From Rhodobacteraceae bacterium KLH11 (GTDB taxonomy: Bacteria; Pseudomonadota; Alphaproteobacteria; Rhodobacterales; Rhodobacteraceae), in the NCBI GenBank assembly GCA_000158135.1, contig DS999532.1:572618-636617 (forward strand): a DNA stretch of 64,000 bases, given 5' to 3'. The translations under genes were made by a program, and so were the position numbers. Below, piece by piece: positions 1 to 64,000 of this stretch (the stretch's first letter is position 1; each line of letters starts with the position of its first letter). The notes under the pieces are model-generated. The model was given only the letters and a program-made list of their open reading frames with translations, was not told where the DNA came from and made no database searches.

Positions 1-22
1 GCGGCAGCCAGATGACCGAAAC

Positions 23-61
23 AAAAAATTCCGCCCCTGATGAGATGATCAGAGGCGGAAT
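23..61 (-). terminator. Rho-independent terminator of the tauABC-like operon
   Basis: An inverted repeat with arms ATTCCGCC and GGCGGAAT (28-35 and 54-61) and an inner CTGAT/ATCAG pair forms one long hairpin. Read on the minus strand it is followed directly by a run of six T (A at 23-28). It lies 26 bases past the stop of the permease gene, so it ends that operon. Confidence 0.85.
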
Positions 62-86
62 GATCGACGTCACGTGTTCAGCAGCG

Positions 87-1352
87 TCAGCTCCGACCCT
101 TCCAGGGCACCAGCCAGTTCTCGGCCTTGCGCATCAGGATATCGATGCCATACCCGATGATACCAATCAGCACGATGCCCATGATCACGATATCCGTCAG
201 CTGGAATTTCGACGCAGCGATGATCATCATCCCGGCACCCTTTTGCGCCGCAACCAGTTCAGCCGCAACCACAGTGCCCCAGCAAACGCCCATCGCAACC
301 CGTGCGCCGGTGAAAATTTCGGGCAGTGAGTTGGGAACGATCACGTGACGCATGATTTGCCACTTTGATGCGCCCAGCGAATAGGCTGCGTGAATCTTCG
401 AGATATTCACCCCCGATACCCCCGCACGCGCTGCAATGGTCATGATCCACAAAGCCGCAAGGAACAACAGCACGATTTTGCCGGTTTCCCAGATACCAAA
501 CCAGATAATGACAAGCGGGATCAGTGCCAGTGGCGGTACGGGGCGCATGAACTCGACAATCGGATCGAACCAACCGCGGAACCAGCCCGACAGCCCCATC
601 GCATATCCCAGCGGAATACCGATAAGAGCACCGGCGATAAAACCCGCCACAACCCGCAGCAACGACCAGCCAAGGTGCTGCCAAAGCGAGAAGTTCTGAT
701 AGCCATCGCTGGCGATTTCGAAGAAACGTGCAACAACGGTTTCAGGTGCCGGCAACCAGATTGGGTTCATCTGCAGACCCTGCGCCGGTGTAAAGCTGAT
801 CGCGCCCTTGCCGGTCAGCGCCACTTTGCCATCCCCGACATTCACAGTTGTATCCGGCCCGATCGGTTTTCCATCAATCGCTACGATCCTGGCACCGTCC
901 TTGCGCTTCACCTCATCGTTCTTGTCGAACAGAATGGTGGATGAGCGGCCACTGGGGGCCACAAAGGCCACGTCTTTGGCGAACCCGTCACCGGCCTCGA
1001 CCTCAAAGCTTTCGGCATCCTCGCCAAATGGCGGGACCCTTACAAAAACAGTCGCGTCATCCGTGTTGCCGTTGGCATCTTCGACTGTATAGGTGAACTG
1101 CATGTCACCGGAAAACGGCCCCGGTACATGGATCGGAAGCAGTTTTGAGCCGGTAAACGCGCCCCAAATCACGAAGATCACAAGGATCGAGATAATCGAG
1201 GCCACCCGATCCGCGCGCACGGCGCTTTCGTCGCCAAATGTCACCGTTTTCAGACTGGTGAAATCCTGACGGCTCTGCAGCCCTCTGCGCAACACCTGCA
1301 CGATCAGAAAGGCACCGCCAAACAGGCCGATATAAAAAAGAAGTACAATCAT
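87..1352 (-). CDS. ABC transporter permease, TauC-like, with long periplasmic insert
   Basis: Inner-membrane subunit of a taurine/nitrate/sulfonate-type ABC importer, 421 residues. The usual family length is about 260-280. The excess is an N-terminal segment: hydrophobic helix at 1-20, second helix near 50-68, then about 130 mostly hydrophilic residues (74-200) rich in D, G, V and T before the canonical permease core. The core has several helices and the EAA loop (about 321-346, with SLGASKWQIMRHVIVP) that contacts the ATPase. The chosen ATG at 1352 overlaps the ATPase stop as ATGA, indicating translational coupling; a longer reading upstream lies wholly inside the ATPase gene. Last gene of a tauA-tauB-tauC order operon. 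Substrate is uncertain: TauC-like by type, but the neighbouring ring-opening operon suggests an N-heterocyclic carboxylate is possible. Confidence 0.85.
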   Translation of the reverse strand: MIVLLFYIGLFGGAFLIVQVLRRGLQSRQDFTSLKTVTFGDESAVRADRVASIISILVIFVIWGAFTGSKLLPIHVPGPFSGDMQFTYTVEDANGNTDDATVFVRVPPFGEDAESFEVEAGDGFAKDVAFVAPSGRSSTILFDKNDEVKRKDGARIVAIDGKPIGPDTTVNVGDGKVALTGKGAISFTPAQGLQMNPIWLPAPETVVARFFEIASDGYQNFSLWQHLGWSLLRVVAGFIAGALIGIPLGYAMGLSGWFRGWFDPIVEFMRPVPPLALIPLVIIWFGIWETGKIVLLFLAALWIMTIAARAGVSGVNISKIHAAYSLGASKWQIMRHVIVPNSLPEIFTGARVAMGVCWGTVVAAELVAAQKGAGMMIIAASKFQLTDIVIMGIVLIGIIGYGIDILMRKAENWLVPWKGRS

Positions 1353-2155
1353 GATGCTTGCTCCGTCCGGCCCATGATTTCCTCTTCCATCTCCCAAATC
1401 ATCGACAGGATTTCGTCCCGTGTTTCGGCAAAGCCTTCGGATTTCTTCACGTCACGCAGATCCGCATTCACACCGCGCTCGGCAAAAGGCAGGTTATATT
1501 CCTTGTGGATACGTCCGGGGCGCGGAGCCATCACGATCAGGCGTTCACCCAGCAGCAATGCCTCTTCCACCGAATGCGTGATCAGGATGATTGTCTTGCC
1601 GGTCTCTTTCCACAGCTTCAGAACCAGCCCCTGCATCTTTTCACGCGTCAGCGCATCCAGTGCGCCAAGCGGCTCGTCCATCAGGATCACATCCGGTTCG
1701 TTTGCCAGACAGCGCGCCAGTGCAACCCGCTGCTGCATACCCCCCGACAGTTCATAAACCGCTTTCTCCTTGAAGTCCTGCAACCCAACGACCTCAAGCA
1801 GATGATCTGATATCTTGTCCCGTTCCGCTTTGGGCACACCCTTCATGCGCGGCCCGAAATCCACGTTTTCGCGCACATTCATCCATTCGAAAAGCGCGCC
1901 TTTCTGAAACACCATGCCGCGTTCCGCATCAGGGCCTTCAACCACATGTCCGTTCAACTCGATCCGCCCCGAGGTCGGCGCGAGAAAACCCGCTACGATG
2001 TTCAGCAAAGTGGTTTTGCCACATCCCGACGGGCCGAGCACGGACACCAACTCGCCCTCTTTCAGGCTGAGCGAAACGTCCTGAAGTGCCTGCACAGAAG
2101 TGCCATTAGGCAAGTCAAAACGCATGGACAAATCTATGATGTCCAGTTCAGGCAT
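1349..2155 (-). CDS. ABC transporter ATP-binding protein, TauB-like
   Basis: Cytoplasmic ATPase of the same importer, 268 residues, normal length for TauB/SsuB. Walker A GPSGCGKTT at 41-49, Q-loop MVFQ at 81-84, signature LSGGMQQ at 136-142, Walker B VILMDE at 156-161 and switch His in ITHS further on are all intact. A strong AGGAAG-type ribosome site precedes the ATG. It sits 97 bases after the binding-protein gene, with a stem-loop in the gap, and overlaps the permease start by four bases. Intact motifs predict a functional ATPase. Confidence 0.93.
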   Translation of the reverse strand: MPELDIIDLSMRFDLPNGTSVQALQDVSLSLKEGELVSVLGPSGCGKTTLLNIVAGFLAPTSGRIELNGHVVEGPDAERGMVFQKGALFEWMNVRENVDFGPRMKGVPKAERDKISDHLLEVVGLQDFKEKAVYELSGGMQQRVALARCLANEPDVILMDEPLGALDALTREKMQGLVLKLWKETGKTIILITHSVEEALLLGERLIVMAPRPGRIHKEYNLPFAERGVNADLRDVKKSEGFAETRDEILSMIWEMEEEIMGRTEQAS

Positions 2156-2179
2156 TCTGTTTCCTTCCTGCTGTTACTT

Positions 2180-2213
2180 CTGGGGACCGGCCCGCATCCG
2201 GACCGGCCCCCAG
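2180..2213 (-). promoter_or_regulatory. Intercistronic stem-loop after the binding-protein gene
   Basis: Arms CTGGGGACCGG (2180-2190) and CCGGCCCCCAG (2203-2213) pair with one mismatch. It lies between the binding-protein stop and the ATPase start and lacks a T-run on the minus strand. Such hairpins commonly stabilise the upstream message so that binding protein exceeds the membrane subunits; that role is inferred. Confidence 0.55.
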
Positions 2214-2252
2214 AGACATTTTTATGATACTCGTTGGATACCGCTGCGAAGC

Positions 2253-3248
2253 TCAGTTCGCGGCTGAGGCCAGCGGCGCTGCATTCACAGCACCTTCATA
2301 GGAATCCAGCGCTGAATCGATGCTGCCTGCGGTCACAAAGACATTCGCCACGCCTTTCATGAAATCCTGAGCACCACCGCCCAGCCATTTCTCGGACAGT
2401 TGCTCATCGGCACTGGGGAAGCTGAAGGTAGCGATGGTCGCCTCAGCATCAGCCGGATCCATACCAGCGTCCTTGGCAATAACCGCAAGCATTTCATCCT
2501 TGTTGTCCCCGGCTGCCCATTGCGCGTTGGCATCGGCAGTCACCTTGAGGAATTTCGCCAGCAGTTCGGGCTCTTCCTCGATAAAGGACGTAGGTGCACT
2601 GGTGACATCAAAAACAAGGATACCCAGTTCTTCTTTCTCGGCACCGGTCAGCAACACATTGCCGTGCTCTGTCATACGGCGCAGCGCACCGCCCCAGCCG
2701 CACACCATGTCCAGGTTACCCTGTGCAAAAGCCGCAGCCCCGTCAGCAGGCGCCATGTCCACAATTTCCAGCGAACTCAGATCAACGCCGAAATGGCTCA
2801 TCTGTGACAGGAACCCGTAATGCGCGGCTGTCCCGATCGGTACACCCACTTTCTTACCCGTCAGCTCGCCCGCATTGGTCTTGTCAATCTCAAGCGCTTC
2901 GGCAACGACGCAGTTGTCATTGTCAGAATAGCTGACGGCAACATCCACGGCCTGAAGGTCCTGACCGGCCGAGGTTGCCACCACAAATGGTGGTACGCCC
3001 TGACTGACAGCGATCTGGACATCACCAGAGGCCATCGCCGCAGACATCGCGGTACCGGTGTCAAAGGACACCCAGTTGATCTTGACCCCCATTTCATCTT
3101 CATAGGTTCCATTCGCCTTGGCGTATTGGAACGGCATCGGCCATTCCAGGAAATAGGCAACCGTGATTTCTTCTTGTGCCGCAGCTTGTGTGGCAGCGAT
3201 TGCAGCGATCCCGGCACAGGCCGTTGTGAGCAGATACTTTTTGATCAT
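2253..3248 (-). CDS. ABC transporter substrate-binding protein, TauA/NMT1-like
   Basis: Periplasmic solute-binding protein, 331 residues. It begins with a clear signal peptide: MIKKYLL, a hydrophobic Ala-rich stretch, and a cleavage site after TQAAA near residue 24. The mature part follows the TauA/NMT1 pattern (EITVAYFLEWPMPF, then GDVQIAVSQGVPPF and GKKVGVPIGTAAHYGFL). The ATG at 3248 was chosen because the signal peptide starts there and a GGGAGA site precedes it; the reading frame extends a further 83 codons upstream, but that part is not signal-like and runs into the LysR promoter region. First gene of the importer operon, divergent from a LysR gene that probably controls it. Ligand could be taurine or another small zwitterion. 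Confidence 0.88.
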   Translation of the reverse strand: MIKKYLLTTACAGIAAIAATQAAAQEEITVAYFLEWPMPFQYAKANGTYEDEMGVKINWVSFDTGTAMSAAMASGDVQIAVSQGVPPFVVATSAGQDLQAVDVAVSYSDNDNCVVAEALEIDKTNAGELTGKKVGVPIGTAAHYGFLSQMSHFGVDLSSLEIVDMAPADGAAAFAQGNLDMVCGWGGALRRMTEHGNVLLTGAEKEELGILVFDVTSAPTSFIEEEPELLAKFLKVTADANAQWAAGDNKDEMLAVIAKDAGMDPADAEATIATFSFPSADEQLSEKWLGGGAQDFMKGVANVFVTAGSIDSALDSYEGAVNAAPLASAAN

Positions 3249-3375
3249 TTTGACTTTTTTCTCCCTGGTGGATTCGTGTGTCCGACTATCATGGGCATGC
3301 GAACACCGGATCAGTACAAAAACCATAGTCTGAGCATGCCAATTTCGTAAATCAAAAAACTTGTTGCGGGAAAAC

Positions 3376-3390
3376 CGAAACTTTGTTTCG
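3376..3390. promoter_or_regulatory. Inverted repeat in the tauA-LysR divergent promoter
   Basis: CGAAAC-TTT-GTTTCG is a perfect 6+6 palindrome located 23 bases upstream of the LysR start and 127 bases from the binding-protein start. It is a plausible LysR or other operator in the 165-base divergent region, which otherwise is AT-rich and holds no gene. Confidence 0.4.
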
Positions 3391-3413
3391 CTTTTAAAAG
3401 TAGCTAAGGATTT

Positions 3414-4400
3414 ATGAGGTGCGAAGTGACAAAAAAATCGCTGAGCCTGAGGTGGCTGGAGATTTTTCAGCTGATTTCGAAACTTGGCTCGATCCAAAAG
3501 GTCGCTGCTGAAACCGGTTTGTCAATCAGCACCGTTTCCAATCACCTGCGCAACCTCGAAAAGGCGCTGGATGTGGAATTGGTCGATCACAGCCGACGGC
3601 CAATGGGCCTGACACCGGCTGGTACGGTGTTTTCCCGGCATGTGCATGATGGTCTGATGGCCCTCAGACGGGGCGAGGCCGAGATACGCTCGGGCAGTTG
3701 GCAACACGCGACAGACCTGCGTCTGGGCCTGATCGATGATTTCGACAGCCGCGTCGCACCTGATTTGTTTCGCCATCTTTCGGCAAACCTGCCCCGGTGC
3801 AATTTTCGCCACTTCACACGACCAAGCCCCGAGATTCTGGAAAAGCTTCAATCCCAGAAACTGGACGCGGGTGTTGCCACGCGCCCTTCAGGTCATGCTG
3901 AAGGGCTGATCGAATATCCGCTGCTGCGTGATCCTTTCATCGTCATCATACCTCCCTCTTACAACGGTCCGGTCGAGGACCTGACCCGCTCAAAAAACGC
4001 GCTACCGCTTTTGCGTTATTCACGTGATCAGACCATTGGCAAGCTCATCGAAATGCAACTGACGCGCAGCAAGATCAACCTGCCCAACCGGTTTGAGCTT
4101 GAGTGCAACCAGTCCATCATCGGCCTTGTTGCCGGAGGCAGCGGCTGGACGATCACCACCGCGGCCAGCTATTACCGGGCCCGACGGTTCCATCAGGATA
4201 CCCGCGCCCTGCCCTTCCCGGGCAAAAGCTTTGCCCGCACGGTTTCGTTGTTCACAACCAATGTCTATCCGACCACCACCACCCGGTTGATTCACCACAC
4301 CTTGCAAGCTCTGATCCGTCAGCACGTGACTGATCCGATGACAACGCGCTTTCCGTGGCTGGATGATGAGTTCCGAACCATCCCTGCACCCCCTGAATAA
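3414..4400 (+). CDS. LysR-family transcriptional regulator (paralogue 1)
   Basis: DNA-binding regulator, 328 residues. The winged HTH is at about 12-71 (LRWLEIFQLISKLGSIQ, then GLSISTVSNHLRNLEKAL), followed by a LysR substrate-binding domain. It is clearly paralogous to the LysR at 10156-11130: both share LSLRWLE, TVSxHLRNLE, LRDPFVIVxP, GWTITT and FPGKxFART along their whole length. Divergent from the importer operon and convergent with the aldehyde dehydrogenase operon, so it likely senses a compound imported or processed by these. An alternative GTG start lies four codons in. Confidence 0.9.
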   Translation: MRCEVTKKSLSLRWLEIFQLISKLGSIQKVAAETGLSISTVSNHLRNLEKALDVELVDHSRRPMGLTPAGTVFSRHVHDGLMALRRGEAEIRSGSWQHATDLRLGLIDDFDSRVAPDLFRHLSANLPRCNFRHFTRPSPEILEKLQSQKLDAGVATRPSGHAEGLIEYPLLRDPFIVIIPPSYNGPVEDLTRSKNALPLLRYSRDQTIGKLIEMQLTRSKINLPNRFELECNQSIIGLVAGGSGWTITTAASYYRARRFHQDTRALPFPGKSFARTVSLFTTNVYPTTTTRLIHHTLQALIRQHVTDPMTTRFPWLDDEFRTIPAPPE

Positions 4401-4429
4401 TGCACACATCCACCATAGGTTCGTCTTGG

Positions 4430-5896
4430 CTAGCGCATGACAAAGGGATCGGGGATCGGATCATCGCTGGTGCGCAGCCAGACTGTTTTGACGCGCGTAT
4501 AATCCAGCGCTGCCTGCAGCCCCCCCTCTCGCCCGTGGCCAGACAGGCCGTGCCCTCCAAACGGTGCAATCGGGCTGACCGCACGATATGTGTTCACCCA
4601 GACAATCCCCGCCTGCAAACTGCGGATCATGCGATGTGCGCGCGTCAGATCCTTGGTGAACACGCCCGATGCCAGGCCAAAAGCGGTATCGTTCGCGATC
4701 TGCACAGCCTGGGCCTCGGTCTCGAAGCCAATGACCGACAGGATCGGCCCGAAGGCTTCCCGGGTCAGGCAGGGCGCATCCGGTGCATCGGTACAATCTA
4801 TGATCGTAGGTGGAAAGTAATGCCCCTCGCGGTCCAGAGGTTGCCCGCCCGCAATCACGCTGGCCCCTGCGGAAACCGAAGCAGCGACCAGTTCAGCGGC
4901 GGTGTCAAGCTGTGCCTGCGTACAAAGCGGCCCGACCTCGGTGGCCAGATCATCAGGTACGCCAATCACGATCTCGCTGGCTTTTTCCCTGAGCCGGGCG
5001 AGGAACGCATCTTTGATGCTGTTGGCAATCACCAGTCGGGAGCCCGCAACGCAGCTCTGCCCCGTCGCGGCAAAAATGCCCGAGACCTGAGCATTGACCG
5101 CGCTTTCAATATCGGCGTCTTCGAATACGATAAACGGTGATTTCCCGCCCAGTTCCAGCGAGGTCGAGGCCAGATTCTCTGCCGAATTGCGCACGATATG
5201 GCGCGCCGTGTCCGGGCCACCTGTGAAGGCGACATGATCCACATCAGGATGGCTGGTCAGAACCCTGCCACATTCAGCCCCGAACCCGGTGATGACATTC
5301 AGCACACCCGGCGGAAAACCCGCCTGATCGAAGAGGCGCGCAAATTCCAGCATCGGGGCCGGCCCCTCCTCTGAGGCTTTCAGGACAACCGTGCATCCCG
5401 CCGCCAGCGCAGGCCCGATCTTTACCGCCGACAAAAACAGTTGCGAATTCCACGGAACAACGGCGGCAACCACACCAACCGGTTCACGGCGCAACCAGAC
5501 CTCCATGTCCGGCTTGTCGATCGGAAGATGTGCACCCTCGATCTTGTCCGCCAACCCGGCGTAATACCGATAGTAATCCGTAACATAGGCGATCTGGGCC
5601 GAGGTTTCGCGGATGATCTTCCCCGTGTCACGGGTTTCCAGTTCTGCCAGCACCTGCGCATTTTCGGCAACCAGATCGGCAAGCCGATACAACAGCTTGC
5701 CCCGCGCCGTTGCTGTCATATTCGCCCAATCGGGCGCACGCAGCGCAGCCTTTGCCGCCTGCACGGCCGCGTCGACATCATCAGCCCGGGCCTCGGGCAT
5801 CCGCGCCCAAACCGCCCCCGTAGCGGGATCATGACTATCGAACTGCGCGGTACCATCCGAAAAAGCGCCGCCGATATAGTGCTGAAACTTCTGCAT
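4430..5896 (-). CDS. NAD(P)-dependent aldehyde dehydrogenase
   Basis: Oxidises an aldehyde to its acid, 488 residues, standard ALDH length. Catalytic residues are in place: N150 in PWN, K173 in LKAS, general base E248 in LELGG and nucleophile C282 in GQSCVAGSR. A GAGGAGG ribosome site stands five bases before the ATG. Last gene of a five-gene minus-strand operon, nine bases behind the flavin-dependent monooxygenase. Trigonelline- and pyridine-type pathways use an ALDH right after the luciferase-like ring-opening step, so the substrate here may be the semialdehyde or lactol from ring cleavage. It is a second-copy relative of the ALDH at 25375. Confidence 0.9.
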   Translation of the reverse strand: MQKFQHYIGGAFSDGTAQFDSHDPATGAVWARMPEARADDVDAAVQAAKAALRAPDWANMTATARGKLLYRLADLVAENAQVLAELETRDTGKIIRETSAQIAYVTDYYRYYAGLADKIEGAHLPIDKPDMEVWLRREPVGVVAAVVPWNSQLFLSAVKIGPALAAGCTVVLKASEEGPAPMLEFARLFDQAGFPPGVLNVITGFGAECGRVLTSHPDVDHVAFTGGPDTARHIVRNSAENLASTSLELGGKSPFIVFEDADIESAVNAQVSGIFAATGQSCVAGSRLVIANSIKDAFLARLREKASEIVIGVPDDLATEVGPLCTQAQLDTAAELVAASVSAGASVIAGGQPLDREGHYFPPTIIDCTDAPDAPCLTREAFGPILSVIGFETEAQAVQIANDTAFGLASGVFTKDLTRAHRMIRSLQAGIVWVNTYRAVSPIAPFGGHGLSGHGREGGLQAALDYTRVKTVWLRTSDDPIPDPFVMR

Positions 5897-5905
5897 GGTG
5901 CCTCC

Positions 5906-6943
5906 TCAGGCGAAAGCGGGCATCACGTCCGCGATGAAACGCTCAAGCGAGGCTTTCTTGCGCTCAAAGCTCATCCCGCTGTCGATCCAGAAAGAATATT
6001 CATCATATCCAAGGTTCTGATAGCCTTTTATCCGCTCAATCGCCTTGTCAGGCGTGGCAATCACATTGTCCCGCATCATCGTTTCGGGCGAATAGAAGGG
6101 GTGGTTGGCGATTTCTTCATCGCTCAACCTTCGGATCAGGCCTTGTGAGACGGGCCGCTCATTCTTGAACCATGCGCCAAAATAGCAATAGAAACGATTA
6201 ACCTCTTCTGCGGCCAGCTGCGCATCGGCGTCATCAGAGGCGATATACGTGTGGTTCAGCAACATGATCTCGGGGCGTGGCACATCCGGGAACTTTGTGC
6301 ATGCCGCGTTGAATGTATCCATCAGTTTGATGATCTCTTCGTCCCCTTGCCACAGCGGTGTCACCTGCACGTGGCAGCCATTCGAAACTGCAAACTCGTG
6401 GCTGTTGGGATCCCGCGCCGCCACCCAGATCGGAGGGCCACCCGCTTGCCGGGGTTTGGGCGACGAGGTCGTGGCCGGAAAGGAATGGAACTCGCCTTCC
6501 TGTGCATAATCACCAGCCCACAAACCGTGCAAAGCCGGAACAAGTTCTCGCATCCGCTGACCAGCCTCCCACGCGTCCATCCCCGGCAACATACGTTCAT
6601 ACTCATAGCTGTAGGCGCCGCGCGCGATGCCCAGTTCCAGACGACCATCGACAATCATATCGGTCATCGCCGCCTCACCCGCCAGACGGATCGGGTGCCA
6701 GAAGGGCGCAATGATAGTGCCGGTGCCCAGGCGCACATTGCGTGTTTGACGGGCCAGATCGATGATGTTCAGGAACGGGTTGGGCGAGATGGTGAAATCC
6801 ATCCCGTGATGCTCGCCTGTCCAGACCGCATGCATACCACCCTCATCCGCGATTTTGGCCAGAGCGATAAAGTTCTCGTAAAGCTCTTGCTGATCCTGAT
6901 CCGGTGAGGTGCGTTCCATATGAACAAAAAGCGAAAAGCGCAT
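5906..6943 (-). CDS. LLM-class flavin-dependent monooxygenase
   Basis: Two-component bacterial-luciferase-like oxygenase, 345 residues. It uses reduced FMN, presumably from the reductase encoded just upstream. Family features are MRFSLFVHME at the N-terminus, WTGEHHGMDFT near 40-50, LGTGTIIAPFWHPIRLAGEAAM, LELGIARGAY and a C-terminal FWIDSGM. The ATG at 6943 is fixed by a GAGGAGGT site and lies one base after the reductase stop; any longer start would read through the reductase gene. Adjacent reductase, ALDH and hydrolase match the trigonelline (TgnABCD) and pyridine gene sets, in which this enzyme opens an N-heterocyclic ring. Substrate is inferred only. Confidence 0.88.
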   Translation of the reverse strand: MRFSLFVHMERTSPDQDQQELYENFIALAKIADEGGMHAVWTGEHHGMDFTISPNPFLNIIDLARQTRNVRLGTGTIIAPFWHPIRLAGEAAMTDMIVDGRLELGIARGAYSYEYERMLPGMDAWEAGQRMRELVPALHGLWAGDYAQEGEFHSFPATTSSPKPRQAGGPPIWVAARDPNSHEFAVSNGCHVQVTPLWQGDEEIIKLMDTFNAACTKFPDVPRPEIMLLNHTYIASDDADAQLAAEEVNRFYCYFGAWFKNERPVSQGLIRRLSDEEIANHPFYSPETMMRDNVIATPDKAIERIKGYQNLGYDEYSFWIDSGMSFERKKASLERFIADVMPAFA

Positions 6944-6944
6944 G

Positions 6945-7862
6945 TCAGAGACCTCCTCGAATGATGGGGCGAACCTCACCTTTGTTCTGGTCGCCATAGT
7001 AGATACCGAAATCCCCCAATTGGGATTCCTGCGCCAAACGCTCCAGCATGACGCGAATGGCCGGATTGGAAACGGCCCCGAATGATGTTGGTTCCAGGGG
7101 CTGGAACACCCCTTTGCCCGGCGCGCCAGCTGCGGCCTGACATAGAAACGCGATATGCTGCCGCTTGTGCGTGGCGTCTTCGAACACAGAATACACAAAC
7201 CCCGGTTCTACGCTGAGCCCGGTCGCCCCGATCAATCTGTTCAACGTTGCGGACACGCCGCGCGATCCAACAGCAGCTTCGGGCGGAGCTAACCCTTGTT
7301 CGCCTTCGACCAGCAAAACATGACCCTCCCGCTCAATCAGCGCCGAGACGATCAGATCCGTGTTCTGCGATAAGGCGCCGGATGCGGTTGCAGGTGTCAC
7401 ATAGGCCCCTCTTGCATATCCCAGACCGGCCGAAGTGGTGCTGTCGAACGCCTTGACCTCACCAATCAGGATCACATGATCGCCTGCGTCGACCGTCTTG
7501 TGCATCGCGCAATCGAACCAAGCCGAGACCCCTTCGATCACAGGTGACCCGACAGGCCCGGGCCGCCATTCAACGCTGGCAAACCGATCCTCGACCGGGC
7601 GCGCGAAGGTGTTGGACACCTCAATCTGCGATTCTGACAGGACGTTGACCGCGAAACCATCGGCACTGGTCAGAGCTTTGTAGTTCCTCGAACTGTTGGC
7701 GAGACAAACCAGCACAAGCGGCGGGTCTATCGAGACCGATGTGAACGAGTTTGCGGTAAACCCGATCGGGTTACGGCCCGGATCATGCGATGTGACGACG
7801 GTCACGCCAGTCATGAAGGTTCCAAATGCGTTGCGCAGCGCGCGCGAATCAAGCTGTGTCAT
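6945..7862 (-). CDS. Flavin reductase fused to a nudix-like C-terminal domain
   Basis: 305 residues in two parts. Residues 1-155 are a flavin reductase (FMN-binding split-barrel: RNAFGTFMTGVTVVT, FTANSFTSVSIDPPLVLVCL, FAVNVLSESQ). Residues about 170-305 resemble a nudix fold (SALIEREGHVLLVEG and later strands) but lack a recognisable GX5EX7REUXEEXGU box, so it is probably non-hydrolytic. It should supply FMNH2 to the adjacent monooxygenase. The ATG at 7862 overlaps the hydrolase stop as ATGA. A longer start exists upstream but falls inside the hydrolase gene. Typical partner reductases are about 160-200 residues, so the C-terminal domain is the oddity. Confidence 0.85.
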   Translation of the reverse strand: MTQLDSRALRNAFGTFMTGVTVVTSHDPGRNPIGFTANSFTSVSIDPPLVLVCLANSSRNYKALTSADGFAVNVLSESQIEVSNTFARPVEDRFASVEWRPGPVGSPVIEGVSAWFDCAMHKTVDAGDHVILIGEVKAFDSTTSAGLGYARGAYVTPATASGALSQNTDLIVSALIEREGHVLLVEGEQGLAPPEAAVGSRGVSATLNRLIGATGLSVEPGFVYSVFEDATHKRQHIAFLCQAAAGAPGKGVFQPLEPTSFGAVSNPAIRVMLERLAQESQLGDFGIYYGDQNKGEVRPIIRGGL

Positions 7863-8671
7863 TGCGTTACCCTTTGCAGACCGGGCTGGTTGAGCCATTC
7901 GACCAGATGCGCATTCACCGTATCCGGCGCGGTCAGGTTCACCATGTGACGATGGCCCTTGACCACAACGGCCCGACCCTTCCCAACCGCTGCGGCCATC
8001 GCCTCGGACATTGCTGGTGTAGAGTTCGGATCGGCCTCTCCGGTGATCGCCAGAAACGGGCATGTAATCCTGCCCATCTGGTTGGCATAGGTGGTATCGC
8101 CCTGCGCAAATGCGGTATAGGCGGTGGCGTAACCTTCCGGGTCAACGGCACCCAGCCAGTCTGAAACCCGCGCACGGGCTGCGGTATCGGCAGAAGAACC
8201 GCCAAACCAGCGCGACAACGGTGTCTCCAGATCCATCTTGCCGGCCCTGATTTCAGCGGCCCGCGCCGCAACTGACGCTCGGGCGGACGGGGTCCGGCAA
8301 AACACCCCATTCAGCAACGCGACCCGGCTGACATGTTCGGGAAAGCTTGCCGCAGAACCCGCAGCAATCAGCGCCCCCATCGAGTGGCCAGCAAGCGCAA
8401 CCGGTCCCACCTCCAGCCTTTTGATGACAGCATGCAGCCAACTGACAAAATCAGGCAGCTGACTGCCAATCGCCAACCGCGCGCTGCCTCCATGCCCCGG
8501 CAGATCAACCGCGATCACGCGGCAAAATCTGCCGAGCGTGTCGATTTGAGGCTCCCAGGCAGCTGATTGCATCCCGACACCATGCACCAGCAGCACCGGT
8601 TGCCCCCGGCCGTGATCCCTGAACGTGACGGTGCTGCCCGTCTCAGACAGCCGCAGGGTTGTCAACGTCAT
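7859..8671 (-). CDS. Alpha/beta hydrolase
   Basis: 270 residues. Oxyanion HG at 30-31, nucleophile elbow GHSMG with S97, acid D214 in TGEADP and base H242 in GHRHMVN give a full triad. It is a hydrolase for an ester, amide or C-C bond in the five-gene catabolic operon. In trigonelline breakdown an alpha/beta hydrolase (TgnD) cleaves the N-formyl enamide after ring opening and oxidation, which fits its company here. The start at 8671 has AGGAACT upstream and overlaps the DUF1185 gene by 29 bases; the next gene starts at its stop codon. Confidence 0.87.
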   Translation of the reverse strand: MTLTTLRLSETGSTVTFRDHGRGQPVLLVHGVGMQSAAWEPQIDTLGRFCRVIAVDLPGHGGSARLAIGSQLPDFVSWLHAVIKRLEVGPVALAGHSMGALIAAGSAASFPEHVSRVALLNGVFCRTPSARASVAARAAEIRAGKMDLETPLSRWFGGSSADTAARARVSDWLGAVDPEGYATAYTAFAQGDTTYANQMGRITCPFLAITGEADPNSTPAMSEAMAAAVGKGRAVVVKGHRHMVNLTAPDTVNAHLVEWLNQPGLQRVTQ

Positions 8672-9245
8672 GACCCAGTTCCTCGATATCCTGATAACGG
8701 TCGCCGATCCGGTGATGCGGGCGACCGCCAATCGACGCGCCAAGCGCGATCACTATTTCATCGGCCGCAGGTGCATCCGCCACCGAGGTCTGGATCGTAA
8801 GGTAATGCGACCGCCGCCCGCCGTCGTGCTTGTCCATCAACGGTATCATCAGCGGCGCATTCGCCGGGCCGCGCGTATTACAGAAAGACAGATAGGATTT
8901 CGCCCCTACCGCTTTACGATAGAAGTTGCCGAAATGCAGCGTGTGGATCAGGGCCGAGGCATGCTCGATCTCACCATCAAGCCCGACGATTGCTGATTTC
9001 CCATAGGCCTCGACCTGGTCGCCGCCACCTGCGGCGTCGAGGATCATCTCAGTCAGCAACGCACCCAATCCGGGCGCGCAATCCCGGATCGCCGGGCCAA
9101 GGTCTTCGACAAACCCCTGACCCGCCCAAGGGTTCCGGATAACCGCCATGGCCGCGATCAGTTTCAGCGGCACACAGGCCGCCTTTCCACCTTCGACCAA
9201 TGTGTTTTCAACATGCAAAAGCGTTTTGCGAATCTCGGCAGGCAC
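8643..9245 (-). CDS. DUF1185 (amino acid synthesis) family protein
   Basis: 200 residues, matching the length of the so-called amino acid synthesis family (PF06684), whose reaction is not established to my knowledge. Recognisable parts are EIRKTLLHVENTLVEGGK at the start, KLIAAMAVIRNPWAG, LGALLTEMILDAAGG, VEAYGKSAIVGLDGEIEHASALIHTLHFG and a late ADEIVIALGASIGGRPHHRIGDR. The GTG at 9245 was chosen because GAAGGA precedes it by six bases and family members start here; an in-frame extension would cross the operator. First gene of the operon and divergent from the GntR gene, with the palindrome ATGGTATACCAT 34 bases upstream. Close linkage to flavin monooxygenase genes suggests a step in N-heterocycle breakdown. 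Confidence 0.82.
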   Translation of the reverse strand: MPAEIRKTLLHVENTLVEGGKAACVPLKLIAAMAVIRNPWAGQGFVEDLGPAIRDCAPGLGALLTEMILDAAGGGDQVEAYGKSAIVGLDGEIEHASALIHTLHFGNFYRKAVGAKSYLSFCNTRGPANAPLMIPLMDKHDGGRRSHYLTIQTSVADAPAADEIVIALGASIGGRPHHRIGDRYQDIEELGHDVDNPAAV

Positions 9246-9278
9246 GGCGAATCCTTCGTTTTGTTGACAGGCGGTAAT

Positions 9279-9290
9279 ATGGTATACCAT
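9279..9290. promoter_or_regulatory. GntR-type operator palindrome
   Basis: ATGGTATACCAT is a perfect 12-base palindrome between the divergent DUF1185 operon and the GntR gene. The core TGGTATACCA recurs at three sites in the oxalate island, where another FCD-type GntR gene is found. The site fits the TNGTNNNACNA-like operators of this regulator class and lies where it could repress both directions. Confidence 0.7.
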
Positions 9291-9341
9291 CATACAATAA
9301 GTCAATCTTGCTTGTTCCCCCTTCACGCCACCGATATGTAG

Positions 9342-10034
9342 ATGCAGATGACCCAACCTGACGCCGCCCTTCAAAAGATTGAAAAAGCACCGCAAACCTT
9401 GCGGGATATCGTGCAGGATCGTTTGCGCGAGGCAATCATTGACGGGCGTTTCGCCCCGGGCGAACGCCTTGTCGAACGTCCGCTATGCGATCAGCTTGGC
9501 GTCAGCCGCACTGTGATCCGCGAAACAATCCGGTTTCTGGAAGCCGAAGGCCTGGTTGAGATCATCCCCAATCGCGGGCCGATTGTCTCAACCCTCACAT
9601 GGGATCAGGCGCGGCAGATTTATGACATTCGCCTGCTGCTGGAAAGCGCTGCCGCAGCGGCCTGCGCACAGGCCCCTCACCCTGAATTTGCAACCGAATT
9701 GGGCCAGGCTCTGACTGCTGTAGGTGCAACGATGGAGGATACCGAATGGGCAAATCTGCTTCAGGCCACCACACGGTTCTATGAGGTTATTTTTCTACAG
9801 GCCGGGCACAGCATCGCGTGGGACATCGTGCAGCGCCTGAACGGGCGGATCAGCCGCCTCAGGGCCCTTACCCTTGCCGCCCGCAACCGCGAACGCTCTG
9901 GGATGAGCCATATGAAGGCCATCCACGACGCGATCCTCAGCGGCGATCCGGATCAGGCCCGGCTGGCCGTTCAAAACCATATCTCAGACGCCGCGAACAC
10001 CGCGCGCAGCTTCTTGGAAAACCCCGACACCTGA
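9342..10034 (+). CDS. GntR-family (FCD) transcriptional regulator
   Basis: 230 residues. N-terminal winged HTH about 20-85 (LRDIVQDRLREAII, ERPLCDQLGVSRTVIRETIRFLEAEGLV) and C-terminal all-helical FCD effector domain about 90-220. Divergent from the five-gene ring-opening operon, with a perfect operator-like palindrome 52 bases before its start, so autoregulation plus control of that operon is likely. A second in-frame ATG lies two codons in. It is similar in length and architecture to the GntR regulator at 45611. Confidence 0.9.
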   Translation: MQMTQPDAALQKIEKAPQTLRDIVQDRLREAIIDGRFAPGERLVERPLCDQLGVSRTVIRETIRFLEAEGLVEIIPNRGPIVSTLTWDQARQIYDIRLLLESAAAAACAQAPHPEFATELGQALTAVGATMEDTEWANLLQATTRFYEVIFLQAGHSIAWDIVQRLNGRISRLRALTLAARNRERSGMSHMKAIHDAILSGDPDQARLAVQNHISDAANTARSFLENPDT

Positions 10035-10155
10035 GGGCGGCCTTCGGCAGATCGCTAGATCGCGTGCTTGCGGTGAAATTCGAAATTCCGATATCAAGAT
10101 TCTCATAAAATCCGTAACAGAAAGCAATCGCTCCAAAGCCTGCAAGAGAAACCGC

Positions 10156-11130
10156 ATGCCGCGCCAATCTGCCCCCAAGGACCTCAGCCTCAGATGGCTG
10201 GAGCTGTTTCAGATCTGTGCCCAAAAGGGCTCGTTGCAGGCGGCGTCGAAAGAGACCGGGCTGACAATCAGCACTGTTTCTCATCACCTGCGCAACCTCG
10301 AAGATCATTTAGGGGTCGAGCTGTTCAATCACGCGCGCAGGCCGATGGTCCTGACCCCGAAAGGCCGCGTATTCCTGCGCAATATCGACGATGCGCTGCA
10401 ATTGATCCGCAAGGCAAAAGCCGAGGCCTCGGCCGGAAGCATCGCCGAGGCCAGTTATCTGCGCTTTGGCACGATCGAGGATTTTGACAGCGACATCATT
10501 CCGGAACTGGCCGTATTCCTGTCGGCCCGGATGCCAGCCTGTGATTTCATGTATCATACCGATTCCAGCCACGCGATTATCGACATGCTGCGCGACCGGC
10601 AGCTGGATCTGGGAATCTCGACCACACCCGGTGAAAAGATGCGCGACCTGCAGGATCGCCCGTTGCTGCGCGATCCGTTTGTCATCGTGCTGCCAAAGGG
10701 AAATGACGCCTCGCTGGGTGATCTCGTGGAGGGCCGCACAAGGCTGCCTCTGCTCCGGTTTTCCAGTCATCTGATCATCGCGCGCCAAATCGAATCCCAA
10801 CTGCGCCGGCTGGGGATCGTTGCCTCCCGGCGGTTCGAGTGCAGCAACAATCAGACGCTCATGTCGATGGTTGCCGCCGGGGCCGGATGGACCATAACAA
10901 CCCCTCTGCTCTATTCCCGCGCAAAGCGGTTTCAGCCCAAGTTGCGGATGTATCCGTTTCCGGGAAAACGTTTTGCGCGCACTCTGGCTCTTGTCTCAAC
11001 ACCAGATTGCTCACGCTCAGTGATCGAGCTGGTCAATGCCAAGACGCGGGCGCTTATCAATGATCACATCATCTCACCTCTGAGCGCGGATATTCCATGG
11101 CTCGCAGACGGTTTTGAACTGATTGAGTAA
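10156..11130 (+). CDS. LysR-family transcriptional regulator (paralogue 2)
   Basis: 324 residues, HTH at about 12-72 (LRWLELFQICAQKGSLQ, GLTISTVSHHLRNLEDHL) and LysR effector domain. A whole-length paralogue of the LysR at 3414-4400. It follows the GntR gene by 121 bases on the same strand, with GAAATTCGAAATTC-like AT-rich sequence in between, and is convergent with the MttB-family gene only three bases away. It could control the upstream catabolic operon together with GntR, or the methylamine genes downstream. Confidence 0.9.
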   Translation: MPRQSAPKDLSLRWLELFQICAQKGSLQAASKETGLTISTVSHHLRNLEDHLGVELFNHARRPMVLTPKGRVFLRNIDDALQLIRKAKAEASAGSIAEASYLRFGTIEDFDSDIIPELAVFLSARMPACDFMYHTDSSHAIIDMLRDRQLDLGISTTPGEKMRDLQDRPLLRDPFVIVLPKGNDASLGDLVEGRTRLPLLRFSSHLIIARQIESQLRRLGIVASRRFECSNNQTLMSMVAAGAGWTITTPLLYSRAKRFQPKLRMYPFPGKRFARTLALVSTPDCSRSVIELVNAKTRALINDHIISPLSADIPWLADGFELIE

Positions 11131-11133
11131 CTG

Positions 11134-12651
11134 TCAGAGTATATTGAAACGCGCCCTGATCTGGCAGTCCTGCTCTGTCGACAAATAATTGGGGGTGTGA
11201 TCCCGCAAGATCTGCCGGGCCCGGGCGCGGGCGCGGCTTCTGGCATCATGTGCACCGTTTTCCGCCCAGGTTCGGGGTGCATCGCGATCTGCAAGTGAGG
11301 GGTAGAAATAATCTCGTTGCATCGCGGCAAAGGTATGCGCTGCCCCCAGAAAATGCCCATCACCCAACACCGCTTCGCGAATGGCCTCAAAACCCAGATT
11401 GTCATCCGTCACTTCAACCCCGCGCAGGGCGCGATAGGTGTTCGCGTGCATCTCATCATCCAGCACAAACCCCTCGAAGCTGGCACCCAGCAACGAGGCG
11501 GTCATGCCCGAGCTTTCATAGATCAGGTTGCCGCCCGCCAGCGCAGCCGCCATCGAGGTCAGCCCCTTCTCTACCCCATATTGCGCGTCGATGGCCTTGG
11601 CGTCGGTCATCGAACAGGCCACGCCCGAGGGCAAACCCAGCCAGTTGGACAATTGTGCGGAAGCGGCGTTCAGCAAAGCTGTCTCACCACTGCCGCCCGA
11701 AAACGCGCCGGTGCGCAGGTCAACCACCAGCGGCCAGTTCGAAAATATCATGGGAAATCCGGGCTGGATTGCATGCACCATCATCAGGCTCGCCAGCGTC
11801 TCGGCCAGAGATTGTGCCAGAAACCCCGCCAATGTCGCAGGCGCAGTTGCCCCGGCCTGCGCGGCCGTAATGCAGGATATCGGGATATTGTGTTCGATGC
11901 AGGCATAGACCACATCCACCGCATCCTCGCCATAGCGCATAGGCGAGATCACCGGGCTGATATGTGCCTTCATGAACGGGCGTTTGGCGAATGCCCCCGG
12001 ACCGCCAGCGGCGATATCCAGCATCTCGACAATCGGGGCCACATGCCCGGCCAGCGTGAATGACGTCGCCGTCGGTTTGGTGGTGTTCCTGAGCAATGCG
12101 TAAACGGTGTTCACATCCAGATCGAAATTGTCCGGTATATCCGTCGCAACGCAACACCGGGTGAACCAGCTGACATTGGCCAGCACATCCTGAAGGCGCG
12201 TGAAATCACGCAGATCCTGCAAGGTTGACGGTCGGTACTGGCCGCTGTGCAGATCAAGCGTCTGTACAGCCGCGCCTCCGGTCCCGAAATACACGCGGTT
12301 CCCACCCACTTCGATCGATCGGGCCGCGTCGCGCCCATGCAGAACAAAGGTCTTTGCCGCCTGATCAACTGCTTGTTCTACAAGCTGCGGTGGGAATGTG
12401 ATCCGACCTTCTTCGGTATAACGAGCCCCAATCGTCAGAAAATCATTGTGCAGTCGCTGCGGGACTTCGCCCATTCCCAGTGTATCCAGAAGGTCCAAAG
12501 CCGTGCTGTAAATCCGTTCAAGCTCTGCTTCGGTGAGCGGTTTGTAGCTGCCACCCGGCTGACCCGGTGGACAAGGATCAAACGCAGGCTTTTCAGCTCG
12601 TTGTGCAAGGCGCCCCTTGCGGCCAGCCCGTTTTCCCTGCGGCGCAGGCAT
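11134..12651 (-). CDS. Trimethylamine methyltransferase (MttB) family protein
   Basis: 505 residues, the usual MttB-family size. Family landmarks are GSYKPLTEAELERIYSTALD, a central TIM-barrel with VYFGTGGAAVQTLDL, HISPVISPM, ISCITAAQAGATAPATLAGF and a C-terminal GDGHFLGAAHT. No in-frame amber codon is seen, so it is a non-pyrrolysine member; characterised relatives of this type demethylate quaternary amines such as glycine betaine, proline betaine or carnitine and pass the methyl group to a corrinoid protein. No corrinoid protein gene is visible nearby. ATG at 12651 has GGAGG seven bases upstream; a TTG one codon earlier is less likely. Divergent from a dimethylglycine dehydrogenase-like gene. 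Confidence 0.85.
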   Translation of the reverse strand: MPAPQGKRAGRKGRLAQRAEKPAFDPCPPGQPGGSYKPLTEAELERIYSTALDLLDTLGMGEVPQRLHNDFLTIGARYTEEGRITFPPQLVEQAVDQAAKTFVLHGRDAARSIEVGGNRVYFGTGGAAVQTLDLHSGQYRPSTLQDLRDFTRLQDVLANVSWFTRCCVATDIPDNFDLDVNTVYALLRNTTKPTATSFTLAGHVAPIVEMLDIAAGGPGAFAKRPFMKAHISPVISPMRYGEDAVDVVYACIEHNIPISCITAAQAGATAPATLAGFLAQSLAETLASLMMVHAIQPGFPMIFSNWPLVVDLRTGAFSGGSGETALLNAASAQLSNWLGLPSGVACSMTDAKAIDAQYGVEKGLTSMAAALAGGNLIYESSGMTASLLGASFEGFVLDDEMHANTYRALRGVEVTDDNLGFEAIREAVLGDGHFLGAAHTFAAMQRDYFYPSLADRDAPRTWAENGAHDARSRARARARQILRDHTPNYLSTEQDCQIRARFNIL

Positions 12652-12833
12652 CAACGATCCTCCAACTGCAATTGATAAAGCAATTCAACGGAATGTACCT
12701 CGTGAAATGCAATCGCATTTCGTTTAATACGATTTATTGTGTTTTTATATTCGATTATCTCGTTCATATCATCCACCTCCTTGTGAACGCCCCCGGCAGG
12801 CTTGCTAATTCCCGAAACCAAAGGGATCACCAA

Positions 12834-15269
12834 ATGAAAACGCGCACCAAGGTCGTTGTCATCGGAGGCGGCATCGCCGGCTGTTCAACCCTCTATCACC
12901 TGACCCGCGAAGGCTGGAGCGATGTGGTGCTGGTCGAACGCAACGAGCTGACCAGCGGCACCACCTGGCATTCGGCCGCTCAGGTGACCAATTTCGGCAT
13001 GAACCAGACCATGGTCGGGCTCAAAACCCATTCGATCAACCTGTACAAGGAACTGGCCGAGGACCCGGATTATCCGATCAACTACCATCACGGCGATGGC
13101 GGCATCCGTCTGGCCAACACGCCGGAACAGATGCAGGGCTATCGCCACTTCGCATCCATGGCGCGCGGGATGGGTGTGCATTTCGAGGTGATCGACGCCA
13201 AGGAATGCGCCCGCCGCCATCCGCTGATCTCAACCGAGAACCTTGTGGGCGGGCTCTGGGACCCGCTGGATGGGGATATCGATCCGGCGCAGCTGTGTCA
13301 GGCGCTGGCCAGACGCGCCCGTAAAGCCGGGGCCGAGGTGTATCGAAACACGCCGGTCATTGGTCTGACCCAACACAAGGATGACACATGGACCGTGCAT
13401 ACCGAGCATGGCGATATTGATTGCGATATCGTGGTCAACGCCTGCGGGTACCGTGTGAACGAGGTTGGCGCGATGATGGGCGTGCATCACCCTGTCGCCT
13501 CGATGGAACACCAGTATTTCCTGACCGAGGAAATCCCCGCGATCCAAGCGGCGGGTCACCGGATGCCCCTGCTGCGCTGCCCGATCAGCGACTATTACTG
13601 CCGTCAGGAAAAGAACGGCTTGCTGGTGGGGTTCTACGAACAGGATTGCAAGACCTGGGGTATGGACGGGATCGATCCGAACTTTGTCAACGCGCTGTGC
13701 CCGGACGATCTGGATCGGGTAACGGATGTGCTGGAAGGCGCCTTCGCCCGGATGCCCGCACTGATGGAGGTTGGCATCCACACCATCGTCAACGGCCCCA
13801 TCACCTATACCATCGACGGCGCGCCTCTGGTCGGGCCGATCCCGGGCAAACGCAACGCCTTCTGCATCATCGGCCTGCGGGCCGGTCTGGGCGAGGGTGG
13901 CGGCCACGGTTGGTTGCTGGCGCAGCAGATCGTGCATGGCGAGGCCTGCTATGACACCTGGTGCCTTGATCCGCGCCGGTTCACGGGCCACGCGAATGTG
14001 GAACTGACCGCGCTGAAAGCGATCGAGGATTACCAGAACGAATTCCGCTTTCACTTCCCCCATGAACACCGCCCCGCGGGCCGCCCGGCCAAGACAACTC
14101 CGTTAACGCCGGTTCTGGCCGCCGAAGGGGCCGAGTTCACGGTTGTGAACGGGTGGGAGCGGGTCGATTACATCAAACCCTCACCCGATTTTCACCCCTC
14201 GCTGAGTTTCAATTTCGATGAGGCTTTTGATCTGGTCGCGGCCGAGGTGCAAAACATTCAAACCAATGTCGGCCTGACCGAAGTGAACGGATTTAACCGC
14301 ATCGAGATCACCGGCCCGGATCGTCACAGGTTTCTCGACCGCATGTTCTGCGGTGTCGTGACAAAGCGCGATGGGCGCGTCGGGCTGGGATATCTGCTCA
14401 ACCACCACGGCATGGTCAAGGCCGAGGCCACAATCGCCAATCTGCCCGCCAGTGATCGGGGTCCGGCACGAGTGTGGTACGGCTCGGCAGCGGCCAGTGA
14501 GTATCACGATATGGACTGGTTGCAGATGCATCTGCGGGACGATGAGGATGTGCAGCTGCGATCACTCACCAACGACCAGACCATTCTGGTTCTTGCAGGC
14601 CCCAAAGCGCGCGATGTCCTGTCCGCTTGCGCGCGTGGCGACTGGTCGCGCGATGGCTTTTCGTGGCTTTCGGTGCGCGAGTGTTTCGTCGGCATCGCAC
14701 CGGCAACGGTGCTGAACATCAGCTTCTCGGGCGAACTGGCTTATGAAATCCATGTCGCCAACACCGCGCTTTACGCCGCCTACCTCGCTCTGCGGCAGGC
14801 CGGAGAAGCCTATGGGCTAAAGCTGTTCGGAGCCCGCGCAGTTGATTCGATGCGGATGGAAAAGGGATTCCTGCACTGGAAGGCCGATCTGCTGACCGAA
14901 TTCGACCCATTTGAGACCGGACTGGGCCGGTTTGTAAAACCAGACAAAGGCGACTTCGTTGGCAAGGGCGCGCTGATGCAGCGTCAGGCCGATGGCCCAC
15001 GCAAAAAACTGGTCAGCCTGACGATCAACACAACCGATGCCCCGGCCCATGGCGGCGCTTCTTTGATGTCATCCGACAACGTCGTGGGCACAATCACGTC
15101 AGGAGATTGGGGGCACCGAACAGGGCTGAACCTTGCCTATGGCTTTGTCATGCCAGAGTTTTCTGCACCCGGCAGCCGGATGCAACTTGACCTGTGCGGC
15201 AATTTGGTTGAGGCCGAGGTCATGGCCCCCTCACCTTACGACCCCGGGTTCTTGCGGATGCGCAGCTGA
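12834..15269 (+). CDS. FAD-dependent dimethylglycine/sarcosine dehydrogenase-like protein with GcvT domain
   Basis: 811 residues. N-terminal DAO domain with the FAD motif GGGIAG at 11-16 and the covalent-flavin motif SGTTWHSA (H46), a middle FAO-type linker around 370-430, and a C-terminal aminomethyltransferase-like GcvT domain to about 800 (ITGPDRHRFLDRM, LAGPKARDVLS, GELAYEIHV, GARAVDSMRMEKGF). Such proteins oxidatively remove an N-methyl group and load it on tetrahydrofolate as 5,10-methylene-THF. Start fixed at 12834 where the FAD fold begins. Upstream divergent MttB-family gene and downstream GlxA-type regulator support betaine or N-methyl amino acid use. Exact substrate unknown. Confidence 0.88.
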   Translation: MKTRTKVVVIGGGIAGCSTLYHLTREGWSDVVLVERNELTSGTTWHSAAQVTNFGMNQTMVGLKTHSINLYKELAEDPDYPINYHHGDGGIRLANTPEQMQGYRHFASMARGMGVHFEVIDAKECARRHPLISTENLVGGLWDPLDGDIDPAQLCQALARRARKAGAEVYRNTPVIGLTQHKDDTWTVHTEHGDIDCDIVVNACGYRVNEVGAMMGVHHPVASMEHQYFLTEEIPAIQAAGHRMPLLRCPISDYYCRQEKNGLLVGFYEQDCKTWGMDGIDPNFVNALCPDDLDRVTDVLEGAFARMPALMEVGIHTIVNGPITYTIDGAPLVGPIPGKRNAFCIIGLRAGLGEGGGHGWLLAQQIVHGEACYDTWCLDPRRFTGHANVELTALKAIEDYQNEFRFHFPHEHRPAGRPAKTTPLTPVLAAEGAEFTVVNGWERVDYIKPSPDFHPSLSFNFDEAFDLVAAEVQNIQTNVGLTEVNGFNRIEITGPDRHRFLDRMFCGVVTKRDGRVGLGYLLNHHGMVKAEATIANLPASDRGPARVWYGSAAASEYHDMDWLQMHLRDDEDVQLRSLTNDQTILVLAGPKARDVLSACARGDWSRDGFSWLSVRECFVGIAPATVLNISFSGELAYEIHVANTALYAAYLALRQAGEAYGLKLFGARAVDSMRMEKGFLHWKADLLTEFDPFETGLGRFVKPDKGDFVGKGALMQRQADGPRKKLVSLTINTTDAPAHGGASLMSSDNVVGTITSGDWGHRTGLNLAYGFVMPEFSAPGSRMQLDLCGNLVEAEVMAPSPYDPGFLRMRS

Positions 15270-15276
15270 GCCCGCG

Positions 15277-16194
15277 CTAACCGCCCTTTCGGCAGGCGGT
15301 GGGTGTCAGCCCGAATTCGGACCTGAATGCACGCGTCATGGCGCTGGCGTTTTCATAGCCGCAGCGGCTGGCGATTTCGGCCACCGATTGCTGGGTTTCC
15401 GTCGCAAGTTTACGTGCGAGGTTTAGGCGCAGGCGACGATAAAGCGCCTGCGGGGTCGTCCCGAATTCCACCTGCACGCGGATTTCGATCTTCTTCTGCG
15501 AACATCCCAGCTGCCGGGCGATATCCCTGATCCGTAAGGGCGACTCCAGCGCATTCTGCATGACATGCAGCACCCGGTTCACCAGACTGTCTTTGGATTT
15601 CATCGGCAGTGCAGTGGCGCCCGGTTCACTGCGATTCATCAAAAGATGGGCGACCTCCATCGACAGAAGCGGGCCGTGATCCGCAAGGATCAATGCGGTC
15701 GCCAGATCATAGGCGGCCATCGCGCCCGAGCAAGTGATCCTGCTATCGTCGATCACAAACCGTTCCTGTACCACATCAACCTCCGGAAAGGTCTCTTCGA
15801 ACCGCGGCAGCTCATCCCAGTGAATGGTCGCCCGGCGGCCCTCCAACAATCCCGCATGGGCAAGCAGCCAACTGCCCGTATCCAGACCGGCCAGTTTCAC
15901 GTGCCGCGTCGCTGCACGCCGCAAGGCGCGCAGCGTTTCGGGTATTGTGAGGTCGAGGAAACCATAAGACGGCATGACAACCAGCACATCGCCGGCCTCG
16001 ACCCCCAGTGCCCCATCCGGCGTCACGCGCAACCCGCTGGAGCTTTGAACCGGTGCACCGTCCATCGAATAGAATTGCCACGCATAAAGCGCCTGCCCCG
16101 CCAGCGTGTTCGCCGCGCGCAGCGGTTCGACAAGGCTGGCCAGACAATGGTTCGAGAACCCGTCAAACAGCAGAATGTTATATCTCTGTGCCAA
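15277..16194 (-). CDS. GlxA-type AraC-family transcriptional regulator
   Basis: 305 residues. N-terminal DJ-1/PfpI-like sensor domain (about 5-180, YNILLFDGFSNHCLASLVEPLR) and C-terminal AraC double HTH (about 200-305, ESPLRIRDIARQLGCSQKKIEIRVQ, SVAEIASRCGYENASAMTRAFRSEFG). This architecture includes GbdR and CdhR, the glycine betaine and carnitine sensors of pseudomonads, so a betaine or carnitine sensor is a fair inference given the genes on both sides. The frame offers only TTG as a start here (an in-frame TAG lies just upstream), with GGAA about ten bases before it. Convergent with the dehydrogenase gene, seven bases apart. Confidence 0.87.
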   Translation of the reverse strand: MAQRYNILLFDGFSNHCLASLVEPLRAANTLAGQALYAWQFYSMDGAPVQSSSGLRVTPDGALGVEAGDVLVVMPSYGFLDLTIPETLRALRRAATRHVKLAGLDTGSWLLAHAGLLEGRRATIHWDELPRFEETFPEVDVVQERFVIDDSRITCSGAMAAYDLATALILADHGPLLSMEVAHLLMNRSEPGATALPMKSKDSLVNRVLHVMQNALESPLRIRDIARQLGCSQKKIEIRVQVEFGTTPQALYRRLRLNLARKLATETQQSVAEIASRCGYENASAMTRAFRSEFGLTPTACRKGG

Positions 16195-16291
16195 TATTTT
16201 CTATTTCCGCATGATATTTGATGAATACTGCATGTCATAGCGCAGAACAATCTCGTTTCATCAACATCCAGACATCAGGGGAACACACGCC

Positions 16292-17452
16292 ATGCAGTTT
16301 GGTTTGTCCGACGAACAGGGAATGATTGTCTCGACGGTTCGCAGTTTTGTAGAAAACGAGATTTATCCGCATGAGGCCGAGGTCGAGCGGGCCGGGCAGG
16401 TTCCGCCTGAACTGGGCGAACAGATCAAGCAGAAATGCATCGAACTGGGCTTTTACGCCTGCAACTTCCCCGAAGAGGTTGGCGGCGCGGGTCTGTCGCA
16501 TCTTGATTTCACGCTGGTCGAGCGTGAGCTGGGTCGCGGGTCCATGGCGCTGACCCATTTCTTTGGCCGCCCGCAGAACATCCTGATGGCGTGCAATGAC
16601 GATCAGCGCGAACGCTATCTTCTGCCTGCCGTGCGCGGCGAAAAGATGGACGCCCTGGCGATGACCGAACCGGATGCGGGCTCGGACGTGCGGGGGATGA
16701 AATGTCAGGCCATGCGGGATGGGGACGATTGGGTGGTCAACGGCTCAAAGCACTTCATTTCAGGGGCTGAGCACGCTGACTTCTTCATCGTCTTCATTGC
16801 AACCGGTGTGGATGAGACACCCAAAGGGCCGAAAAAACGCATCACCACCTTCCTGGTGGATCGCGGCACACCCGGGTTCGAGCTGCGCGAAGGATATAAT
16901 TCGGTCAGCCACAAGGGATATAAGAACTACATCCTGTATTTCGACAATTGCCGCCTGCCCGACGCGCAGGTTCTGGGTGAGGTCGATGGTGGCTTCGCGG
17001 TCATGAACGAGTGGCTTTATGCCACCCGCCTGACGGTCGCTGCCTTCTCGGTCGGACGGGCGCGTCGCTGCTTTGACTATGCGCTGAACTACGCCGCCGA
17101 AAGGAAGCAGTTCGGCCAACCCATCGGTAAATTCCAGGGTGTGGGTTTCCAGATCGCAGACATGATCACCGAGATTGACGCCGCCGACTGGCTGACCCTG
17201 TCCGCCGCATGGCGTCTGGATGAAAACCTGCCCTCGAACCGCGAGATCGCCTCGGCCAAGCTCTATGCCTCCGAGATGCTCGCGCGGGTCACCGATACGA
17301 CACTGCAAATCTATGGCGGCATGGGCCTGATGGATGACTTCCCCATTGAACGCTTCTGGCGCGACGCGCGGGTTGAACGCATCTGGGACGGCACCAGCGA
17401 GATTCAACGCCATATCATCAGCCGCGATCTGCTGCGCCCGCTGGGCGCCTGA
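16292..17452 (+). CDS. Acyl-CoA dehydrogenase family protein
   Basis: FAD enzyme, 386 residues, normal length. Signatures: AMTEPDAGSDVRG near 127-139, the flavin-binding ARKQFG-type segment (AERKQFGQPIGKFQGVGFQIADM) and QIYGGMGLM. The C-terminal motif reads IWDGTSEIQ, with Asp (about D366) where many medium-chain enzymes have the catalytic Glu of YEGT; relatives with this change exist, so it need not be inactive. First gene of a three-gene operon with an ADP-forming ligase (stop and start overlap as TGATG) and a CaiD-like hydratase. Likely role: alpha,beta-dehydrogenation of gamma-butyrobetainyl-CoA or a similar CoA ester (inference). Confidence 0.88.
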   Translation: MQFGLSDEQGMIVSTVRSFVENEIYPHEAEVERAGQVPPELGEQIKQKCIELGFYACNFPEEVGGAGLSHLDFTLVERELGRGSMALTHFFGRPQNILMACNDDQRERYLLPAVRGEKMDALAMTEPDAGSDVRGMKCQAMRDGDDWVVNGSKHFISGAEHADFFIVFIATGVDETPKGPKKRITTFLVDRGTPGFELREGYNSVSHKGYKNYILYFDNCRLPDAQVLGEVDGGFAVMNEWLYATRLTVAAFSVGRARRCFDYALNYAAERKQFGQPIGKFQGVGFQIADMITEIDAADWLTLSAAWRLDENLPSNREIASAKLYASEMLARVTDTTLQIYGGMGLMDDFPIERFWRDARVERIWDGTSEIQRHIISRDLLRPLGA

Positions 17453-19470
17453 TGATGACCAAAGATCTGGCCCGGCTGCTGCAACCGAAATCCATTGCCG
17501 TCATTGGCGGCGGCGCATGGTGTCAGCAGGTTATCCGGCAGTCGAAACGCATGGGTTATGCGGGGCAGATCTGGCCGGTGCACCCCAGAGCGGCCGAGAT
17601 TGCGCGCCACGCGGCCCATAGCCACCTCGAAGACCTGCCCGCAGCCCCTGACGCGGCGTTCATCGGTATCAATCGCCATGCCACGATTGAGGCGGTTCGC
17701 ATCCTGTCCGGCATGGGCGCAGGTGGGGCGGTCTGCTTTGCTTCGGGCTTTTCCGAGGCTACCGCAGAGGATGGCACCGGCGACGATTTGCAGGATCAAC
17801 TGATTTCCGCTGCAGGTGACATGCCAATTCTGGGGCCAAACTGCTATGGGTTCATCAACGCACTGGACGGGGCTTTGCTATGGCCCGACCAGCATGGGGC
17901 GACACCGGTTGAAAAGGGTGTTGCGATCCTGACGCAAAGCTCGAACATCTCGATCAACCTGACCATGCAGAAGCGCGCTCTGCCGATTGCCTATATGGTC
18001 GCCTGCGGGAACATGGCACAGACCAGCCAGGCCAAGATCGCCGCGGCCCTGATTGATGACCCGCGCGTCACCGCCGTGGGTTTGCATATCGAAGGGTTCA
18101 AGGATATTCGCGAATGGGAGGTACTGGCTGCCAAAGCCCATGACAAAGGCATCCCTCTGATCGCGCTCAAAGTCGGTGCCTCGGACCAGGCGCAAGCGGC
18201 AACTGTATCACATACCGCATCTTTGGCCGGCAGCGACACGGGGGCGCAGGCCCTGTTGGATCGCCTTGGTATTCCGCGCCTCTCTACCTTGCCCGATTTC
18301 CTTGAAACGCTGAAACTGCTGCATTGCTATGGCCCGCTGCCAGGCGGCAACATCGCTTCGATCAGCTGTTCCGGCGGCGAGGCCAGCCTGATCGCGGATA
18401 TGGCCGTTGGGACAGGTCTGAGCTTTCCGCGCCTGACCAACGACAAAAAGGCCCGTTTGCGCGATGCGCTCGGCCCCATGGTCGCGCTGAATAATCCGCT
18501 GGATTATCATACCTATATCTGGCGCGATAAAGAGGCGATGGCGAAAGCGTGGGCAGGCATGACCGGCCACGATATCGACCTGACGATCTCGATCGTCGAT
18601 TACCCGACCACCGATGCGGCCGACTGGCATTGCGCCACACAGGCGGCCCTGAAGGTCCATGCCGAAACCGATGCCCGGTTCGCCATCGCCGCGACATTGC
18701 CAGAGCTTTTGCCCGAAGACGTCGCACAACAGCTCATGAATGGTGGCGTTCTGCCTTTCATGGGGCTGGGCGAGACCCTCGCCGCCATCCGGGCGGCGGG
18801 CCAGATCGCGGCACCTTCTGCAAATCCCGTCTGGCTGCCGGGTACTGCCGAGGCCAACCGGACCCTGACCGAGAGCGCATCCAAACAGGCTCTGACCGCT
18901 TGCGGCTTGCCAATACCACAAAACCGCACGGTCAGCAGCGCAACTGAGGCCCGCGCGGCGGCGCAGGAAATGCGGGCTCCGTTCGCCGTAAAAGGTGTTG
19001 GCCTTGCCCATAAATCCGAACATTCCGCCGTTCGGCTGGGTGTTCCGGCCGAGGACGTGACCGATGTGGTCGCCACTATCGGTACGGGCGAGGTTCTGGT
19101 CGAAGAGATGATCACCGGAGCGGTTGCCGAACTGCTTATCGGTGTGGTCCGCGACCCGGCGCACGGGTTTGTCCTGACCCTGGGCGCGGGTGGCGTTCTG
19201 ACCGAGATCCTGCGCGACACAACATCCCTGCTGCTGCCCAGCACCCCGGGCGACATCCGCGCCGCCCTTGGCAAACTGAAAATCGCACCGCTTCTGGCGG
19301 GCTATCGCGGCCAACCGGCGGCTGATATGGATGCCATCATAGCCGCCGTTGAGGCCGTTCAGGCCTATGTCATGCAAAATGCCGACACGCTTGGCGAGGT
19401 CGAGATTAACCCGCTCCTGTGCACGCCCGACAGGGCCGTTGCCGTGGATGCCCTCATCAGAAAGGCCTGA
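17452..19470 (+). CDS. ADP-forming acyl-CoA ligase (acetate-CoA ligase family, fused subunits)
   Basis: 672 residues containing both halves of NDP-forming acyl-CoA synthetases: CoA-binding Rossmann domain 1-130, succinyl-CoA-ligase-like domain, phospho-His motif VSHTASLAGSD (H254), and a C-terminal ATP-grasp domain (about 470-672, APFAVKGVGLAHKSEHSAVRLG, GEVEINPL). It makes acyl-CoA + ADP + Pi from an acid, ATP and CoA. Overlaps the acyl-CoA dehydrogenase stop and is three bases before the hydratase start. Suggested role: activation of carnitine, gamma-butyrobetaine or crotonobetaine, replacing the AMP-forming ligase and CoA-transferase used in Escherichia coli. ATG at 17455 is an equally possible start. 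Confidence 0.88.
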   Translation: MMTKDLARLLQPKSIAVIGGGAWCQQVIRQSKRMGYAGQIWPVHPRAAEIARHAAHSHLEDLPAAPDAAFIGINRHATIEAVRILSGMGAGGAVCFASGFSEATAEDGTGDDLQDQLISAAGDMPILGPNCYGFINALDGALLWPDQHGATPVEKGVAILTQSSNISINLTMQKRALPIAYMVACGNMAQTSQAKIAAALIDDPRVTAVGLHIEGFKDIREWEVLAAKAHDKGIPLIALKVGASDQAQAATVSHTASLAGSDTGAQALLDRLGIPRLSTLPDFLETLKLLHCYGPLPGGNIASISCSGGEASLIADMAVGTGLSFPRLTNDKKARLRDALGPMVALNNPLDYHTYIWRDKEAMAKAWAGMTGHDIDLTISIVDYPTTDAADWHCATQAALKVHAETDARFAIAATLPELLPEDVAQQLMNGGVLPFMGLGETLAAIRAAGQIAAPSANPVWLPGTAEANRTLTESASKQALTACGLPIPQNRTVSSATEARAAAQEMRAPFAVKGVGLAHKSEHSAVRLGVPAEDVTDVVATIGTGEVLVEEMITGAVAELLIGVVRDPAHGFVLTLGAGGVLTEILRDTTSLLLPSTPGDIRAALGKLKIAPLLAGYRGQPAADMDAIIAAVEAVQAYVMQNADTLGEVEINPLLCTPDRAVAVDALIRKA

Positions 19471-19473
19471 GAT

Positions 19474-20253
19474 ATGGACCCGATCAAAACCCGTCGCGAT
19501 GGTGCAATCCTTGAGGTGACGCTGGACCGGCCCAAGGCCAACGCCATCGATCTGGCCACCAGCCGCATCATGGGGGATGTCTTTGCCGGGTTTCGGGATG
19601 ATCCGGACTTGCGCGTCGCTATCCTGACCGGAGCTGGCGAAAAGTTCTTTTGCCCCGGCTGGGACCTGAAAGCCGCCGCTGATGGGGATGCGGTCGATGG
19701 CGACTATGGCGTTGGCGGGTTCGGCGGCTTGCAGGAATTGCGCGATCTGAACAAACCGGTGATTGCCGCCGTCAACGGCATCGCCTGCGGCGGCGGGTTG
19801 GAACTTGCTCTGTCAGCAGACATGATCCTGGCCGCCGATCACGCAACCTTTGCCCTGCCCGAGATCAGGTCAGGCACTGTGGCCGACGCCGCCAGCGTCA
19901 AGCTGCCCAAGCGCATCCCCTATCACATCGCCATGGAACTGCTGCTGACCGGGCGCTGGTTCGACGCCGAAGAAGCCAACCGTTGGGGGCTGGTGAACGA
20001 GATCATTGCAGCCGATCAACTGATGGACCGCGCCCGGGAACTGGCCCGCCTGCTGGCCTCGGGTCCACCTCTGGTCTATGCCGCGATCAAAGAGGTGGTG
20101 CGCGATGCCGAAGACAGCAAGTTTCAGGATGCGATGAACCGTATTACCAAACGCCAGCTGCGCACGGTCGATGTACTTTATGCAAGCGAAGACCAGTTGG
20201 AAGGCGCAAAGGCCTTTGCCGAAAAGCGAGAGCCGGTCTGGAAGGGAAAGTAA
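19474..20253 (+). CDS. caiD: Enoyl-CoA hydratase/isomerase family, carnitinyl-CoA dehydratase-like
   Basis: 259 residues. The sequence follows the remembered E. coli CaiD closely: GAILEVTLDRPKANAID, FRDDPDLRVAILTGAGEKFF, GWDLKAAADG, KPVIAAVNGIACGGGLELAL, FALPEIRSG and the ending AFAEKREPVWKGK. Crotonase family members hydrate or dehydrate enoyl-CoA esters; CaiD interconverts carnitinyl-CoA and crotonobetainyl-CoA. The PDSGG-type segment of CaiD is changed to ADAAS here, so specificity may differ. Third gene of the operon with the dehydrogenase and ligase. A 128- to 149-base gap follows before the XRE-cupin regulator. Confidence 0.75.
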   Translation: MDPIKTRRDGAILEVTLDRPKANAIDLATSRIMGDVFAGFRDDPDLRVAILTGAGEKFFCPGWDLKAAADGDAVDGDYGVGGFGGLQELRDLNKPVIAAVNGIACGGGLELALSADMILAADHATFALPEIRSGTVADAASVKLPKRIPYHIAMELLLTGRWFDAEEANRWGLVNEIIAADQLMDRARELARLLASGPPLVYAAIKEVVRDAEDSKFQDAMNRITKRQLRTVDVLYASEDQLEGAKAFAEKREPVWKGK

Positions 20254-20402
20254 AACGCCGACCTCTTTTTGCGTGACAAGCCGCCCGGTTCGACAAGAAA
20301 ACGGGCAGATCAGGAAAAGCTGCCTGCAAAAGTATTCTTTACTATCCCGCAACTCGGGTTAGCGCTATCTTCCTGCATCAGATGCAAGATCAAAGTGGTG
20401 GT

Positions 20403-20984
20403 ATGCAGGACAAGAAAACAGAAACAGAGCTTGAGATCGGGCGCACCCTGCAAAGGTTGCGGCAGGAACGGAGCCTGACCGTGACCGAACTTGCCGCGCG
20501 GGCCAAGGTATCCACCCCGATGATCAGCCGGATCGAAAACGGGCACGTATCGCCCTCGCTTGGCACGTTGCAGGCGCTGGCTGATGCGTTGTCAGTTTCA
20601 ATGATGGCCCTGTTCAGCCACACCGCGAACGCGGCTGATGTTCATCATGTTCAATCCGGCAACGGGCTGCCCTCGCGCCGGGTCACAAACGGCCACGCCC
20701 ATGACTACCTGCTTTTGGGCAAACACAGCGGGCCAGGCGGATCGTTTCAATCCGCCCGTATTCGCATCCCGAAACAGAACCCTGACAGTTTGCCCAGCTA
20801 TCAGCACGAAGGCTATGTGTTTATCTACATGATCGAAGGTGACGCCATATATGGATGCGGCTCCGAAGCGTTTCCAATGACAGCAGGGGATACGCTCAGC
20901 TTTGATGCCAAGCTGCCGCACGGGGTGCGGGAAATCCTGACAGATGAAATCGAATTCATAACCGTTTCGACCCGTCCTCAATGA
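20403..20984 (+). CDS. XRE-family regulator with C-terminal cupin domain
   Basis: 193 residues. HTH at about 10-65 (IGRTLQRLRQERSLTVTELAARAKVSTPMISRIENG) and a small-molecule-binding cupin at about 110-190 (YQHEGYVFIYMIEGDAIY, AGDTLSFDAKLPHGV). Such regulators often govern amine and amino acid catabolism. It follows the carnitine-like operon in the same direction and may regulate it. The ATG at 20403 begins the HTH domain; an upstream in-frame ATG at 20382 is also possible. A GTTAGCGCTATC sequence lies just upstream at 20358. Confidence 0.87.
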   Translation: MQDKKTETELEIGRTLQRLRQERSLTVTELAARAKVSTPMISRIENGHVSPSLGTLQALADALSVSMMALFSHTANAADVHHVQSGNGLPSRRVTNGHAHDYLLLGKHSGPGGSFQSARIRIPKQNPDSLPSYQHEGYVFIYMIEGDAIYGCGSEAFPMTAGDTLSFDAKLPHGVREILTDEIEFITVSTRPQ

Positions 20985-21130
20985 TATGAGACGGGACCCG
21001 ATGCCAGGGGATCTGCCGGGGCTGTCGTCGGTATGTTCCGATGTAGATCGTAACTTGCCATCTGTTTCAGGCGGCTACCTTGTGCCAAAACGCCCCAGAA
21101 ACGCGGGCGCTCAGTGAAAGAACGCTAGAA

Positions 21131-22021
21131 ATGAAAATTACCTTCCGACAGGTTGATGCATTCCGAACCGTGGTGTCCACGGGCACGGTAACCGAGGCGG
21201 CGGCCATGCTGGGCATTTCACAACCCGCTGTCAGCCGTCTGATCTCTGATCTGGAGGCCGAGGTGGGGTTTGCGCTGTTCGAACGCTCGGGGCGGGTCCT
21301 CGTGCCAACGGATGAGGCGCGGCTACTGGTGCAAGAAGTGCGTCAGGTCGTCAGCGGGATGGAACATATCAAGCAAGCGGCGCATGCGATCGGTCACTTT
21401 GGACATGCGCGGCTGAGGCTGGTGACAACGCCCTCCTTTGCCACGCAACTGGCACCGGACCTGATCAGCGCGTTTGCCGCGGCCTGCCCCGAAGCGATGG
21501 CGCAACTGGAGTTCGAGGCCAATGACGATTCCGTTGAATGGCTGGTCTCTCAGAACTTTGATTTCGGAATAACCTCCAACATTCCATCCAACCCGTCCTT
21601 TGACAGCCTGATACTCTCGGACGATGATGTGTATTGCGTTATTCCCAAAGGGCATCGGCTGGAGAAAAAAACCATCATTCAGGCGCGCGATCTGGAGGAT
21701 GAAAGCTTTGTCTCATACATGAGCTCATCCCGGTTCCGTTTCGAAATTGACCGCTTTTTCAGCGCCAAATCGGTACCGCGGAGCATGAAATACGAGACCA
21801 GAACAACTGACGGAATTTGCCGACTGGTGTCGCGGAACCTTGGCGTTTCGATCATAGGCATGCCCAAGGGGCATCTGGAAGCGCCGCGCGGATGTGCTGT
21901 GTTGCCGTTCGCTGCGCCGCTGAGCTTTCGAACTGTGCTGTTCTGGTCAAAGAACAAGCCACTTTCATCCGTTGCAAAGGTCTTTCTGGGCATCGCCAAG
22001 GATATGCTTAACCCCGGTTGA
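21131..22021 (+). CDS. LysR-family transcriptional regulator
   Basis: 296 residues, HTH at about 4-63 (FRQVDAFRTVVSTGTVTEAAAMLGISQPAVSRLISDLE) and effector domain. Not a close relative of the two LysR proteins earlier in the window. ATG at 21131 places the HTH at the usual distance; a TTG start 17 codons upstream would add a non-conserved tail. Its 3' end overlaps tail-to-tail by 14 bases with the ThDP decarboxylase beta gene, whose operon it probably regulates. Confidence 0.88.
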   Translation: MKITFRQVDAFRTVVSTGTVTEAAAMLGISQPAVSRLISDLEAEVGFALFERSGRVLVPTDEARLLVQEVRQVVSGMEHIKQAAHAIGHFGHARLRLVTTPSFATQLAPDLISAFAAACPEAMAQLEFEANDDSVEWLVSQNFDFGITSNIPSNPSFDSLILSDDDVYCVIPKGHRLEKKTIIQARDLEDESFVSYMSSSRFRFEIDRFFSAKSVPRSMKYETRTTDGICRLVSRNLGVSIIGMPKGHLEAPRGCAVLPFAAPLSFRTVLFWSKNKPLSSVAKVFLGIAKDMLNPG

Positions 22022-22580
22022 GGGCTGCCCGGAATGTCTGCCGGGCCTGCGCGCTGTGGATGTAATCATAGTCACGCGGATAGCTCTGGCCCGGGCGAAC
22101 TTCCATCGATACGAATTGCGGCCCCGGGGCGGCAAGGATATAGGGCAAGGCCTCGGTAAACAGGTCCAGCTCGCCAAAGCTCTGCGATCCGGCATATCCG
22201 GCCGAGCGGGCAAACCCCACGAAATCCACCCTGTCGGCACCGGGCAGGGGATGTGCCCCGTTGACCTCGTATACCCGGTTTGCAGCCAGAAAATGATAGA
22301 GGTTGGTCACGCCCGCATTGGCGATTGTGACCAGCGCACCCAGATTCATCAGCAGGCTGCCATCCCCGTCCAGTATGATCACCCGCCGATCCGGATTGGC
22401 CAGCGCCAATCCCAGCCCATGCGAACTGGCCTGCCCCATCGCGCCGACCGCGACATAGTTCAAATCGCGTGGATTAAGCTGCAACCAGTCAAAGCAGGAC
22501 TGATAGACCGCAACAACGATATCGCGCTCGGCCACATGCGGGATCAGTGCGCTCAGCGCGGCGTCGCGATCAATAATCAT
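22008..22580 (-). CDS. ThDP-dependent decarboxylase, beta (C-terminal) subunit, ComE-like
   Basis: 190 residues, the pyrophosphate-binding half of a split 2-oxo acid decarboxylase. ThDP motif: GDG at 72-74 and the closing N101 (LAANRVYEVNG). Split alpha/beta enzymes of this size are known as sulfopyruvate decarboxylase (ComDE) and phosphonopyruvate decarboxylase relatives. Its start overlaps the alpha stop as ATGA. With the aminotransferase it could turn an amino acid into an aldehyde one carbon shorter. Cysteate to sulfoacetaldehyde is one option, but no sulfoacetaldehyde acetyltransferase is visible. Confidence 0.82.
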   Translation of the reverse strand: MIIDRDAALSALIPHVAERDIVVAVYQSCFDWLQLNPRDLNYVAVGAMGQASSHGLGLALANPDRRVIILDGDGSLLMNLGALVTIANAGVTNLYHFLAANRVYEVNGAHPLPGADRVDFVGFARSAGYAGSQSFGELDLFTEALPYILAAPGPQFVSMEVRPGQSYPRDYDYIHSAQARQTFRAALNRG

Positions 22581-23125
22581 GATGCCTCCGGGGCGCGCCC
22601 GATAAGAAAGACATGAGGGCGCGACTCGGCATAAGCCGTAGCGACGGCCTGCGGAATGTGGTCGATATCTTCCGGCTCTTCGATCAGGGAATGCTGAATC
22701 TCCATCGCATCCAGCACCGGGCCGACGATCCGCACACCGTAAGAGGCCGATTGGTCAGGGCGCAAATGCGGCTCTTTCCCCTGCAGCCCCACCATCATCA
22801 CAACAGGCAATTCGTAATCCATGCCAATGGCCCGGATCGCATTGAGGGAATCCATCAGCCCGGTCTGTTGCATCATCAACAAAGCGCGGGTGCCATTATA
22901 GGACATCGCGCCACAAATGCTGACGCCTTCATCTTCCTTGCAAATCCGAGTCAGACGAAATTCAGGATCGTTCGAGATCGGCCAAAGCAACCCGTCGCTG
23001 GTAACGATATCAGGCAATGCGACGATTTCGCGGATGCCTGCCTCTTTGATGCGCGCGATGATATGCGCGCCGGACGGATGGGCAACCACAGGCGCATCCG
23101 GCGTCGGATTTGGCGCGCTAACCAT
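22577..23125 (-). CDS. ThDP-dependent decarboxylase, alpha (N-terminal) subunit, ComD-like
   Basis: 182 residues, the pyrimidine-binding half. The activating glutamate is in ICKEDEGVSICGAM (E66), followed by GTRALLMMQQTGLMDSLNAIRAIG and LPVVMMVGLQG. Pairs with the beta subunit encoded immediately downstream to form the active site at a subunit interface. Its start overlaps the stop of the aminotransferase gene (TGATG), so the three genes form one operon. Specificity cannot be read from sequence. Confidence 0.82.
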   Translation of the reverse strand: MVSAPNPTPDAPVVAHPSGAHIIARIKEAGIREIVALPDIVTSDGLLWPISNDPEFRLTRICKEDEGVSICGAMSYNGTRALLMMQQTGLMDSLNAIRAIGMDYELPVVMMVGLQGKEPHLRPDQSASYGVRIVGPVLDAMEIQHSLIEEPEDIDHIPQAVATAYAESRPHVFLIGRAPEAS

Positions 23126-24219
23126 CAGGGGTGCCCGCTCAGAAATTCGGCTATCGCATCACGCGCGGCCCGCAGCTCATGCGGCTGGCCAATCGTTATA
23201 CGGATGTAATCCTTGTAGGCCTCTGACGCGAGGCGGCGCACGGCGATCCCTTTCTGCCGCAAAAACCGGTCAACCGCTTTGGCGGATTTATCCGGGTCGG
23301 GGAAATGGATCAGCAGAAAATTGGCCTGACTTGGGACAATCGACAAGCCCAGAGCCTGCATCTCTGACGTCAGCCAATTGCGTCCTGTCCGATTGGCATC
23401 ATACACAAACTGCGTATGCGCCCGATCTTCCAGCGCCGCAACAGCTGCTGCTGCAGAGGGCGACGCAACCGGGAAGGTCAACGCGATACGCCGCACGGTA
23501 TCAATCACATCCGGCGGCCCGAACATCCACCCGATCCGCGCACCGGCCAGCCCGTAAATCTTTGAAAATGTTCTGCACATGACAACATTTTCGGCCTCTT
23601 CCACCAGTTTATGTGTCGGCTCATAATCTGTGGCATCGACATATTCTTCGTAGGCCGCATCTATCACCAGCAGAACGTTGTCGGGCAGCGCAGCGTGCAA
23701 GCGCCTGATCTCAGAGCCGCTCAGATAGGTTCCGGCCGGGTTTTCGGGGTTGGCGAGATAGACAAGGCGCACGCGGTCCGTCAACGCCTCGATCATGCGA
23801 TCAACGGACGGGGTGAACCCATCATCGGCAACCGATACCACCTTTGCGTCATTGGCATGGGCATAATTAGGCACTTTCAGGTAGCCATTGGCGCTTCGGA
23901 CCAGTTCGGTTCCCGGCCCCAGATAGGCACGCGCCAAACGGGCCAGCAAATCATCCGAGCCCTGCCCCGTTGTGATCCAGTCCTCGTTCAGTCCAAAATG
24001 CCCGGCGATGGCGGGAACAAGAATACGGTCAGGGTTCTCCAGATACCGTTCTATGCTGCTGATGGCGGCGCGCGCCGCCATGCGGGCATGGGGGCTGGGG
24101 CCATAGACGCTTTCGTTGGAATTCAAAAGGATCGCCGCCGGTTGCCCAACGTCAACACCCACATTCAACATATGCGGCCTTATTTTCTCAATTCCCGCTT
24201 TCGCCCGGGCTATGACCAT
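23125..24219 (-). CDS. HisC-like PLP-dependent aminotransferase
   Basis: Fold-type I aminotransferase, 364 residues, histidinol-phosphate aminotransferase type: LLNSNESVYGPSP at the N-terminus, TTGQGSDDLL, LANPENPAGT, and the Schiff-base lysine K220 in CRTFSKIYGLAG. Linked to a decarboxylase rather than histidine genes, so it probably serves a catabolic transamination giving the 2-oxo acid for the ThDP enzyme. GAGGAGGGG precedes the ATG. Divergent from the DoeB-like deacylase across an AT-rich 132-base region. Confidence 0.85.
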   Translation of the reverse strand: MVIARAKAGIEKIRPHMLNVGVDVGQPAAILLNSNESVYGPSPHARMAARAAISSIERYLENPDRILVPAIAGHFGLNEDWITTGQGSDDLLARLARAYLGPGTELVRSANGYLKVPNYAHANDAKVVSVADDGFTPSVDRMIEALTDRVRLVYLANPENPAGTYLSGSEIRRLHAALPDNVLLVIDAAYEEYVDATDYEPTHKLVEEAENVVMCRTFSKIYGLAGARIGWMFGPPDVIDTVRRIALTFPVASPSAAAAVAALEDRAHTQFVYDANRTGRNWLTSEMQALGLSIVPSQANFLLIHFPDPDKSAKAVDRFLRQKGIAVRRLASEAYKDYIRITIGQPHELRAARDAIAEFLSGHP

Positions 24220-24351
24220 AAACCGCCCCCCTCCTCGCGCCGATCCTCTGCCAGATTGGTCGCGTTAATATCACGATTTTTTAATTGGGAGAAATTCATT
24301 TACAAAAAAGTTATGATATAGAAAGCTCATCACCGGGCTGAAGGACGCAGC
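24220..24351. promoter_or_regulatory. Divergent promoter region, aminotransferase and deacylase operons
   Basis: A 132-base AT-rich gap between oppositely oriented starts, with TTTTTTAATTGGG and TTATGATATAGAAA stretches that could hold the promoters. No clear palindrome seen; the LysR at 21131 is the likeliest regulator. Confidence 0.4.
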
Positions 24352-25374
24352 ATGACCCAAGCTCAACCACCACGACCAAGCAGATTGTGCGCATCGATCA
24401 ACCTGGATTTGCCGGGCAAACAGGTCGGGGACATAATGCTCAGGTGGTCAGACAATTCTGTCCCGCTCGGCTATCATCCTGTTCCGATCGTCAGCCTGCG
24501 CGGGTCGGATGGGCCGACCCTCCTGCTGCTGGGTGGCACGCATGGGGATGAGTTCGAAGGCCCCGCTGCCATCCTGCGATTGATCGAACGGCTGGACCTC
24601 GCAGATTTAACCGGCCAGATTATCCTGATCCCTGCACTGAACGCCCCGGCGCTGGCTGTGTCCTCGCGTGTTTCACCGCTGGACGGACAGAACCTGAACC
24701 GCGCCTTTCCGGGTGACCCTGATGGCGGGCCCACGGCGATGTTGGCACATTATGTCGAAACCGTCCTGTTCCCGCGCGTTGACGCGGTCATCGACCTGCA
24801 TTCAGGTGGAAAGGCTTCGGTGTTTGCCCCATGCGCCCTCGCTTCGCGCTGCGTCGAGGCCACCCTGACCGCAGCCAACCTTGATCTGGCCTGCGCATTC
24901 GGGGCGCCGCTGATCTGGATGCTGGGCGCGCATAACGACAACCGCTCGGTCAACGCGGCGGCGGCCCGCAGCGGCGTTCCGATGATCGCGGCCGAGTTGG
25001 GCGGTGGCGGCAACATCACGCCCGGGATCGTCGATATGACAGAAACGGGCCTGTTGCGCTGCATGTCTCATCTGGGGCTTCTGAACAAGACGGTTCCACC
25101 CCTGGCCCCACCACAACTGGTCGAGGTTACTTCGGCCTTCGACTCGCTATATGCACCAGCGAACGGGTTGTTCGACCGGCAGGTGAGTGCCGGACGAGAG
25201 GTGAAGGCCGGTGAGGTGGCAGGTCATCTGCGATTTCCCGATGATCCTGCCCGCACGGCGTTGGACTTGTCCTTTCCCAACAGCGGTTTTGTACTGGCAC
25301 ATGGAAATCGCGGCATGGTGCGCCGTGGGGATTTGCTGGCCCTTGTTGCCCAAAACGTGCCGGAAGGGCTTTGA
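24352..25374 (+). CDS. Zinc-dependent deacylase, AstE/AspA family, DoeB-like
   Basis: 340 residues, succinylglutamate desuccinylase/aspartoacylase family. Zinc ligands H64 and E67 in GGTHGDEFEGP and H150 in DLHSGG; substrate-binding NLNRAFPG at 114-121. DoeB, the ectoine-pathway N-acetyl-diaminobutyrate deacetylase, is the best-known relative of this length. It would release a free amino acid from an N-acyl precursor. Ends directly before the ALDH ATG (stop TGA, start ATG overlapping as TGAATG), so both are co-translated. The divergent aminotransferase and decarboxylase could then process the freed amino acid. Confidence 0.82.
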   Translation: MTQAQPPRPSRLCASINLDLPGKQVGDIMLRWSDNSVPLGYHPVPIVSLRGSDGPTLLLLGGTHGDEFEGPAAILRLIERLDLADLTGQIILIPALNAPALAVSSRVSPLDGQNLNRAFPGDPDGGPTAMLAHYVETVLFPRVDAVIDLHSGGKASVFAPCALASRCVEATLTAANLDLACAFGAPLIWMLGAHNDNRSVNAAAARSGVPMIAAELGGGGNITPGIVDMTETGLLRCMSHLGLLNKTVPPLAPPQLVEVTSAFDSLYAPANGLFDRQVSAGREVKAGEVAGHLRFPDDPARTALDLSFPNSGFVLAHGNRGMVRRGDLLALVAQNVPEGL

Positions 25375-26835
25375 ATGCGCATTTATGCTCCTTTTATTTC
25401 AGGTCAGGTCCTGCCGTGGCACGGCGATACCATTGCAAGCATCGACCCGGCCACCGGGGAAACATGGAGCCGGATCGCCAGATGCAGCGCCGCCGAAGCG
25501 GATGCTGCGATCCGCGATGCCGACCGCGCCTTTCGTCAAGGGCCATGGGCTGATCTTGATCCGTCAGGACGGGCCGACATGCTGGATGCGCTTGCAACAC
25601 AGCTGGAAACCCGGTGGGAAGAGCTGATTGAGGCGGAAATCCGGGACAACGGCAAACGGATCACCGAGGTACGTGGCCAATTCTCGGCACTGCATGGCTG
25701 GTATCGCCATTTCGCGGCTCAGGCGCGAAAACTCACCCCGGTTCCGCAAGACAATGCAATCGCTGGTGTCACAAGTGTCGGTCACTGGATGCCCTATGGC
25801 GTGGTGGTCGCGATCACGCCCTGGAACTCTCCGTTGATGATCCTTGCGTGGAAACTGGCCCCGGCCCTGGCGGCGGGCAATACCGTGGTGGTCAAACCCT
25901 CGGAAATGGCTTCGGCCTCGACCCTTGAATTCGCGCAACTCGCGCATGAGGCGGGTTTACCGCCCGGCGTGCTGAACGTGGTAACCGGGTTCGGTCACGA
26001 GGTTGGCGAAGCGCTGGTGCGCCACCCGCTGACGCGCAAAGTGACCTTTACCGGGTCAGATGCCGGAGGCCGCAAAGTGGCCATGGCGGCATCGGACCGG
26101 GTGATACCAACCACGCTTGAACTTGGCGGCAAGTCACCTCAGATCGTGTTTGCGGATTGCGACCCCGAAACCACCGTAAATGGCGTATTGTCCGGCATCT
26201 TTCTCTCCAACGGTCAGACTTGCGTTGCCGGATCGCGGCTGATCGTGGAACATTCGATCAAGGATGCATTTGTCGCGCGCCTGACCGAGCGCGCCCGGAG
26301 CCTGAAGGTCGGAGACCCGATGGACCCGGCCACCCATATCGGCCCGCTGGCCAATGAACCGCATCTGCGCAAGGTGATCGCGATGATCGAACAGGCCAGA
26401 TCAGACGGGGCCGATTGCCTGCTTGATGGCAGTGCACTGGTGCAAGGGCGCGATGGCTTTTATGTCGGGCCAACGATCTTTGATCAGGTCACCCAGACCA
26501 TGCAAATCTGGCGGGAAGAAATATTCGGGCCGGTACTGTGCGTTGCCACGTTCGATAGCGAAGACAAGGCCGTCACCCTTGCCAATGACAGCGAATACGG
26601 TCTGGCGGCAGGCATCTGGACCAGAGATGGCGCCAAAGGGGCGCGGATCGCCGAAAAGGTGCTCGCGGGGACGGTCTACATCAATCACTACAGAAGCGTG
26701 GATCCGGGTAGCCCCATCGGTGGCATCAAGTCATCCGGATACGGGCGCGAGTTGGGACCAGACGCAATCAGAGACTTCCTGCAGGTCAAATCAGTCTGGA
26801 CCGGCACCACCCCCACACCCGATCCCTTCCAGTGA
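25375..26835 (+). CDS. NAD(P)-dependent aldehyde dehydrogenase
   Basis: 486 residues with intact catalytic set: N151 in PWN, K174 in VKPSE, E249 in LELGG and C283 in GQTCVAGSR. Co-transcribed with the DoeB-like deacylase with no gap. Likely oxidises the aldehyde made by the divergent ThDP decarboxylase. Shares layout and the CVAGSR motif with the ALDH at 4430. A weak stem-loop follows at 26869-26891. Confidence 0.9.
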   Translation: MRIYAPFISGQVLPWHGDTIASIDPATGETWSRIARCSAAEADAAIRDADRAFRQGPWADLDPSGRADMLDALATQLETRWEELIEAEIRDNGKRITEVRGQFSALHGWYRHFAAQARKLTPVPQDNAIAGVTSVGHWMPYGVVVAITPWNSPLMILAWKLAPALAAGNTVVVKPSEMASASTLEFAQLAHEAGLPPGVLNVVTGFGHEVGEALVRHPLTRKVTFTGSDAGGRKVAMAASDRVIPTTLELGGKSPQIVFADCDPETTVNGVLSGIFLSNGQTCVAGSRLIVEHSIKDAFVARLTERARSLKVGDPMDPATHIGPLANEPHLRKVIAMIEQARSDGADCLLDGSALVQGRDGFYVGPTIFDQVTQTMQIWREEIFGPVLCVATFDSEDKAVTLANDSEYGLAAGIWTRDGAKGARIAEKVLAGTVYINHYRSVDPGSPIGGIKSSGYGRELGPDAIRDFLQVKSVWTGTTPTPDPFQ

Positions 26836-26868
26836 TCCATGGGACGAGCGGTCCATGCCAGCTGGTTT

Positions 26869-26891
26869 GCGCAGTGCATAGCAGACTGCGC
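26869..26891 (+). terminator. Possible terminator stem-loop after ALDH
   Basis: GCGCAGT (26869-26875) and ACTGCGC (26885-26891) form a seven-pair stem with a nine-base loop, 33 bases after the ALDH stop. No T-run follows, so it may be weak or Rho-assisted. Confidence 0.35.
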
Positions 26892-26930
26892 CCGACCCTC
26901 ATGGGTAGCAAGCGGGTTGGCACAGGTTTG

Positions 26931-26990
26931 TTGAATAACAATTTTATATGTGGATAATATTAAAAATAACTAAACATGATATATATCCAC
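26931..26990 (+). promoter_or_regulatory. Candidate promoter with overlapping palindrome, Rieske operon
   Basis: TTGAAT (26931-26936) and TAATAT (26955-26960) with an 18-base spacer resemble a sigma-70 promoter facing the Rieske operon. Inverted arms GTGGATA (26950-26956) and TATCCAC (26984-26990) overlap the -10 box, so this could be an operator. The surrounding 60 bases are strikingly AT-rich. The rest of the 293-base gap holds nothing else I can name. Confidence 0.45.
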
Positions 26991-27128
26991 AACCCCGATC
27001 CACAATATGCTCGGCCATGGATGCCAGATCGTCATGGGGTTTGGAGAAACGGGCAGGTTTCAATCTTGGCGTCCGCGAAAACGCTCTGAAAACCCTGCCC
27101 CTTTGGTTGGCACGACTGGAAGGCCCAA

Positions 27129-28514
27129 ATGCGCAAGCCGATTGAAAACGACCCCTTCGCCAGCCCCAAGGGCAACTTCCGTGGGCACGATCAGCAATCG
27201 GTCTGGACCCAGCAGCCCGATCCGGAACTGACCGAAATAGGCCCCGGCACCCCATGCGGCGAATATCTGCGCCGGTTCTGGATGCCGGTGGCGATGACAG
27301 ATCAAGTCACTGACCTGCCTTATCGCCTGCGCATTCTTGGCGAAGATCTGGTGCTGTTTCGGGAAAAGAAGGAAGGCAAGCTGGGCCTGACGCATCTGCA
27401 TTGCTGCCACCGCAACATGAGCCTTGAGTTCGGCATCGTGGAAGACGGCGGTATTCGGTGCTCTTATCACGGCTGGAAATACGGGCTGGACGGGACCATT
27501 CTGGAAACCCCCTGCGAACCACCCGCCAGTCAGGTGAAGAAGAAGGCCTGTCTGGGGGCCTATCCGGTGATCGAGTATAAAGGGTTGGCCTTTGCCTATA
27601 TGGGACCTGCCCGGGAACAACCTCCGTTCCCGGTTATGGATACGTTCGATGAAGACGGGGATGAGCTGGTGCCCTATCTGATCAAATCGCCCTGCAACTG
27701 GCTGCAGGTGATGGAGAACGCATGGGACCCGTTTCATGTGGTCTATCTGCATACGCTGGCCGTGCGCAGCCAGTTCATCGATGCCTTTGCCGAAATGCCG
27801 ATGATCGAATTTCATGACAGCGCGACCGGCGATTTCTATACCAATGTCAGGCGGGTGGGTGACATCGTCTGGGTACGTATCCATGATCACATGCTGCCCT
27901 CATTCACGCAAAATGGCGGGCATTTTCCGGTACCGGATGGTTCGCGATACTTCGGACGCTGCGGGTTGTCGCGCTGGATCACTCCGATCGATGACACCAA
28001 CACGATGGTCATTGCGTGGCGGCATTTCCGCGATGCCGCGGCCAATGATGATCCCAAGGGGTTAACCGACAAAAGCAAGGTCGGCTATGGTATGACCGAT
28101 TTCTACGGTCAGGACCCGGACCGCCCTTATGAGAGGCGACAACGTGATCCGGGCGACTATGATGCCTGGGTCAGCCAGGGCCCCAGGAACATCCACGCAC
28201 GAGAGAATCTCAGCTTTACCGATCGCGGCGTTGCCAAGGCGCGGCGGTTATTGCGCAATGCCATCCGTGCCTTGCAAAAAGGCAAACGCCCGCCACAGCC
28301 AGGTGACGCTTTCCCCGATCGGGAAATTCCGACCTACGCTGGGGATACAATGCTGCGTGTTCCATTGCAGGAAGGGCGCGATGATGGTGCCGTGCTCAAG
28401 GAAATCTCGCATCAGGTGGCCGAAATCTACAAATCCGGTGACCATTTACAAGGCGATGCACGCAAGGCCTTTCTTGTTGAAGCCTTGAAAGAATATGAGG
28501 CAAGCTGGCGATGA
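27129..28514 (+). CDS. Rieske [2Fe-2S] ring-hydroxylating oxygenase, large subunit
   Basis: 461 residues, phthalate dioxygenase-like size. Rieske ligands C92 and H94 (HCCHRNMSLEFG) and C111 and H114 (CSYHGW); mononuclear iron site N197-x2-D200-x2-H203-x4-H208 (NAWDPFHVVYLH). It would hydroxylate or dealkylate a ring or N/O-methyl compound using electrons from a reductase. No reductase or ferredoxin gene is visible in the operon, so one must be borrowed. First gene of a cluster with two unknown paralogues, a DUF1116 protein and an amidase. The first Cys-x-His has Cys in the x position, an unusual but harmless feature. Confidence 0.87.
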   Translation: MRKPIENDPFASPKGNFRGHDQQSVWTQQPDPELTEIGPGTPCGEYLRRFWMPVAMTDQVTDLPYRLRILGEDLVLFREKKEGKLGLTHLHCCHRNMSLEFGIVEDGGIRCSYHGWKYGLDGTILETPCEPPASQVKKKACLGAYPVIEYKGLAFAYMGPAREQPPFPVMDTFDEDGDELVPYLIKSPCNWLQVMENAWDPFHVVYLHTLAVRSQFIDAFAEMPMIEFHDSATGDFYTNVRRVGDIVWVRIHDHMLPSFTQNGGHFPVPDGSRYFGRCGLSRWITPIDDTNTMVIAWRHFRDAAANDDPKGLTDKSKVGYGMTDFYGQDPDRPYERRQRDPGDYDAWVSQGPRNIHARENLSFTDRGVAKARRLLRNAIRALQKGKRPPQPGDAFPDREIPTYAGDTMLRVPLQEGRDDGAVLKEISHQVAEIYKSGDHLQGDARKAFLVEALKEYEASWR

Positions 28515-28538
28515 GCATCACCCGAGTGCTAAGGGATT

Positions 28539-28606
28539 GGGGGCTCTGCCCCCGCCGTGCCAGAGGCACGGCCCCCCCGGGATATTTTTGGCCAGATGAA
28601 GCAGGG
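28539..28606. repeat. Double-hairpin intergenic element
   Basis: Two perfect stem-loops in tandem: GGGGGC-TCT-GCCCCC (28539-28553) and GCCGTGCC-AGA-GGCACGGC (28554-28572), followed by CCCGGGATATTTTTGG with a five-T run. The second part resembles a stretch I recall between many Rhodobacteraceae genes. It sits inside an operon, between the Rieske gene and the next gene, where it could act as a partial terminator on the plus strand. Confidence 0.55.
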
Positions 28607-28614
28607 GAGCACAG

Positions 28615-29247
28615 GTGTTGACGCGTATTCCACATAATCCGGGCCGCGTAGAATGGTCGGGTGAGAACCCGGGCATCTATCTGAAACAGGATCCTGCGCA
28701 AGAAAGCTATGATACGCTGGCTTTGTTTTTCCGGGTGGTCTTGTCCCCCTACGGGCGCGGGAATGCTGCACTTGTTCTGGGTGCCCCGGATACGTCGCAA
28801 GGCTGGCCGCATGTGCCCAATCTGATCATGACCGATAACCAGCGCATGATGCGTTGGATCATTGATGGCTGGGTGACAAAAATGCCCACTTTCATCGGCA
28901 AGGCCGGGTTGGATGCCATGACATGGCTGGACTGTGACAGCGTCGAAAAGCGGCCGGGCGACCTGAGGTCGCGCTATTCCGAAACCCTGCGCGGTTCGGG
29001 CGTGACGCTTGAGATGATCTGGCGGGATATGGGGCCGCCCTTGCCGGTTGAGGTGACCAAGGAGAACTCTGCCACCAAGGCGCATGAAATGTACTCGGTC
29101 TTTCTTGAGGCGAAAACAGCGCAGGTCCTGATCAACGGCACACCCCTGGCCGGGCGGGTCGCCGATCGGCAGTTCTTTGGCCGCAAGATGAGCACCGCCT
29201 TTCTGGCCTTCTCTGAAACCTGGGTGACACCGCAGGAGGATCTGTGA
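28615..29247 (+). CDS. Unknown protein, tandem paralogue A
   Basis: 210 residues, family not recognised. Predicted soluble: no signal peptide or membrane segment. Shares with the next gene product a WSGENPGIYLK/WTGENPGILLK opening, LALFFRVVLSP/MALFFRVAWSP, a P-N-ILSDN-like centre, RYSETLRGSG/RYTETISGEG, an A-Q-VLINGTPL/A-Q-IIVNGHSL segment and the ending TAFLAFSETWV/TAFLYFSETWI. They are clear tandem paralogues and may form a heterodimer. GTG start at 28615 preceded by GGGGAG. Position between a Rieske oxygenase and a DUF1116 protein implies an accessory or catalytic role in that pathway; no function is claimed. Confidence 0.8.
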   Translation: MLTRIPHNPGRVEWSGENPGIYLKQDPAQESYDTLALFFRVVLSPYGRGNAALVLGAPDTSQGWPHVPNLIMTDNQRMMRWIIDGWVTKMPTFIGKAGLDAMTWLDCDSVEKRPGDLRSRYSETLRGSGVTLEMIWRDMGPPLPVEVTKENSATKAHEMYSVFLEAKTAQVLINGTPLAGRVADRQFFGRKMSTAFLAFSETWVTPQEDL

Positions 29248-29873
29248 TGCCGCTGAACGAGCCGATCACCCCCGGTACGGTCGACTGGACGGGCGAGAAC
29301 CCGGGCATTCTGCTGAAAGGCGAGGATGGCAATTTCACAGCGATGGCGCTGTTCTTTCGCGTCGCCTGGTCGCCGGTCGGGCAAGGTCAGGTGTTGCTGC
29401 TTTATGGAACACCCGGTCAGGTGGAGGGGCCAGAGCATGCGCCGAATGTGATCCTCAGCGACAATCCGGAGCTGACGGCTTTTCTCAAGAAGAACTTCAT
29501 CAGCAAACTGGCCGCCTTTGCCAATGCCCCGGCTTTTGCCACCCTGCCCGAGCTTGGCGCGCAGGCGGTGCGCAGTTCCGGCGATCCGATGGGTCACAGA
29601 TATACCGAAACAATCTCGGGCGAGGGATTGGTGGTGGAACTGGTCTGGGAAGGGTTTGAGCCCCCCCGCGCGCTGGAACTGTCGCCCCATGAAGTCGCCT
29701 CGGGTGAGCAGAACATGTTTTCGCTTCTGGTGCCTGCACATTCTGCGCAGATCATCGTGAATGGTCATTCGTTGCCCGGCAAGCTTGGCACGCGGGTGCA
29801 AGCCGGGTACGAAACGACAACTGCGTTCCTGTATTTCTCGGAAACCTGGATCATTCCGCCGGAGACCCCTTGA
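29247..29873 (+). CDS. Unknown protein, tandem paralogue B
   Basis: 208 residues, family not recognised, paralogous to the preceding product along its full length. Soluble, with alternating hydrophobic patterns that suggest a beta-rich fold. AGGAGGA six bases before the ATG at 29247 decides the start; that ATG overlaps the upstream stop (TGATG), and its own stop overlaps the DUF1116 start in the same way, so all are translationally coupled. The upstream GTG three bases earlier is too close to the ribosome site. Confidence 0.8.
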   Translation: MPLNEPITPGTVDWTGENPGILLKGEDGNFTAMALFFRVAWSPVGQGQVLLLYGTPGQVEGPEHAPNVILSDNPELTAFLKKNFISKLAAFANAPAFATLPELGAQAVRSSGDPMGHRYTETISGEGLVVELVWEGFEPPRALELSPHEVASGEQNMFSLLVPAHSAQIIVNGHSLPGKLGTRVQAGYETTTAFLYFSETWIIPPETP

Positions 29874-31063
29874 TGCTGCACCCATCCGATCAACTTGCCT
29901 TTGACCGCGCGATGGTCACACAACCGGTCTGGAACCGCTTTAACACTGCAGCAGATGCGCTGGGGTTGGCGGAAAACGTGCTGTTGCACGCGGGCCCGGC
30001 CTTTGCCGATCCCGATCTGATCACCGCGCCGATCCTGAACTCGGCCTGCGTTGCTGCCGTCTGGCAGGGGTTGGCAAAGGATTTCGATCAGGCCGAGGCC
30101 ATGATCCGGGCGAGCGAGGTCACGCTGAAACCGGCGCAGGATCATGACGTGGTCACCCCGCTGGCGGCCGTCGTCTCGGCCGATATGCCACTGCACACGA
30201 TCTATGACGCATGGCGCGGACAGCAGCGGGTATTCGCGCCGATCAACGCAGGCAACCGCCCTGCAATGCGGCTGGGGCTGCGGTCCGAGGCGGTGCTGGA
30301 TCATATCCGCTGGTTGAACACCCGCTTTCTGGATGTGCTGGAGGGCGGTCTTGCCGAGGGGATCGCACTGGTGCCACTGGCAGTGATTGGCCTGACCGGT
30401 GGCGATGATTGCCACGGGCGCACGCCGGTTGCCACCAGCGCGTTGGTGGCAGAGTTGAAGGACCGCACGCCGAACGGCATCACGGACGAAAACGCGCTGG
30501 AGTTCATGGCCAGTTCGCCCTCGTTGTTCCTCAATCTGTGGATGGCCGCGACCAAGATCATGATGAAGCTGGCCGAAGGTGTTGAAGGATCGAGTTTCGT
30601 CACCGCTGCGGGGGGCAATGGCCGCGAGACCGGAATTCAGGTTTCCGGTCTGCCGGGCCGGTGGTTCACCATCCCGGCCAGTCCACCCAAAGGCAAATTT
30701 GATGTCGATCTGCCCGAAGACCGGGCGCTGGGTGCCATCGGCGACAGCGCTGTTGTCGATGCTTTCGGACTGGGCGCCATGGCGATTGAGCTGAGCCCTG
30801 AGCAGAAGAAAGGCCTGGGGGCTTTCATGCCGGAAGATTCCGCCGCGCGAACTGCGAGCCTGTCAGTAGGGACACATCCTTATTTCAAGGCGCTGGACCT
30901 GCGGCTTGGCAGCACTGCACGCGGTGCCGTCGCGCAAGGGTCCGGCCCGATGATCGGCCTGGGCATCCTTGATCGTCTGGGTCAGGCCGGACGGCTGGGC
31001 GGTGGCATCTATGACATGCCCGTCACCCCCTTTGCCGACGCCATGAAGGCGCTGGAGGGATGA
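29873..31063 (+). CDS. DUF1116 (YlbE/AllG-like) family protein
   Basis: 396 residues. Aligns by eye with E. coli YlbE/AllG: LLHAGP early, a GACVGA-like SACVAAVWQGLAKDFDQA segment, a GDxxH-like GGDDCHGR, SPSLFLNLWMAATK, GNGRETGIQVSGLPGRWFT and GDSAVVDAFGLGA. AllG is one of three proteins of the oxamate carbamoyltransferase system of allantoin catabolism (with FdrA/AllF and AllH). No FdrA or DUF2877 partner is present here; instead two unknown 208-210-residue proteins precede it. A carbamoyl- or ureido-type intermediate in this pathway is therefore possible but unproven. Ends by overlapping the amidase start (ATGA). Confidence 0.75.
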   Translation: MLHPSDQLAFDRAMVTQPVWNRFNTAADALGLAENVLLHAGPAFADPDLITAPILNSACVAAVWQGLAKDFDQAEAMIRASEVTLKPAQDHDVVTPLAAVVSADMPLHTIYDAWRGQQRVFAPINAGNRPAMRLGLRSEAVLDHIRWLNTRFLDVLEGGLAEGIALVPLAVIGLTGGDDCHGRTPVATSALVAELKDRTPNGITDENALEFMASSPSLFLNLWMAATKIMMKLAEGVEGSSFVTAAGGNGRETGIQVSGLPGRWFTIPASPPKGKFDVDLPEDRALGAIGDSAVVDAFGLGAMAIELSPEQKKGLGAFMPEDSAARTASLSVGTHPYFKALDLRLGSTARGAVAQGSGPMIGLGILDRLGQAGRLGGGIYDMPVTPFADAMKALEG

Positions 31064-32346
31064 GCGATCTGACCCGGCTCGGCGCTGGTGCGCTTGCACA
31101 GCTGATCCGGTCGGGTACGGTCAAGCCATCGGCGGTAATGGCGGCGCATCTGGACCGTATCGCATTACGCGAGCCCGTGGTGGGGGCGTTCCAGCACCTC
31201 GACGCGGACAATGCCATGGAGCGTGCTTACGCCGCCGATGCACTCCCCTCTGGCGGCCTGCTTCATGGCGTACCTTTTGTGATCAAAGACATTATTGACA
31301 CGCAAGATATGCCCACGGGTTGGGGGAGTGATCTGTATGCAACCCGACGTCCGGACCGGAACGCAGCTTGCCTACAAGCGTTTCTGGAGGCCGGTGCAAT
31401 TCCGATAGGCAAGACGGTTACCACCGAATTTGCTTATTTCAGGCCGGGCAAAACGAGGAACCCGGCAAACCCCGGCCATACTCCGGGCGGATCCTCATCC
31501 GGTTCCGCAGCGGCCGTGGCGGATTTCATGGCACCGCTTGGATTTGGCTCGCAAACCGCCGCCTCGCTGATCCGCCCCGCAGCCTATTGCGGTGTCTGCG
31601 GGTTCAAACCGACCACCGGGCGCTATGATCTGGCGGGTGTTATGGGCCTGTCTGGCAGCCTCGACACGTTGGGGGTATTGGCGCGAGATCCCGGTGATCT
31701 GGCCCTCGCTGATGCGGTTCTGCGGGGAACCGGACTCCCCTCAACCCCCGATTTCGAAGACGCCCTGCCCCGGATCAGCCTGATGCGCGGGCCGCATTGG
31801 GCCGAGGGCTCGGTCGAGATGCGCGATACCTGCACCCGCGCTCTGGCTGCCATTGCTGCAACGGGTGCCGAAACAGGGGAAATCGCCCACCCACCGGTCT
31901 TTGCCCACCTGACCCAGGCCCAGATCATCGTCATGGGATATGAAGCCGCGCGTCTGCGTCAGGCAGAATATGCGGTTGGCGTTCCCGGCATCAGCCAGCA
32001 TTTCCACGACCTGATAGCCCAGGGGCTTGAGGTCAGCGATGCAGACTACAACGCGGCACTGTCCACGCGTGACCGGGCCAGCAGCATGCTGGACCAGATG
32101 TTTCGCGATGTGGATGCCCTTTTGGTGCCGTCGGCACCGGGGCCTGCACCCAAAGGTCTGGCAGCCACAGGTGATCCTTTGTTCTCGCGCATGTGGAACT
32201 TGCTGCAGGTGCCTTCGATTGCACTGCCCTTTGGAACAGATGCCAACGGGTTGCCGCTGGGCTTTCAACTGATCGGGCAACGTGGCAAAGACGACCGCCT
32301 GCTTGATATCGCGCAGTGGCTGCGCGGGCATCTGAAGCCCGTATGA
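31060..32346 (+). CDS. Amidase signature family hydrolase
   Basis: 428 residues. The Ser-cisSer-Lys triad is readable: K76 in GVPFVIKDIID, the Gly/Ser-rich loop GGSSSGSAAAVA (143-154) with the cis-Ser, and the nucleophile S169 in GSQTAASLIRPAAYCG. The usual TGGS before the nucleophile is TAAS here. It hydrolyses a C-N bond of an amide, carbamate or ureido compound. Last gene of the Rieske-paralogue-DUF1116 operon, overlapping the preceding stop by four bases. In combination the set could open a ring and then remove nitrogen from an N-heterocycle. Confidence 0.87.
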   Translation: MSDLTRLGAGALAQLIRSGTVKPSAVMAAHLDRIALREPVVGAFQHLDADNAMERAYAADALPSGGLLHGVPFVIKDIIDTQDMPTGWGSDLYATRRPDRNAACLQAFLEAGAIPIGKTVTTEFAYFRPGKTRNPANPGHTPGGSSSGSAAAVADFMAPLGFGSQTAASLIRPAAYCGVCGFKPTTGRYDLAGVMGLSGSLDTLGVLARDPGDLALADAVLRGTGLPSTPDFEDALPRISLMRGPHWAEGSVEMRDTCTRALAAIAATGAETGEIAHPPVFAHLTQAQIIVMGYEAARLRQAEYAVGVPGISQHFHDLIAQGLEVSDADYNAALSTRDRASSMLDQMFRDVDALLVPSAPGPAPKGLAATGDPLFSRMWNLLQVPSIALPFGTDANGLPLGFQLIGQRGKDDRLLDIAQWLRGHLKPV

Positions 32347-32393
32347 CCGCGGCAACCTCTGTTCGAAAAGGTCATCGAACAAGATCGAGTTAC

Positions 32394-32428
32394 CCTTTTC
32401 AGGGCGCCGTCAGGAGGTTCTGAAAAGG
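32394..32428 (+). terminator. Stem-loop downstream of amidase
   Basis: CCTTTTCAG (32394-32402) pairs with CTGAAAAGG (32420-32428), nine perfect pairs with a 17-base loop containing GGCGCC. It is 47 bases past the amidase stop. No T-run follows, so a weak or processed terminator is likely. The rest of the gap to 32608 shows nothing else convincing. Confidence 0.4.
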
Positions 32429-32608
32429 CGCCTTCAGCCTGTCCTCAAATGGCTTGCCCGTTGTGATTTCTCGGCGTCCCCCAGCACCCAATACAGGAGC
32501 CTGAGTTATGCAGCACGTGCAATGCGGCAATGCAGAAAGTTAAATTCCATTTCCCTCACCAGCGCCTATCTGTTGCTCTGAAAGAATAACCCCGAGGGCA
32601 CATTGGCC

Positions 32609-32851
32609 ATGGCACATAACTCCGAAGCCGGATTCGCGACATCTTCCACAGCAACCTTTGCATCCGCAGCATTTGCTCCGCTGCGTGTTGCCGGCAGATT
32701 CATTCAATCCATCATCGCGGCAAACCGTCTGAGCAAAGAGATCGAGAACTCACTGCACATCAATCAGGGCAAACTGAACGGAATGGGCATCGCGCGCGAC
32801 GAAGTTGTTCTGCATGTGTTGCGGACTTCAGCAAACTTCCGCGCCCTTTGA
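32609..32851 (+). CDS. Small protein, DUF1127-like
   Basis: 80 residues. The C-terminal half (FIQSIIAANRLSKEIENSL, then GKLNGMGIARDEV) follows the arginine/leucine-rich helical pattern of DUF1127 proteins, where the ending LADIGLSRSDI is typical. Such proteins in alphaproteobacteria act in RNA turnover or metabolic adjustment; the function of this one is not known. ATG at 32609 has GAGGG upstream; TTG two codons earlier is less likely. Stand-alone gene followed by a stem-loop. Confidence 0.65.
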   Translation: MAHNSEAGFATSSTATFASAAFAPLRVAGRFIQSIIAANRLSKEIENSLHINQGKLNGMGIARDEVVLHVLRTSANFRAL

Positions 32852-32884
32852 AATCTATCTGTCTCTGACAGTTTCAATCGTAAC

Positions 32885-32909
32885 AAAGGCGGCTATCGAT
32901 GCCGCCTTT
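32885..32909. terminator. Bidirectional terminator candidate
   Basis: AAAGGCGGC (32885-32893) and GCCGCCTTT (32901-32909) form a nine-pair stem with a seven-base loop. It lies between the convergent DUF1127-like and PanE-like genes. The A/T-flanked stem could serve both strands, though only short T-runs follow. Confidence 0.6.
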
Positions 32910-32938
32910 GGTGTTTCCTGTCACCTGTCAGGTTCGAA

Positions 32939-33979
32939 CTACTGATTGGAAGCCAGACGTGCGTTTACTGTATCGGTAACCGCGCGGAGTTCCGGCGTCC
33001 CCAGATCGATCTGGTCCGCAATCAGATTGACCAGCATATCTACCCGTTCAATCCGATCTGCACCGCTTTCGATTGCGCGGGCCGCCGACGATGGCTTTAA
33101 CAGCCCTTTCGCCGCATTTGCGTATTTTTCAAACGGAACCTTGTCTTCAGGATTTGCCCCCAACTGGCTGACGATGCTGTTGACGGTTTCATAAATGCTT
33201 TCAGACAGGTCGATATCACCATGCACCGCTTCTTTGATTGGGCGCGCGCCATCAGGCAGAACGCAGCGATAATTCCCGGTCAGCAGCATGCTCCATTTGG
33301 CAAAGGGCACGAACAACGAGTCAAAGACCCTCAGCTTGACGGGCACGTCCTTCCCATCAACGCGAACCGCATCGATCGAGGCCGCCAGCTCTTTCAGGAT
33401 GCTGTTATGGGCGTCCTGCTCAAACGGGGCGGCCTTGAAATTGGTCGGCAGGCCCACATGCAGCGTATTCGCACCATCCTCGGGTACGCGATAGGCCTGC
33501 GGATCGGGGCTGCACAGGGTCACATTGCCGGGTTCAAATGCCTGCCAAACTGCAGGGCAGGTGAAGCATGATTCAAGCTTGCTTGCATCCAACCCCTTGA
33601 TACGGCGCAGGAAAGGCAGCGGCGGCATGTTCATGATCGACAGACAAGGGGTATTGGCCGCCGCAATCCGGCCCAACAGATCGGTGATCGCGTCATTGCA
33701 ATATTGCGGCTCGGACATGGCAAGGGCAACCATGTCATAATCTTCGGGGTTTACCTGTTCAGGCGTCTTGGCATCCAGTTTGCCGGGCAAATCGCCCGAT
33801 TTGAAGGACCTGTGCTGGTCTTCATCACGCAGCTTGATCCGAACATCTGTGCCTTCGGCGTTGATCAGATCCGCCGTAGCCTGACGACAGACAAGCGTCA
33901 CGTCGTGACCAGCCATCAACAGTTTGGTCCCCAAAAGAGACCCGTATGATGCCCCAAGGATTACGATCTTGTATGCCAT
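32939..33979 (-). CDS. Ketopantoate reductase (PanE/ApbA) family; candidate oxalyl-CoA reductase
   Basis: 346 residues with an N-terminal Rossmann fold (YKIVILGASYGSLLG, 3-17) and a C-terminal helical ketopantoate reductase domain. No pantothenate genes are nearby. In Methylobacterium extorquens a PanE homologue (PanE2) is the NADPH-dependent oxalyl-CoA reductase that makes glyoxylate during oxalate assimilation. The location next to a full oxalate gene set makes that activity the best guess here, but family membership alone would also fit a true ketopantoate reductase or opine-type dehydrogenase. Divergent from the ScfR-type regulator. Glycine-rich motif is GASYGSLLG rather than GxGxxG, as in some divergent members. 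Confidence 0.7.
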   Translation of the reverse strand: MAYKIVILGASYGSLLGTKLLMAGHDVTLVCRQATADLINAEGTDVRIKLRDEDQHRSFKSGDLPGKLDAKTPEQVNPEDYDMVALAMSEPQYCNDAITDLLGRIAAANTPCLSIMNMPPLPFLRRIKGLDASKLESCFTCPAVWQAFEPGNVTLCSPDPQAYRVPEDGANTLHVGLPTNFKAAPFEQDAHNSILKELAASIDAVRVDGKDVPVKLRVFDSLFVPFAKWSMLLTGNYRCVLPDGARPIKEAVHGDIDLSESIYETVNSIVSQLGANPEDKVPFEKYANAAKGLLKPSSAARAIESGADRIERVDMLVNLIADQIDLGTPELRAVTDTVNARLASNQ

Positions 33980-34097
33980 ATTCCAGTGTCCTTTGTTCTG
34001 TGCCGAATACGCCGAATTTAACCGGTAACATAATTTTGAGAGTCGATTCCCGCTACTAGAATTGTGTCAATGTGTGTATAGTAAACGACACAAACGG

Positions 34098-34116
34098 AAT
34101 ATTTGTAAACTTGTAA
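34098..34116. promoter_or_regulatory. Possible autoregulatory site before ScfR-type gene
   Basis: TTTGTAAACTTGTAA-like sequence ten bases or so before the start resembles a degenerate form of the TTTGCAAA-type sites recalled for PccR/RamB regulators. Single weak match in the 147-base divergent region between the PanE-like and regulator genes. Confidence 0.25.
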
Positions 34117-34126
34117 GGATGGCGGG

Positions 34127-35533
34127 ATGTCAAAGACCCTTATCGGACCGCGTCTGCGCCAGTTGCGGCGCGATCAAAAACAGACTCAGGCAGAAATGGC
34201 CCGCAATCTGGGTGTAAGCCCATCCTATATCAATCTGCTTGAAAACAATCAGCGCAGCCTGTCCGTGCAGATGCTGATGTCGATCGCCGAAGCTTACGCG
34301 ATCGACTGGCGCGAACTCACCAAAGACGAAAGCACCCGTCGCGTTGCGGATCTGAGAAACGTGGTGCAAGATCCCGTCTTCACCGGAGAACGGCCCGATG
34401 TGCAGGAGCTCAGGGGCGCGATTGACCACGCACCACGGCTGGTGAACAATTTTTTGCAACTCCACCAGGCGCATCGGAATGCGCTTGAGAAAATCCTGCA
34501 GCTTGCTGGTGACAACACTATGGAAGAGCTGCTCAGGGCCTCGCCCGAAACGGTCATTCACGACTTCTTCCGCGATCATCGAAACCATTTCCCCGAGCTT
34601 GAGAAAGCTGCCGAAAACGCATGGTATGGCAGCTTCTCATCGCCCGAGGATCGCTTCCACGAGCTGCGCCGCCGACTGCATGAAGATCACAACATCTCGG
34701 TCACGGTACGCCGGATCGACCAGATGGGCGCCGCGCTGAGATATTATGATGAATCCGCTGGAGTGGTGCATCTGTCGCAGGCCCTGAACACCGCAAACAG
34801 GGTATTCCAGCTGGCCCATGTTCTTTGTTTGGTGGAATATCCCGACCTGCTGGCCCATACCGTCGAGCGCAGCGGCATTGATGCGCCCAACGCCCTGTCC
34901 CGGCTGCGGGTCGAACTGGCCAACTACTTCGCCGCCGCCTTTCTGATGCCCTATGACGAATTGCTGAAAGAGGCCGAAGCAAGCTGCTATGACATCGACC
35001 GCATCGCGGCGGCGTTCAGCACCTCGTTCGAACAGGTCTGCCAACGCCTGACCACGCTGCAACGCGAAGGCGCAAAGGGGGTTCCGTTCTTCTTTCTCAG
35101 GATCGACAAGGCCGGGAACGTCACGAAACGGTTCAATTCAACCTCGTTTCATCTGGCTGAATATGGCGGGTCCTGCCCGGTCTGGAACATTCATACGGCC
35201 TTCTACACCCCGGGCGTGGTGATGCCGCAATTCGTGGAGATGCCCGGTGGCGAGCGATATTTCACCGTCAGCCGTACCGTTCACCGGCCCGTCTTCAACG
35301 AAGAGACGCAAGACCGGCGGCTGACGCTCGCGCTGGGATGCGAGGCGCGCTATGCCCATCGCCTCGGGTATGCCTCCAGTTTCAATTTCGAAGATCCAAA
35401 ACTGTATGCACCGATCGGGATCAACTGTCAGCTTTGCCCCCGTCAGGCCTGTTCGCAGCGGGCGCATCAGCCCCTGTTCGTCGAACTGCCAATGGACGAA
35501 AACCGGCGTGGCAACACACGCTATGAAAGCTGA
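34127..35533 (+). CDS. Short-chain fatty acyl transcriptional regulator family (ScfR/PccR/RamB-like)
   Basis: 468 residues. XRE HTH at about 8-65 (LRQLRRDQKQTQAEMARNLGVSPSYINLLENNQ), a middle IrrE-like region (about 200-270, RVELANYFAAAFLMPYDELLKEAE) and a C-terminal domain ending in a cysteine-containing INCQLCPRQACSQRA. In Rhodobacter the homologue PccR senses propionyl-CoA metabolism; RamB in Corynebacterium controls acetate genes. Here it lies between the PanE-like gene (divergent) and the TctABC transporter (convergent), so it may respond to a short CoA ester such as oxalyl- or propionyl-CoA; that is inference. Confidence 0.88.
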   Translation: MSKTLIGPRLRQLRRDQKQTQAEMARNLGVSPSYINLLENNQRSLSVQMLMSIAEAYAIDWRELTKDESTRRVADLRNVVQDPVFTGERPDVQELRGAIDHAPRLVNNFLQLHQAHRNALEKILQLAGDNTMEELLRASPETVIHDFFRDHRNHFPELEKAAENAWYGSFSSPEDRFHELRRRLHEDHNISVTVRRIDQMGAALRYYDESAGVVHLSQALNTANRVFQLAHVLCLVEYPDLLAHTVERSGIDAPNALSRLRVELANYFAAAFLMPYDELLKEAEASCYDIDRIAAAFSTSFEQVCQRLTTLQREGAKGVPFFFLRIDKAGNVTKRFNSTSFHLAEYGGSCPVWNIHTAFYTPGVVMPQFVEMPGGERYFTVSRTVHRPVFNEETQDRRLTLALGCEARYAHRLGYASSFNFEDPKLYAPIGINCQLCPRQACSQRAHQPLFVELPMDENRRGNTRYES

Positions 35534-35540
35534 ACCCTGC

Positions 35541-35570
35541 AAAAGAAACGGGGGCCCGTAAGGCCCCCGT
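35541..35570 (-). terminator. Terminator at the end of the tct operon
   Basis: ACGGGGGCC (35548-35556) and GGCCCCCGT (35562-35570) make a strong GC stem with a five-base loop. On the minus strand it is followed by TTTCTTTTGC, giving an intrinsic terminator for tctCBA. It also lies 14 bases past the regulator stop on the plus strand. Confidence 0.8.
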
Positions 35571-35594
35571 CGGTGATTGATATGAACCCGCAGG

Positions 35595-37109
35595 TCACGC
35601 AGCTTTCTCAGCCTTCCGCTTTTTGATCATCTTCGAGATCATCGGATAGCTAACCAGACCAACCGCGATCAGGATGCAAACCAGCGAGATCGGGCGCTCA
35701 AGGAAGGTCATCGGGTCACCCTGGCTCGAAATCAGCGACTGGCGCATCGAGCGTTCGGTCAGCGGACCCAGAACAATGGCCAGAACCGCAGGGGCAACCG
35801 GGTAGTTCAGCTTGCGCAGCAGGTATCCCGCAATACCCAGACCCAGCATCAGGTAGGTATCAAACATCCGGTCAGTGGTGGCGAACACGCCGACGACACA
35901 CAGGATGAAGATGATGGGGGCCAGAACACTGAACGGCATCGCCAGAACACGGATGAAAACCGGGATCAAAGCAATATTCAGTACAACGGTCATGAAGTTT
36001 GCCACATACATCGAGCCGATCAGGCCCCAGACAAAATCCGGGCTTTCGGTGAACAGCAGCGGACCCGGACGCAGACCCCAGATGATCATACCACCCAGCA
36101 GGATAGCCGTGGTGGGCGATCCGGGGATACCCAGCGTGATCATCGGCAGCATCGAACCGGTCGACGCGGCGTTGTTGGCCGCCTCGGGTGCCGCCACGCC
36201 GGCGACATTGCCCTTGCCGAACGTATCACCGTCTTTCGAGAAGGTTTTGGCCAGACCATAAGACATCAGCGAAGCAGGTGTCGCCCCGGCCGCCGGAAGC
36301 GTCCCGACGAAGAAACCCAGAACCGAACCAACCGTCGAAACCGGCAGGTACTTTTTGACCTGCGCAAGGTTGTTGATGATCTTCTTGAAGCCCACTTCGA
36401 CCTTGTGCATCTGGATCTTGCCCTTGGTATGCTCAAGCGTCCAGATCATCTCGCCGATACCATAGATACCGATGGCCAGAACCAGGAACGGAATGCCGCG
36501 CTGGAACTCTACAAGTCCGCCAAAGATCAGACGGGGTTGTCCCGAGATGATGTCAAAGCCGACGGCTGCCAGCACCAGGCCAACAAGGATCGAGAAGATG
36601 GTCTTGGGGATATCATCGCCGCCAAGTCCAATGAAGGTCGCGAAGGCAAGCAGCATCAGGGCGAATTCTTCCTGAGGGCCAAACTTCAAGGCAAACGCCG
36701 CAAGTGGCGGGGCAAAGCCGGTGAACAGGATCACCGAGATGGTACCGCCGATGAAGGAGGCAATGGCCGCGGCCATCAGCGCCTGGTCGGCTCTGCCTGA
36801 CTGGGCCATTGGGCGGCCGTCAAACACGGTTGCCACCGCAGTCGAGGCCCCTGGGATGCCCAGTGTGATAGAGCTTACCGCGCCGCCATACATGGCACCG
36901 TAGTAAAGCGCGGCCAGAAAGATGATCGCGGCGGTGGGCGGCACCAGAAAGGTAACCGGCAGAAGGATGGCAACGCCGTTTACAGACCCGAGGCCCGGCA
37001 TTGCACCGATGAACAATCCGGCAAAACAGCCCAGAAAGATCATCATCAAGTTAAGCGGCTCGAAGGACTGGAGTAGTCCGGCGCCCAGCAAGCTGATTAT
37101 GGAGTCCAT
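35595..37109 (-). CDS. tctA: Tripartite tricarboxylate transporter, TctA large membrane subunit
   Basis: 504 residues, about twelve hydrophobic segments, standard TctA length. Family signature stretches include GSVNGVAILLPVTFLVPPTAAIIFLAALYYGAMYGG split over two helices, and the paired glycine/proline loops GTLPAAGATPASLMSYG and GIPGSPTTAILLGG. It forms the secondary-transport channel of the TTT system driven by ion gradients. Encoded after TctB in a binding protein-first operon next to the oxalate genes, so a dicarboxylate such as oxalate is a candidate substrate. Confidence 0.92.
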   Translation of the reverse strand: MDSIISLLGAGLLQSFEPLNLMMIFLGCFAGLFIGAMPGLGSVNGVAILLPVTFLVPPTAAIIFLAALYYGAMYGGAVSSITLGIPGASTAVATVFDGRPMAQSGRADQALMAAAIASFIGGTISVILFTGFAPPLAAFALKFGPQEEFALMLLAFATFIGLGGDDIPKTIFSILVGLVLAAVGFDIISGQPRLIFGGLVEFQRGIPFLVLAIGIYGIGEMIWTLEHTKGKIQMHKVEVGFKKIINNLAQVKKYLPVSTVGSVLGFFVGTLPAAGATPASLMSYGLAKTFSKDGDTFGKGNVAGVAAPEAANNAASTGSMLPMITLGIPGSPTTAILLGGMIIWGLRPGPLLFTESPDFVWGLIGSMYVANFMTVVLNIALIPVFIRVLAMPFSVLAPIIFILCVVGVFATTDRMFDTYLMLGLGIAGYLLRKLNYPVAPAVLAIVLGPLTERSMRQSLISSQGDPMTFLERPISLVCILIAVGLVSYPMISKMIKKRKAEKAA

Positions 37110-37145
37110 GAGTATGTTCCCTGTTGGATAGCTGGCGGTTCGGCG

Positions 37146-37673
37146 TTACGACATGATCGCATAGCGGAAGTCGTCGATATGCAGGAAGATGCCTTCAAAG
37201 AAGGGCCATCCGCGCGGCAGGTATTTGTTAAGCGCGACCTCAAACAGCATATAGATCGCCACGGGCATTCCGAATACGACAGCCAGCGTCAAACCCCATT
37301 TGTGCCTGCCGATACCCTTCACATAGAAAAGCAAGAACAGCATCATCGAGAAGTACAGGCCGATGATGTTGGTTAAAACCAGTAGAAAGAAGATGGCAGC
37401 GATTGTGATCCCGACCATGAAGATCGTCTCGGGATCAATATACGGGTCAAGGTTACGGGATTCCGCGGTCACACCGCGAAACCAACGAGCGATAGTCCAG
37501 AGAGATGTCAGTGCCATACCGGCAGACAGCCAGAATGGCCACATACCGGCACCGGGGCCTCTTCCTTCAAGCCAGCCGATGGTTAGATCATCGTTCAGGA
37601 CGTTCCACATCAGACCAAAGGAGGCAAGAAGCATGACTACCCCCATGATCAACTCAGCTGTACGAACAGTCAT
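37146..37673 (-). CDS. tctB: Tripartite tricarboxylate transporter, TctB small membrane subunit
   Basis: 175 residues, four predicted membrane helices (about 8-25, 40-58, 82-108, 118-140). GGAGG lies before the ATG at 37673, which was chosen over a start ten codons upstream. Poorly conserved family, identified mainly by size, helix number and position between TctC and TctA. It is separated from TctC by 145 bases that hold a stem-loop. Confidence 0.85.
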   Translation of the reverse strand: MTVRTAELIMGVVMLLASFGLMWNVLNDDLTIGWLEGRGPGAGMWPFWLSAGMALTSLWTIARWFRGVTAESRNLDPYIDPETIFMVGITIAAIFFLLVLTNIIGLYFSMMLFLLFYVKGIGRHKWGLTLAVVFGMPVAIYMLFEVALNKYLPRGWPFFEGIFLHIDDFRYAIMS

Positions 37674-37776
37674 GTTTATCCTCCGCATCCGGGCTGTCAC
37701 CACCTGGACTGCTATTTAGGTTCAATCTTTGTGGCGAAACCGGGTTCTGGCCAAGTCGGGCCAAATTTGGTGACCC

Positions 37777-37806
37777 CTCTGGGCAGGCGGAACTGCCCGC
37801 CCAGAG
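37777..37806 (-). promoter_or_regulatory. Intercistronic stem-loop between tctC and tctB
   Basis: CTCTGGGC (37777-37784) pairs with GCCCAGAG (37799-37806), with a nested GGGCAG/CTGCCC alternative. It lies 12 bases after the binding-protein stop on the minus strand and lacks a T-run. This mirrors the hairpin after the tauA-like gene and probably keeps binding-protein transcript levels above those of the membrane subunits. Confidence 0.55.
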
Positions 37807-37818
37807 AAGATTATTGCC

Positions 37819-38802
37819 TTACTTCGAAGTGATGGCGTCTGCGCCAACAGTTTCGATCAGCTCAACGTGACGCTGAAGCTGTGCATTGTGGAACTCGGCC
37901 AGTTCGTCGCCCGAAATCCACTCGCTGCAGGTCAGACCATCGGATTCGCAATAGTCCTGCCATTCCTGCGAGTTGAACAGCTCTTCGAACAGATTCTGGT
38001 ACCAGGCCACAGCCTCAGGATCCATGCCCGCCGGGCCAGAGATCGAACGCTGCATGTAGTATTCGATATCCACACCCAGTTCCTTGGCGGTCGGGACATC
38101 CTCGAACGGAGCCGTGCGCTCACCGTTGAACTGAACCAGCGGCTTCGAATTGCCCGCACGCCAGAACTCCATCTGCTCAGACGGGTTGTTCACGGTCGAG
38201 TCGATCTGGTTGCCCACAAGGTTCTTCGCCACTGTGCCACCACCCGGGAACGGGATATAGGTCACGTTGTAGCCAAGTTCCTTTTCCATCATGGCAGTCA
38301 GGATCGAATCTTCCTGTCCTGAACCAGTGCCGCCCACTTTCCACGTTCCGTCAGAGCCCTGAACAGTTGCAACGTAGCTGTCGAGGTCAGTGATATCATC
38401 GCGGTCGGTGTTGACCCACAGCAGGAACGTGTCCATCGCCATACGCCCGATCGGGGCGAAGGAAGTGACATCAATCTCCAGCTCATCCTGAATGATCGGC
38501 GTCGTGTAGAAGCTGTTCAGAGCAACCAGCAGCGTGTGGTTGTCACCTTCCTTGCCCTTGATGTAGGACAGTGCTTCTGCACCCGAACCACCCGGCTTGT
38601 TGATCGGAATAAACGGTCTGGGGCTCAGGCCCTTCTTCTGGATCAGGCCCTGTAGCAGACGCGCGATCTGGTCAGCACCACCACCGGTTCCTGCCATGAT
38701 GATGAACTCAACCGGTTTACGCGGTTGCCATTCCGCCATCGCAGCAGGCGCAGTGATCGCCAGAGCGGCGGCCGTCATCGTCAGAGTTTTCCAAATCTTC
38801 AT
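37819..38802 (-). CDS. tctC: Tripartite tricarboxylate transporter, TctC periplasmic binding protein
   Basis: 327 residues with signal peptide MKIWKTLTMTAAALAITAPAAMA (cleavage near 23). Mature part follows the Bug/TctC pattern: PVEFIIMAGTGGGADQIARLLQ, PINKPGGSGAEALSYI, WKVGGTGSGQEDS, PFPGGGTVAKNLVGNQID. GGGAGGA stands before the ATG at 38802; a longer reading has no signal peptide. First gene of the tct operon. Ligand possibly oxalate or another short dicarboxylate, inferred from the neighbours. Confidence 0.9.
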   Translation of the reverse strand: MKIWKTLTMTAAALAITAPAAMAEWQPRKPVEFIIMAGTGGGADQIARLLQGLIQKKGLSPRPFIPINKPGGSGAEALSYIKGKEGDNHTLLVALNSFYTTPIIQDELEIDVTSFAPIGRMAMDTFLLWVNTDRDDITDLDSYVATVQGSDGTWKVGGTGSGQEDSILTAMMEKELGYNVTYIPFPGGGTVAKNLVGNQIDSTVNNPSEQMEFWRAGNSKPLVQFNGERTAPFEDVPTAKELGVDIEYYMQRSISGPAGMDPEAVAWYQNLFEELFNSQEWQDYCESDGLTCSEWISGDELAEFHNAQLQRHVELIETVGADAITSK

Positions 38803-38947
38803 TTTTTTCCTCCCTAGGTACAGCCATGATTGGCTTTCTTCGGTACGTGTTTCCGATGGCTTACGCATTCTCCTCGTGAGATTGCCGCCTGTCACCGGAA
38901 CGTATTACGTAGTTTGCTTCATCCTCCTTCTTCATTCATCTTAAGTT

Positions 38948-39811
38948 TTAGTGAACCATCACAACGGGTATCTCGGCTTCGGCAACAATTGTCGCAGAGT
39001 TGCCTCCAAGCAGGGATTCCCGTTCGTAGCTTTCGTGATATGCGCCCATGATCAGCAGATCGACGCCGATATCCGAGCACTTGTCCAGCAGCTGGCGGCC
39101 CACATTGCCCCGAACATCGAACTGGACCACATCAGACGAAACCCCGCGACGCGCCAGATAGTCCTGAAACTCTTCGGCGGTGGCCGCATGTTCAGAATGG
39201 CCACCGGTCAAAACCGTGACAGAGTCAGCACTTTCGATCAATGGCATCGCCATCGCAACGGCGCGCGAAGCCTCCAGCGATCCGTTCCAGCCGATCGCCA
39301 CATGACGCCCGAGATCAGTCGCCACCTCGGTCGAGGGCGGGCACACAAGAACCGGGCGACCTGACGAGAACAACGCCGATTTCAAGGTGTTGAACCCCAG
39401 ATCTTCTTCCTTGCTGGGTTTCGGGACACAAATCAGATCGGACAGTCGGCCATAGTGGCGCACCGCATCAACCTGCTTGCCCTCGTATTCGTAGAACTTC
39501 GCTGTTGGCTTGTTCAACTCGGGATCTTGTTCGCTGACGCCGTGTTTGGCGGCGTCAGCAGAGAATTTATCGTGCACGAAATTTTCTTCAGTATCAGCAC
39601 TTTGCTGCGTTGCCGCCTCAATCTGCTTGCGAAGAAAATTAGGGATCACAACCCCATAAGGCATCATGTCTTCGGCCTTGGGATGGCAATGCACGACCTT
39701 GATATGCGCGCTGAAGCGTTTGGCCAGCGCCGCGGCGTGGGCAAAGAGCGCAGGCCCCCTGCCGTCATCGCGCGCAGGCATCATGATGGTATGAAGCGTG
39801 CTGCTGGCCAT
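38948..39811 (-). CDS. Universal stress protein, tandem UspA
   Basis: 287 residues with two Usp-like halves: HTIMMPARDDGRGPALFAHA at the start and HVAIGWNGSLEASRAV from about 170. The second half ends in LLIMGAYHESYERESLLGGNSATIVAEAEIPVVMVH, containing the G-x2-H-x9-GS(T/N)-type nucleotide-binding loop; the first half lacks it. Two bases behind the formate-THF ligase gene and so the last member of the oxalate operon. A role in stress or acid adaptation during oxalate use is possible but not shown. Confidence 0.85.
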   Translation of the reverse strand: MASSTLHTIMMPARDDGRGPALFAHAAALAKRFSAHIKVVHCHPKAEDMMPYGVVIPNFLRKQIEAATQQSADTEENFVHDKFSADAAKHGVSEQDPELNKPTAKFYEYEGKQVDAVRHYGRLSDLICVPKPSKEEDLGFNTLKSALFSSGRPVLVCPPSTEVATDLGRHVAIGWNGSLEASRAVAMAMPLIESADSVTVLTGGHSEHAATAEEFQDYLARRGVSSDVVQFDVRGNVGRQLLDKCSDIGVDLLIMGAYHESYERESLLGGNSATIVAEAEIPVVMVH

Positions 39812-39813
39812 GA

Positions 39814-41481
39814 TCAGAACAACCCGTCGATCAGACCATCATCATTGATGCAGATCGCTTCTGCCGAGGGCACCTTGGGCAGGCCCGGCATGGTCATAAT
39901 CTCACCGCAGATCACCACGATGAACCCAGCACCAGCCGACAGGCGAACCTCGCGTACCGGCAGGCTGTGACCCGTCGGTGCACCGCGGCGGTTGGGATCG
40001 GTGGTAAACGAATACTGCGTCTTGGCCATACAGACCGGCAGATTGCCGTAGCCCTGCTCTTCCCAGTCCTTCAGCTGCTTGCGGATCTTGCCGTCTGCCA
40101 GAACTTCATCTGCACGGTAAATGCGCTTGGCAATCGTCTCGATCTTGTCGAACAGGGGCATCTCATCGGGATAGAGCGGTGCATATTGTGCCGCGCCGCT
40201 TTCGACGATCTCAACCACCTTCTTGGCCAGATCTGTGGTGCCCTTGGAACCCTCGGCCCAGTGCTTACACAGCACAGCCTCTGAACCCTGGCTGGCCACA
40301 TAGTCCTTGATGGCCTGCACTTCGGCATCGGTATCGGTGACAAAGTGGTTGATTGCCACGACCGTCGGAACACCAAACTGCTTGAGGTTTTCAATGTGGC
40401 GCCCCAGGTTCGGGCAACCGTTCTTGACCGCCTCGACATTTTCGGCACCCAGATCGGCCTTGGCGACACCGCCGTTCATCTTCATCGCACGGACCGTTGC
40501 AACGATCACAACCGCTTCGGGTTTCAGACCCGCCTTGCGGCATTTGATGTCCATGAACTTCTCGGCACCAAGGTCAGCGCCAAAGCCCGCCTCGGTTACC
40601 ACATAATCGGCCAGTTTCAGCGCCGTGGTCGTCGCCACAACCGAGTTACAGCCATGCGCGATGTTGGCGAACGGACCGCCATGTACAAAGGCGGGGTTGT
40701 TTTCCAGGGTCTGCACAAGGTTGGGCTGCATTGCTTGCTGCAGCAGCACGGTCATGGCGCCATCGGCCTTGATGTCACGGGCATAAACCGGTGAACGGTC
40801 ACGGCGATAAGCCACGATGATGTCACCCAGCCGCTTTTCAAGGTCGGCCAGATCGTTTGCCAGACACAGGATCGCCATGACTTCAGATGCCACGGTGATG
40901 TCAAAACCAGCCTCACGCGGGAAGCCGTTGGCGACACCGCCCAGGTTACACACGATCTGACGCAGCGCGCGGTCATTCATGTCCATCACGCGGCGATAGG
41001 CAACGCGACGGATATCGATCTCCTGCTCGTTACCCCAGTAGATGTGGTTGTCCAGCATCGCCGCCAGCAGGTTGTGAGCGCTGGTGATGGCGTGGAAGTC
41101 GCCGGTGAAATGGAGGTTCATGTCCTCCATCGGCACGACCTGGGCATAGCCACCGCCAGCAGCGCCACCCTTCATGCCAAAGCACGGACCCAGCGAGGCT
41201 TCGCGGATACAGATCGCTGCGTTCTTGCCGATCGCGTTCAGGCCATCGCCCAGACCAACTGTGGTTGTGGTTTTACCTTCACCCGCAGGGGTCGGGTTGA
41301 TCGCGGTCACCAGAACCAGATGGCCATCTTTCTTGTCGGCCAGCGATTTGATGAACTCCTCGGACACTTTGGCCTTGTCATGGCCGAAAGGCAGCAGGTG
41401 TTCGTTGGGAATGTTGAGCTTCGCGCCAATCTCCTGGATCGGCTTCTTTTTCGCGGCGCGGGCAATTTCGATATCAGACAT
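39814..41481 (-). CDS. fhs: Formate-tetrahydrofolate ligase
   Basis: 555 residues, exactly the usual FTHFS length. ATP-binding [14 protein letters not shown] at 64-77, then [26 protein letters not shown] split across the folate site, and [16 protein letters not shown]. It makes 10-formyl-THF from formate, ATP and THF. In this operon it captures formate released from formyl-CoA into the C1 pool. It is encoded after the formyltransferase-like gene with a 29-base gap and before UspA with a two-base gap. Confidence 0.96.
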
Positions 41482-41510
41482 AGGATTTTTCCAAAGTTAA
41501 GAAGTTACGA

Positions 41511-42428
41511 TTACTTGCCAAGCGTAGCGCCGGGCTCCAACCCAACGGACGCTGCCCATTCTGAGGCGGCAACTTTGCCTTCTCCGGCTGGGCGGACTCT
41601 CTTGATCAGGATACGGCCACCGACACACTGGACCGAGACGCCCTCATCGGTGATCTCACGAACCCGTCCCGATATGCCGTCACCGGGTACAGGGACACAG
41701 TCGAACACACCCAGTTCGGCCCCATCCAGCGTGGTCCATGCCCCCGGAGCAGGGTTGGTGCCGCGGATCAGATTGTAAACCTGATTGACGGGGCGATGCC
41801 ATTCGATCCGTGCATGGTTCTTGTTGCAGCGCCGTTCATAGGTCGCTTCGCTTTCATCCGGGACAATGCGCGGGGGATTGCCATCGCGGTACAGGTCGCA
41901 GACCGTCAGAACACTGTCGACCGCATGAGGGTAAATCTTCTTGAAATACAGGTCGATGACAGTGTCATTCGGCCCGATCTCGCATTCCCATTGCAGCAGG
42001 CTGTCGCCCTCGTCCAGACCATCTGACGGGTAGAACCAGGAATAGCCCGATTTGGTCGATCCCATGATGATCGGCCAGTTCACCGCCGAAGGTCCGCGAT
42101 GCAGCGGCAGAAGCGATGGGTGGAAACAAATTGATCCATGGGTTGGTGTGTCACGTGCCGCTTCGGGCACAAAGACATTCACAAAAGCCATGACCATCAG
42201 GTCAGCATTAAAGCTGGCCAGCAGATCCAGTGCTTCCTGATCATCGAAATTGGCAGGCTGATGGACCGGCAGGCCCTTTTCCAGCGCAAATTCCTTGATC
42301 GGATCAACCGGTTTACCGTCTTTGTCGGGCTCACAATAGACAGCGACAACTTCATCGGTTCCCGTTTCCAAGAGCTTGGCAAGCACATCTTTCCCGAAGG
42401 CCTGCTGCCCCATGACGATCAAACGCAT
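41511..42428 (-). CDS. Stand-alone formyltransferase, 10-formyl-THF hydrolase domain type
   Basis: 305 residues. It resembles the N-terminal hydrolase domain of 10-formyl-THF dehydrogenase (ALDH1L1) more than Fmt: start MRLIVMGQQAFGKDV, then CFHPSLLPLHRGPSAVNW with catalytic H103, and SDGLDEGDSLLQ with D139, matching H106 and D142 of that enzyme, plus IRGTNPAPGAWT. A C-terminal formyltransferase-like domain follows (about 210-305) but no dehydrogenase domain. Set between frc and fhs. It may deformylate 10-formyl-THF, or move the formyl group between formyl-CoA, formate and THF; the second activity would be new and is speculation. Confidence 0.8.
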   Translation of the reverse strand: MRLIVMGQQAFGKDVLAKLLETGTDEVVAVYCEPDKDGKPVDPIKEFALEKGLPVHQPANFDDQEALDLLASFNADLMVMAFVNVFVPEAARDTPTHGSICFHPSLLPLHRGPSAVNWPIIMGSTKSGYSWFYPSDGLDEGDSLLQWECEIGPNDTVIDLYFKKIYPHAVDSVLTVCDLYRDGNPPRIVPDESEATYERRCNKNHARIEWHRPVNQVYNLIRGTNPAPGAWTTLDGAELGVFDCVPVPGDGISGRVREITDEGVSVQCVGGRILIKRVRPAGEGKVAASEWAASVGLEPGATLGK

Positions 42429-42483
42429 ATTTTCCTCCCTTTGAGCGGGGTGCTGCCTGTCGCAGCACCGCCGTCAAATCTGG

Positions 42484-43758
42484 TTACTCAGCGGCTTCTT
42501 TGTTCACCTTACCGACAGCGCCGGAATCGATGACACGGGCCAGATCTTCGCCGGCATAGCCAAGAACCTGCTGAAGAATTTCAGTGGTATGCTCGCCCAG
42601 CAAGGGCGAACGGGTGACTTCAACCGGGCTTTCCGACAGCTTGATCGGGCAACCAACAGTGGTGTAGCGACCGCGTTCGGGGTGATCGACATCCACGATA
42701 GTACCCGTGGCGCGCAGCCCGTCATCTTCCATGATTTCCTTGGTCGACAGGATCGGACCAACCGGAATGTCCAGCGGGTTACAGATATCCATGACCTCAT
42801 ATTTGGTCTTGGTCATGGTCCACTGCTCGACACGTTCAAAGATCGCGTCCAGCTTGTCCAAACGCTCGGGCGGGGTGGCGTAACCTTCTTTGGTCTTCCA
42901 CTCCGGCTCACCGATCACGTCGCAAACCTTTTCCCACGCGGCAGCCTGCGTAATGAAATAGGTATAGGCGTTTGGATCGGTTTCCCAACCTTTACATTTG
43001 AGGATGCGACCCGGCTGGCCACCGCCCGAGTCATTGCCCGCACGTGGTGTCGCATCACCGAATTCGATGCCCGCACCGTATTGCGAGTATTCCTTGAGGG
43101 GCCCTGCCGCCAGACGCTGCTGGTCGCGGATCTTGACCCGGCACAGGTTGATCACGCCATCCTGCATCGGAGCCAGAACCTTTTGGCCCTTCCCGGTCTG
43201 CGCCGCCTGATACAGCGCGGTCACGATCCCCAGCGCCAGATGCAGGCCGGTGCCACTGTCGCCAATCTGCGCACCGGTGACTGTGGGCGGACCATCCAGG
43301 AAACCGGTGGTCGAGGCCGACCCACCCGCACATTGTGCAACGTTTTCATAAACCTTGCAGTCCTCGTACTTGCCCGGGCCAAAGCCCTTGACCGAGGCCA
43401 GGATCATCTTTGGATTGATTTCCTGAATGCGTTCCCAGGTGAAGCCCATGCGATCCAGCGCGCCGGGTGCGAAGTTTTCGACCATTACGTCGCATTCTTC
43501 GATCAGGCGGGTCAGAACCTCTTTGCCGGTTTCATGCTTCGAGTTCAGCTCGATCGACCGCTTGTTGTGGTTCAGCATGGTGAAATACAGCGAATCCGCA
43601 CCGGGTACGTCGATCAGCTGTTTGCGCGTTGCATCACCGACACCGGGGCGTTCCACCTTGATCACGTCAGCACCGAACCAGGCCAGCAGCTGCGTACAGG
43701 TCGGACCGGATTGCACGTGGGTGAAGTCGAGGATTTTTACACCTTCAAGAGCTTTCAT
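42484..43758 (-). CDS. frc: Formyl-CoA:oxalate CoA-transferase (class III)
   Basis: 424 residues. Very close to the remembered Oxalobacter Frc: [53 protein letters not shown], active-site aspartate D167 in [12 protein letters not shown] (Asp169 in the reference), [19 protein letters not shown], the glycine loop [17 protein letters not shown]. Transfers CoA from formyl-CoA (or succinyl-CoA) to oxalate. Located 17 bases after oxc in the operon. The presence of sucCD in the divergent unit would allow succinyl-CoA to prime the cycle. Confidence 0.95.
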
Positions 43759-43775
43759 TTCCTATCCCTCCCAAT

Positions 43776-45551
43776 TCACTTGATCTGGCGTGCCTGCGGG
43801 TAACGCTCTTGCGCCACAACCGAGGACGGGTTCAGGTTGCCGATATTGCCGCTTTCCTTACCCGCTGCCGGGTCGATCACAGCGTTGATCAGCGTTGGCT
43901 TACGGCTGGCAAATGCGGCATCAACAGCTTGCTTCAGCTCATCCGGCGAGGTCACGTGGACACCAACGCCGCCAAAGGCCTGCATCATCATGTCATAGCG
44001 CGAGTCTTCGACGAACACCGTGGTTGCAGGATCTTCGCCACCCGACCAGTTTTCACCGTCGCCGCGATAGATGCCGTTGTTGTTCATGATCACGATGCAA
44101 ACCGGCAGGTTATAGCGGCAGATGGTTTCAACTTCCATTCCGCAGAAACCAAAGGCACTGTCGCCCTCGATCGCCAGAACCTGATTGCCGGTTTCGACCG
44201 CAGCAGCCACCGCGCTGCCCATGCCGATACCCATGATCCCCCATGTGCCCACATCCAGACGGCTGCGCGGCTTGTGGATGTCAACAATCGAACGCGCCTG
44301 ATCCAGCGCGTTTGCGCCTTCGTTAACCAGGATCGTATCGGGGTTTTCAGCGATGCAACGCTTCAGCGCGCCCAACGCACCCTGATAGTTCATTGGGACG
44401 TTGTTGTTCAGCAGGCGCGGCGCCATCTTGGCCACATTGGTTTCAACCTTGGTCCGAACCGCGCCGGTCCATTCTTCGCTGGGTTTCTCCCAGTTGTCAC
44501 CCATCGCATCCAGCAGGGCCGTCGCACAGCTTTCGATATCACCGATCAGCGGGGCCGAGATTTTCTGGTTCGAATCCATCTCGGTAGGCTCGATGTCGAT
44601 CTGGACAAATTTCTTTGCCCCCTTCTCGCCCCAGGCTTTGCCCTGACCGTGGCTCAGCAGCCAGTTCAGACGGGCACCAACCAGGAATACGCAATCCGAT
44701 TCTTTCAAAACCAGCGACCGTGCGGCCGAGGCACACAGCGGATGCGTGTCAGGCAGCAGACCTTTGGCCATGGACATCGGAAGATAGGGAATACCCAGCT
44801 TTTCGACCAGTTCCTGCACTTTGTCATCGCATTGCGCATAAGCCGCGCCTTTGCCGATGATCATCAGCGGCTTTTTGGCCGACTTGAGAACATCAATGGC
44901 ACGCGAAACAGCCTCTGGCCCCGGAACGGTGGCCGGTGACGGGTCGACCACTTCGATCAGCGACTTCTGCCCCTCAACCGCGTCCATCACCTGACCCAGC
45001 AAAGCACCGGGGATATCAAGGTAGACACCGCCGGGACGCCCGGTCAGTGCGGCGCGGACCGCGCGGGCAACGCCCAGCCCGATATCTTCTGCGTGCAGAA
45101 TACGATAAGCCGCTTTGGCATGCGGACGTGCGATGGCCAGCTGGTCCATCTCTTCATAGTCGCCGCGCTGCAGATCAACAATTTCACGTTCGGACGAACC
45201 GGAAATCAGGATCATCGGCCAGCAATTTGTGGTCGCGTGGGCCAGAGCCGTCAGACCATTCAAAAAGCCCGGTGCCGACACGGTCATGCAGACGCCCGGT
45301 TTCTTCGTCAGGAACCCCGCGGCTGCGGCAGCATATCCGGCATGCTGCTCGTGGCGGAATGACAGAACCCGCATACCTTGCGCCTGCGCATAGCGGCCAA
45401 GGTCGGTGATCGGGATCCCCGGAACATTATAAATCGTCTCAACGCCATTCAGCTTGAGCGCATCGATAAGCAAATGAAAACCATCCGTCAGGTTTCCAGG
45501 AGCAACTCCCGTCTCGTTGGTCGACGAAGTTGTTGCGGTGGCTACAGCCAT
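43776..45551 (-). CDS. oxc: Oxalyl-CoA decarboxylase
   Basis: ThDP enzyme, 591 residues; the reference enzymes are about 565, the excess being an N-terminal Ala/Thr/Ser-rich tail of about 20. Landmarks: LKLNGVETIYNVPGIPITDL, the ThDP-activating Glu in VLSFRHEQHAGYAAAAAG, RPGGVYLDIPGALLGQ, and the ThDP motif EGDSAFGFCGME with CIVIMNNNGIYRGD. It converts oxalyl-CoA to formyl-CoA and CO2. GGAGGAAGG-like ribosome site before the ATG. Second gene after the GntR regulator in a minus-strand operon oxc-frc-formyltransferase-fhs-usp. Confidence 0.96.
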   Translation of the reverse strand: MAVATATTSSTNETGVAPGNLTDGFHLLIDALKLNGVETIYNVPGIPITDLGRYAQAQGMRVLSFRHEQHAGYAAAAAGFLTKKPGVCMTVSAPGFLNGLTALAHATTNCWPMILISGSSEREIVDLQRGDYEEMDQLAIARPHAKAAYRILHAEDIGLGVARAVRAALTGRPGGVYLDIPGALLGQVMDAVEGQKSLIEVVDPSPATVPGPEAVSRAIDVLKSAKKPLMIIGKGAAYAQCDDKVQELVEKLGIPYLPMSMAKGLLPDTHPLCASAARSLVLKESDCVFLVGARLNWLLSHGQGKAWGEKGAKKFVQIDIEPTEMDSNQKISAPLIGDIESCATALLDAMGDNWEKPSEEWTGAVRTKVETNVAKMAPRLLNNNVPMNYQGALGALKRCIAENPDTILVNEGANALDQARSIVDIHKPRSRLDVGTWGIMGIGMGSAVAAAVETGNQVLAIEGDSAFGFCGMEVETICRYNLPVCIVIMNNNGIYRGDGENWSGGEDPATTVFVEDSRYDMMMQAFGGVGVHVTSPDELKQAVDAAFASRKPTLINAVIDPAAGKESGNIGNLNPSSVVAQERYPQARQIK

Positions 45552-45610
45552 TTCCTTCCTCCAGTTTCAATTCACGCCGACTGACGGGCCCAGCTCGGGG
45601 TTCCGCGCGG

Positions 45611-46303
45611 CTAAGCTGTGTTGCTATTCAGTTCGAGTCTTGTCCAAGTTTTGCGAACATGTTCGTGCAGTCGCATTGTGTGTTCTCTGACGCGCAAGGC
45701 CGCGTCATCGGGGTCGCGTGCCTCAATGGCCTCGATGATCTCTGCGTGATCCACCACCGAGCGCTTTACCCGGTCATCTTCACCCAGAGCCCGGAACCGG
45801 ACCGCCTGCATATGCAGAAACAGGCTCTCGGCCATTGTCTTCAAGAGGGCGCAATGCGAAATCTCAAGGATGCGCAGATGAAAACGCAGATTGTCATCCG
45901 AGTATTCCGCGATCCGCGTCGCAGAAAGCGCATCATTGTACTTTGACGCGATCTTGCGCAGCGAGGCGATCTCGGTATCGGTTGCGCGCTCAGCCGCAAG
46001 CCGGGCAGCCATTGATTCCAGTGCAGCCCAGGCAACGATCATCTCCAGAATTTCAGCGCGACTCTTGCGCTGCACGAACACACCCTTTCTGGGCACAACG
46101 CTGACAAGCCCGTCGGCCTCCAGGCGCGCGATAGCATCCCGCAAAGGCGTTCTGGAAATATTGAGCTGTTCGGCAAGCGAACGCTCATCCAGCCTGAGAT
46201 CTGCATCTGCGCCATAGATGTCCATATCGGTTATTGCTTCCCGAAGCCGTTCATAGACGTGATCCTTCAGCGTGAAGTTCGTCGCAATCGGTCGCAGCTT
46301 CAT
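45611..46303 (-). CDS. GntR-family (FCD) regulator of the oxalate island
   Basis: 230 residues. Winged HTH about 12-75 (LKDHVYERLREAIT, ERSLAEQLNISRTPLRDAIARLEADGLV) and FCD effector domain with the likely metal/acid-binding His residues (NLRFHLRILEISHC, ADHAEI-like VDHAEII, REHTMRLHEHV). ATG at 46303 has CAGGAG upstream; longer in-frame readings cross the operator. It is 59 bases upstream of oxc and co-oriented. TGGTATACCA lies 48 bases before its start, and again before the divergent isochorismatase and second sucCD-like genes, indicating autoregulation and a local regulon. Confidence 0.9.
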   Translation of the reverse strand: MKLRPIATNFTLKDHVYERLREAITDMDIYGADADLRLDERSLAEQLNISRTPLRDAIARLEADGLVSVVPRKGVFVQRKSRAEILEMIVAWAALESMAARLAAERATDTEIASLRKIASKYNDALSATRIAEYSDDNLRFHLRILEISHCALLKTMAESLFLHMQAVRFRALGEDDRVKRSVVDHAEIIEAIEARDPDDAALRVREHTMRLHEHVRKTWTRLELNSNTA

Positions 46304-46350
46304 TGTTGTCTCCTGCATGCCAGCGATCGGCGGCGTTCCTGCTGATGTTC

Positions 46351-46360
46351 TGGTATACCA
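46351..46360. promoter_or_regulatory. GntR operator palindrome (GntR-oxc side)
   Basis: TGGTATACCA, perfect palindrome, 48 bases upstream of the GntR start at 46303. Same core as sites at 9280, 46718 and 49687. Probably the autoregulatory operator controlling the oxc operon. Confidence 0.75.
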
Positions 46361-46717
46361 TAGACCAGCAATTTCGACCGGGCAAATAGATTTTTGGTTT
46401 TTCGTCGCCGCAGATGCATCATATCCGGCCAAAGCGCCTGTAAAAAGTCTTTGCTAACGGCACATCCCGTCTCGCGGGCGTTTGCGGTGACTCTGAGCGG
46501 GAAACGATTCTGTTTGCGACGGTAGTATATTGTTATTTATCGATATTATCTCTACAGCCAGAGTTCACTCAGATCGACCGGATACCCGAAGCTTGCGATA
46601 ACGCCGCATCGCGGCGACGATTTTTTTCCGTGACCATCTGGTATATGGCGCATCAGATAATCGACTCACCCAGGCGACATAATATCAAAATTACGGGTGG
46701 AATTTCTGTTTGGCACT

Positions 46718-46727
46718 TGGTATACCA
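46718..46727. promoter_or_regulatory. GntR operator palindrome (isochorismatase side)
   Basis: TGGTATACCA within CTTGGTATACCAGAT, 43 bases upstream of the isochorismatase-family start. It would place that gene and possibly sucCD under the same GntR regulator. Confidence 0.75.
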
Positions 46728-46769
46728 GATGGGAATTTCTATCCCATCCCACGCGGAAAGGTCGGATAA

Positions 46770-47309
46770 ATGCTGATACGTGCCAAAGACTCTGCGCTTG
46801 TCATCATCGACATGCAAGAGCGGCTAGTGCCCGCGATGCAAGCTCCAGCCAGAACGATTCGCAACACCAAAACCCTTCTGGCCAGCGCCGAGGCAATCGG
46901 CGTGCCCGTGGTCATGACCGAACAATACCCGGCCGGATTAGGGCGTACAGTTCCCGAACTGATTCCCGGAAACGGTACGGCTGTTCTCAGCAAGATGCAC
47001 TTTTCATGTATGGAGGATACAAATTTTGCCGAACATTTCTGCAGCCTGAACCGGAAGCAGGCGATACTGGCAGGGATGGAGGCGCATATCTGCGTGGTAC
47101 AGACCGCCGCAAGCCTGATCGAAGAAGGGTTTGAGGTTTTTGTCGTCTCAGACGCAACCGCGTCGCGGACATTGGAAAGCGAACAGGCCTGTATTGCCCG
47201 GCTGAATGCTTGCGGGGCCGGAATCGTCACAACTGAAATGGTCGTCTTCGAATGGCTCGGCATGGCAGGAACGCCTGAATTCAAGAAACTACTGCCGCTG
47301 ATCAAATAG
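46770..47309 (+). CDS. Isochorismatase-family cysteine hydrolase
   Basis: 179 residues, single-domain cysteine hydrolase. Catalytic triad D14 (VIIDMQE), K75 (LSKMHFSC) and C108 (EAHICVVQT), with the cis-peptide segment before the Cys. Members hydrolyse amides and carbamoyl groups such as N-carbamoylsarcosine or maleamate. In an oxalate regulon an amide of oxalate (oxamate-like) is an attractive but unproven substrate. First plus-strand gene behind the GntR operator at 46718; 71 bases precede sucC. Confidence 0.87.
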   Translation: MLIRAKDSALVIIDMQERLVPAMQAPARTIRNTKTLLASAEAIGVPVVMTEQYPAGLGRTVPELIPGNGTAVLSKMHFSCMEDTNFAEHFCSLNRKQAILAGMEAHICVVQTAASLIEEGFEVFVVSDATASRTLESEQACIARLNACGAGIVTTEMVVFEWLGMAGTPEFKKLLPLIK

Positions 47310-47380
47310 GCCGCATCACTTTAATATCATCATAAACCTGACCGCGATCGCCTGATCGCATCATGCTAGGGAGGAACAGC

Positions 47381-48574
47381 GTGAATATTCATGAATACCA
47401 GGCGAAAGCCTTACTTCGCACCTATGGGGCGCCGGTGGCAGCCGGCGTGCCAATCACCTCGCTCGACGAAGCCGAAGCGGCGATCAACGCGCTTCCCGGC
47501 CCCGTCTGGGTGGTCAAAAGCCAGATCCACGCCGGTGGTCGCGGCAAGGGAAAGTTCAAGGAACTGCCCGAGGATGCCAAAGGCGGCGTGCGCGTGTCTT
47601 TCTCGCCCGAAGAGGCGATGGACAACATCAAGGAAATGTTCGGCAACACGCTGGTCACCAAGCAAACCGGGCCAAGCGGCAAGCAGGTCAATCGCCTGTA
47701 TATCGAATCCGGTGCGGCCATTGATCGCGAACTGTACCTGTCTTTGCTGGTAAACCGCGAAACCGGCATGACATCCTTCGTGGCCTCGACCGAAGGCGGT
47801 ATGGATATTGAAACCGTCGCCGAAGAAACGCCTGATCTGATTCACACCGTGGACATCACCCCGTCTCAGGGATGCACGGATCAGGATGCGGCCAAGCTTG
47901 CTGATGCGCTGAAGCTTGACGGGACAGCCAAGACCCAGGCGGTCGAACTGTTCAAGAACCTGTACACGGCTTTCGCCGAAAAGGACATGAGCCTGCTGGA
48001 GATCAACCCGCTGATCGTGACCGAATCAAATGACATGCAGGTTCTGGATGCCAAGGTCTCGTTCGACAATAACGCTCTGTTCCGGCATTCGGACGTGCAG
48101 GAACTGCGTGACCTGACGGAAGAAGACGAAAAAGAGATCCAGGCCTCCAAATACGATCTGTCCTATATCGCACTGGACGGCGAAATTGGCTGTATGGTGA
48201 ACGGGGCCGGTCTGGCCATGGCAACCATGGACATCATCAAGCTCTATGGTGGTGAACCGGCCAACTTCCTTGACGTTGGCGGTGGCGCGACCACCGAAAA
48301 AGTCACCGAAGCGTTCAAGATCATCACCGCCGACCCCAACGTCAAAGGTATTCTGGTCAATATCTTCGGCGGCATCATGCGCTGCGACGTGATCGCCGAA
48401 GGTGTAGTCGAAGCCGTCAAACAGGTTGGCCTGCCGGTCCCGCTGGTCGTGCGCCTTGAGGGTACGAAAGTGAATGAAGGCAAGAAAATCATCAACGAAA
48501 GCGGCCTGAACGTCATCGCCGCCGACGATCTGGACGATGCCGCCCAGAAAATCGTCAAAGCCGTGAAGGGATAA
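47381..48574 (+). CDS. sucC: Succinyl-CoA synthetase (ADP-forming), beta subunit
   Basis: 397 residues, canonical Suc[12 protein letters not shown] at the N-terminus, ATP-grasp [67 protein letters not shown] and a final GGIMRCD. The start is GTG at 47381, set by AGGGAGGA and by the family start at NIHEYQ. Usually part of the TCA operon with sucAB; here it is an extra or relocated copy in the oxalate regulon, where it can make succinyl-CoA to feed the class III CoA-transferase. Malate-CoA ligase (MtkA) is a related alternative, but the sequence looks like true SucC. Confidence 0.9.
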
Positions 48575-48580
48575 GTCAGC

Positions 48581-49480
48581 ATGTCGATCTTATTGAACAG
48601 GGACACCAAAATCATTGTGCAGGGTCTGACCGGCAAAACCGGCACCTTCCACACCGAACAGGCGCTGGCCTATTCCAACACGCAGATGGTCGCCGGGGTT
48701 CACCCCAAGAAAGGCGGCGAAAGCTGGACCAGCGCAGGTGGCCAATCCCTGCCGATCTACGCAAGCGTCGGCGAAGCCAAGGAAGCAACCGGCGCGACCG
48801 CTTCGGTCGTGTATGTTCCCCCTGCGGGTGCCGCTGCGGCCATCGAAGAGGCCATCGACGCCGAGATTGAACTGATTTCGTGCATCACCGAAGGGGTGCC
48901 GGTGCAGGATATGGTCCGCGTGGCGGAAAAGCTGCGCAACTCGAAATCCCGGCTGGTTGGCCCCAACTCTCCGGGCATGATGACAGCAGATGAATGCAAG
49001 ATTGGCATCATGCCAGGCTCGATCTTCAAAAAAGGATCGGTCGGGGTTGTCTCTCGCTCGGGCACGCTGACCTATGAGGCTGTTTACCAGACCACCGTTG
49101 CTGGCCTTGGCCAGACCTCGGCAATCGGCATCGGCGGCGATCCGGTCAAGGGAACTGAATTCGTCGATGTGCTGGAACTGTTCCTTGCCGATGACGACAC
49201 CAAATCGATCATCATGATCGGTGAGATCGGTGGCTCGGCCGAAGAAGAGGCCGCGCAATTCCTGGCGGATGAGGCCAAAAAAGGCCGGTCCAAACCCGTT
49301 GCCGGCTTCATCGCGGGCCGGACGGCCCCTCCGGGCCGCACAATGGGCCATGCCGGTGCTGTGATATCGGGCGGCAAAGGCGGTGCTGAAGACAAGATCG
49401 AGGCCATGCGATCGGCCGGAATCGTAGTGTCGGACAGCCCCGCCGGTCTGGGGCAAGCGATGCTCAAGGCCATCGGCTGA
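48581..49480 (+). CDS. sucD: Succinyl-CoA synthetase (ADP-forming), alpha subunit
   Basis: 299 residues. CoA-binding Rossmann domain with [31 protein letters not shown], and the phospho-histidine H257 in [23 protein letters not shown] is the standard ligase loop. Six bases behind sucC. Together they convert succinate, CoA and ATP to succinyl-CoA. Followed by a strong stem-loop. Confidence 0.92.
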
Positions 49481-49497
49481 TCCGTTCAGCCACCACC

Positions 49498-49529
49498 GGG
49501 CGTACCTGCCCCTCCCCGCAGGTGCGCCC
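49498..49529 (+). terminator. Stem-loop after sucD
   Basis: GGGCGTACCTGC (49498-49509) pairs with GCAGGTGCGCCC (49518-49529), twelve pairs with one G-T wobble and an eight-base C-rich loop, starting 17 bases after the sucD stop. No T-run follows. Likely terminator or processing site separating sucCD from the second pair, which has its own operator. Confidence 0.6.
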
Positions 49530-49686
49530 TACATTCCGGAACCGGCTGATATGCAGTCATCCCGGCTGAACTCGCTCCCGGATTTCAGCCCCTGCAGATC
49601 GGACGGTTCCGGTTTTTCACTTTTCAGAGAGTCACGGCACGAACCTGTCAGAACGCAACCAGCGTTGTTGACAGGTTTTACCACTT

Positions 49687-49696
49687 TGGTATACCA
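49687..49696. promoter_or_regulatory. GntR operator palindrome (second sucCD-like pair)
   Basis: TGGTATACCA within TTTGGTATACCAAG, 30 bases upstream of the beta-like gene and just before its GGAAGGAGGG ribosome site. Brings the second ligase pair into the oxalate GntR regulon. Confidence 0.75.
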
Positions 49697-49726
49697 AGAA
49701 CCAGTAGTCGGGGAAGGAGGGCCACT

Positions 49727-50881
49727 ATGTTTCTCTCAGAACAGGTATCCAAAGAGCTCTTGTCGCAATATGGATTGCTGATTCCCGAGGGCCGAACGGC
49801 CAAAACCCCGGAGCTGGCCGAGGCGGCCTGCAAAGAGTTTAACGCCAAACGCTACGTAGTAAAGGCCTTGATTCCGGCGGGCGGGCGTGGCCTCGCGGGG
49901 GGCGTAAAATTCGCCGCAACCCCATCTTCTGTCCGTGAAATTGCCGAAAACCTGCTGGGGTCAACCCTGGTGACCGAACAAACCAATGAAGGCGGCGAAC
50001 GTGTGGACGCCGTCTATGTTGAAGCCGCGATCGACATCGCCAAAGATTATTTCATCGCAATCGCGCTGGACCCCGGAACCGGCTCTCCGCTGCTGCTGGC
50101 CTCTTCCGATGGCGGCGTCGAGTTTGAACAGCGCTCGCGCATGGATGAGGGCACGGTGCGCACGCACCTGCTGGCCCCTGAATCCGATGAAAGCCGCGCT
50201 GCGTTGGAAGGCTTTCTGAAAGAAATCGGCATTGAAGGCACGACGGCCATCGACAGCATATTTGCCGCCCGCCGAGCGTTTTGCGAAAACGATATGACCC
50301 TGCTGGAGATCAACCCGTTCGCCCGCACCGCAACTGGCGACTGGATGGTGATCGACGCCAAGGTCCTTCTGGACGGCAACACCATATTCCGGCACCCCGA
50401 GTTCGAGACCATGGCCGCAGATCTGAGCAGGCCTGAAAGTGAGCTTGAGGCGCAGAAGAACAATATCAACCTTGTCAAACTGACCGGGAATGTTGGGGTT
50501 GTTGCGAATGGTGCCGGGCTGGGTCTGGCCACGCACGACATGCTGGTCGATGCTGGCGGCGATCCTGCCAATTTCATGGATATCCGCACGACGGCCAAAA
50601 GCTTTGATGTGGCCAAAGGGGTCGAGCTGCTGCTGGGCGATCCAAACGTCAAAGTGATCCTGCTGAACGTGCACGGGGGCGGTATGACTGCCGCCGATAC
50701 CGTCGCCGAAGGGATCAATTTTGCTTATTCTCGTTCCGAGCGTCAATTGCCGGTCATCGCCCATATCTCGGGGCAGAATGCCGAATGGGGCATACGAATC
50801 CTGCGCGACCGCAAGGTCCCGGTTGAAACCTTTGACACCATTTCCGACGCGGTCAGCCGCGTTGTCGAAATCGCCAGATAA
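49727..50881 (+). CDS. Divergent succinyl-CoA synthetase-like beta subunit
   Basis: 384 residues, ATP-grasp acyl-CoA ligase beta chain: MFLSEQVSKELLSQYGLLIPEG, VVKALIPAGGRGLAGGVKF, ENDMTLLEINPFART, NVGVVANGAGLGLATHDMLVDAGGDPANFMD and LNVHGGGMTAADTVAEG. It departs from SucC at several ligand positions (DVGGGA becomes DIRTTA; GGIMRCD becomes GGGMTAAD), so the acid activated is probably not succinate. GGAAGGAGGG precedes the ATG. Paired with the alpha-like gene 12 bases on and preceded by a GntR operator. Malate, oxalate or another C2-C4 acid are possible substrates. Confidence 0.82.
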   Translation: MFLSEQVSKELLSQYGLLIPEGRTAKTPELAEAACKEFNAKRYVVKALIPAGGRGLAGGVKFAATPSSVREIAENLLGSTLVTEQTNEGGERVDAVYVEAAIDIAKDYFIAIALDPGTGSPLLLASSDGGVEFEQRSRMDEGTVRTHLLAPESDESRAALEGFLKEIGIEGTTAIDSIFAARRAFCENDMTLLEINPFARTATGDWMVIDAKVLLDGNTIFRHPEFETMAADLSRPESELEAQKNNINLVKLTGNVGVVANGAGLGLATHDMLVDAGGDPANFMDIRTTAKSFDVAKGVELLLGDPNVKVILLNVHGGGMTAADTVAEGINFAYSRSERQLPVIAHISGQNAEWGIRILRDRKVPVETFDTISDAVSRVVEIAR

Positions 50882-50893
50882 GGAGGTTGGTCC

Positions 50894-51781
50894 ATGTCGA
50901 TCTTTGTTGATGCAAACACCCGGGTGATCGTTCAGGGCATGACCGGCCGTGCCGGTACCTTCTATACCGATCAGGCGGTTCGCTATGGGTCCACCTATGT
51001 GGGTGGCGTTCGGCCCGGCAAGGGTGGAACACGGCATCTGGATATGCCGATGTTCAACACCGTCGCCGAAGCGATGACCGAAACCGGCGCGAATGCCAGC
51101 CTGGTAATCGTTCCCGCCCCTCATGCCGCCGAGGCCATGATCGAAGCCATCGAAGCGGGCATCGGCGTCATTGTCTGCGTGACCGAGCGGGTTCCGCAAC
51201 ATGACATGAGCCGCGTCAAGGCCGCGCTTGAAGGCACTGACTGTGTTCTGATCGGACCGAACTCACAGGGCATTCTGACGCCTGAACAATGCAAGATCGG
51301 CGTCATGCCAACCCGCAATGCCCAACCCGGCAGCGTCGGGATCGCTTCGCGCTCGGCCTCGCTGACATCCGAAATTCTGGCCCAGTTCAGCAAGGCCGGT
51401 ATGGGGCAATCAACCACCGTCGGCATCGGCGGCGACACCCTGCATGGGGTGGATTTTGTCGAGTGCCTGAAACGGTTCAGGGATGATGCCGAAACCGAAG
51501 CCGTCGTTCTGATCGGCGAGATCGGTGGACGGTCTGAAGAGGACGCGGCCGAATATCTGCGCTCGGTGGATTACGGCAAGCCAGTCATCGCACTTGTTGT
51601 CGGGCGCCACGCTCCGAAAGGGCGCCGCATGGGTCATGCCGGTACGCTCTCGGTTCTCGGCGGCGACTCGGCACAGGAAAAAATCGCAAACCTGCGCAAT
51701 GCCGGTGTCTTTATTGCTGACAATGCCGATGACGTCGTGGCGTCGGTTCTTCAGGCACAGGCACGCGCCAAAGCATCGTGA
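50894..51781 (+). CDS. Divergent succinyl-CoA synthetase-like alpha subunit
   Basis: 295 residues. CoA-binding start [49 protein letters not shown] and phospho-His H248 in [13 protein letters not shown] are kept. The ligase loop SRSGTLTYE of SucD reads SRSASLTSE here. It shares some features with malate thiokinase MtkB (VRPGKGG, GMPVFNTV-like MPMFNTV). Forms a two-subunit ligase with the preceding product. AAGGAGG precedes the ATG. Confidence 0.83.
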
Positions 51782-51793
51782 CAGGAAGAAAAC

Positions 51794-52783
51794 GTGACGC
51801 AATTACCCGATAACATGAACACGGTTGAAATGGATGGCACCGGCGGCCCCGAGGTTCTGGTTCCCGGCAGCCGCCCGACAGTGCAGCCTGCCCCGGGCCA
51901 GGTCCTGATCCGTGTGACAGCCGCTGGGGTCAACGGCCCCGATCTGGTGCAGCGTCGCGGGCATTATCCCCCACCCAAAGGGGCCTCGGACCTTCTGGGC
52001 CTTGAGGTTTCGGGCGAAATCGTTGCGCTTGGCGAAGGTGCAGCCCAGTGGCAACTGGGTGATCGGGTCTGCGCGCTGACCAACGGGGGCGGCTATGCTG
52101 ATTTCGTCGCGGTTGACGCGGGCCATTGTCTGCCAGTCCCCGAAGGCATCGACGAGACCGACGCCGCCGGATTGCCGGAAACCTTCTTTACAGTCTGGAG
52201 CAATGTCTTTTTTGGCCAGAACATTCCACAAGGCGGTAATTTTCTGGTCCATGGCGGCTCGGGCGGAATTGGATCGACTGCAATCCAACTGGGCGCAGCC
52301 CTCGGTCTGAATGTCATCACCACCGTCGAATCCGAGGCTGCAGCGGAATTTGCCCGATCCCTTGGCGCAGCCCGCACAATCAATTTCCGCGACGAAGATT
52401 TCGTACCGGTTTGCCGCGAGGCTGGTGGTGCGGACATCATACTCGACATCATCGGCGGCGATTACGTCGCCCGCAACATCAAGGCATCGCGCCACGATGC
52501 GCGGATCATCCAGCTGGCCTTCAACAAAGGGTCAAAGATTGAGATTGATCTGATGCCGGTTATGCTGAAACGCATTCGCTATACCGGCTCGACCCTTCGG
52601 TCTCGGCCCGAAACCTTCAAAACCGAGGTCGCACAAGATCTGCGCAAGACCGTCTGGCCGCTTTTCGCCAGCGGCAAACTGCGCGGCGTAACCCACACGG
52701 TCCTGCCCATGGCAGAGGCCGCCGAAGCGCACCGGGTTATGGAAGCCGGAAAGCATCACGGCAAGATTCTGCTGAGCCCCTGA
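51794..52783 (+). CDS. NAD(P)H-quinone oxidoreductase, zinc-free MDR family
   Basis: 329 residues, QOR/PIG3-like. N-terminal GroES-like domain (VLIRVTAAGVNGPDLVQRRGHYPPPKGASDLLGLEVSGEI in pieces) and a Rossmann NADPH-binding segment GGSGGIGSTAIQL around 155-167. No structural or catalytic zinc cysteines. Reduces quinones or acts as an enoyl reductase with NADPH. The GTG at 51794 has AGGAAG upstream; ATG at 51815 is the alternative. Follows the second ligase pair by 12 bases and may belong to its transcript. Confidence 0.85.
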   Translation: MTQLPDNMNTVEMDGTGGPEVLVPGSRPTVQPAPGQVLIRVTAAGVNGPDLVQRRGHYPPPKGASDLLGLEVSGEIVALGEGAAQWQLGDRVCALTNGGGYADFVAVDAGHCLPVPEGIDETDAAGLPETFFTVWSNVFFGQNIPQGGNFLVHGGSGGIGSTAIQLGAALGLNVITTVESEAAAEFARSLGAARTINFRDEDFVPVCREAGGADIILDIIGGDYVARNIKASRHDARIIQLAFNKGSKIEIDLMPVMLKRIRYTGSTLRSRPETFKTEVAQDLRKTVWPLFASGKLRGVTHTVLPMAEAAEAHRVMEAGKHHGKILLSP

Positions 52784-53173
52784 AACCAATCCTAAAATCC
52801 ACACCACCATCAGAGAGGATAATACGCCCAAAGTCGGGGACTTTGACGAAGCATATTCAACGTTGATATCTGCCTGCAACGCGCCGTTCAAAGTTGCTGC
52901 GATCGTTTGGAGAGGCAGGCAAAACAGAACGCCTTCCAGAGAAGGGCAGCTTCGAAAAAGCCAGACTGTCTTGCCTGACTGCTTGGTAGGCTCACTCCTC
53001 CCCCGCCACAACCGGGATCTGGGGTAAGCCAACCCACCGTACCGGTTGTGCCAATCGGCAAGCACCGAGCAGCCGCAAGCAGGACATCCAGATCGGAGGC
53101 CGTAAAACAGCGCGCCAACAAATTCGCTCAGCCACTCATGTGTTGGCTGAGCTGCGAACCAGGGAACACAACT
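52784..53173. other. Gene-free stretch before pntA
   Basis: 390 bases without a credible gene. It includes polypurine/polypyrimidine patches and sequence such as GACTGCTTGGTAGGCTCACTCC. Its minus-strand translation has the look of short dispersed intergenic elements seen in Rhodobacteraceae, but I cannot confirm copies. It must also hold the pntAB promoter. AGGGAACACA before 53174 provides the pntA ribosome site. Confidence 0.35.
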
Positions 53174-54745
53174 ATGAAACTAGGAACGCCGAAGGAAGTA
53201 TATAGTGGGGAGGCTCGTGTTGCGTTGACGCCTGAGTCTGCTTTGCAGCTGCAGAAGCTTGGGTATACGTGTTTGATTGAGAAGGGCGCGGGTTCTGCTG
53301 CGGGTTTTTCGGATGCGGCTTATGAGGCAGCGGGTGTTGAGGTTGTGAAGACCGCGGCGGCGCTGTGGAAGGCTGCGGATATCATTGCCAAGGTGCGGCC
53401 GCCCTCTGAGACCGAGCTGAAGCGTCTGACCAAGGACAAGACGTTGATTTCCTTCTTTAACCCTGCGGGGAACGACGAAGGGATGGAGCTGGCCAGATCC
53501 AAGGGCGCGACGGTGATCGCGATGGAGATGGTGCCGCGGATTTCCCGGGCGCAGAAGATGGACGCGCTGTCGTCGATGGCCAATATCGCGGGCTACCGTG
53601 CGGTGATCGAGGCGGGCAACAACTTTGGCCGGTTTTTCACCGGTCAGGTGACGGCGGCGGGTAAGGTGCCGCCTGCCAAGGTGCTGATCGTGGGCGCGGG
53701 CGTGGCCGGTCTGGCGGCGATCGGGACATCCACTTCGCTGGGTGCGATTACCTACGCCTTCGATGTGCGCCCCGAAGTGGCGGAACAGGTCGAATCCATG
53801 GGGGCCGAGTTTGTCTATCTGGATTTCGAGGAAGACCAGCAGGATGGCGCGGCCACCGGCGGTTATGCCAGCGTCCAGTCGGATGAATTCCGCGAGGCTC
53901 AGCTGGCCAAGTTCCGCGAGCTGGCGCCCGAGATGGATATCGTCATCACCACCGCGCTGATCCCCAACCGCGAAGCGCCTGAGCTGTGGACCAAAGATAT
54001 GGTCGAGGCGATGAAGCCGGGCTCGGTGATTGTCGATCTGGCGGCGGAAAAGGGCGGCAACTGCAAGCTGACCGTGGCGGATGAGAAGATCGTGACCGAC
54101 AATGGCGTGACCATCATCGGCTATACCGATTTCCCCAGCCGGATGGCGGCGCAGAGCTCGTCGCTTTATGCCACCAACATCCGTCACATGATGACCGACC
54201 TGACGCCCGAAAAGGACGGTCAGGTGCATCATGACATGGAAGATGACGTGATCCGCGGCGCGACCGTGACCCATGAGGGCGAGATCACCTTCCCGCCGCC
54301 ACCACCCAAGGTGCAGGCGATTGCGGCGCAGAAAAAGCCCGAGGTCAAGGAACTGACCCCGGAAGAGAAAAAGGCGCAGGAGGTCGCGGCCTTCAAGGCG
54401 CAGACCAAACAGCAGTTTACCCTGCTGGGTGTCGGTGGCGCGCTGATGCTGCTGGTGGGGCTGATCGCTCCGGCCAGTTTCATGCAGCACTTCATCGTGT
54501 TTGTGCTGGCCATTTTTGTCGGCTTCCAGGTGATCTGGGGTGTCGCGCACAGCCTGCACACGCCGCTGATGGCGATCACCAACGCGATCTCGTCGATTAT
54601 CATCGTGGGCGCGCTGATGCAGATCGGATCGGGGTCGTTCCTGGTGATCCTGCTGGCGGCACTGTCTGTCTTCATGGCCGGGATCAATATCTTCGGCGGC
54701 TTCCTCGTAACCCGGCGCATGCTCGCCATGTTCCAGAAATCTTAA
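53174..54745 (+). CDS. pntA: NAD(P) transhydrogenase alpha subunit
   Basis: 523 residues, single-chain PntA: NAD-binding domain I ([43 protein letters not shown] in part, [19 protein letters not shown] with the Rossmann glycines) and C-terminal membrane domain about 415-523. Inner-membrane proton-driven NADH to NADP+ hydride transfer. The first 70 codons are unusually rich in TTG, GTT and GGT; later codons favour GCG and CTG, while neighbours favour GCC. ATG at 53174 is the family start. 13 bases before pntB. Confidence 0.94.
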
Positions 54746-54758
54746 GGAGGCCGGGCAC

Positions 54759-56213
54759 ATGGAATTTGGCTTCACTACTGCCGCTTATGTTGTTGCGGCT
54801 GTTCTCTTCATCCTGTCTCTGGGTGGTCTGTCGAACCAGGAAAGCGCCAAGCGCGCGGTCTGGTATGGCATTGTTGGTATGGCGCTGGCGGTCTTTGCCA
54901 CGCTGGTTGGCCCCGGCTCGGGCCTGTGGCTGCTGTCGCTGCTGCTGATCGCGGGCGGTGGCCTGATCGGTCAGTACGTCGCACAGCGCGTGCAGATGAC
55001 CGAGATGCCACAGCTGGTGGCCGCGATGCACTCGCTGGTGGGTCTGGCGGCTGTGTTCGTCGGCTTCAACGCGCATTTCGAGATCGGCAATGTGGCCGAG
55101 GTTTTTGCGGTTGCTGACGCTGCCAAGGATGTGGACCTGTCCGATCTGGGCGCCTTTGCCAAGCTGATCGCCAAGAAAACCTCTGCCGAGCTGGCGATCC
55201 TGCATGTCGAGCTTTTCTTAGGTATCTTTATCGGGGCGATCACCTTTACCGGCTCGGTCGTGGCCTATGGCAAGCTGGCGGGCAAAGTGACATCCGCGGC
55301 GACAAAGCTGCCGGGCGGTCACGCGCTGAACGCGGCGGCGGCGAGTCTCTCGCTGATCTGCCTGATCTGGTACACCTCGACCGGAGGCCTGCTGCCGCTG
55401 ATCCTGATGACACTGGCGGCGCTGTTCATCGGCTATCACCTGATCATGGGCATCGGCGGGGCCGACATGCCGGTGGTTGTGTCGATGCTGAACAGCTATT
55501 CGGGCTGGGCGGCGGCGGCGATTGGCTTCAGCCTCGGCAACGATCTGCTGATCGTGGTCGGGGCGCTGGTGGGCTCAAGCGGTGCGATCCTGTCCTACAT
55601 CATGTGCAAGGCGATGAACCGGCACTTTGTCAGCGTGATCCTGGGCGGCTTTGGTGGCCCGCAGGGTGAGCAGATGGCGGTTGAGGGCGAACAGATCGCC
55701 ATTGAGGCGGATGGTGTAGCGGCGGCGCTGAACGAGGCTGACAGCATCGTTATCATCCCCGGCTATGGCATGGCCGTGGCGCAGGCGCAGCAATCGGTGT
55801 CTGAGCTGGTGCGCAAGCTGCGCGCCAAGGGCAAGGAGGTCCGCTTTGCGATCCACCCGGTCGCGGGTCGTCTGCCCGGGCACATGAACGTGCTGCTGGC
55901 CGAGGCGAAGGTGCCTTATGACATCGTGCTGGAAATGGACGAGATCAATGACGACTTTCCCGACACGGATGTGGCCATTGTCATCGGCTCGAACGACATC
56001 GTGAACCCGGCCGCACAGGAAGACCCCAACAGCCCCATCGCCGGCATGCCGGTGCTGGAGTGCTGGAAGGCCAAGCAGGTCTTCGTGTCCAAACGCGGCC
56101 AGGGCACCGGATATTCCGGCATCGAAAACCCCCTGTTCTTCAAAGAAAACACACGCATGTTCTACGGCGACGCTAAACAAAGCCTCGACAAACTCCTGCC
56201 CATGATCGACTAG
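54759..56213 (+). CDS. pntB: NAD(P) transhydrogenase beta subunit
   Basis: 484 residues: about nine membrane helices (to about 275) and NADP-binding domain III with [45 protein letters not shown] and [17 protein letters not shown] upstream. Works with PntA to make NADPH at the expense of the proton gradient, useful for an NADPH-dependent oxalyl-CoA or other reduction. A stem-loop follows before maeB. Confidence 0.95.
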
Positions 56214-56219
56214 AAATCG

Positions 56220-56248
56220 ACGGCCCCGATCGATCGGTTCGGGGCCGT
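56220..56248 (+). terminator. Stem-loop between pntB and maeB
   Basis: ACGGCCCCGA (56220-56229) pairs perfectly with TCGGGGCCGT (56239-56248), followed by TGTTC. Seven bases after the pntB stop. A terminator or attenuator; 45 bases remain before the maeB start. Confidence 0.7.
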
Positions 56249-56292
56249 TGTTCAGCAATGCCAGCTTACGCAGACAAACGGGAGACAATACC

Positions 56293-58572
56293 GTGTCAAA
56301 GGACATTAACGGTAAGATTTCAAATCCGGCGCTGGACTATCACGAATTTCCGCAACCGGGAAAACTTGAAATCCGTGCCACCAAACCTCTGGCCAACAGT
56401 CGCGATCTGACACGCGCCTATTCACCTGGGGTTGCAGATGCTTGCGTTGAAATCGCAAAATCCAAAACCGAAGCGTTCCGTTATACGGCAAAGGGCAATC
56501 TGGTTGCTGTTATCTCGAACGGGTCAGCTGTCTTGGGCTTGGGCAATATCGGGGCGCAAGCCGCGAAACCGGTAATGGAAGGCAAGGCGGTTCTGTTCAA
56601 GAAATTTGCCGGTATCGACTGTTTTGATATCGAAGTGGACGAAACCGATCCCGAAAAACTGGCGGATATCGTCTGCGCTCTGGAACCCACATTCGGCGCG
56701 GTCAATCTGGAAGATATCAAGGCACCGGATTGTTTTGTTGTTGAAAAACTGTGCCGCGAGCGGATGAACATTCCGGTTTTCCATGATGATCAGCACGGCA
56801 CAGCCATCGTGGTTGGTGCAGCGGCAACCAACGCGCTGCATGTGGCAGGAAAGAAGTTCGAGGATATCAAGATCGTCTCAACCGGTGGCGGGGCCGCCGG
56901 AATCGCCTGCCTGGACATGATGGTCAAGCTGGGTGTCCGGAAAGAGAATATCTGGCTCTGCGATATTCATGGTCTGGTCTACAAGGGCCGCGCCGAAGAC
57001 ATGAACCCGAAAAAGGAAAGCTACGCCCAGATCTCGGACCTACGGGCGCTGGAAGATGTGATTGACGAGACCGACTTTTTCCTTGGCCTGTCCGGGGCGG
57101 ATGTGCTGACACAGGACATGGTCCGGCGTATGGCGGCACGGCCGATTATCTTTGCGCTGGCCAATCCGGTACCGGAGATCATGCCCGACGCCGCACGCGA
57201 AGCCGCACCCGATGCTATCATCGCAACCGGCCGGTCGGATTATCCCAATCAGGTCAATAACGTGCTGTGTTTTCCCTTCATCTTCCGCGGCGCGCTGGAT
57301 GTCGGTGCCACCGAAATCAATGATGAGATGAAACTCGCCTGTATTTCGGCAATTGCAGCGTTGGCGCGAACCACCACGATTGCCGAGACCGCCTCGGTCT
57401 ACAAGGATGAGCAGCTGGCCTTCGGGGCGGATTATCTGATCCCGAAACCCTTTGACCCCCGCCTGACCGGTGTTGTGGCCAGCGCCGTGGCCCGGGCCGC
57501 GATGGAAACCGGGGTTGCGACCCGGCCCGTGGATGATCTTGATGCGTACAAGGAATCGCTGGACGGGTCGGTGTTCCGCTCGGCCCTGCTGATGCGGCCC
57601 GTGTTCGAGAGCGCACACAGAGCCCATCGCAAAGTGGTTTTTGCCGAAGGTGAGGATGAGCGGGTTCTGCGCGCCGCTCAGGCCATGCTTGAGGAAACCA
57701 CCACGACGCCCATCCTGATCGGTCGTCCCGGTATCATCAACAAACGGCTGGAGCGGATCGGCCTGTCGATCCGCGCCGGTGTGGATTTTGAGCTGGTCGA
57801 CCCCGAACATGACTCGCGCCACGCAGAATACTGGCAGACCTATCATGGCCTGATGAAGCGCAAGGGCATCACGCCGGATCTGGCCCGGACGATCACACGG
57901 ACCAATACCACCGCTATTGCGGCGATCATGGTCTATCTGGGGCAGGCCGATAGCATGATCTGCGGAACCTTCGGCCAGTTCCACTGGCATCTGCGCTATG
58001 TCACGCAACTACTGCAGAACGATGGCCTGTCCCCGATCGCGGCGCTCTCGATGATGATTCTGGAAGACGGCCCGTTGTTCATCGCCGATACCCAGGTCAA
58101 TCAGTTGCCGACCCCCGAACAGATTGCACAAACCGTCATCGGCTGTGGTCGCCACATCCGCCGGTTCGGTATCGAGCCCCAAATCGCCCTGTGTTCCTAT
58201 TCCCAATTTGGCGATCTGAACATCGATTCAGGCCGCCGGATGCGAGACGCAATCAACATTCTGGATGCAGCAAACCCGGATTTCCTTTACGAAGGCGAAA
58301 TGAATCTGGACGCTGCGCTGGATAGTGACATCCGGCAACGGCTAATGCCCGATTCACGGCTGACCGGGACAGCGAACGCGCTGGTCTTTGCCAATGTCGA
58401 TGCCGCCAGTGCTGTGCGTAATATCCTGAAAATCAAAGCGAACGGGCTGGAGGTTGGACCAATCCTGATGGGCATGGGCAACAGGGCGCATGTTGTGACA
58501 CCTGCTATCACCGCCCGTGGTCTGCTGAACATGTCCGCACTGGCAGGAACCCCGGTGGCGCATTACGGCTGA
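56293..58572 (+). CDS. maeB: NADP-dependent malic enzyme with C-terminal PTA-like domain
   Basis: 759 residues, MaeB type. Malic enzyme part about 1-430 ([28 protein letters not shown]-like [49 protein letters not shown]) and phosphotransacetylase-like regulatory domain about 430-759. Decarboxylates malate to pyruvate with NADPH formation, typically controlled by acetyl-CoA through the PTA domain. Start GTG at 56293 set by GGGAGA and family N-terminus. Ends at a strong bidirectional terminator. Confidence 0.93.
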
Positions 58573-58599
58573 TAACAAACACGTTGTTTTCAAACAAAA

Positions 58600-58635
58600 A
58601 AAGGCCCGGCCGCCAAACAGGCGCGCCGGGCCTTT
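58600..58635. terminator. Bidirectional terminator, maeB and pckA
   Basis: AAAGGCCCGGC (58600-58610) and GCCGGGCCTTT (58625-58635) form an eleven-pair stem. T-rich sequence follows on the plus strand (TTTCTTGTTTC) and A-rich sequence precedes it (CAAACAAAAAAA), so it serves both convergent genes. Confidence 0.88.
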
Positions 58636-58651
58636 CTTGTTTCAGGGCATC

Positions 58652-60250
58652 TTAACCGACGACAACTTCTTTCAGGTCGTCACCGACATATGGCAGATAT
58701 TGCTCGAAATTATCCGCGAACATCTTGACCAGTTTGGCCGCCTGCCGGTCGTAAGCCTCGGGGTCGTCCCAGGTCCGGCGCGGGTTCAGCAACACCTCGG
58801 CAACGCCCGGTGCGGTGACGGGAACATCAAAGCCAAAATTCGGATCCTTGCGATATTCAACATTGTCCAGAGAACCGTCCAACGCCGCACTCAGCAATGC
58901 ACGGGTCGCCCGGATCGGCATCCGCGAACCAACCCCATGGGAGCCACCGGTCCAGCCCGAGTTGACGACCCAGCAGGTCGAACCGTGCTGAATGATCTTG
59001 TCACGCAGCAGCTTGCCATAAACTTCCGGTCGGCGCGGCATGAAGGGGGCGCCAAAACAGGTCGAAAACACAGGCTGCGGCTCTGTCAGCCCCCGCTCGG
59101 TACCCGCCATTTTCGCGGTAAAGCCCAGCAGGAAATGATACATCGCCTGATCCGGTGTCAGCCGCGCAATCGGAGGCATGACGCCAAAAGCATCGCAGGT
59201 CAGCATGACAACGTTCTTCGGATGCCCGGCCTGCCCGGTTTGCGAGGCGTTCGGAATGTAGTCCAGCGGATAAGCGCAGCGCATGTTCTCGGTCAGGCTG
59301 GTATCCTGATAATCCAGCTCACGCGTATCTTCGTCATAGACCATGTTTTCGATCACGGTCCCGAACATCGAGCAGGTGGCGTAAATCTCGGGCTCGGCCT
59401 CGGCACTCAGGTTGATGGTTTTGGCATAACACCCACCCTCGAAGTTGAAGATGCCCCGATCGGTCCAGCCATGTTCGTCATCGCCCAGAAGCGTGCGGTT
59501 GGGGTCGGCCGACAGGGTTGTTTTCCCGGTGCCGCTGAGGCCGAAGAACACTGCCGACTCGTCAGGTTTGCCGTTCGAGTGGTTCGCCGAACCATGCATC
59601 GGCATGATGCCCTTTTCCGGCAAAAGGAAATTCATCAGACCAAAGACCGACTTCTTGTTCTCACCCGCATATTCGGTGTTGCCGATCAGGATCAGCTTCT
59701 TCTCGATATTGACGGCGATCACGGTTTCCGAGTTACAGCCGTGCCGCTCGGGGTTCGCTTTGAAGCTGGGGCAGTTGATGATGGTGTAATCGCTGACGAA
59801 ATCCTCAAGATCATCACGATCAGGTCGACGCAGCATGTAACGGATGAAGAGGTTATGCCAGGCCAGCTCATTGATGACGCGCACTTTGATGCTGTGCCGC
59901 TGGTCCGCTCCGGCGATCAGATCCTGTACAAAGTAATCGCGACCTGCCATGTGGGCCAGCATGTCTTCGTAAAGCCGGTCGAACGGCTCGGGGTCCATCG
60001 GCGCATTGTTTTCCCACCAGATATCATTTTCGGTGGTTGCATTGCGCACGGTAAATTTGTCCTTGGGCGAGCGGCCGGTGAATTCGCCGGTGCTGACAAG
60101 AAGCGCCCCGCCCTGCCCCATTTCACCTTCATTGCGCTCCAGCGCGGCTTCGACCAGCGCTGGTTGCATCAGGTTGTAATAAACGTTCCCTAACCCAGTA
60201 ATCCCTTGATCCTCGAGTCGGAATTGCGGGTTAACCCGTCCAGATGACAT
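58652..60250 (-). CDS. pckA: Phosphoenolpyruvate carboxykinase (ATP)
   Basis: 532 residues, ATP-type PEPCK. P-loop [11 protein letters not shown] at 237-247, PEPCK signatures [13 protein letters not shown] (53-65), MHGSANHS and LLGDDEHGW. Makes PEP from oxaloacetate for gluconeogenesis during growth on organic acids. ATG at 60250 preceded by AAAGGAGT; a longer reading upstream is not family-like. Its upstream region holds two tandem 15-base repeats resembling LacI-type operators. Confidence 0.95.
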
Positions 60251-60719
60251 CGTTTTCGTACTCCTTTTGCGGCATATCCCGTCACAATGAAACGCCATAC
60301 ACCGACTGGTCCAGACTGATGATTCAGCCTGCGCGCCGGCACATTAACACGCAAGTTCAGGCACTGCCCAGTGGTATTTGGTATGGTTAGCGCCACCAAT
60401 ATAACAGTTAGCGCTGCCAATTTTTCGAGCGCCTGAAACCGTGGAAGCCAAGGGTTGTCCTGACTTATGCCTGAAACCGCTGTAGGGCAAGAAGAGGTTG
60501 GTTTTCACCGAAGATAGAGAGGTTGGTTCTACGGCAAATTTCCAGCATTTTACCCATGAATTGAAATTCTCGTGATATCGTCATCTGGTTGAGAGACCCG
60601 ACAGGCCCCGCGTTAATCCTCAGGCCTCCGGGGTTGGTTTCACCATCGACACATCGCGCTGATTGACCCGCAGGCATGATTTCGCTACTTGACCATATGC
60701 TGAGCCAACTGCCCACAAT
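60251..60719. other. pckA upstream region and sequence of unknown origin
   Basis: About 470 bases without a gene. The first 170 bases hold the pckA promoter region with the tandem operator candidates. The stretch 60440-60719 has two copies of AGAGGTTGGTT 25 bases apart (60493-60503, 60518-60528) and no reading frame that looks like a protein family I know. It may be decayed mobile or gene remnant DNA; evidence is weak. Confidence 0.35.
60386..60421. promoter_or_regulatory. Tandem LacI-type operator candidates upstream of pckA
   Basis: GTTAGCGCCACCAAT (60386-60400) and GTTAGCGCTGCCAAT (60407-60421) differ at two positions and are spaced 21 bases, two helical turns. Read toward pckA each is ATTGGYRGCGCTAAC, a degenerate palindrome with a central CG like LacI-family sites. 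PckR, a LacI-type regulator, is known to control pck in rhizobia; whether it acts here is inferred. Confidence 0.55.
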
Positions 60720-61046
60720 ATGGATACTTTTTTGAGGGCCGCAATGGTCAAGCAGCACAGTTTCACGCTGGCTCCCGAAGGTGCAAGCGGGCTTGGGCAG
60801 GCCATGGCCCACGTCAGGGACAGCATTCGCGTGAACATGCTGACACCGGGCGGCATCGCCACACCGCTGACGCAGAATTTGCACAACGATCCCGCGCGCG
60901 GCGCAGCCAACCTGTCACAAACCCCTATGACGCGGTGGAGCAAGAGCCAGGACCTGATCGGGCCCGCGCGGTTTCTGGTGCCTGAGCAGGCGGGTTTCAT
61001 CACCGGGCCAATTCTGAATGTGGATAGCGGCCAGGCCGCGATCTGA
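60720..61046 (+). pseudogene. Short-chain dehydrogenase remnant (C-terminal part)
   Basis: The frame reads through an SDR C-terminus: DSIRVNMLTPGGIATPLTQNL, then TPMTRWSKSQDLIGPARFLVPEQAGFITGPILNVDSGQAAI. The Rossmann glycine motif and the catalytic YxxxK, which should lie in the preceding 150 residues, are absent and were not found in other frames upstream. It looks like a 5'-deleted SDR gene, fused by chance to about 30 unrelated residues. It precedes the cupin gene by 17 bases. Confidence 0.7.
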
Positions 61047-61063
61047 ACGAAAAAGGAAGCGAT

Positions 61064-61594
61064 ATGCCACTGACCGACTCCGATGAAAACCCACGCGTGC
61101 CCTACAAGCACCCGATGCCACCGGATGCGCTGCCTGAAATTCTGGTACCCGATGCGCTTGCTGAGAATGACCCTCGTATGTGGGTTCAGCAGACAGAGAC
61201 GGTTTTCTTTCGTCCGCTCTGCCTGAATGTCAGTCAGGGCTATTGGATGAACCTGCTGAAAGTGACCAAGGCCGGGGTTTTGTCACGCCATCGCCATCCA
61301 AATCCGGTACATGGGTTTGTCCTCAAAGGGCGCTGGCATTATCTGGAGCATGACTGGGAAGCCACCGAAGGTTCGTATGTCTATGAACCGCCGGGCGAAA
61401 CCCACACTTTGGTGGTGCCCGATGATGTCGAAGAGATGATCACCTATTTTCAGGTCAACGGGGTGATGTATTATTGTGACCCAGACGGAAATCACCTTGG
61501 CTATGAAGATGTGTTCACCAAAATCGACATGTGCCGGGCGCATTTCGAGAAAGTGGGCCTGGGGGCTGATTACGTGAAGAATTTCATTCGATAG
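61064..61594 (+). CDS. Cupin protein, 2,4'-dihydroxyacetophenone dioxygenase-like
   Basis: 176 residues, single cupin. Likely metal ligands in LSRHRHPNPVHGFVLKG (H76, H78, perhaps H83) and PPGETHTL (E112, H114). The pattern with WHYLEHDW and YEPPGETHTL is that of DAD-type C-C bond-cleaving dioxygenases, though many relatives have other or no known substrates. Followed at 17 bases by an SDR gene and then ligase and thiolase genes, suggesting breakdown of a keto or aromatic ketone compound to acyl-CoA. Confidence 0.78.
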   Translation: MPLTDSDENPRVPYKHPMPPDALPEILVPDALAENDPRMWVQQTETVFFRPLCLNVSQGYWMNLLKVTKAGVLSRHRHPNPVHGFVLKGRWHYLEHDWEATEGSYVYEPPGETHTLVVPDDVEEMITYFQVNGVMYYCDPDGNHLGYEDVFTKIDMCRAHFEKVGLGADYVKNFIR

Positions 61595-61611
61595 AAATCT
61601 CGGGAAAGACG

Positions 61612-62346
61612 ATGAGCAACGTAAGCTATGACTTCGCCGGTCGAACGGCCGTCGTCACCGGTGGCGCGGCCGGGATTGGTGCGGAAATCGCCCGGCATTA
61701 TGCGGCAGCCGGGGCCAATGTGTCGATCTGGGATCTGAGCGATGCAGGTGATGCACCCGAAGGGGTACTTACCTGCCGGGTCGATATCAGCAAACCCGAT
61801 CAGATCGCAGCCGCGATTGATCAGACATGCGCGGCCTTTGGCGGGATAGATTTCCTGTCCCACAATGCAGGCTTTGCCGGGCCAACCCTGCCGGTGGTCG
61901 AAAATGACCCTGCCATCTGGGCCCGCGTGATCGAAGTGAACCTGACCGGCACCTTCTATCTGGCCCATGCCATCGTGCCGATTATGCAAGAGCGCGGCTT
62001 TGGCCGGATCATCAACATGGCCTCGCTTGCGGGCAAGGAAGGTACGCCCAATGCCTCGGCCTATTCGGCGGCCAAAGCAGGGGTGATCGGCTTTACCAAA
62101 TCACTCGCCAAAGAACTGGCGCAGACGGATATCCGTGTGAACTGCATCGCGCCAGCCGCCATCAAAACAGCGATCCTCGATCAGATGGCACCTGAATTCG
62201 TGCAAACCATGATCGATAAATCGCCCATGAAACGTCTGGGCTGGGTTGAAGAGGCCGCTCGCATGGTCATGTGGCTGAGTTCCGAGGATTGCACCTTCAA
62301 CTCTGGCGCGGTCTTTGATCTGTCCGGAGGGCGGGCAACCTATTGA
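61612..62346 (+). CDS. SDR family oxidoreductase (FabG-like)
   Basis: 244 residues, classical SDR. Cofactor motif TGGAAGIG at 16-23, NAG at 85-87, catalytic N110, S138, Y151 and K155 (YSAAK). Intact, in contrast to the SDR remnant just upstream. Oxidises or reduces a hydroxyl/ketone substrate with NAD(P). GGGAAAG precedes the ATG. Part of the cupin-SDR-ligase-thiolase cluster; 142 bases separate it from the ligase gene. Confidence 0.9.
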   Translation: MSNVSYDFAGRTAVVTGGAAGIGAEIARHYAAAGANVSIWDLSDAGDAPEGVLTCRVDISKPDQIAAAIDQTCAAFGGIDFLSHNAGFAGPTLPVVENDPAIWARVIEVNLTGTFYLAHAIVPIMQERGFGRIINMASLAGKEGTPNASAYSAAKAGVIGFTKSLAKELAQTDIRVNCIAPAAIKTAILDQMAPEFVQTMIDKSPMKRLGWVEEAARMVMWLSSEDCTFNSGAVFDLSGGRATY

Positions 62347-62488
62347 TTACCCCTGCTCAAGACATCACGCCCATCCGCCCGAACATCAAAGATGGTTACG
62401 CGGAACCGGCAGAAACCTGACCTGCCCGATGGACCCGGGGGGCCTGATGCCCTAACACTCCGCAGAGCCTCTCTGATGTGGTAGCCAA

Positions 62489-63652
62489 TTGACCCAGAAT
62501 GCCTCGTCATTTCACATCGCGGACAGCACGCGAGTTCTGACGCCTGAAAGCCCGGGCCTTGATACCTTGCTGGGCTGCCTTGAACATGGCCGGTCTTTCC
62601 GGGCAAGCCTCTCGCCCGACCTGCCGCTTCGACAGGTCGAAGGGGTGCCGCAATGTGTGTATTGCGAAAGCTCCGGCTCCTCGGGGCAGCCCAAGCTGAT
62701 CCGGCGCAGCCCTGCCAGTTGGCGGGCCAGCTTTGACATCAATCATCAGTTATTCGGGATTACCCCTTCGGATGTCTATGCAGTTTTGGGCCATCTGGGG
62801 CATTCGCTGGCCCTTTATGCATCAGTCGAGGCGTTGCATCTGGGATGTGGCCTGGCCGCACTGAACGGGCTTGGCCCGGCCCGTCAGGCCGCGGAACTGC
62901 GGCGGCTCGGGGTGACAACTCTCTATGCTACGCCCAGCCAGCTGCGGTTGATCGTTGAGGCGGATCAAAGCACCCTGCCCGGCCTGAAGCGCGTGCTGTG
63001 CGGCGGCGGTGCGCTGGATCAGGCGCTGCATGACCGGCTGGTCAGGCACTGCCCCGGCGCGCAGGTGTTTGAATTCTTCGGGGCGTCTGAGACCAGCTTT
63101 ATCACCCTGTCCGACAGCCACACCCCCGCCGGGTCAGTTGGCCGATCCTATCCCGGTGTTGAGCTGCGCATCGGCGATATGCCCGGGTCTGGTACCGAGG
63201 GCGAAATCTGGGTCCAAAGCCCGTATTTGTTTGAGGGCTACGAACAAGGCCATAGCCCGCACACCCGGTGGCAGGATGGCTTCTTGTCCATCGGAGAGGT
63301 CGGTATTCTGGATGCGGATGGATATCTGTATCTGCGTGGTCGGCGCAGCAGGATGGTGACGGTCGCTGACCAGAATGTTTTTCCCGAAGCAATCGAAGCT
63401 GTGCTTTTGCAACAAGACGGGGTTGAGGCTGCTGCGGTCCTGACGCTTGCGGATGCCCGGCGCGGACATCGGATTGTTGCAATGGTTCAGGGCACAGCGC
63501 CCGAAGCCACGCTGCGCCGCGCCTGCCGGGCCAAGCTGGGGGATGCCGCCGTTCCCAGAGAGATCAGAAAGATAGGCAAGATGCCCATGCTGGCAGCGGG
63601 CAAGCCCGATCTGCAACGCCTGCTCGGTCTTTGGCAGAAAGCACCGATATGA
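62489..63652 (+). CDS. AMP-forming acyl-CoA ligase (short form)
   Basis: 387 residues; full-length relatives are about 500. P-loop-like motif ESSGSSGQPKLIRRS near 60-74, FFGASETS, DGYLYLRGRRSRMV and the C-terminal lysine in AAGKPDLQRL near 370. Adenylate core and C-terminal subdomain are present but about 100 residues of the N-terminal lobe are missing. The only start in frame is TTG at 62489, after an in-frame TGA, with no clear ribosome site, so it may be a natural short form or 5'-truncated. Ends overlapping the thiolase start (ATGA). Confidence 0.75.
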   Translation: MTQNASSFHIADSTRVLTPESPGLDTLLGCLEHGRSFRASLSPDLPLRQVEGVPQCVYCESSGSSGQPKLIRRSPASWRASFDINHQLFGITPSDVYAVLGHLGHSLALYASVEALHLGCGLAALNGLGPARQAAELRRLGVTTLYATPSQLRLIVEADQSTLPGLKRVLCGGGALDQALHDRLVRHCPGAQVFEFFGASETSFITLSDSHTPAGSVGRSYPGVELRIGDMPGSGTEGEIWVQSPYLFEGYEQGHSPHTRWQDGFLSIGEVGILDADGYLYLRGRRSRMVTVADQNVFPEAIEAVLLQQDGVEAAAVLTLADARRGHRIVAMVQGTAPEATLRRACRAKLGDAAVPREIRKIGKMPMLAAGKPDLQRLLGLWQKAPI

Positions 63653-64000
63653 CCCACAGCTTCATCATCGCCGCCCGCCGCAGCCCAGTCGCGCCGCGTA
63701 ATGGGGCGTTAGCGCGCTGCCTTCCGCATCAACTGACCGCGCCGGTGATCACGGATTTGCTGGATCAGGCGGATATCGCCCCCGAAGCGGTCGGAGAACT
63801 GATCCTGTCAAACGCATTGGGGGAAGGCGGCAACCCGGCGCGGATCGCCGCGCTGGCCTCGGGCCTGCCAGACCGCGTTGGTGGTTTAAGCGTGGATCGG
63901 CAATGCGCGGGCGGGCTCGACGCGATCCTGCTGGGTGACGCCATGATCCGGGCAGGTCTGCATGATGTCGTGATCGCCGGAGGGGCCGAAAGCTATTCGC
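63649..64000 (+). CDS. Thiolase (acetyl-CoA acyltransferase), partial at window end
   Basis: First 117 residues are seen; the gene continues past the window. Start MTHSFIIAARRSPVAPRNGALA is typical, and the nucleophilic C86 lies in DRQCAGGLDAI, with VIAGGAESYS after it. It would cleave a 3-oxoacyl-CoA as the last step after the ligase. Start codon overlaps the ligase stop as ATGA. Confidence 0.88.
   Translation, partial: MTHSFIIAARRSPVAPRNGALARCLPHQLTAPVITDLLDQADIAPEAVGELILSNALGEGGNPARIAALASGLPDRVGGLSVDRQCAGGLDAILLGDAMIRAGLHDVVIAGGAESYS

Follow-up and report, generated by a model that had tools for sequence, protein, structure and literature searches.

Among the closest described relatives of the system considered here is the AllFGH oxamate carbamoyltransferase of Escherichia coli. 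AllG of this enzyme is reported to be fully active only with AllF and AllH, although allGH or allFG alone restored 16% and 7% of the wild-type oxamate (PMC11326118), and complete allFGH sets are reported in nitrifiers (PMC12625717). In the open-access literature we found no account of a role of its own for AllG, a subunit of oxamate carbamoyltransferase. Another is the riboflavin/lumichrome (Lum) degradation pathway, which joins a two-subunit TPP decarboxylase, a xanthine oxidase-like enzyme, a Rieske oxygenase and urea/imidamide hydrolases on an N-heterocycle; Lum further includes a P450 and a catechol dioxygenase, its Rieske system consists of four proteins, and the part of the source text consulted contains neither AllG nor the proteins A and B introduced below (PMC12746152).

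The window analyzed here, a 64,000-nt stretch of the genome of Rhodobacteraceae bacterium KLH11 (G000), carries an operon in which an AllG homolog is preceded by a Rieske oxygenase and two tandem paralogs (A and B) and followed by an amidase (Table 1). The initial annotation had called this five-gene operon undescribed; all five genes lie at the coordinates it gave, the first four stand together in 29 of 31 related loci, and no description of the operon was found in the open-access literature. The genes from 28615 on overlap by 1-4 nt, as had been claimed: counted from ATG starts, A/B and B/AllG overlap by 1 nt each and AllG/amidase by 4 nt, and upstream GTG or TTG starts would lengthen the first two overlaps to 4 nt. 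The 100-nt gap between the Rieske gene and A holds a dispersed genomic repeat. The range first assigned to the system, 27129..32346, contains the genes as described and is nevertheless too narrow, since the conserved block also includes an AstE-like deacylase, an aldehyde dehydrogenase (ALDH) and, in divergent orientation, an aminotransferase and a split TPP decarboxylase.

Table 1. Features of the operon and its conserved surroundings, in window coordinates.
Feature	Position	Strand	Evidence
TPPc, C-terminal-half subunit of two-subunit TPP decarboxylase	22011..22580	-	profile scores; 25/31 loci
TPPn, N-terminal-half subunit of TPP decarboxylase	22580..23125	-	profile score; 25/31 loci
HisC-like aminotransferase, divergent from operon	23125..24219	-	TIGR01141; 26/31 loci
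AstE/AspA-family deacylase, DoeB-like	24352..25374	+	PF24827, 126.8 bits; 24/31 loci
Aldehyde dehydrogenase (ALDH)	25375..26835	+	PF00171, 541.8 bits; 20/31 loci
Rieske non-heme iron oxygenase	27129..28514	+	PF00355, 59 bits; motifs; nearest solved chain 7fhr
Dispersed-repeat core between Rieske and A	28574..28601	+	45 genome copies at ≤3 mismatches; reversed control 0
Paralogue A, small beta-barrel family (modeled) without profile	28615..29247	+	
Paralogue B, same family as A	29247..29873	+	
AllG/DUF1116 homolog, hydroxylase-linked clade	29873..31063	+	PF06545, 200.9 bits (cut-off 27); 3clq; trees
Amidase-signature hydrolase	31060..32346	+	PF01425, 229.6 bits; 1obj; motifs; 17/31 loci

Conservation was counted over the 31 related loci in genome contigs. 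Rieske, A, B and AllG stand together as one block in 29 of them; the block is cut by a contig end in L027, and AllG is split in L019. Wherever the Rieske gene and A both pass the threshold (30 loci) the two are neighbors, A adjoins B in 30 of 30, B adjoins AllG in 29 of the 30 with both, and AllG adjoins the amidase in every one of the 17 loci holding both. Because a 4-nt Rieske/A overlap occurs in 29 of the 31 loci (a count with a mild bias, since expected length guided the choice of A starts), the Rieske gene is a member of the coupled unit. The operon is real and conserved beyond chance. Its least constant member is the amidase, of which tblastn found no trace in 14 of the 31 loci, 10 of these extending more than 2 kb past AllG; ALDH is missing from 11 of the 31, in some through contig ends. 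The Variovorax and Paracoccus stretches showed no TPP/HisC homolog, the Paracoccus locus carries another Rieske type, and in the Variovorax locus L034 A follows the Rieske gene and AllG lies 3.4 kb away.

The Rieske protein has CxH..CxxH from residue 92 and DxxHxxxxH from residue 200, its cluster motif and iron site, and its nearest solved chain is 7fhr, a putative phthalate 4,5-dioxygenase alpha (E 1.6e-42). The amidase features IKD at 75, GGSSSGS at 143 and GSQTAAS at 163, the Lys-Ser-Ser motifs of the amidase signature family; its nearest solved relative is malonamidase E2 (1obj, E 2.5e-57). Four of the upstream proteins fall below the cut-offs of the specific models they resemble. TPPc scores 107 bits as phosphonopyruvate decarboxylase (cut-off 312.5) and 96.8 bits as sulfopyruvate decarboxylase beta (221.5), and TPPn 86 bits as sulfopyruvate decarboxylase alpha (147.95), which leaves both under the sulfopyruvate decarboxylase (ComDE) equivalog cut-offs. 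The HisC-like aminotransferase reaches 256.7 bits with TIGR01141 (cut-off 276.55), another hisC in the genome standing above this cut-off at 314 bits, and the AstE-like protein reaches 186.5 bits with ectoine_eutE/DoeB (cut-off 402.7).

The window AllG (solved relative 3clq, E 1.6e-36) shares its family, PF06545, with the E. coli subunit. At 33 positions conserved to at least 90% in both the FdrA-linked rows and its own clade it keeps 32, the exception being Glu65, replaced by Gln; no catalytic residues of AllG were found in the open-access literature. It differs from its E. coli counterpart in belonging to a separate clade and in having an oxidative hydroxylase in front. In a 55-row tree this clade II (26 rows) is split with 100/99 support from the oxamate carbamoyltransferase clade, which contains all 17 FdrA-linked rows, and the same split has an SH-aLRT of 99 in a 60-row tree. 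The trees omit AllG frames with a matched part below 330 aa, 33 near-copy or re-fetched loci and a further 5 (55-row tree) or 6 (60-row tree) duplicates; L035 was assigned to the Rieske group by hand, most Rieske-linked rows were gathered through A, and some survey places stand outside any tree (e.g. G558:C16, G465:C73:106440, G536:C47 and fragments in G404, G578 and G589).

Clade II members almost always lie beside an oxidative hydroxylase, of Rieske or xanthine-dehydrogenase (XDH) type, and some beside HpxZ or purine genes. A class survey that located its loci by PF06545, with no selection by A or hydroxylase, gave 13 full-length clade II loci; a hydroxylase is present in the fetched stretch of 12 (Rieske in 3, XDH-type in 9) and FdrA in none. 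One clade II locus, L156, is free of hydroxylase genes over 13 kb. A change of hydroxylase type, with AllG retained, seems to have taken place, because the XDH-linked L158 branches with Rieske-linked rows (99/93), away from the other XDH rows. In Caballeronia the neighbors of the clade II AllG are an amidase and an HpxZ equivalog (185 bits, cut-off 135), in Azospirillum they are HpxZ and an amidase by annotation, and in L192 an NCS2 permease gene and one of the HIUase family lie at a distance of 5-6 kb. The Azospirillum and Caballeronia sets share with the window an FdrA-less clade II AllG, a hydroxylase and an amidase, and differ in having a molybdenum hydroxylase instead of the Rieske protein, SRPBCC and HpxZ genes, and no A/B. 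An amidohydrolase gene, a candidate ring-opener, occurs in 9 of the 11 XDH-type loci and is absent from the window operon.

That the window AllG lacks FdrA and AllH partners, as the initial annotation stated, holds at the genome level. No match to AllH (DUF2877), which is above cut-off in 15 of 385 genomes, was found in G000. Full-length FdrA was not found there either: the matches are partial, at 26-28% identity in 301-aa frames, and include the sucD-like gene of the window, whereas identity in the FdrA-bearing controls G487 and G503 is 39% and 48% along almost the full length. For a catabolic carbamate kinase the best match in G000 is 24 bits to TIGR00746, against 351 bits in the control G487, itself just under the cut-off of 358.25. 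This version of AllG seems to work without its usual partners.

A and B were rightly called tandem paralogs (35% identical over 203 aa, E 2e-48) of an unnamed family, as no Pfam or NCBIfam profile names either. Pfam ADC gave no row for A or B at E≤1, nor for six relatives at E≤0.1; with A, no match was found in a PDB sequence search at E≤1 or by Foldseek against the PDB at E≤0.001. Models of A and B nevertheless appear to resemble acetoacetate-decarboxylase-type barrels, a likeness seen with VIA-align in a second look at Foldseek's own list. Members of the acetoacetate decarboxylase superfamily (ADC, aldolase-dehydratase, MppR) have 244-266 aa, against 210 aa for A/B. Lys24, considered as a candidate Schiff-base lysine of the ADC type, is kept in 54 of the 56 aligned rows (from 67 listed A and B frames) and is Ser by eye in distant relatives. 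The family occurs in 40 of 385 alphaproteobacterial genomes in the class survey and in 2 of 398 in a phylum survey; its tree holds 40 hand-chosen sequences.

The operon is a conserved gene set of marine bacteria that probably serves the breakdown of a nitrogen-containing compound. More specifically, we read it as an aerobic catabolic operon for a compound probably of N-heterocyclic or ureide type, an assignment that we place slightly below an even chance. Gene content and order, conservation, motifs, the AllG clade and the hydroxylase linkage are observed, and from there on each reaction, the succession of steps and the class of substrate are inferred. An amino-acid-like or 2-oxo-acid-like part would be processed by the aminotransferase, the split TPP decarboxylase, ALDH and the AstE-like deacylase, and the ring would be hydroxylated by the Rieske oxygenase, working with a reductase whose gene lies elsewhere. 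A and B, as a decarboxylase/aldolase-type barrel pair, may then act on the oxidized product, the AllG homolog may cleave an acyl-urea or amide-type bond without FdrA and AllH, and the malonamidase-like amidase, where present, would free ammonia from the resulting amic acid. An N-heterocycle or ureide pathway had been proposed at the outset and its theme is plausible because clade II adjoins hydroxylases and sometimes HpxZ or purine genes; the replacement of FdrA and AllH by A/B, also part of that proposal, is not supported. The fixed gene block, the clade II split, the hydroxylase linkage, the HpxZ/NCS2/HIUase neighbors, the L158 branching and the joining of a two-subunit TPP decarboxylase, a xanthine oxidase-like enzyme and a Rieske oxygenase in Lum (PMC12746152) all count for the N-heterocycle or ureide reading. 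Counting against it are the lack of the amidohydrolase gene, the loci without amidase (those with more than 2 kb past AllG) or ALDH, the hydroxylase-free L156, the deviating Variovorax and Paracoccus loci, and the gathering of most Rieske-linked tree rows through A. With less assurance, we suggest that the second, ancient AllG branch is an independent enzyme, with no need of FdrA or AllH, which completes an N-heterocycle oxidation begun by a Rieske or molybdenum hydroxylase, and that the A/B heteropair of Roseobacter, from a possible new family of ADC-like barrels, carries out a step so far undescribed.

A and B could instead serve the Rieske step, as subunits, carriers or enzymes on its product, with AllG an independent downstream enzyme. 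The strict Rieske/A adjacency and frequent 4-nt overlap point this way, as do L069 and L070, where A-family genes share a gene run with a Rieske gene and an ABC transporter but no AllG adjoins them, and the Variovorax arrangement in L034. However, Rieske, AllG and amidase stand together without A/B between them in G586, where A/B are about 12 kb from AllG, and in G669, whose assembly has no A/B but whose contig ends where they would fall; many A-family singles, moreover, have no Rieske gene in the stretch examined, and we regard this alternative as rather doubtful.

Somewhat less likely still is a route that degrades a small amino acid, histidine-like or otherwise, by way of its X-acetate (e.g. 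imidazole-acetate), which would make the ureide resemblance incidental. It would account for a HisC-like aminotransferase near the hisC cut-off, a split TPP decarboxylase of the 3-substituted-pyruvate kind, and ALDH and deacylase in one block. Also in keeping with it are the genes of L153 and L069 that resemble formamidase, at 46 and 75 bits well short of the cut-off of 500, and the type III glutamine synthetase of L152 (666 bits, cut-off 470). The Variovorax and Paracoccus stretches, in which no TPP/HisC homolog was seen, speak against it, and nothing on an imidazole acetate link was found in the open-access literature.

The initial annotation had further suggested that A and B take the place of FdrA and AllH. 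FdrA has a succinyl-CoA-synthetase-like fold, which the modeled ADC-type barrels of A and B do not appear to resemble, and some genomes that have no AllG at all (e.g. G557 and G554) carry A-family genes as singles. G669 was given less weight as proof that AllG works without A/B, since, judged against G586, the place of A/B falls at the end of its contig, and the second Rieske gene is also absent; we relied on G016 instead, a single contig listed as 100% complete, with AllG beside XDH genes, no A-family match, no place among the 16 genomes with AllH and only a partial FdrA match (30%). Although B and AllG are close neighbors, E. coli AllG depends on its partners for full activity and G000 has neither AllH nor full-length FdrA, an A-B-AllG carbamoyltransferase of new composition making carbamoyl phosphate is highly improbable, given that all 11 XDH-type loci, G016 among them, have a clade II AllG but no A/B, that A/B lack an adjacent AllG in L069 and L070, that no carbamate-kinase-like match in G000 exceeds 24 bits, and that the need for substitute partners is weakened by the oxamate still produced by partial E. 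coli sets (PMC11326118).

The operon is confirmed and its earlier functional interpretation partly supported. A clean clade with hydroxylases and without partners makes a separate AllG role directly testable, and clade II proteins should not be annotated as oxamate carbamoyltransferase subunits. A and B constitute a protein family without a Pfam or NCBIfam model, and the whole, if the proposal is true, would amount to a new aerobic route for the catabolism of a marine nitrogen compound. A genetic approach to the pathway is possible because the operon is present in named strains of Ruegeria and Leisingera. Separately, the genes at 35595-46432 look by eye like an oxalate/formyl-CoA cluster; an oxalate link of the operon was rejected, as R. 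conchae has other genes past the amidase.

The five operon genes named in the initial annotation (a Rieske oxygenase, the small paralogues A and B, the PF06545/DUF1116 homologue AllG, and an amidase) are borne out at the positions it assigned to them. A and B share 35% identity, and a profile search gave neither protein a Pfam match over cut-off or any NCBIfam match; the amidase gene overlaps AllG by 4 nt, and the closest relative of its product among solved chains is malonamidase E2. The Rieske-A gap in the window genome contains a dispersed repeat, whose core has 45 near-copies in the genome (<=3 mismatches) versus 0 for the reversed control.

Features and their coordinates in the window and at other loci
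Feature	Locus	Coordinates	Remark
A	window	28615-29247	stop at 29247
B	window	29247-29873	ATG start possible at 29247; stop at 29873
AllG	window	29873-31063	ATG start possible at 29873
Repeat	window	28574-28601	28-base core
Upstream genes	window	1-16194	by eye
Downstream genes	window	35595-46432	by eye
AllG	L019	1230-2618	broken into two frames
Ring-opening amidohydrolase region	L167	1587-9228	contains the gene, beside FdrA and AllG
Glutamine-synthetase-like	L152	1317-5659	close to AllG
Glutamine-synthetase-like	L029	13841-15190	close to AllG
Glutamine-synthetase-like	L145	8768-10276	close to AllG

The operon is real and conserved, and, as the initial annotation held, undescribed, in that it was not found in print in the literature searched. 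Scanning genome_contigs with A as query yielded 31 loci, mostly from the Roseobacter group, plus MAGs titled Rhizobiaceae, Alphaproteobacteria and Gammaproteobacteria. At set thresholds, A was present in 31/31, Rieske, B and AllG each in 30/31 and the amidase in 17/31, contig ends accounting for some absences; adjacency held for Rieske-A (30/30), A-B (30/30), B-AllG (29/30) and AllG-amidase (17/17). The other 14 loci gave no tblastn trace of the amidase, 10 of them with >2 kb beyond AllG. In 29/31 loci the Rieske gene shares 4 nt with A, the exceptions being L030 (a different start chosen) and L005 (a 99-nt gap); by eye, a GC-rich palindromic stretch is visible in L005 where the window has its repeat. 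HisC-like (26/31), TPP-subunit (25/31 each), AstE-like (24/31) and ALDH (20/31) genes are part of the conserved block.

According to the available text of PMC11326118, the oxamate carbamoyltransferase of E. coli is AllF-AllG-AllH. The window genome has one AllG, no AllH and only partial matches to FdrA (AllF), and its carbamate-kinase-like matches do not exceed 24 bits; in a class survey of 385 genomes, AllG occurred in 37 and AllH over cut-off in 15. A PF06545 tree of 55 sequences, biased in that many Rieske-linked rows had been gathered through A, split with support 100/99 into clade I (29 rows: all 17 FdrA-linked and 12 others) and clade II (26 rows: all 18 Rieske-linked, 7 linked to a xanthine-dehydrogenase (XDH)-type hydroxylase, and one other); a quick 60-row tree agreed (30 + 30). 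Clade I is not purely FdrA-linked, 12/29 rows having no FdrA in the examined stretch, only 3.6 kb for some. A further set of loci with AllG in the FdrA super-clade (L144-L150, L154, L155, L195) show varied contexts, with no FdrA or AllH match near AllG.

A hydroxylase is present at 12/13 full-length class-survey loci placed in clade II, a few survey places being left unplaced: Rieske in G000 (the window genome), G586 and G669, and an XDH-type large subunit in G016, G466, G516, G583, G608, G666, G683, G704 and G737, the two smaller subunits being absent among the matches in G583, G666 and G737. The G578 locus has no hydroxylase within 13 kb, and none of the 13 shows FdrA. The initial annotation suggested that A and B may replace FdrA and AllH. 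This is unlikely; A and B are probably not partners of AllG, because none of the 11 XDH-type loci examined in clade II (L158-L162, L164, L166, L190-L193) carries them, XDH genes accompany AllG in G016, which has no AllH, full-length FdrA or A-family match, and at L069 and L070 the A-family genes remain with a Rieske gene, AllG not being adjacent.

Distant versions vary in content. Variovorax L034 has Rieske, a single A-like gene, ABC transporter, AllG, amidase and reductase; Paracoccus L035 has a different Rieske type, reductase, epimerase-family gene, single A-like gene, AllG, VOC protein, amidase and ABC transporter. The AllG locus of G586 comprises reductase, ALDH, Rieske, AllG and amidase, with A and B ~12 kb from AllG, as the last genes of a run that also includes a second Rieske gene and an ABC transporter.

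The heterocycle or ureide theme of the initial annotation fares better than its partner replacement, and a broader role of this kind is plausible. Clade II loci of Caballeronia and Azospirillum carry a molybdenum hydroxylase with HpxZ, amidase and an SRPBCC gene alongside, and L192 has an NCS2 permease and a HIUase-family gene 5-6 kb from AllG; two more genes there we take to resemble PuuE and PucG, the former with a Pfam match to polysaccharide deacetylase. The next homologue after oxalurate is ureidomalonate, from which carbamoyl transfer would yield malonamate. Two-subunit TPP decarboxylases are stated to be rare in the available text of PMC12746152, where LumK/LumL decarboxylate a heterocyclic acid during the breakdown of riboflavin, a pathway also employing a Rieske oxygenase and an enzyme resembling xanthine oxidase; the likeness to the operon block is a parallel, not homology of pathways.

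The upstream window genes (ABC transporter, luciferase-like, MttB-like and dimethylglycine-dehydrogenase-like) suggest use of N- or S-compounds; those after the operon resemble an oxalate/formyl-CoA degradation cluster and were not found at the corresponding place in R. conchae. The amidohydrolase gene beside FdrA and AllG, seen at L151 and at L167 (there also with NCS2 permease, DUF2877 and carbamate kinase), hints that AllFGH relatives may also act downstream of barbiturase-like ring opening. Among the three glutamine-synthetase-like genes, that of L152, the only one profile-tested, is type III, over cut-off.
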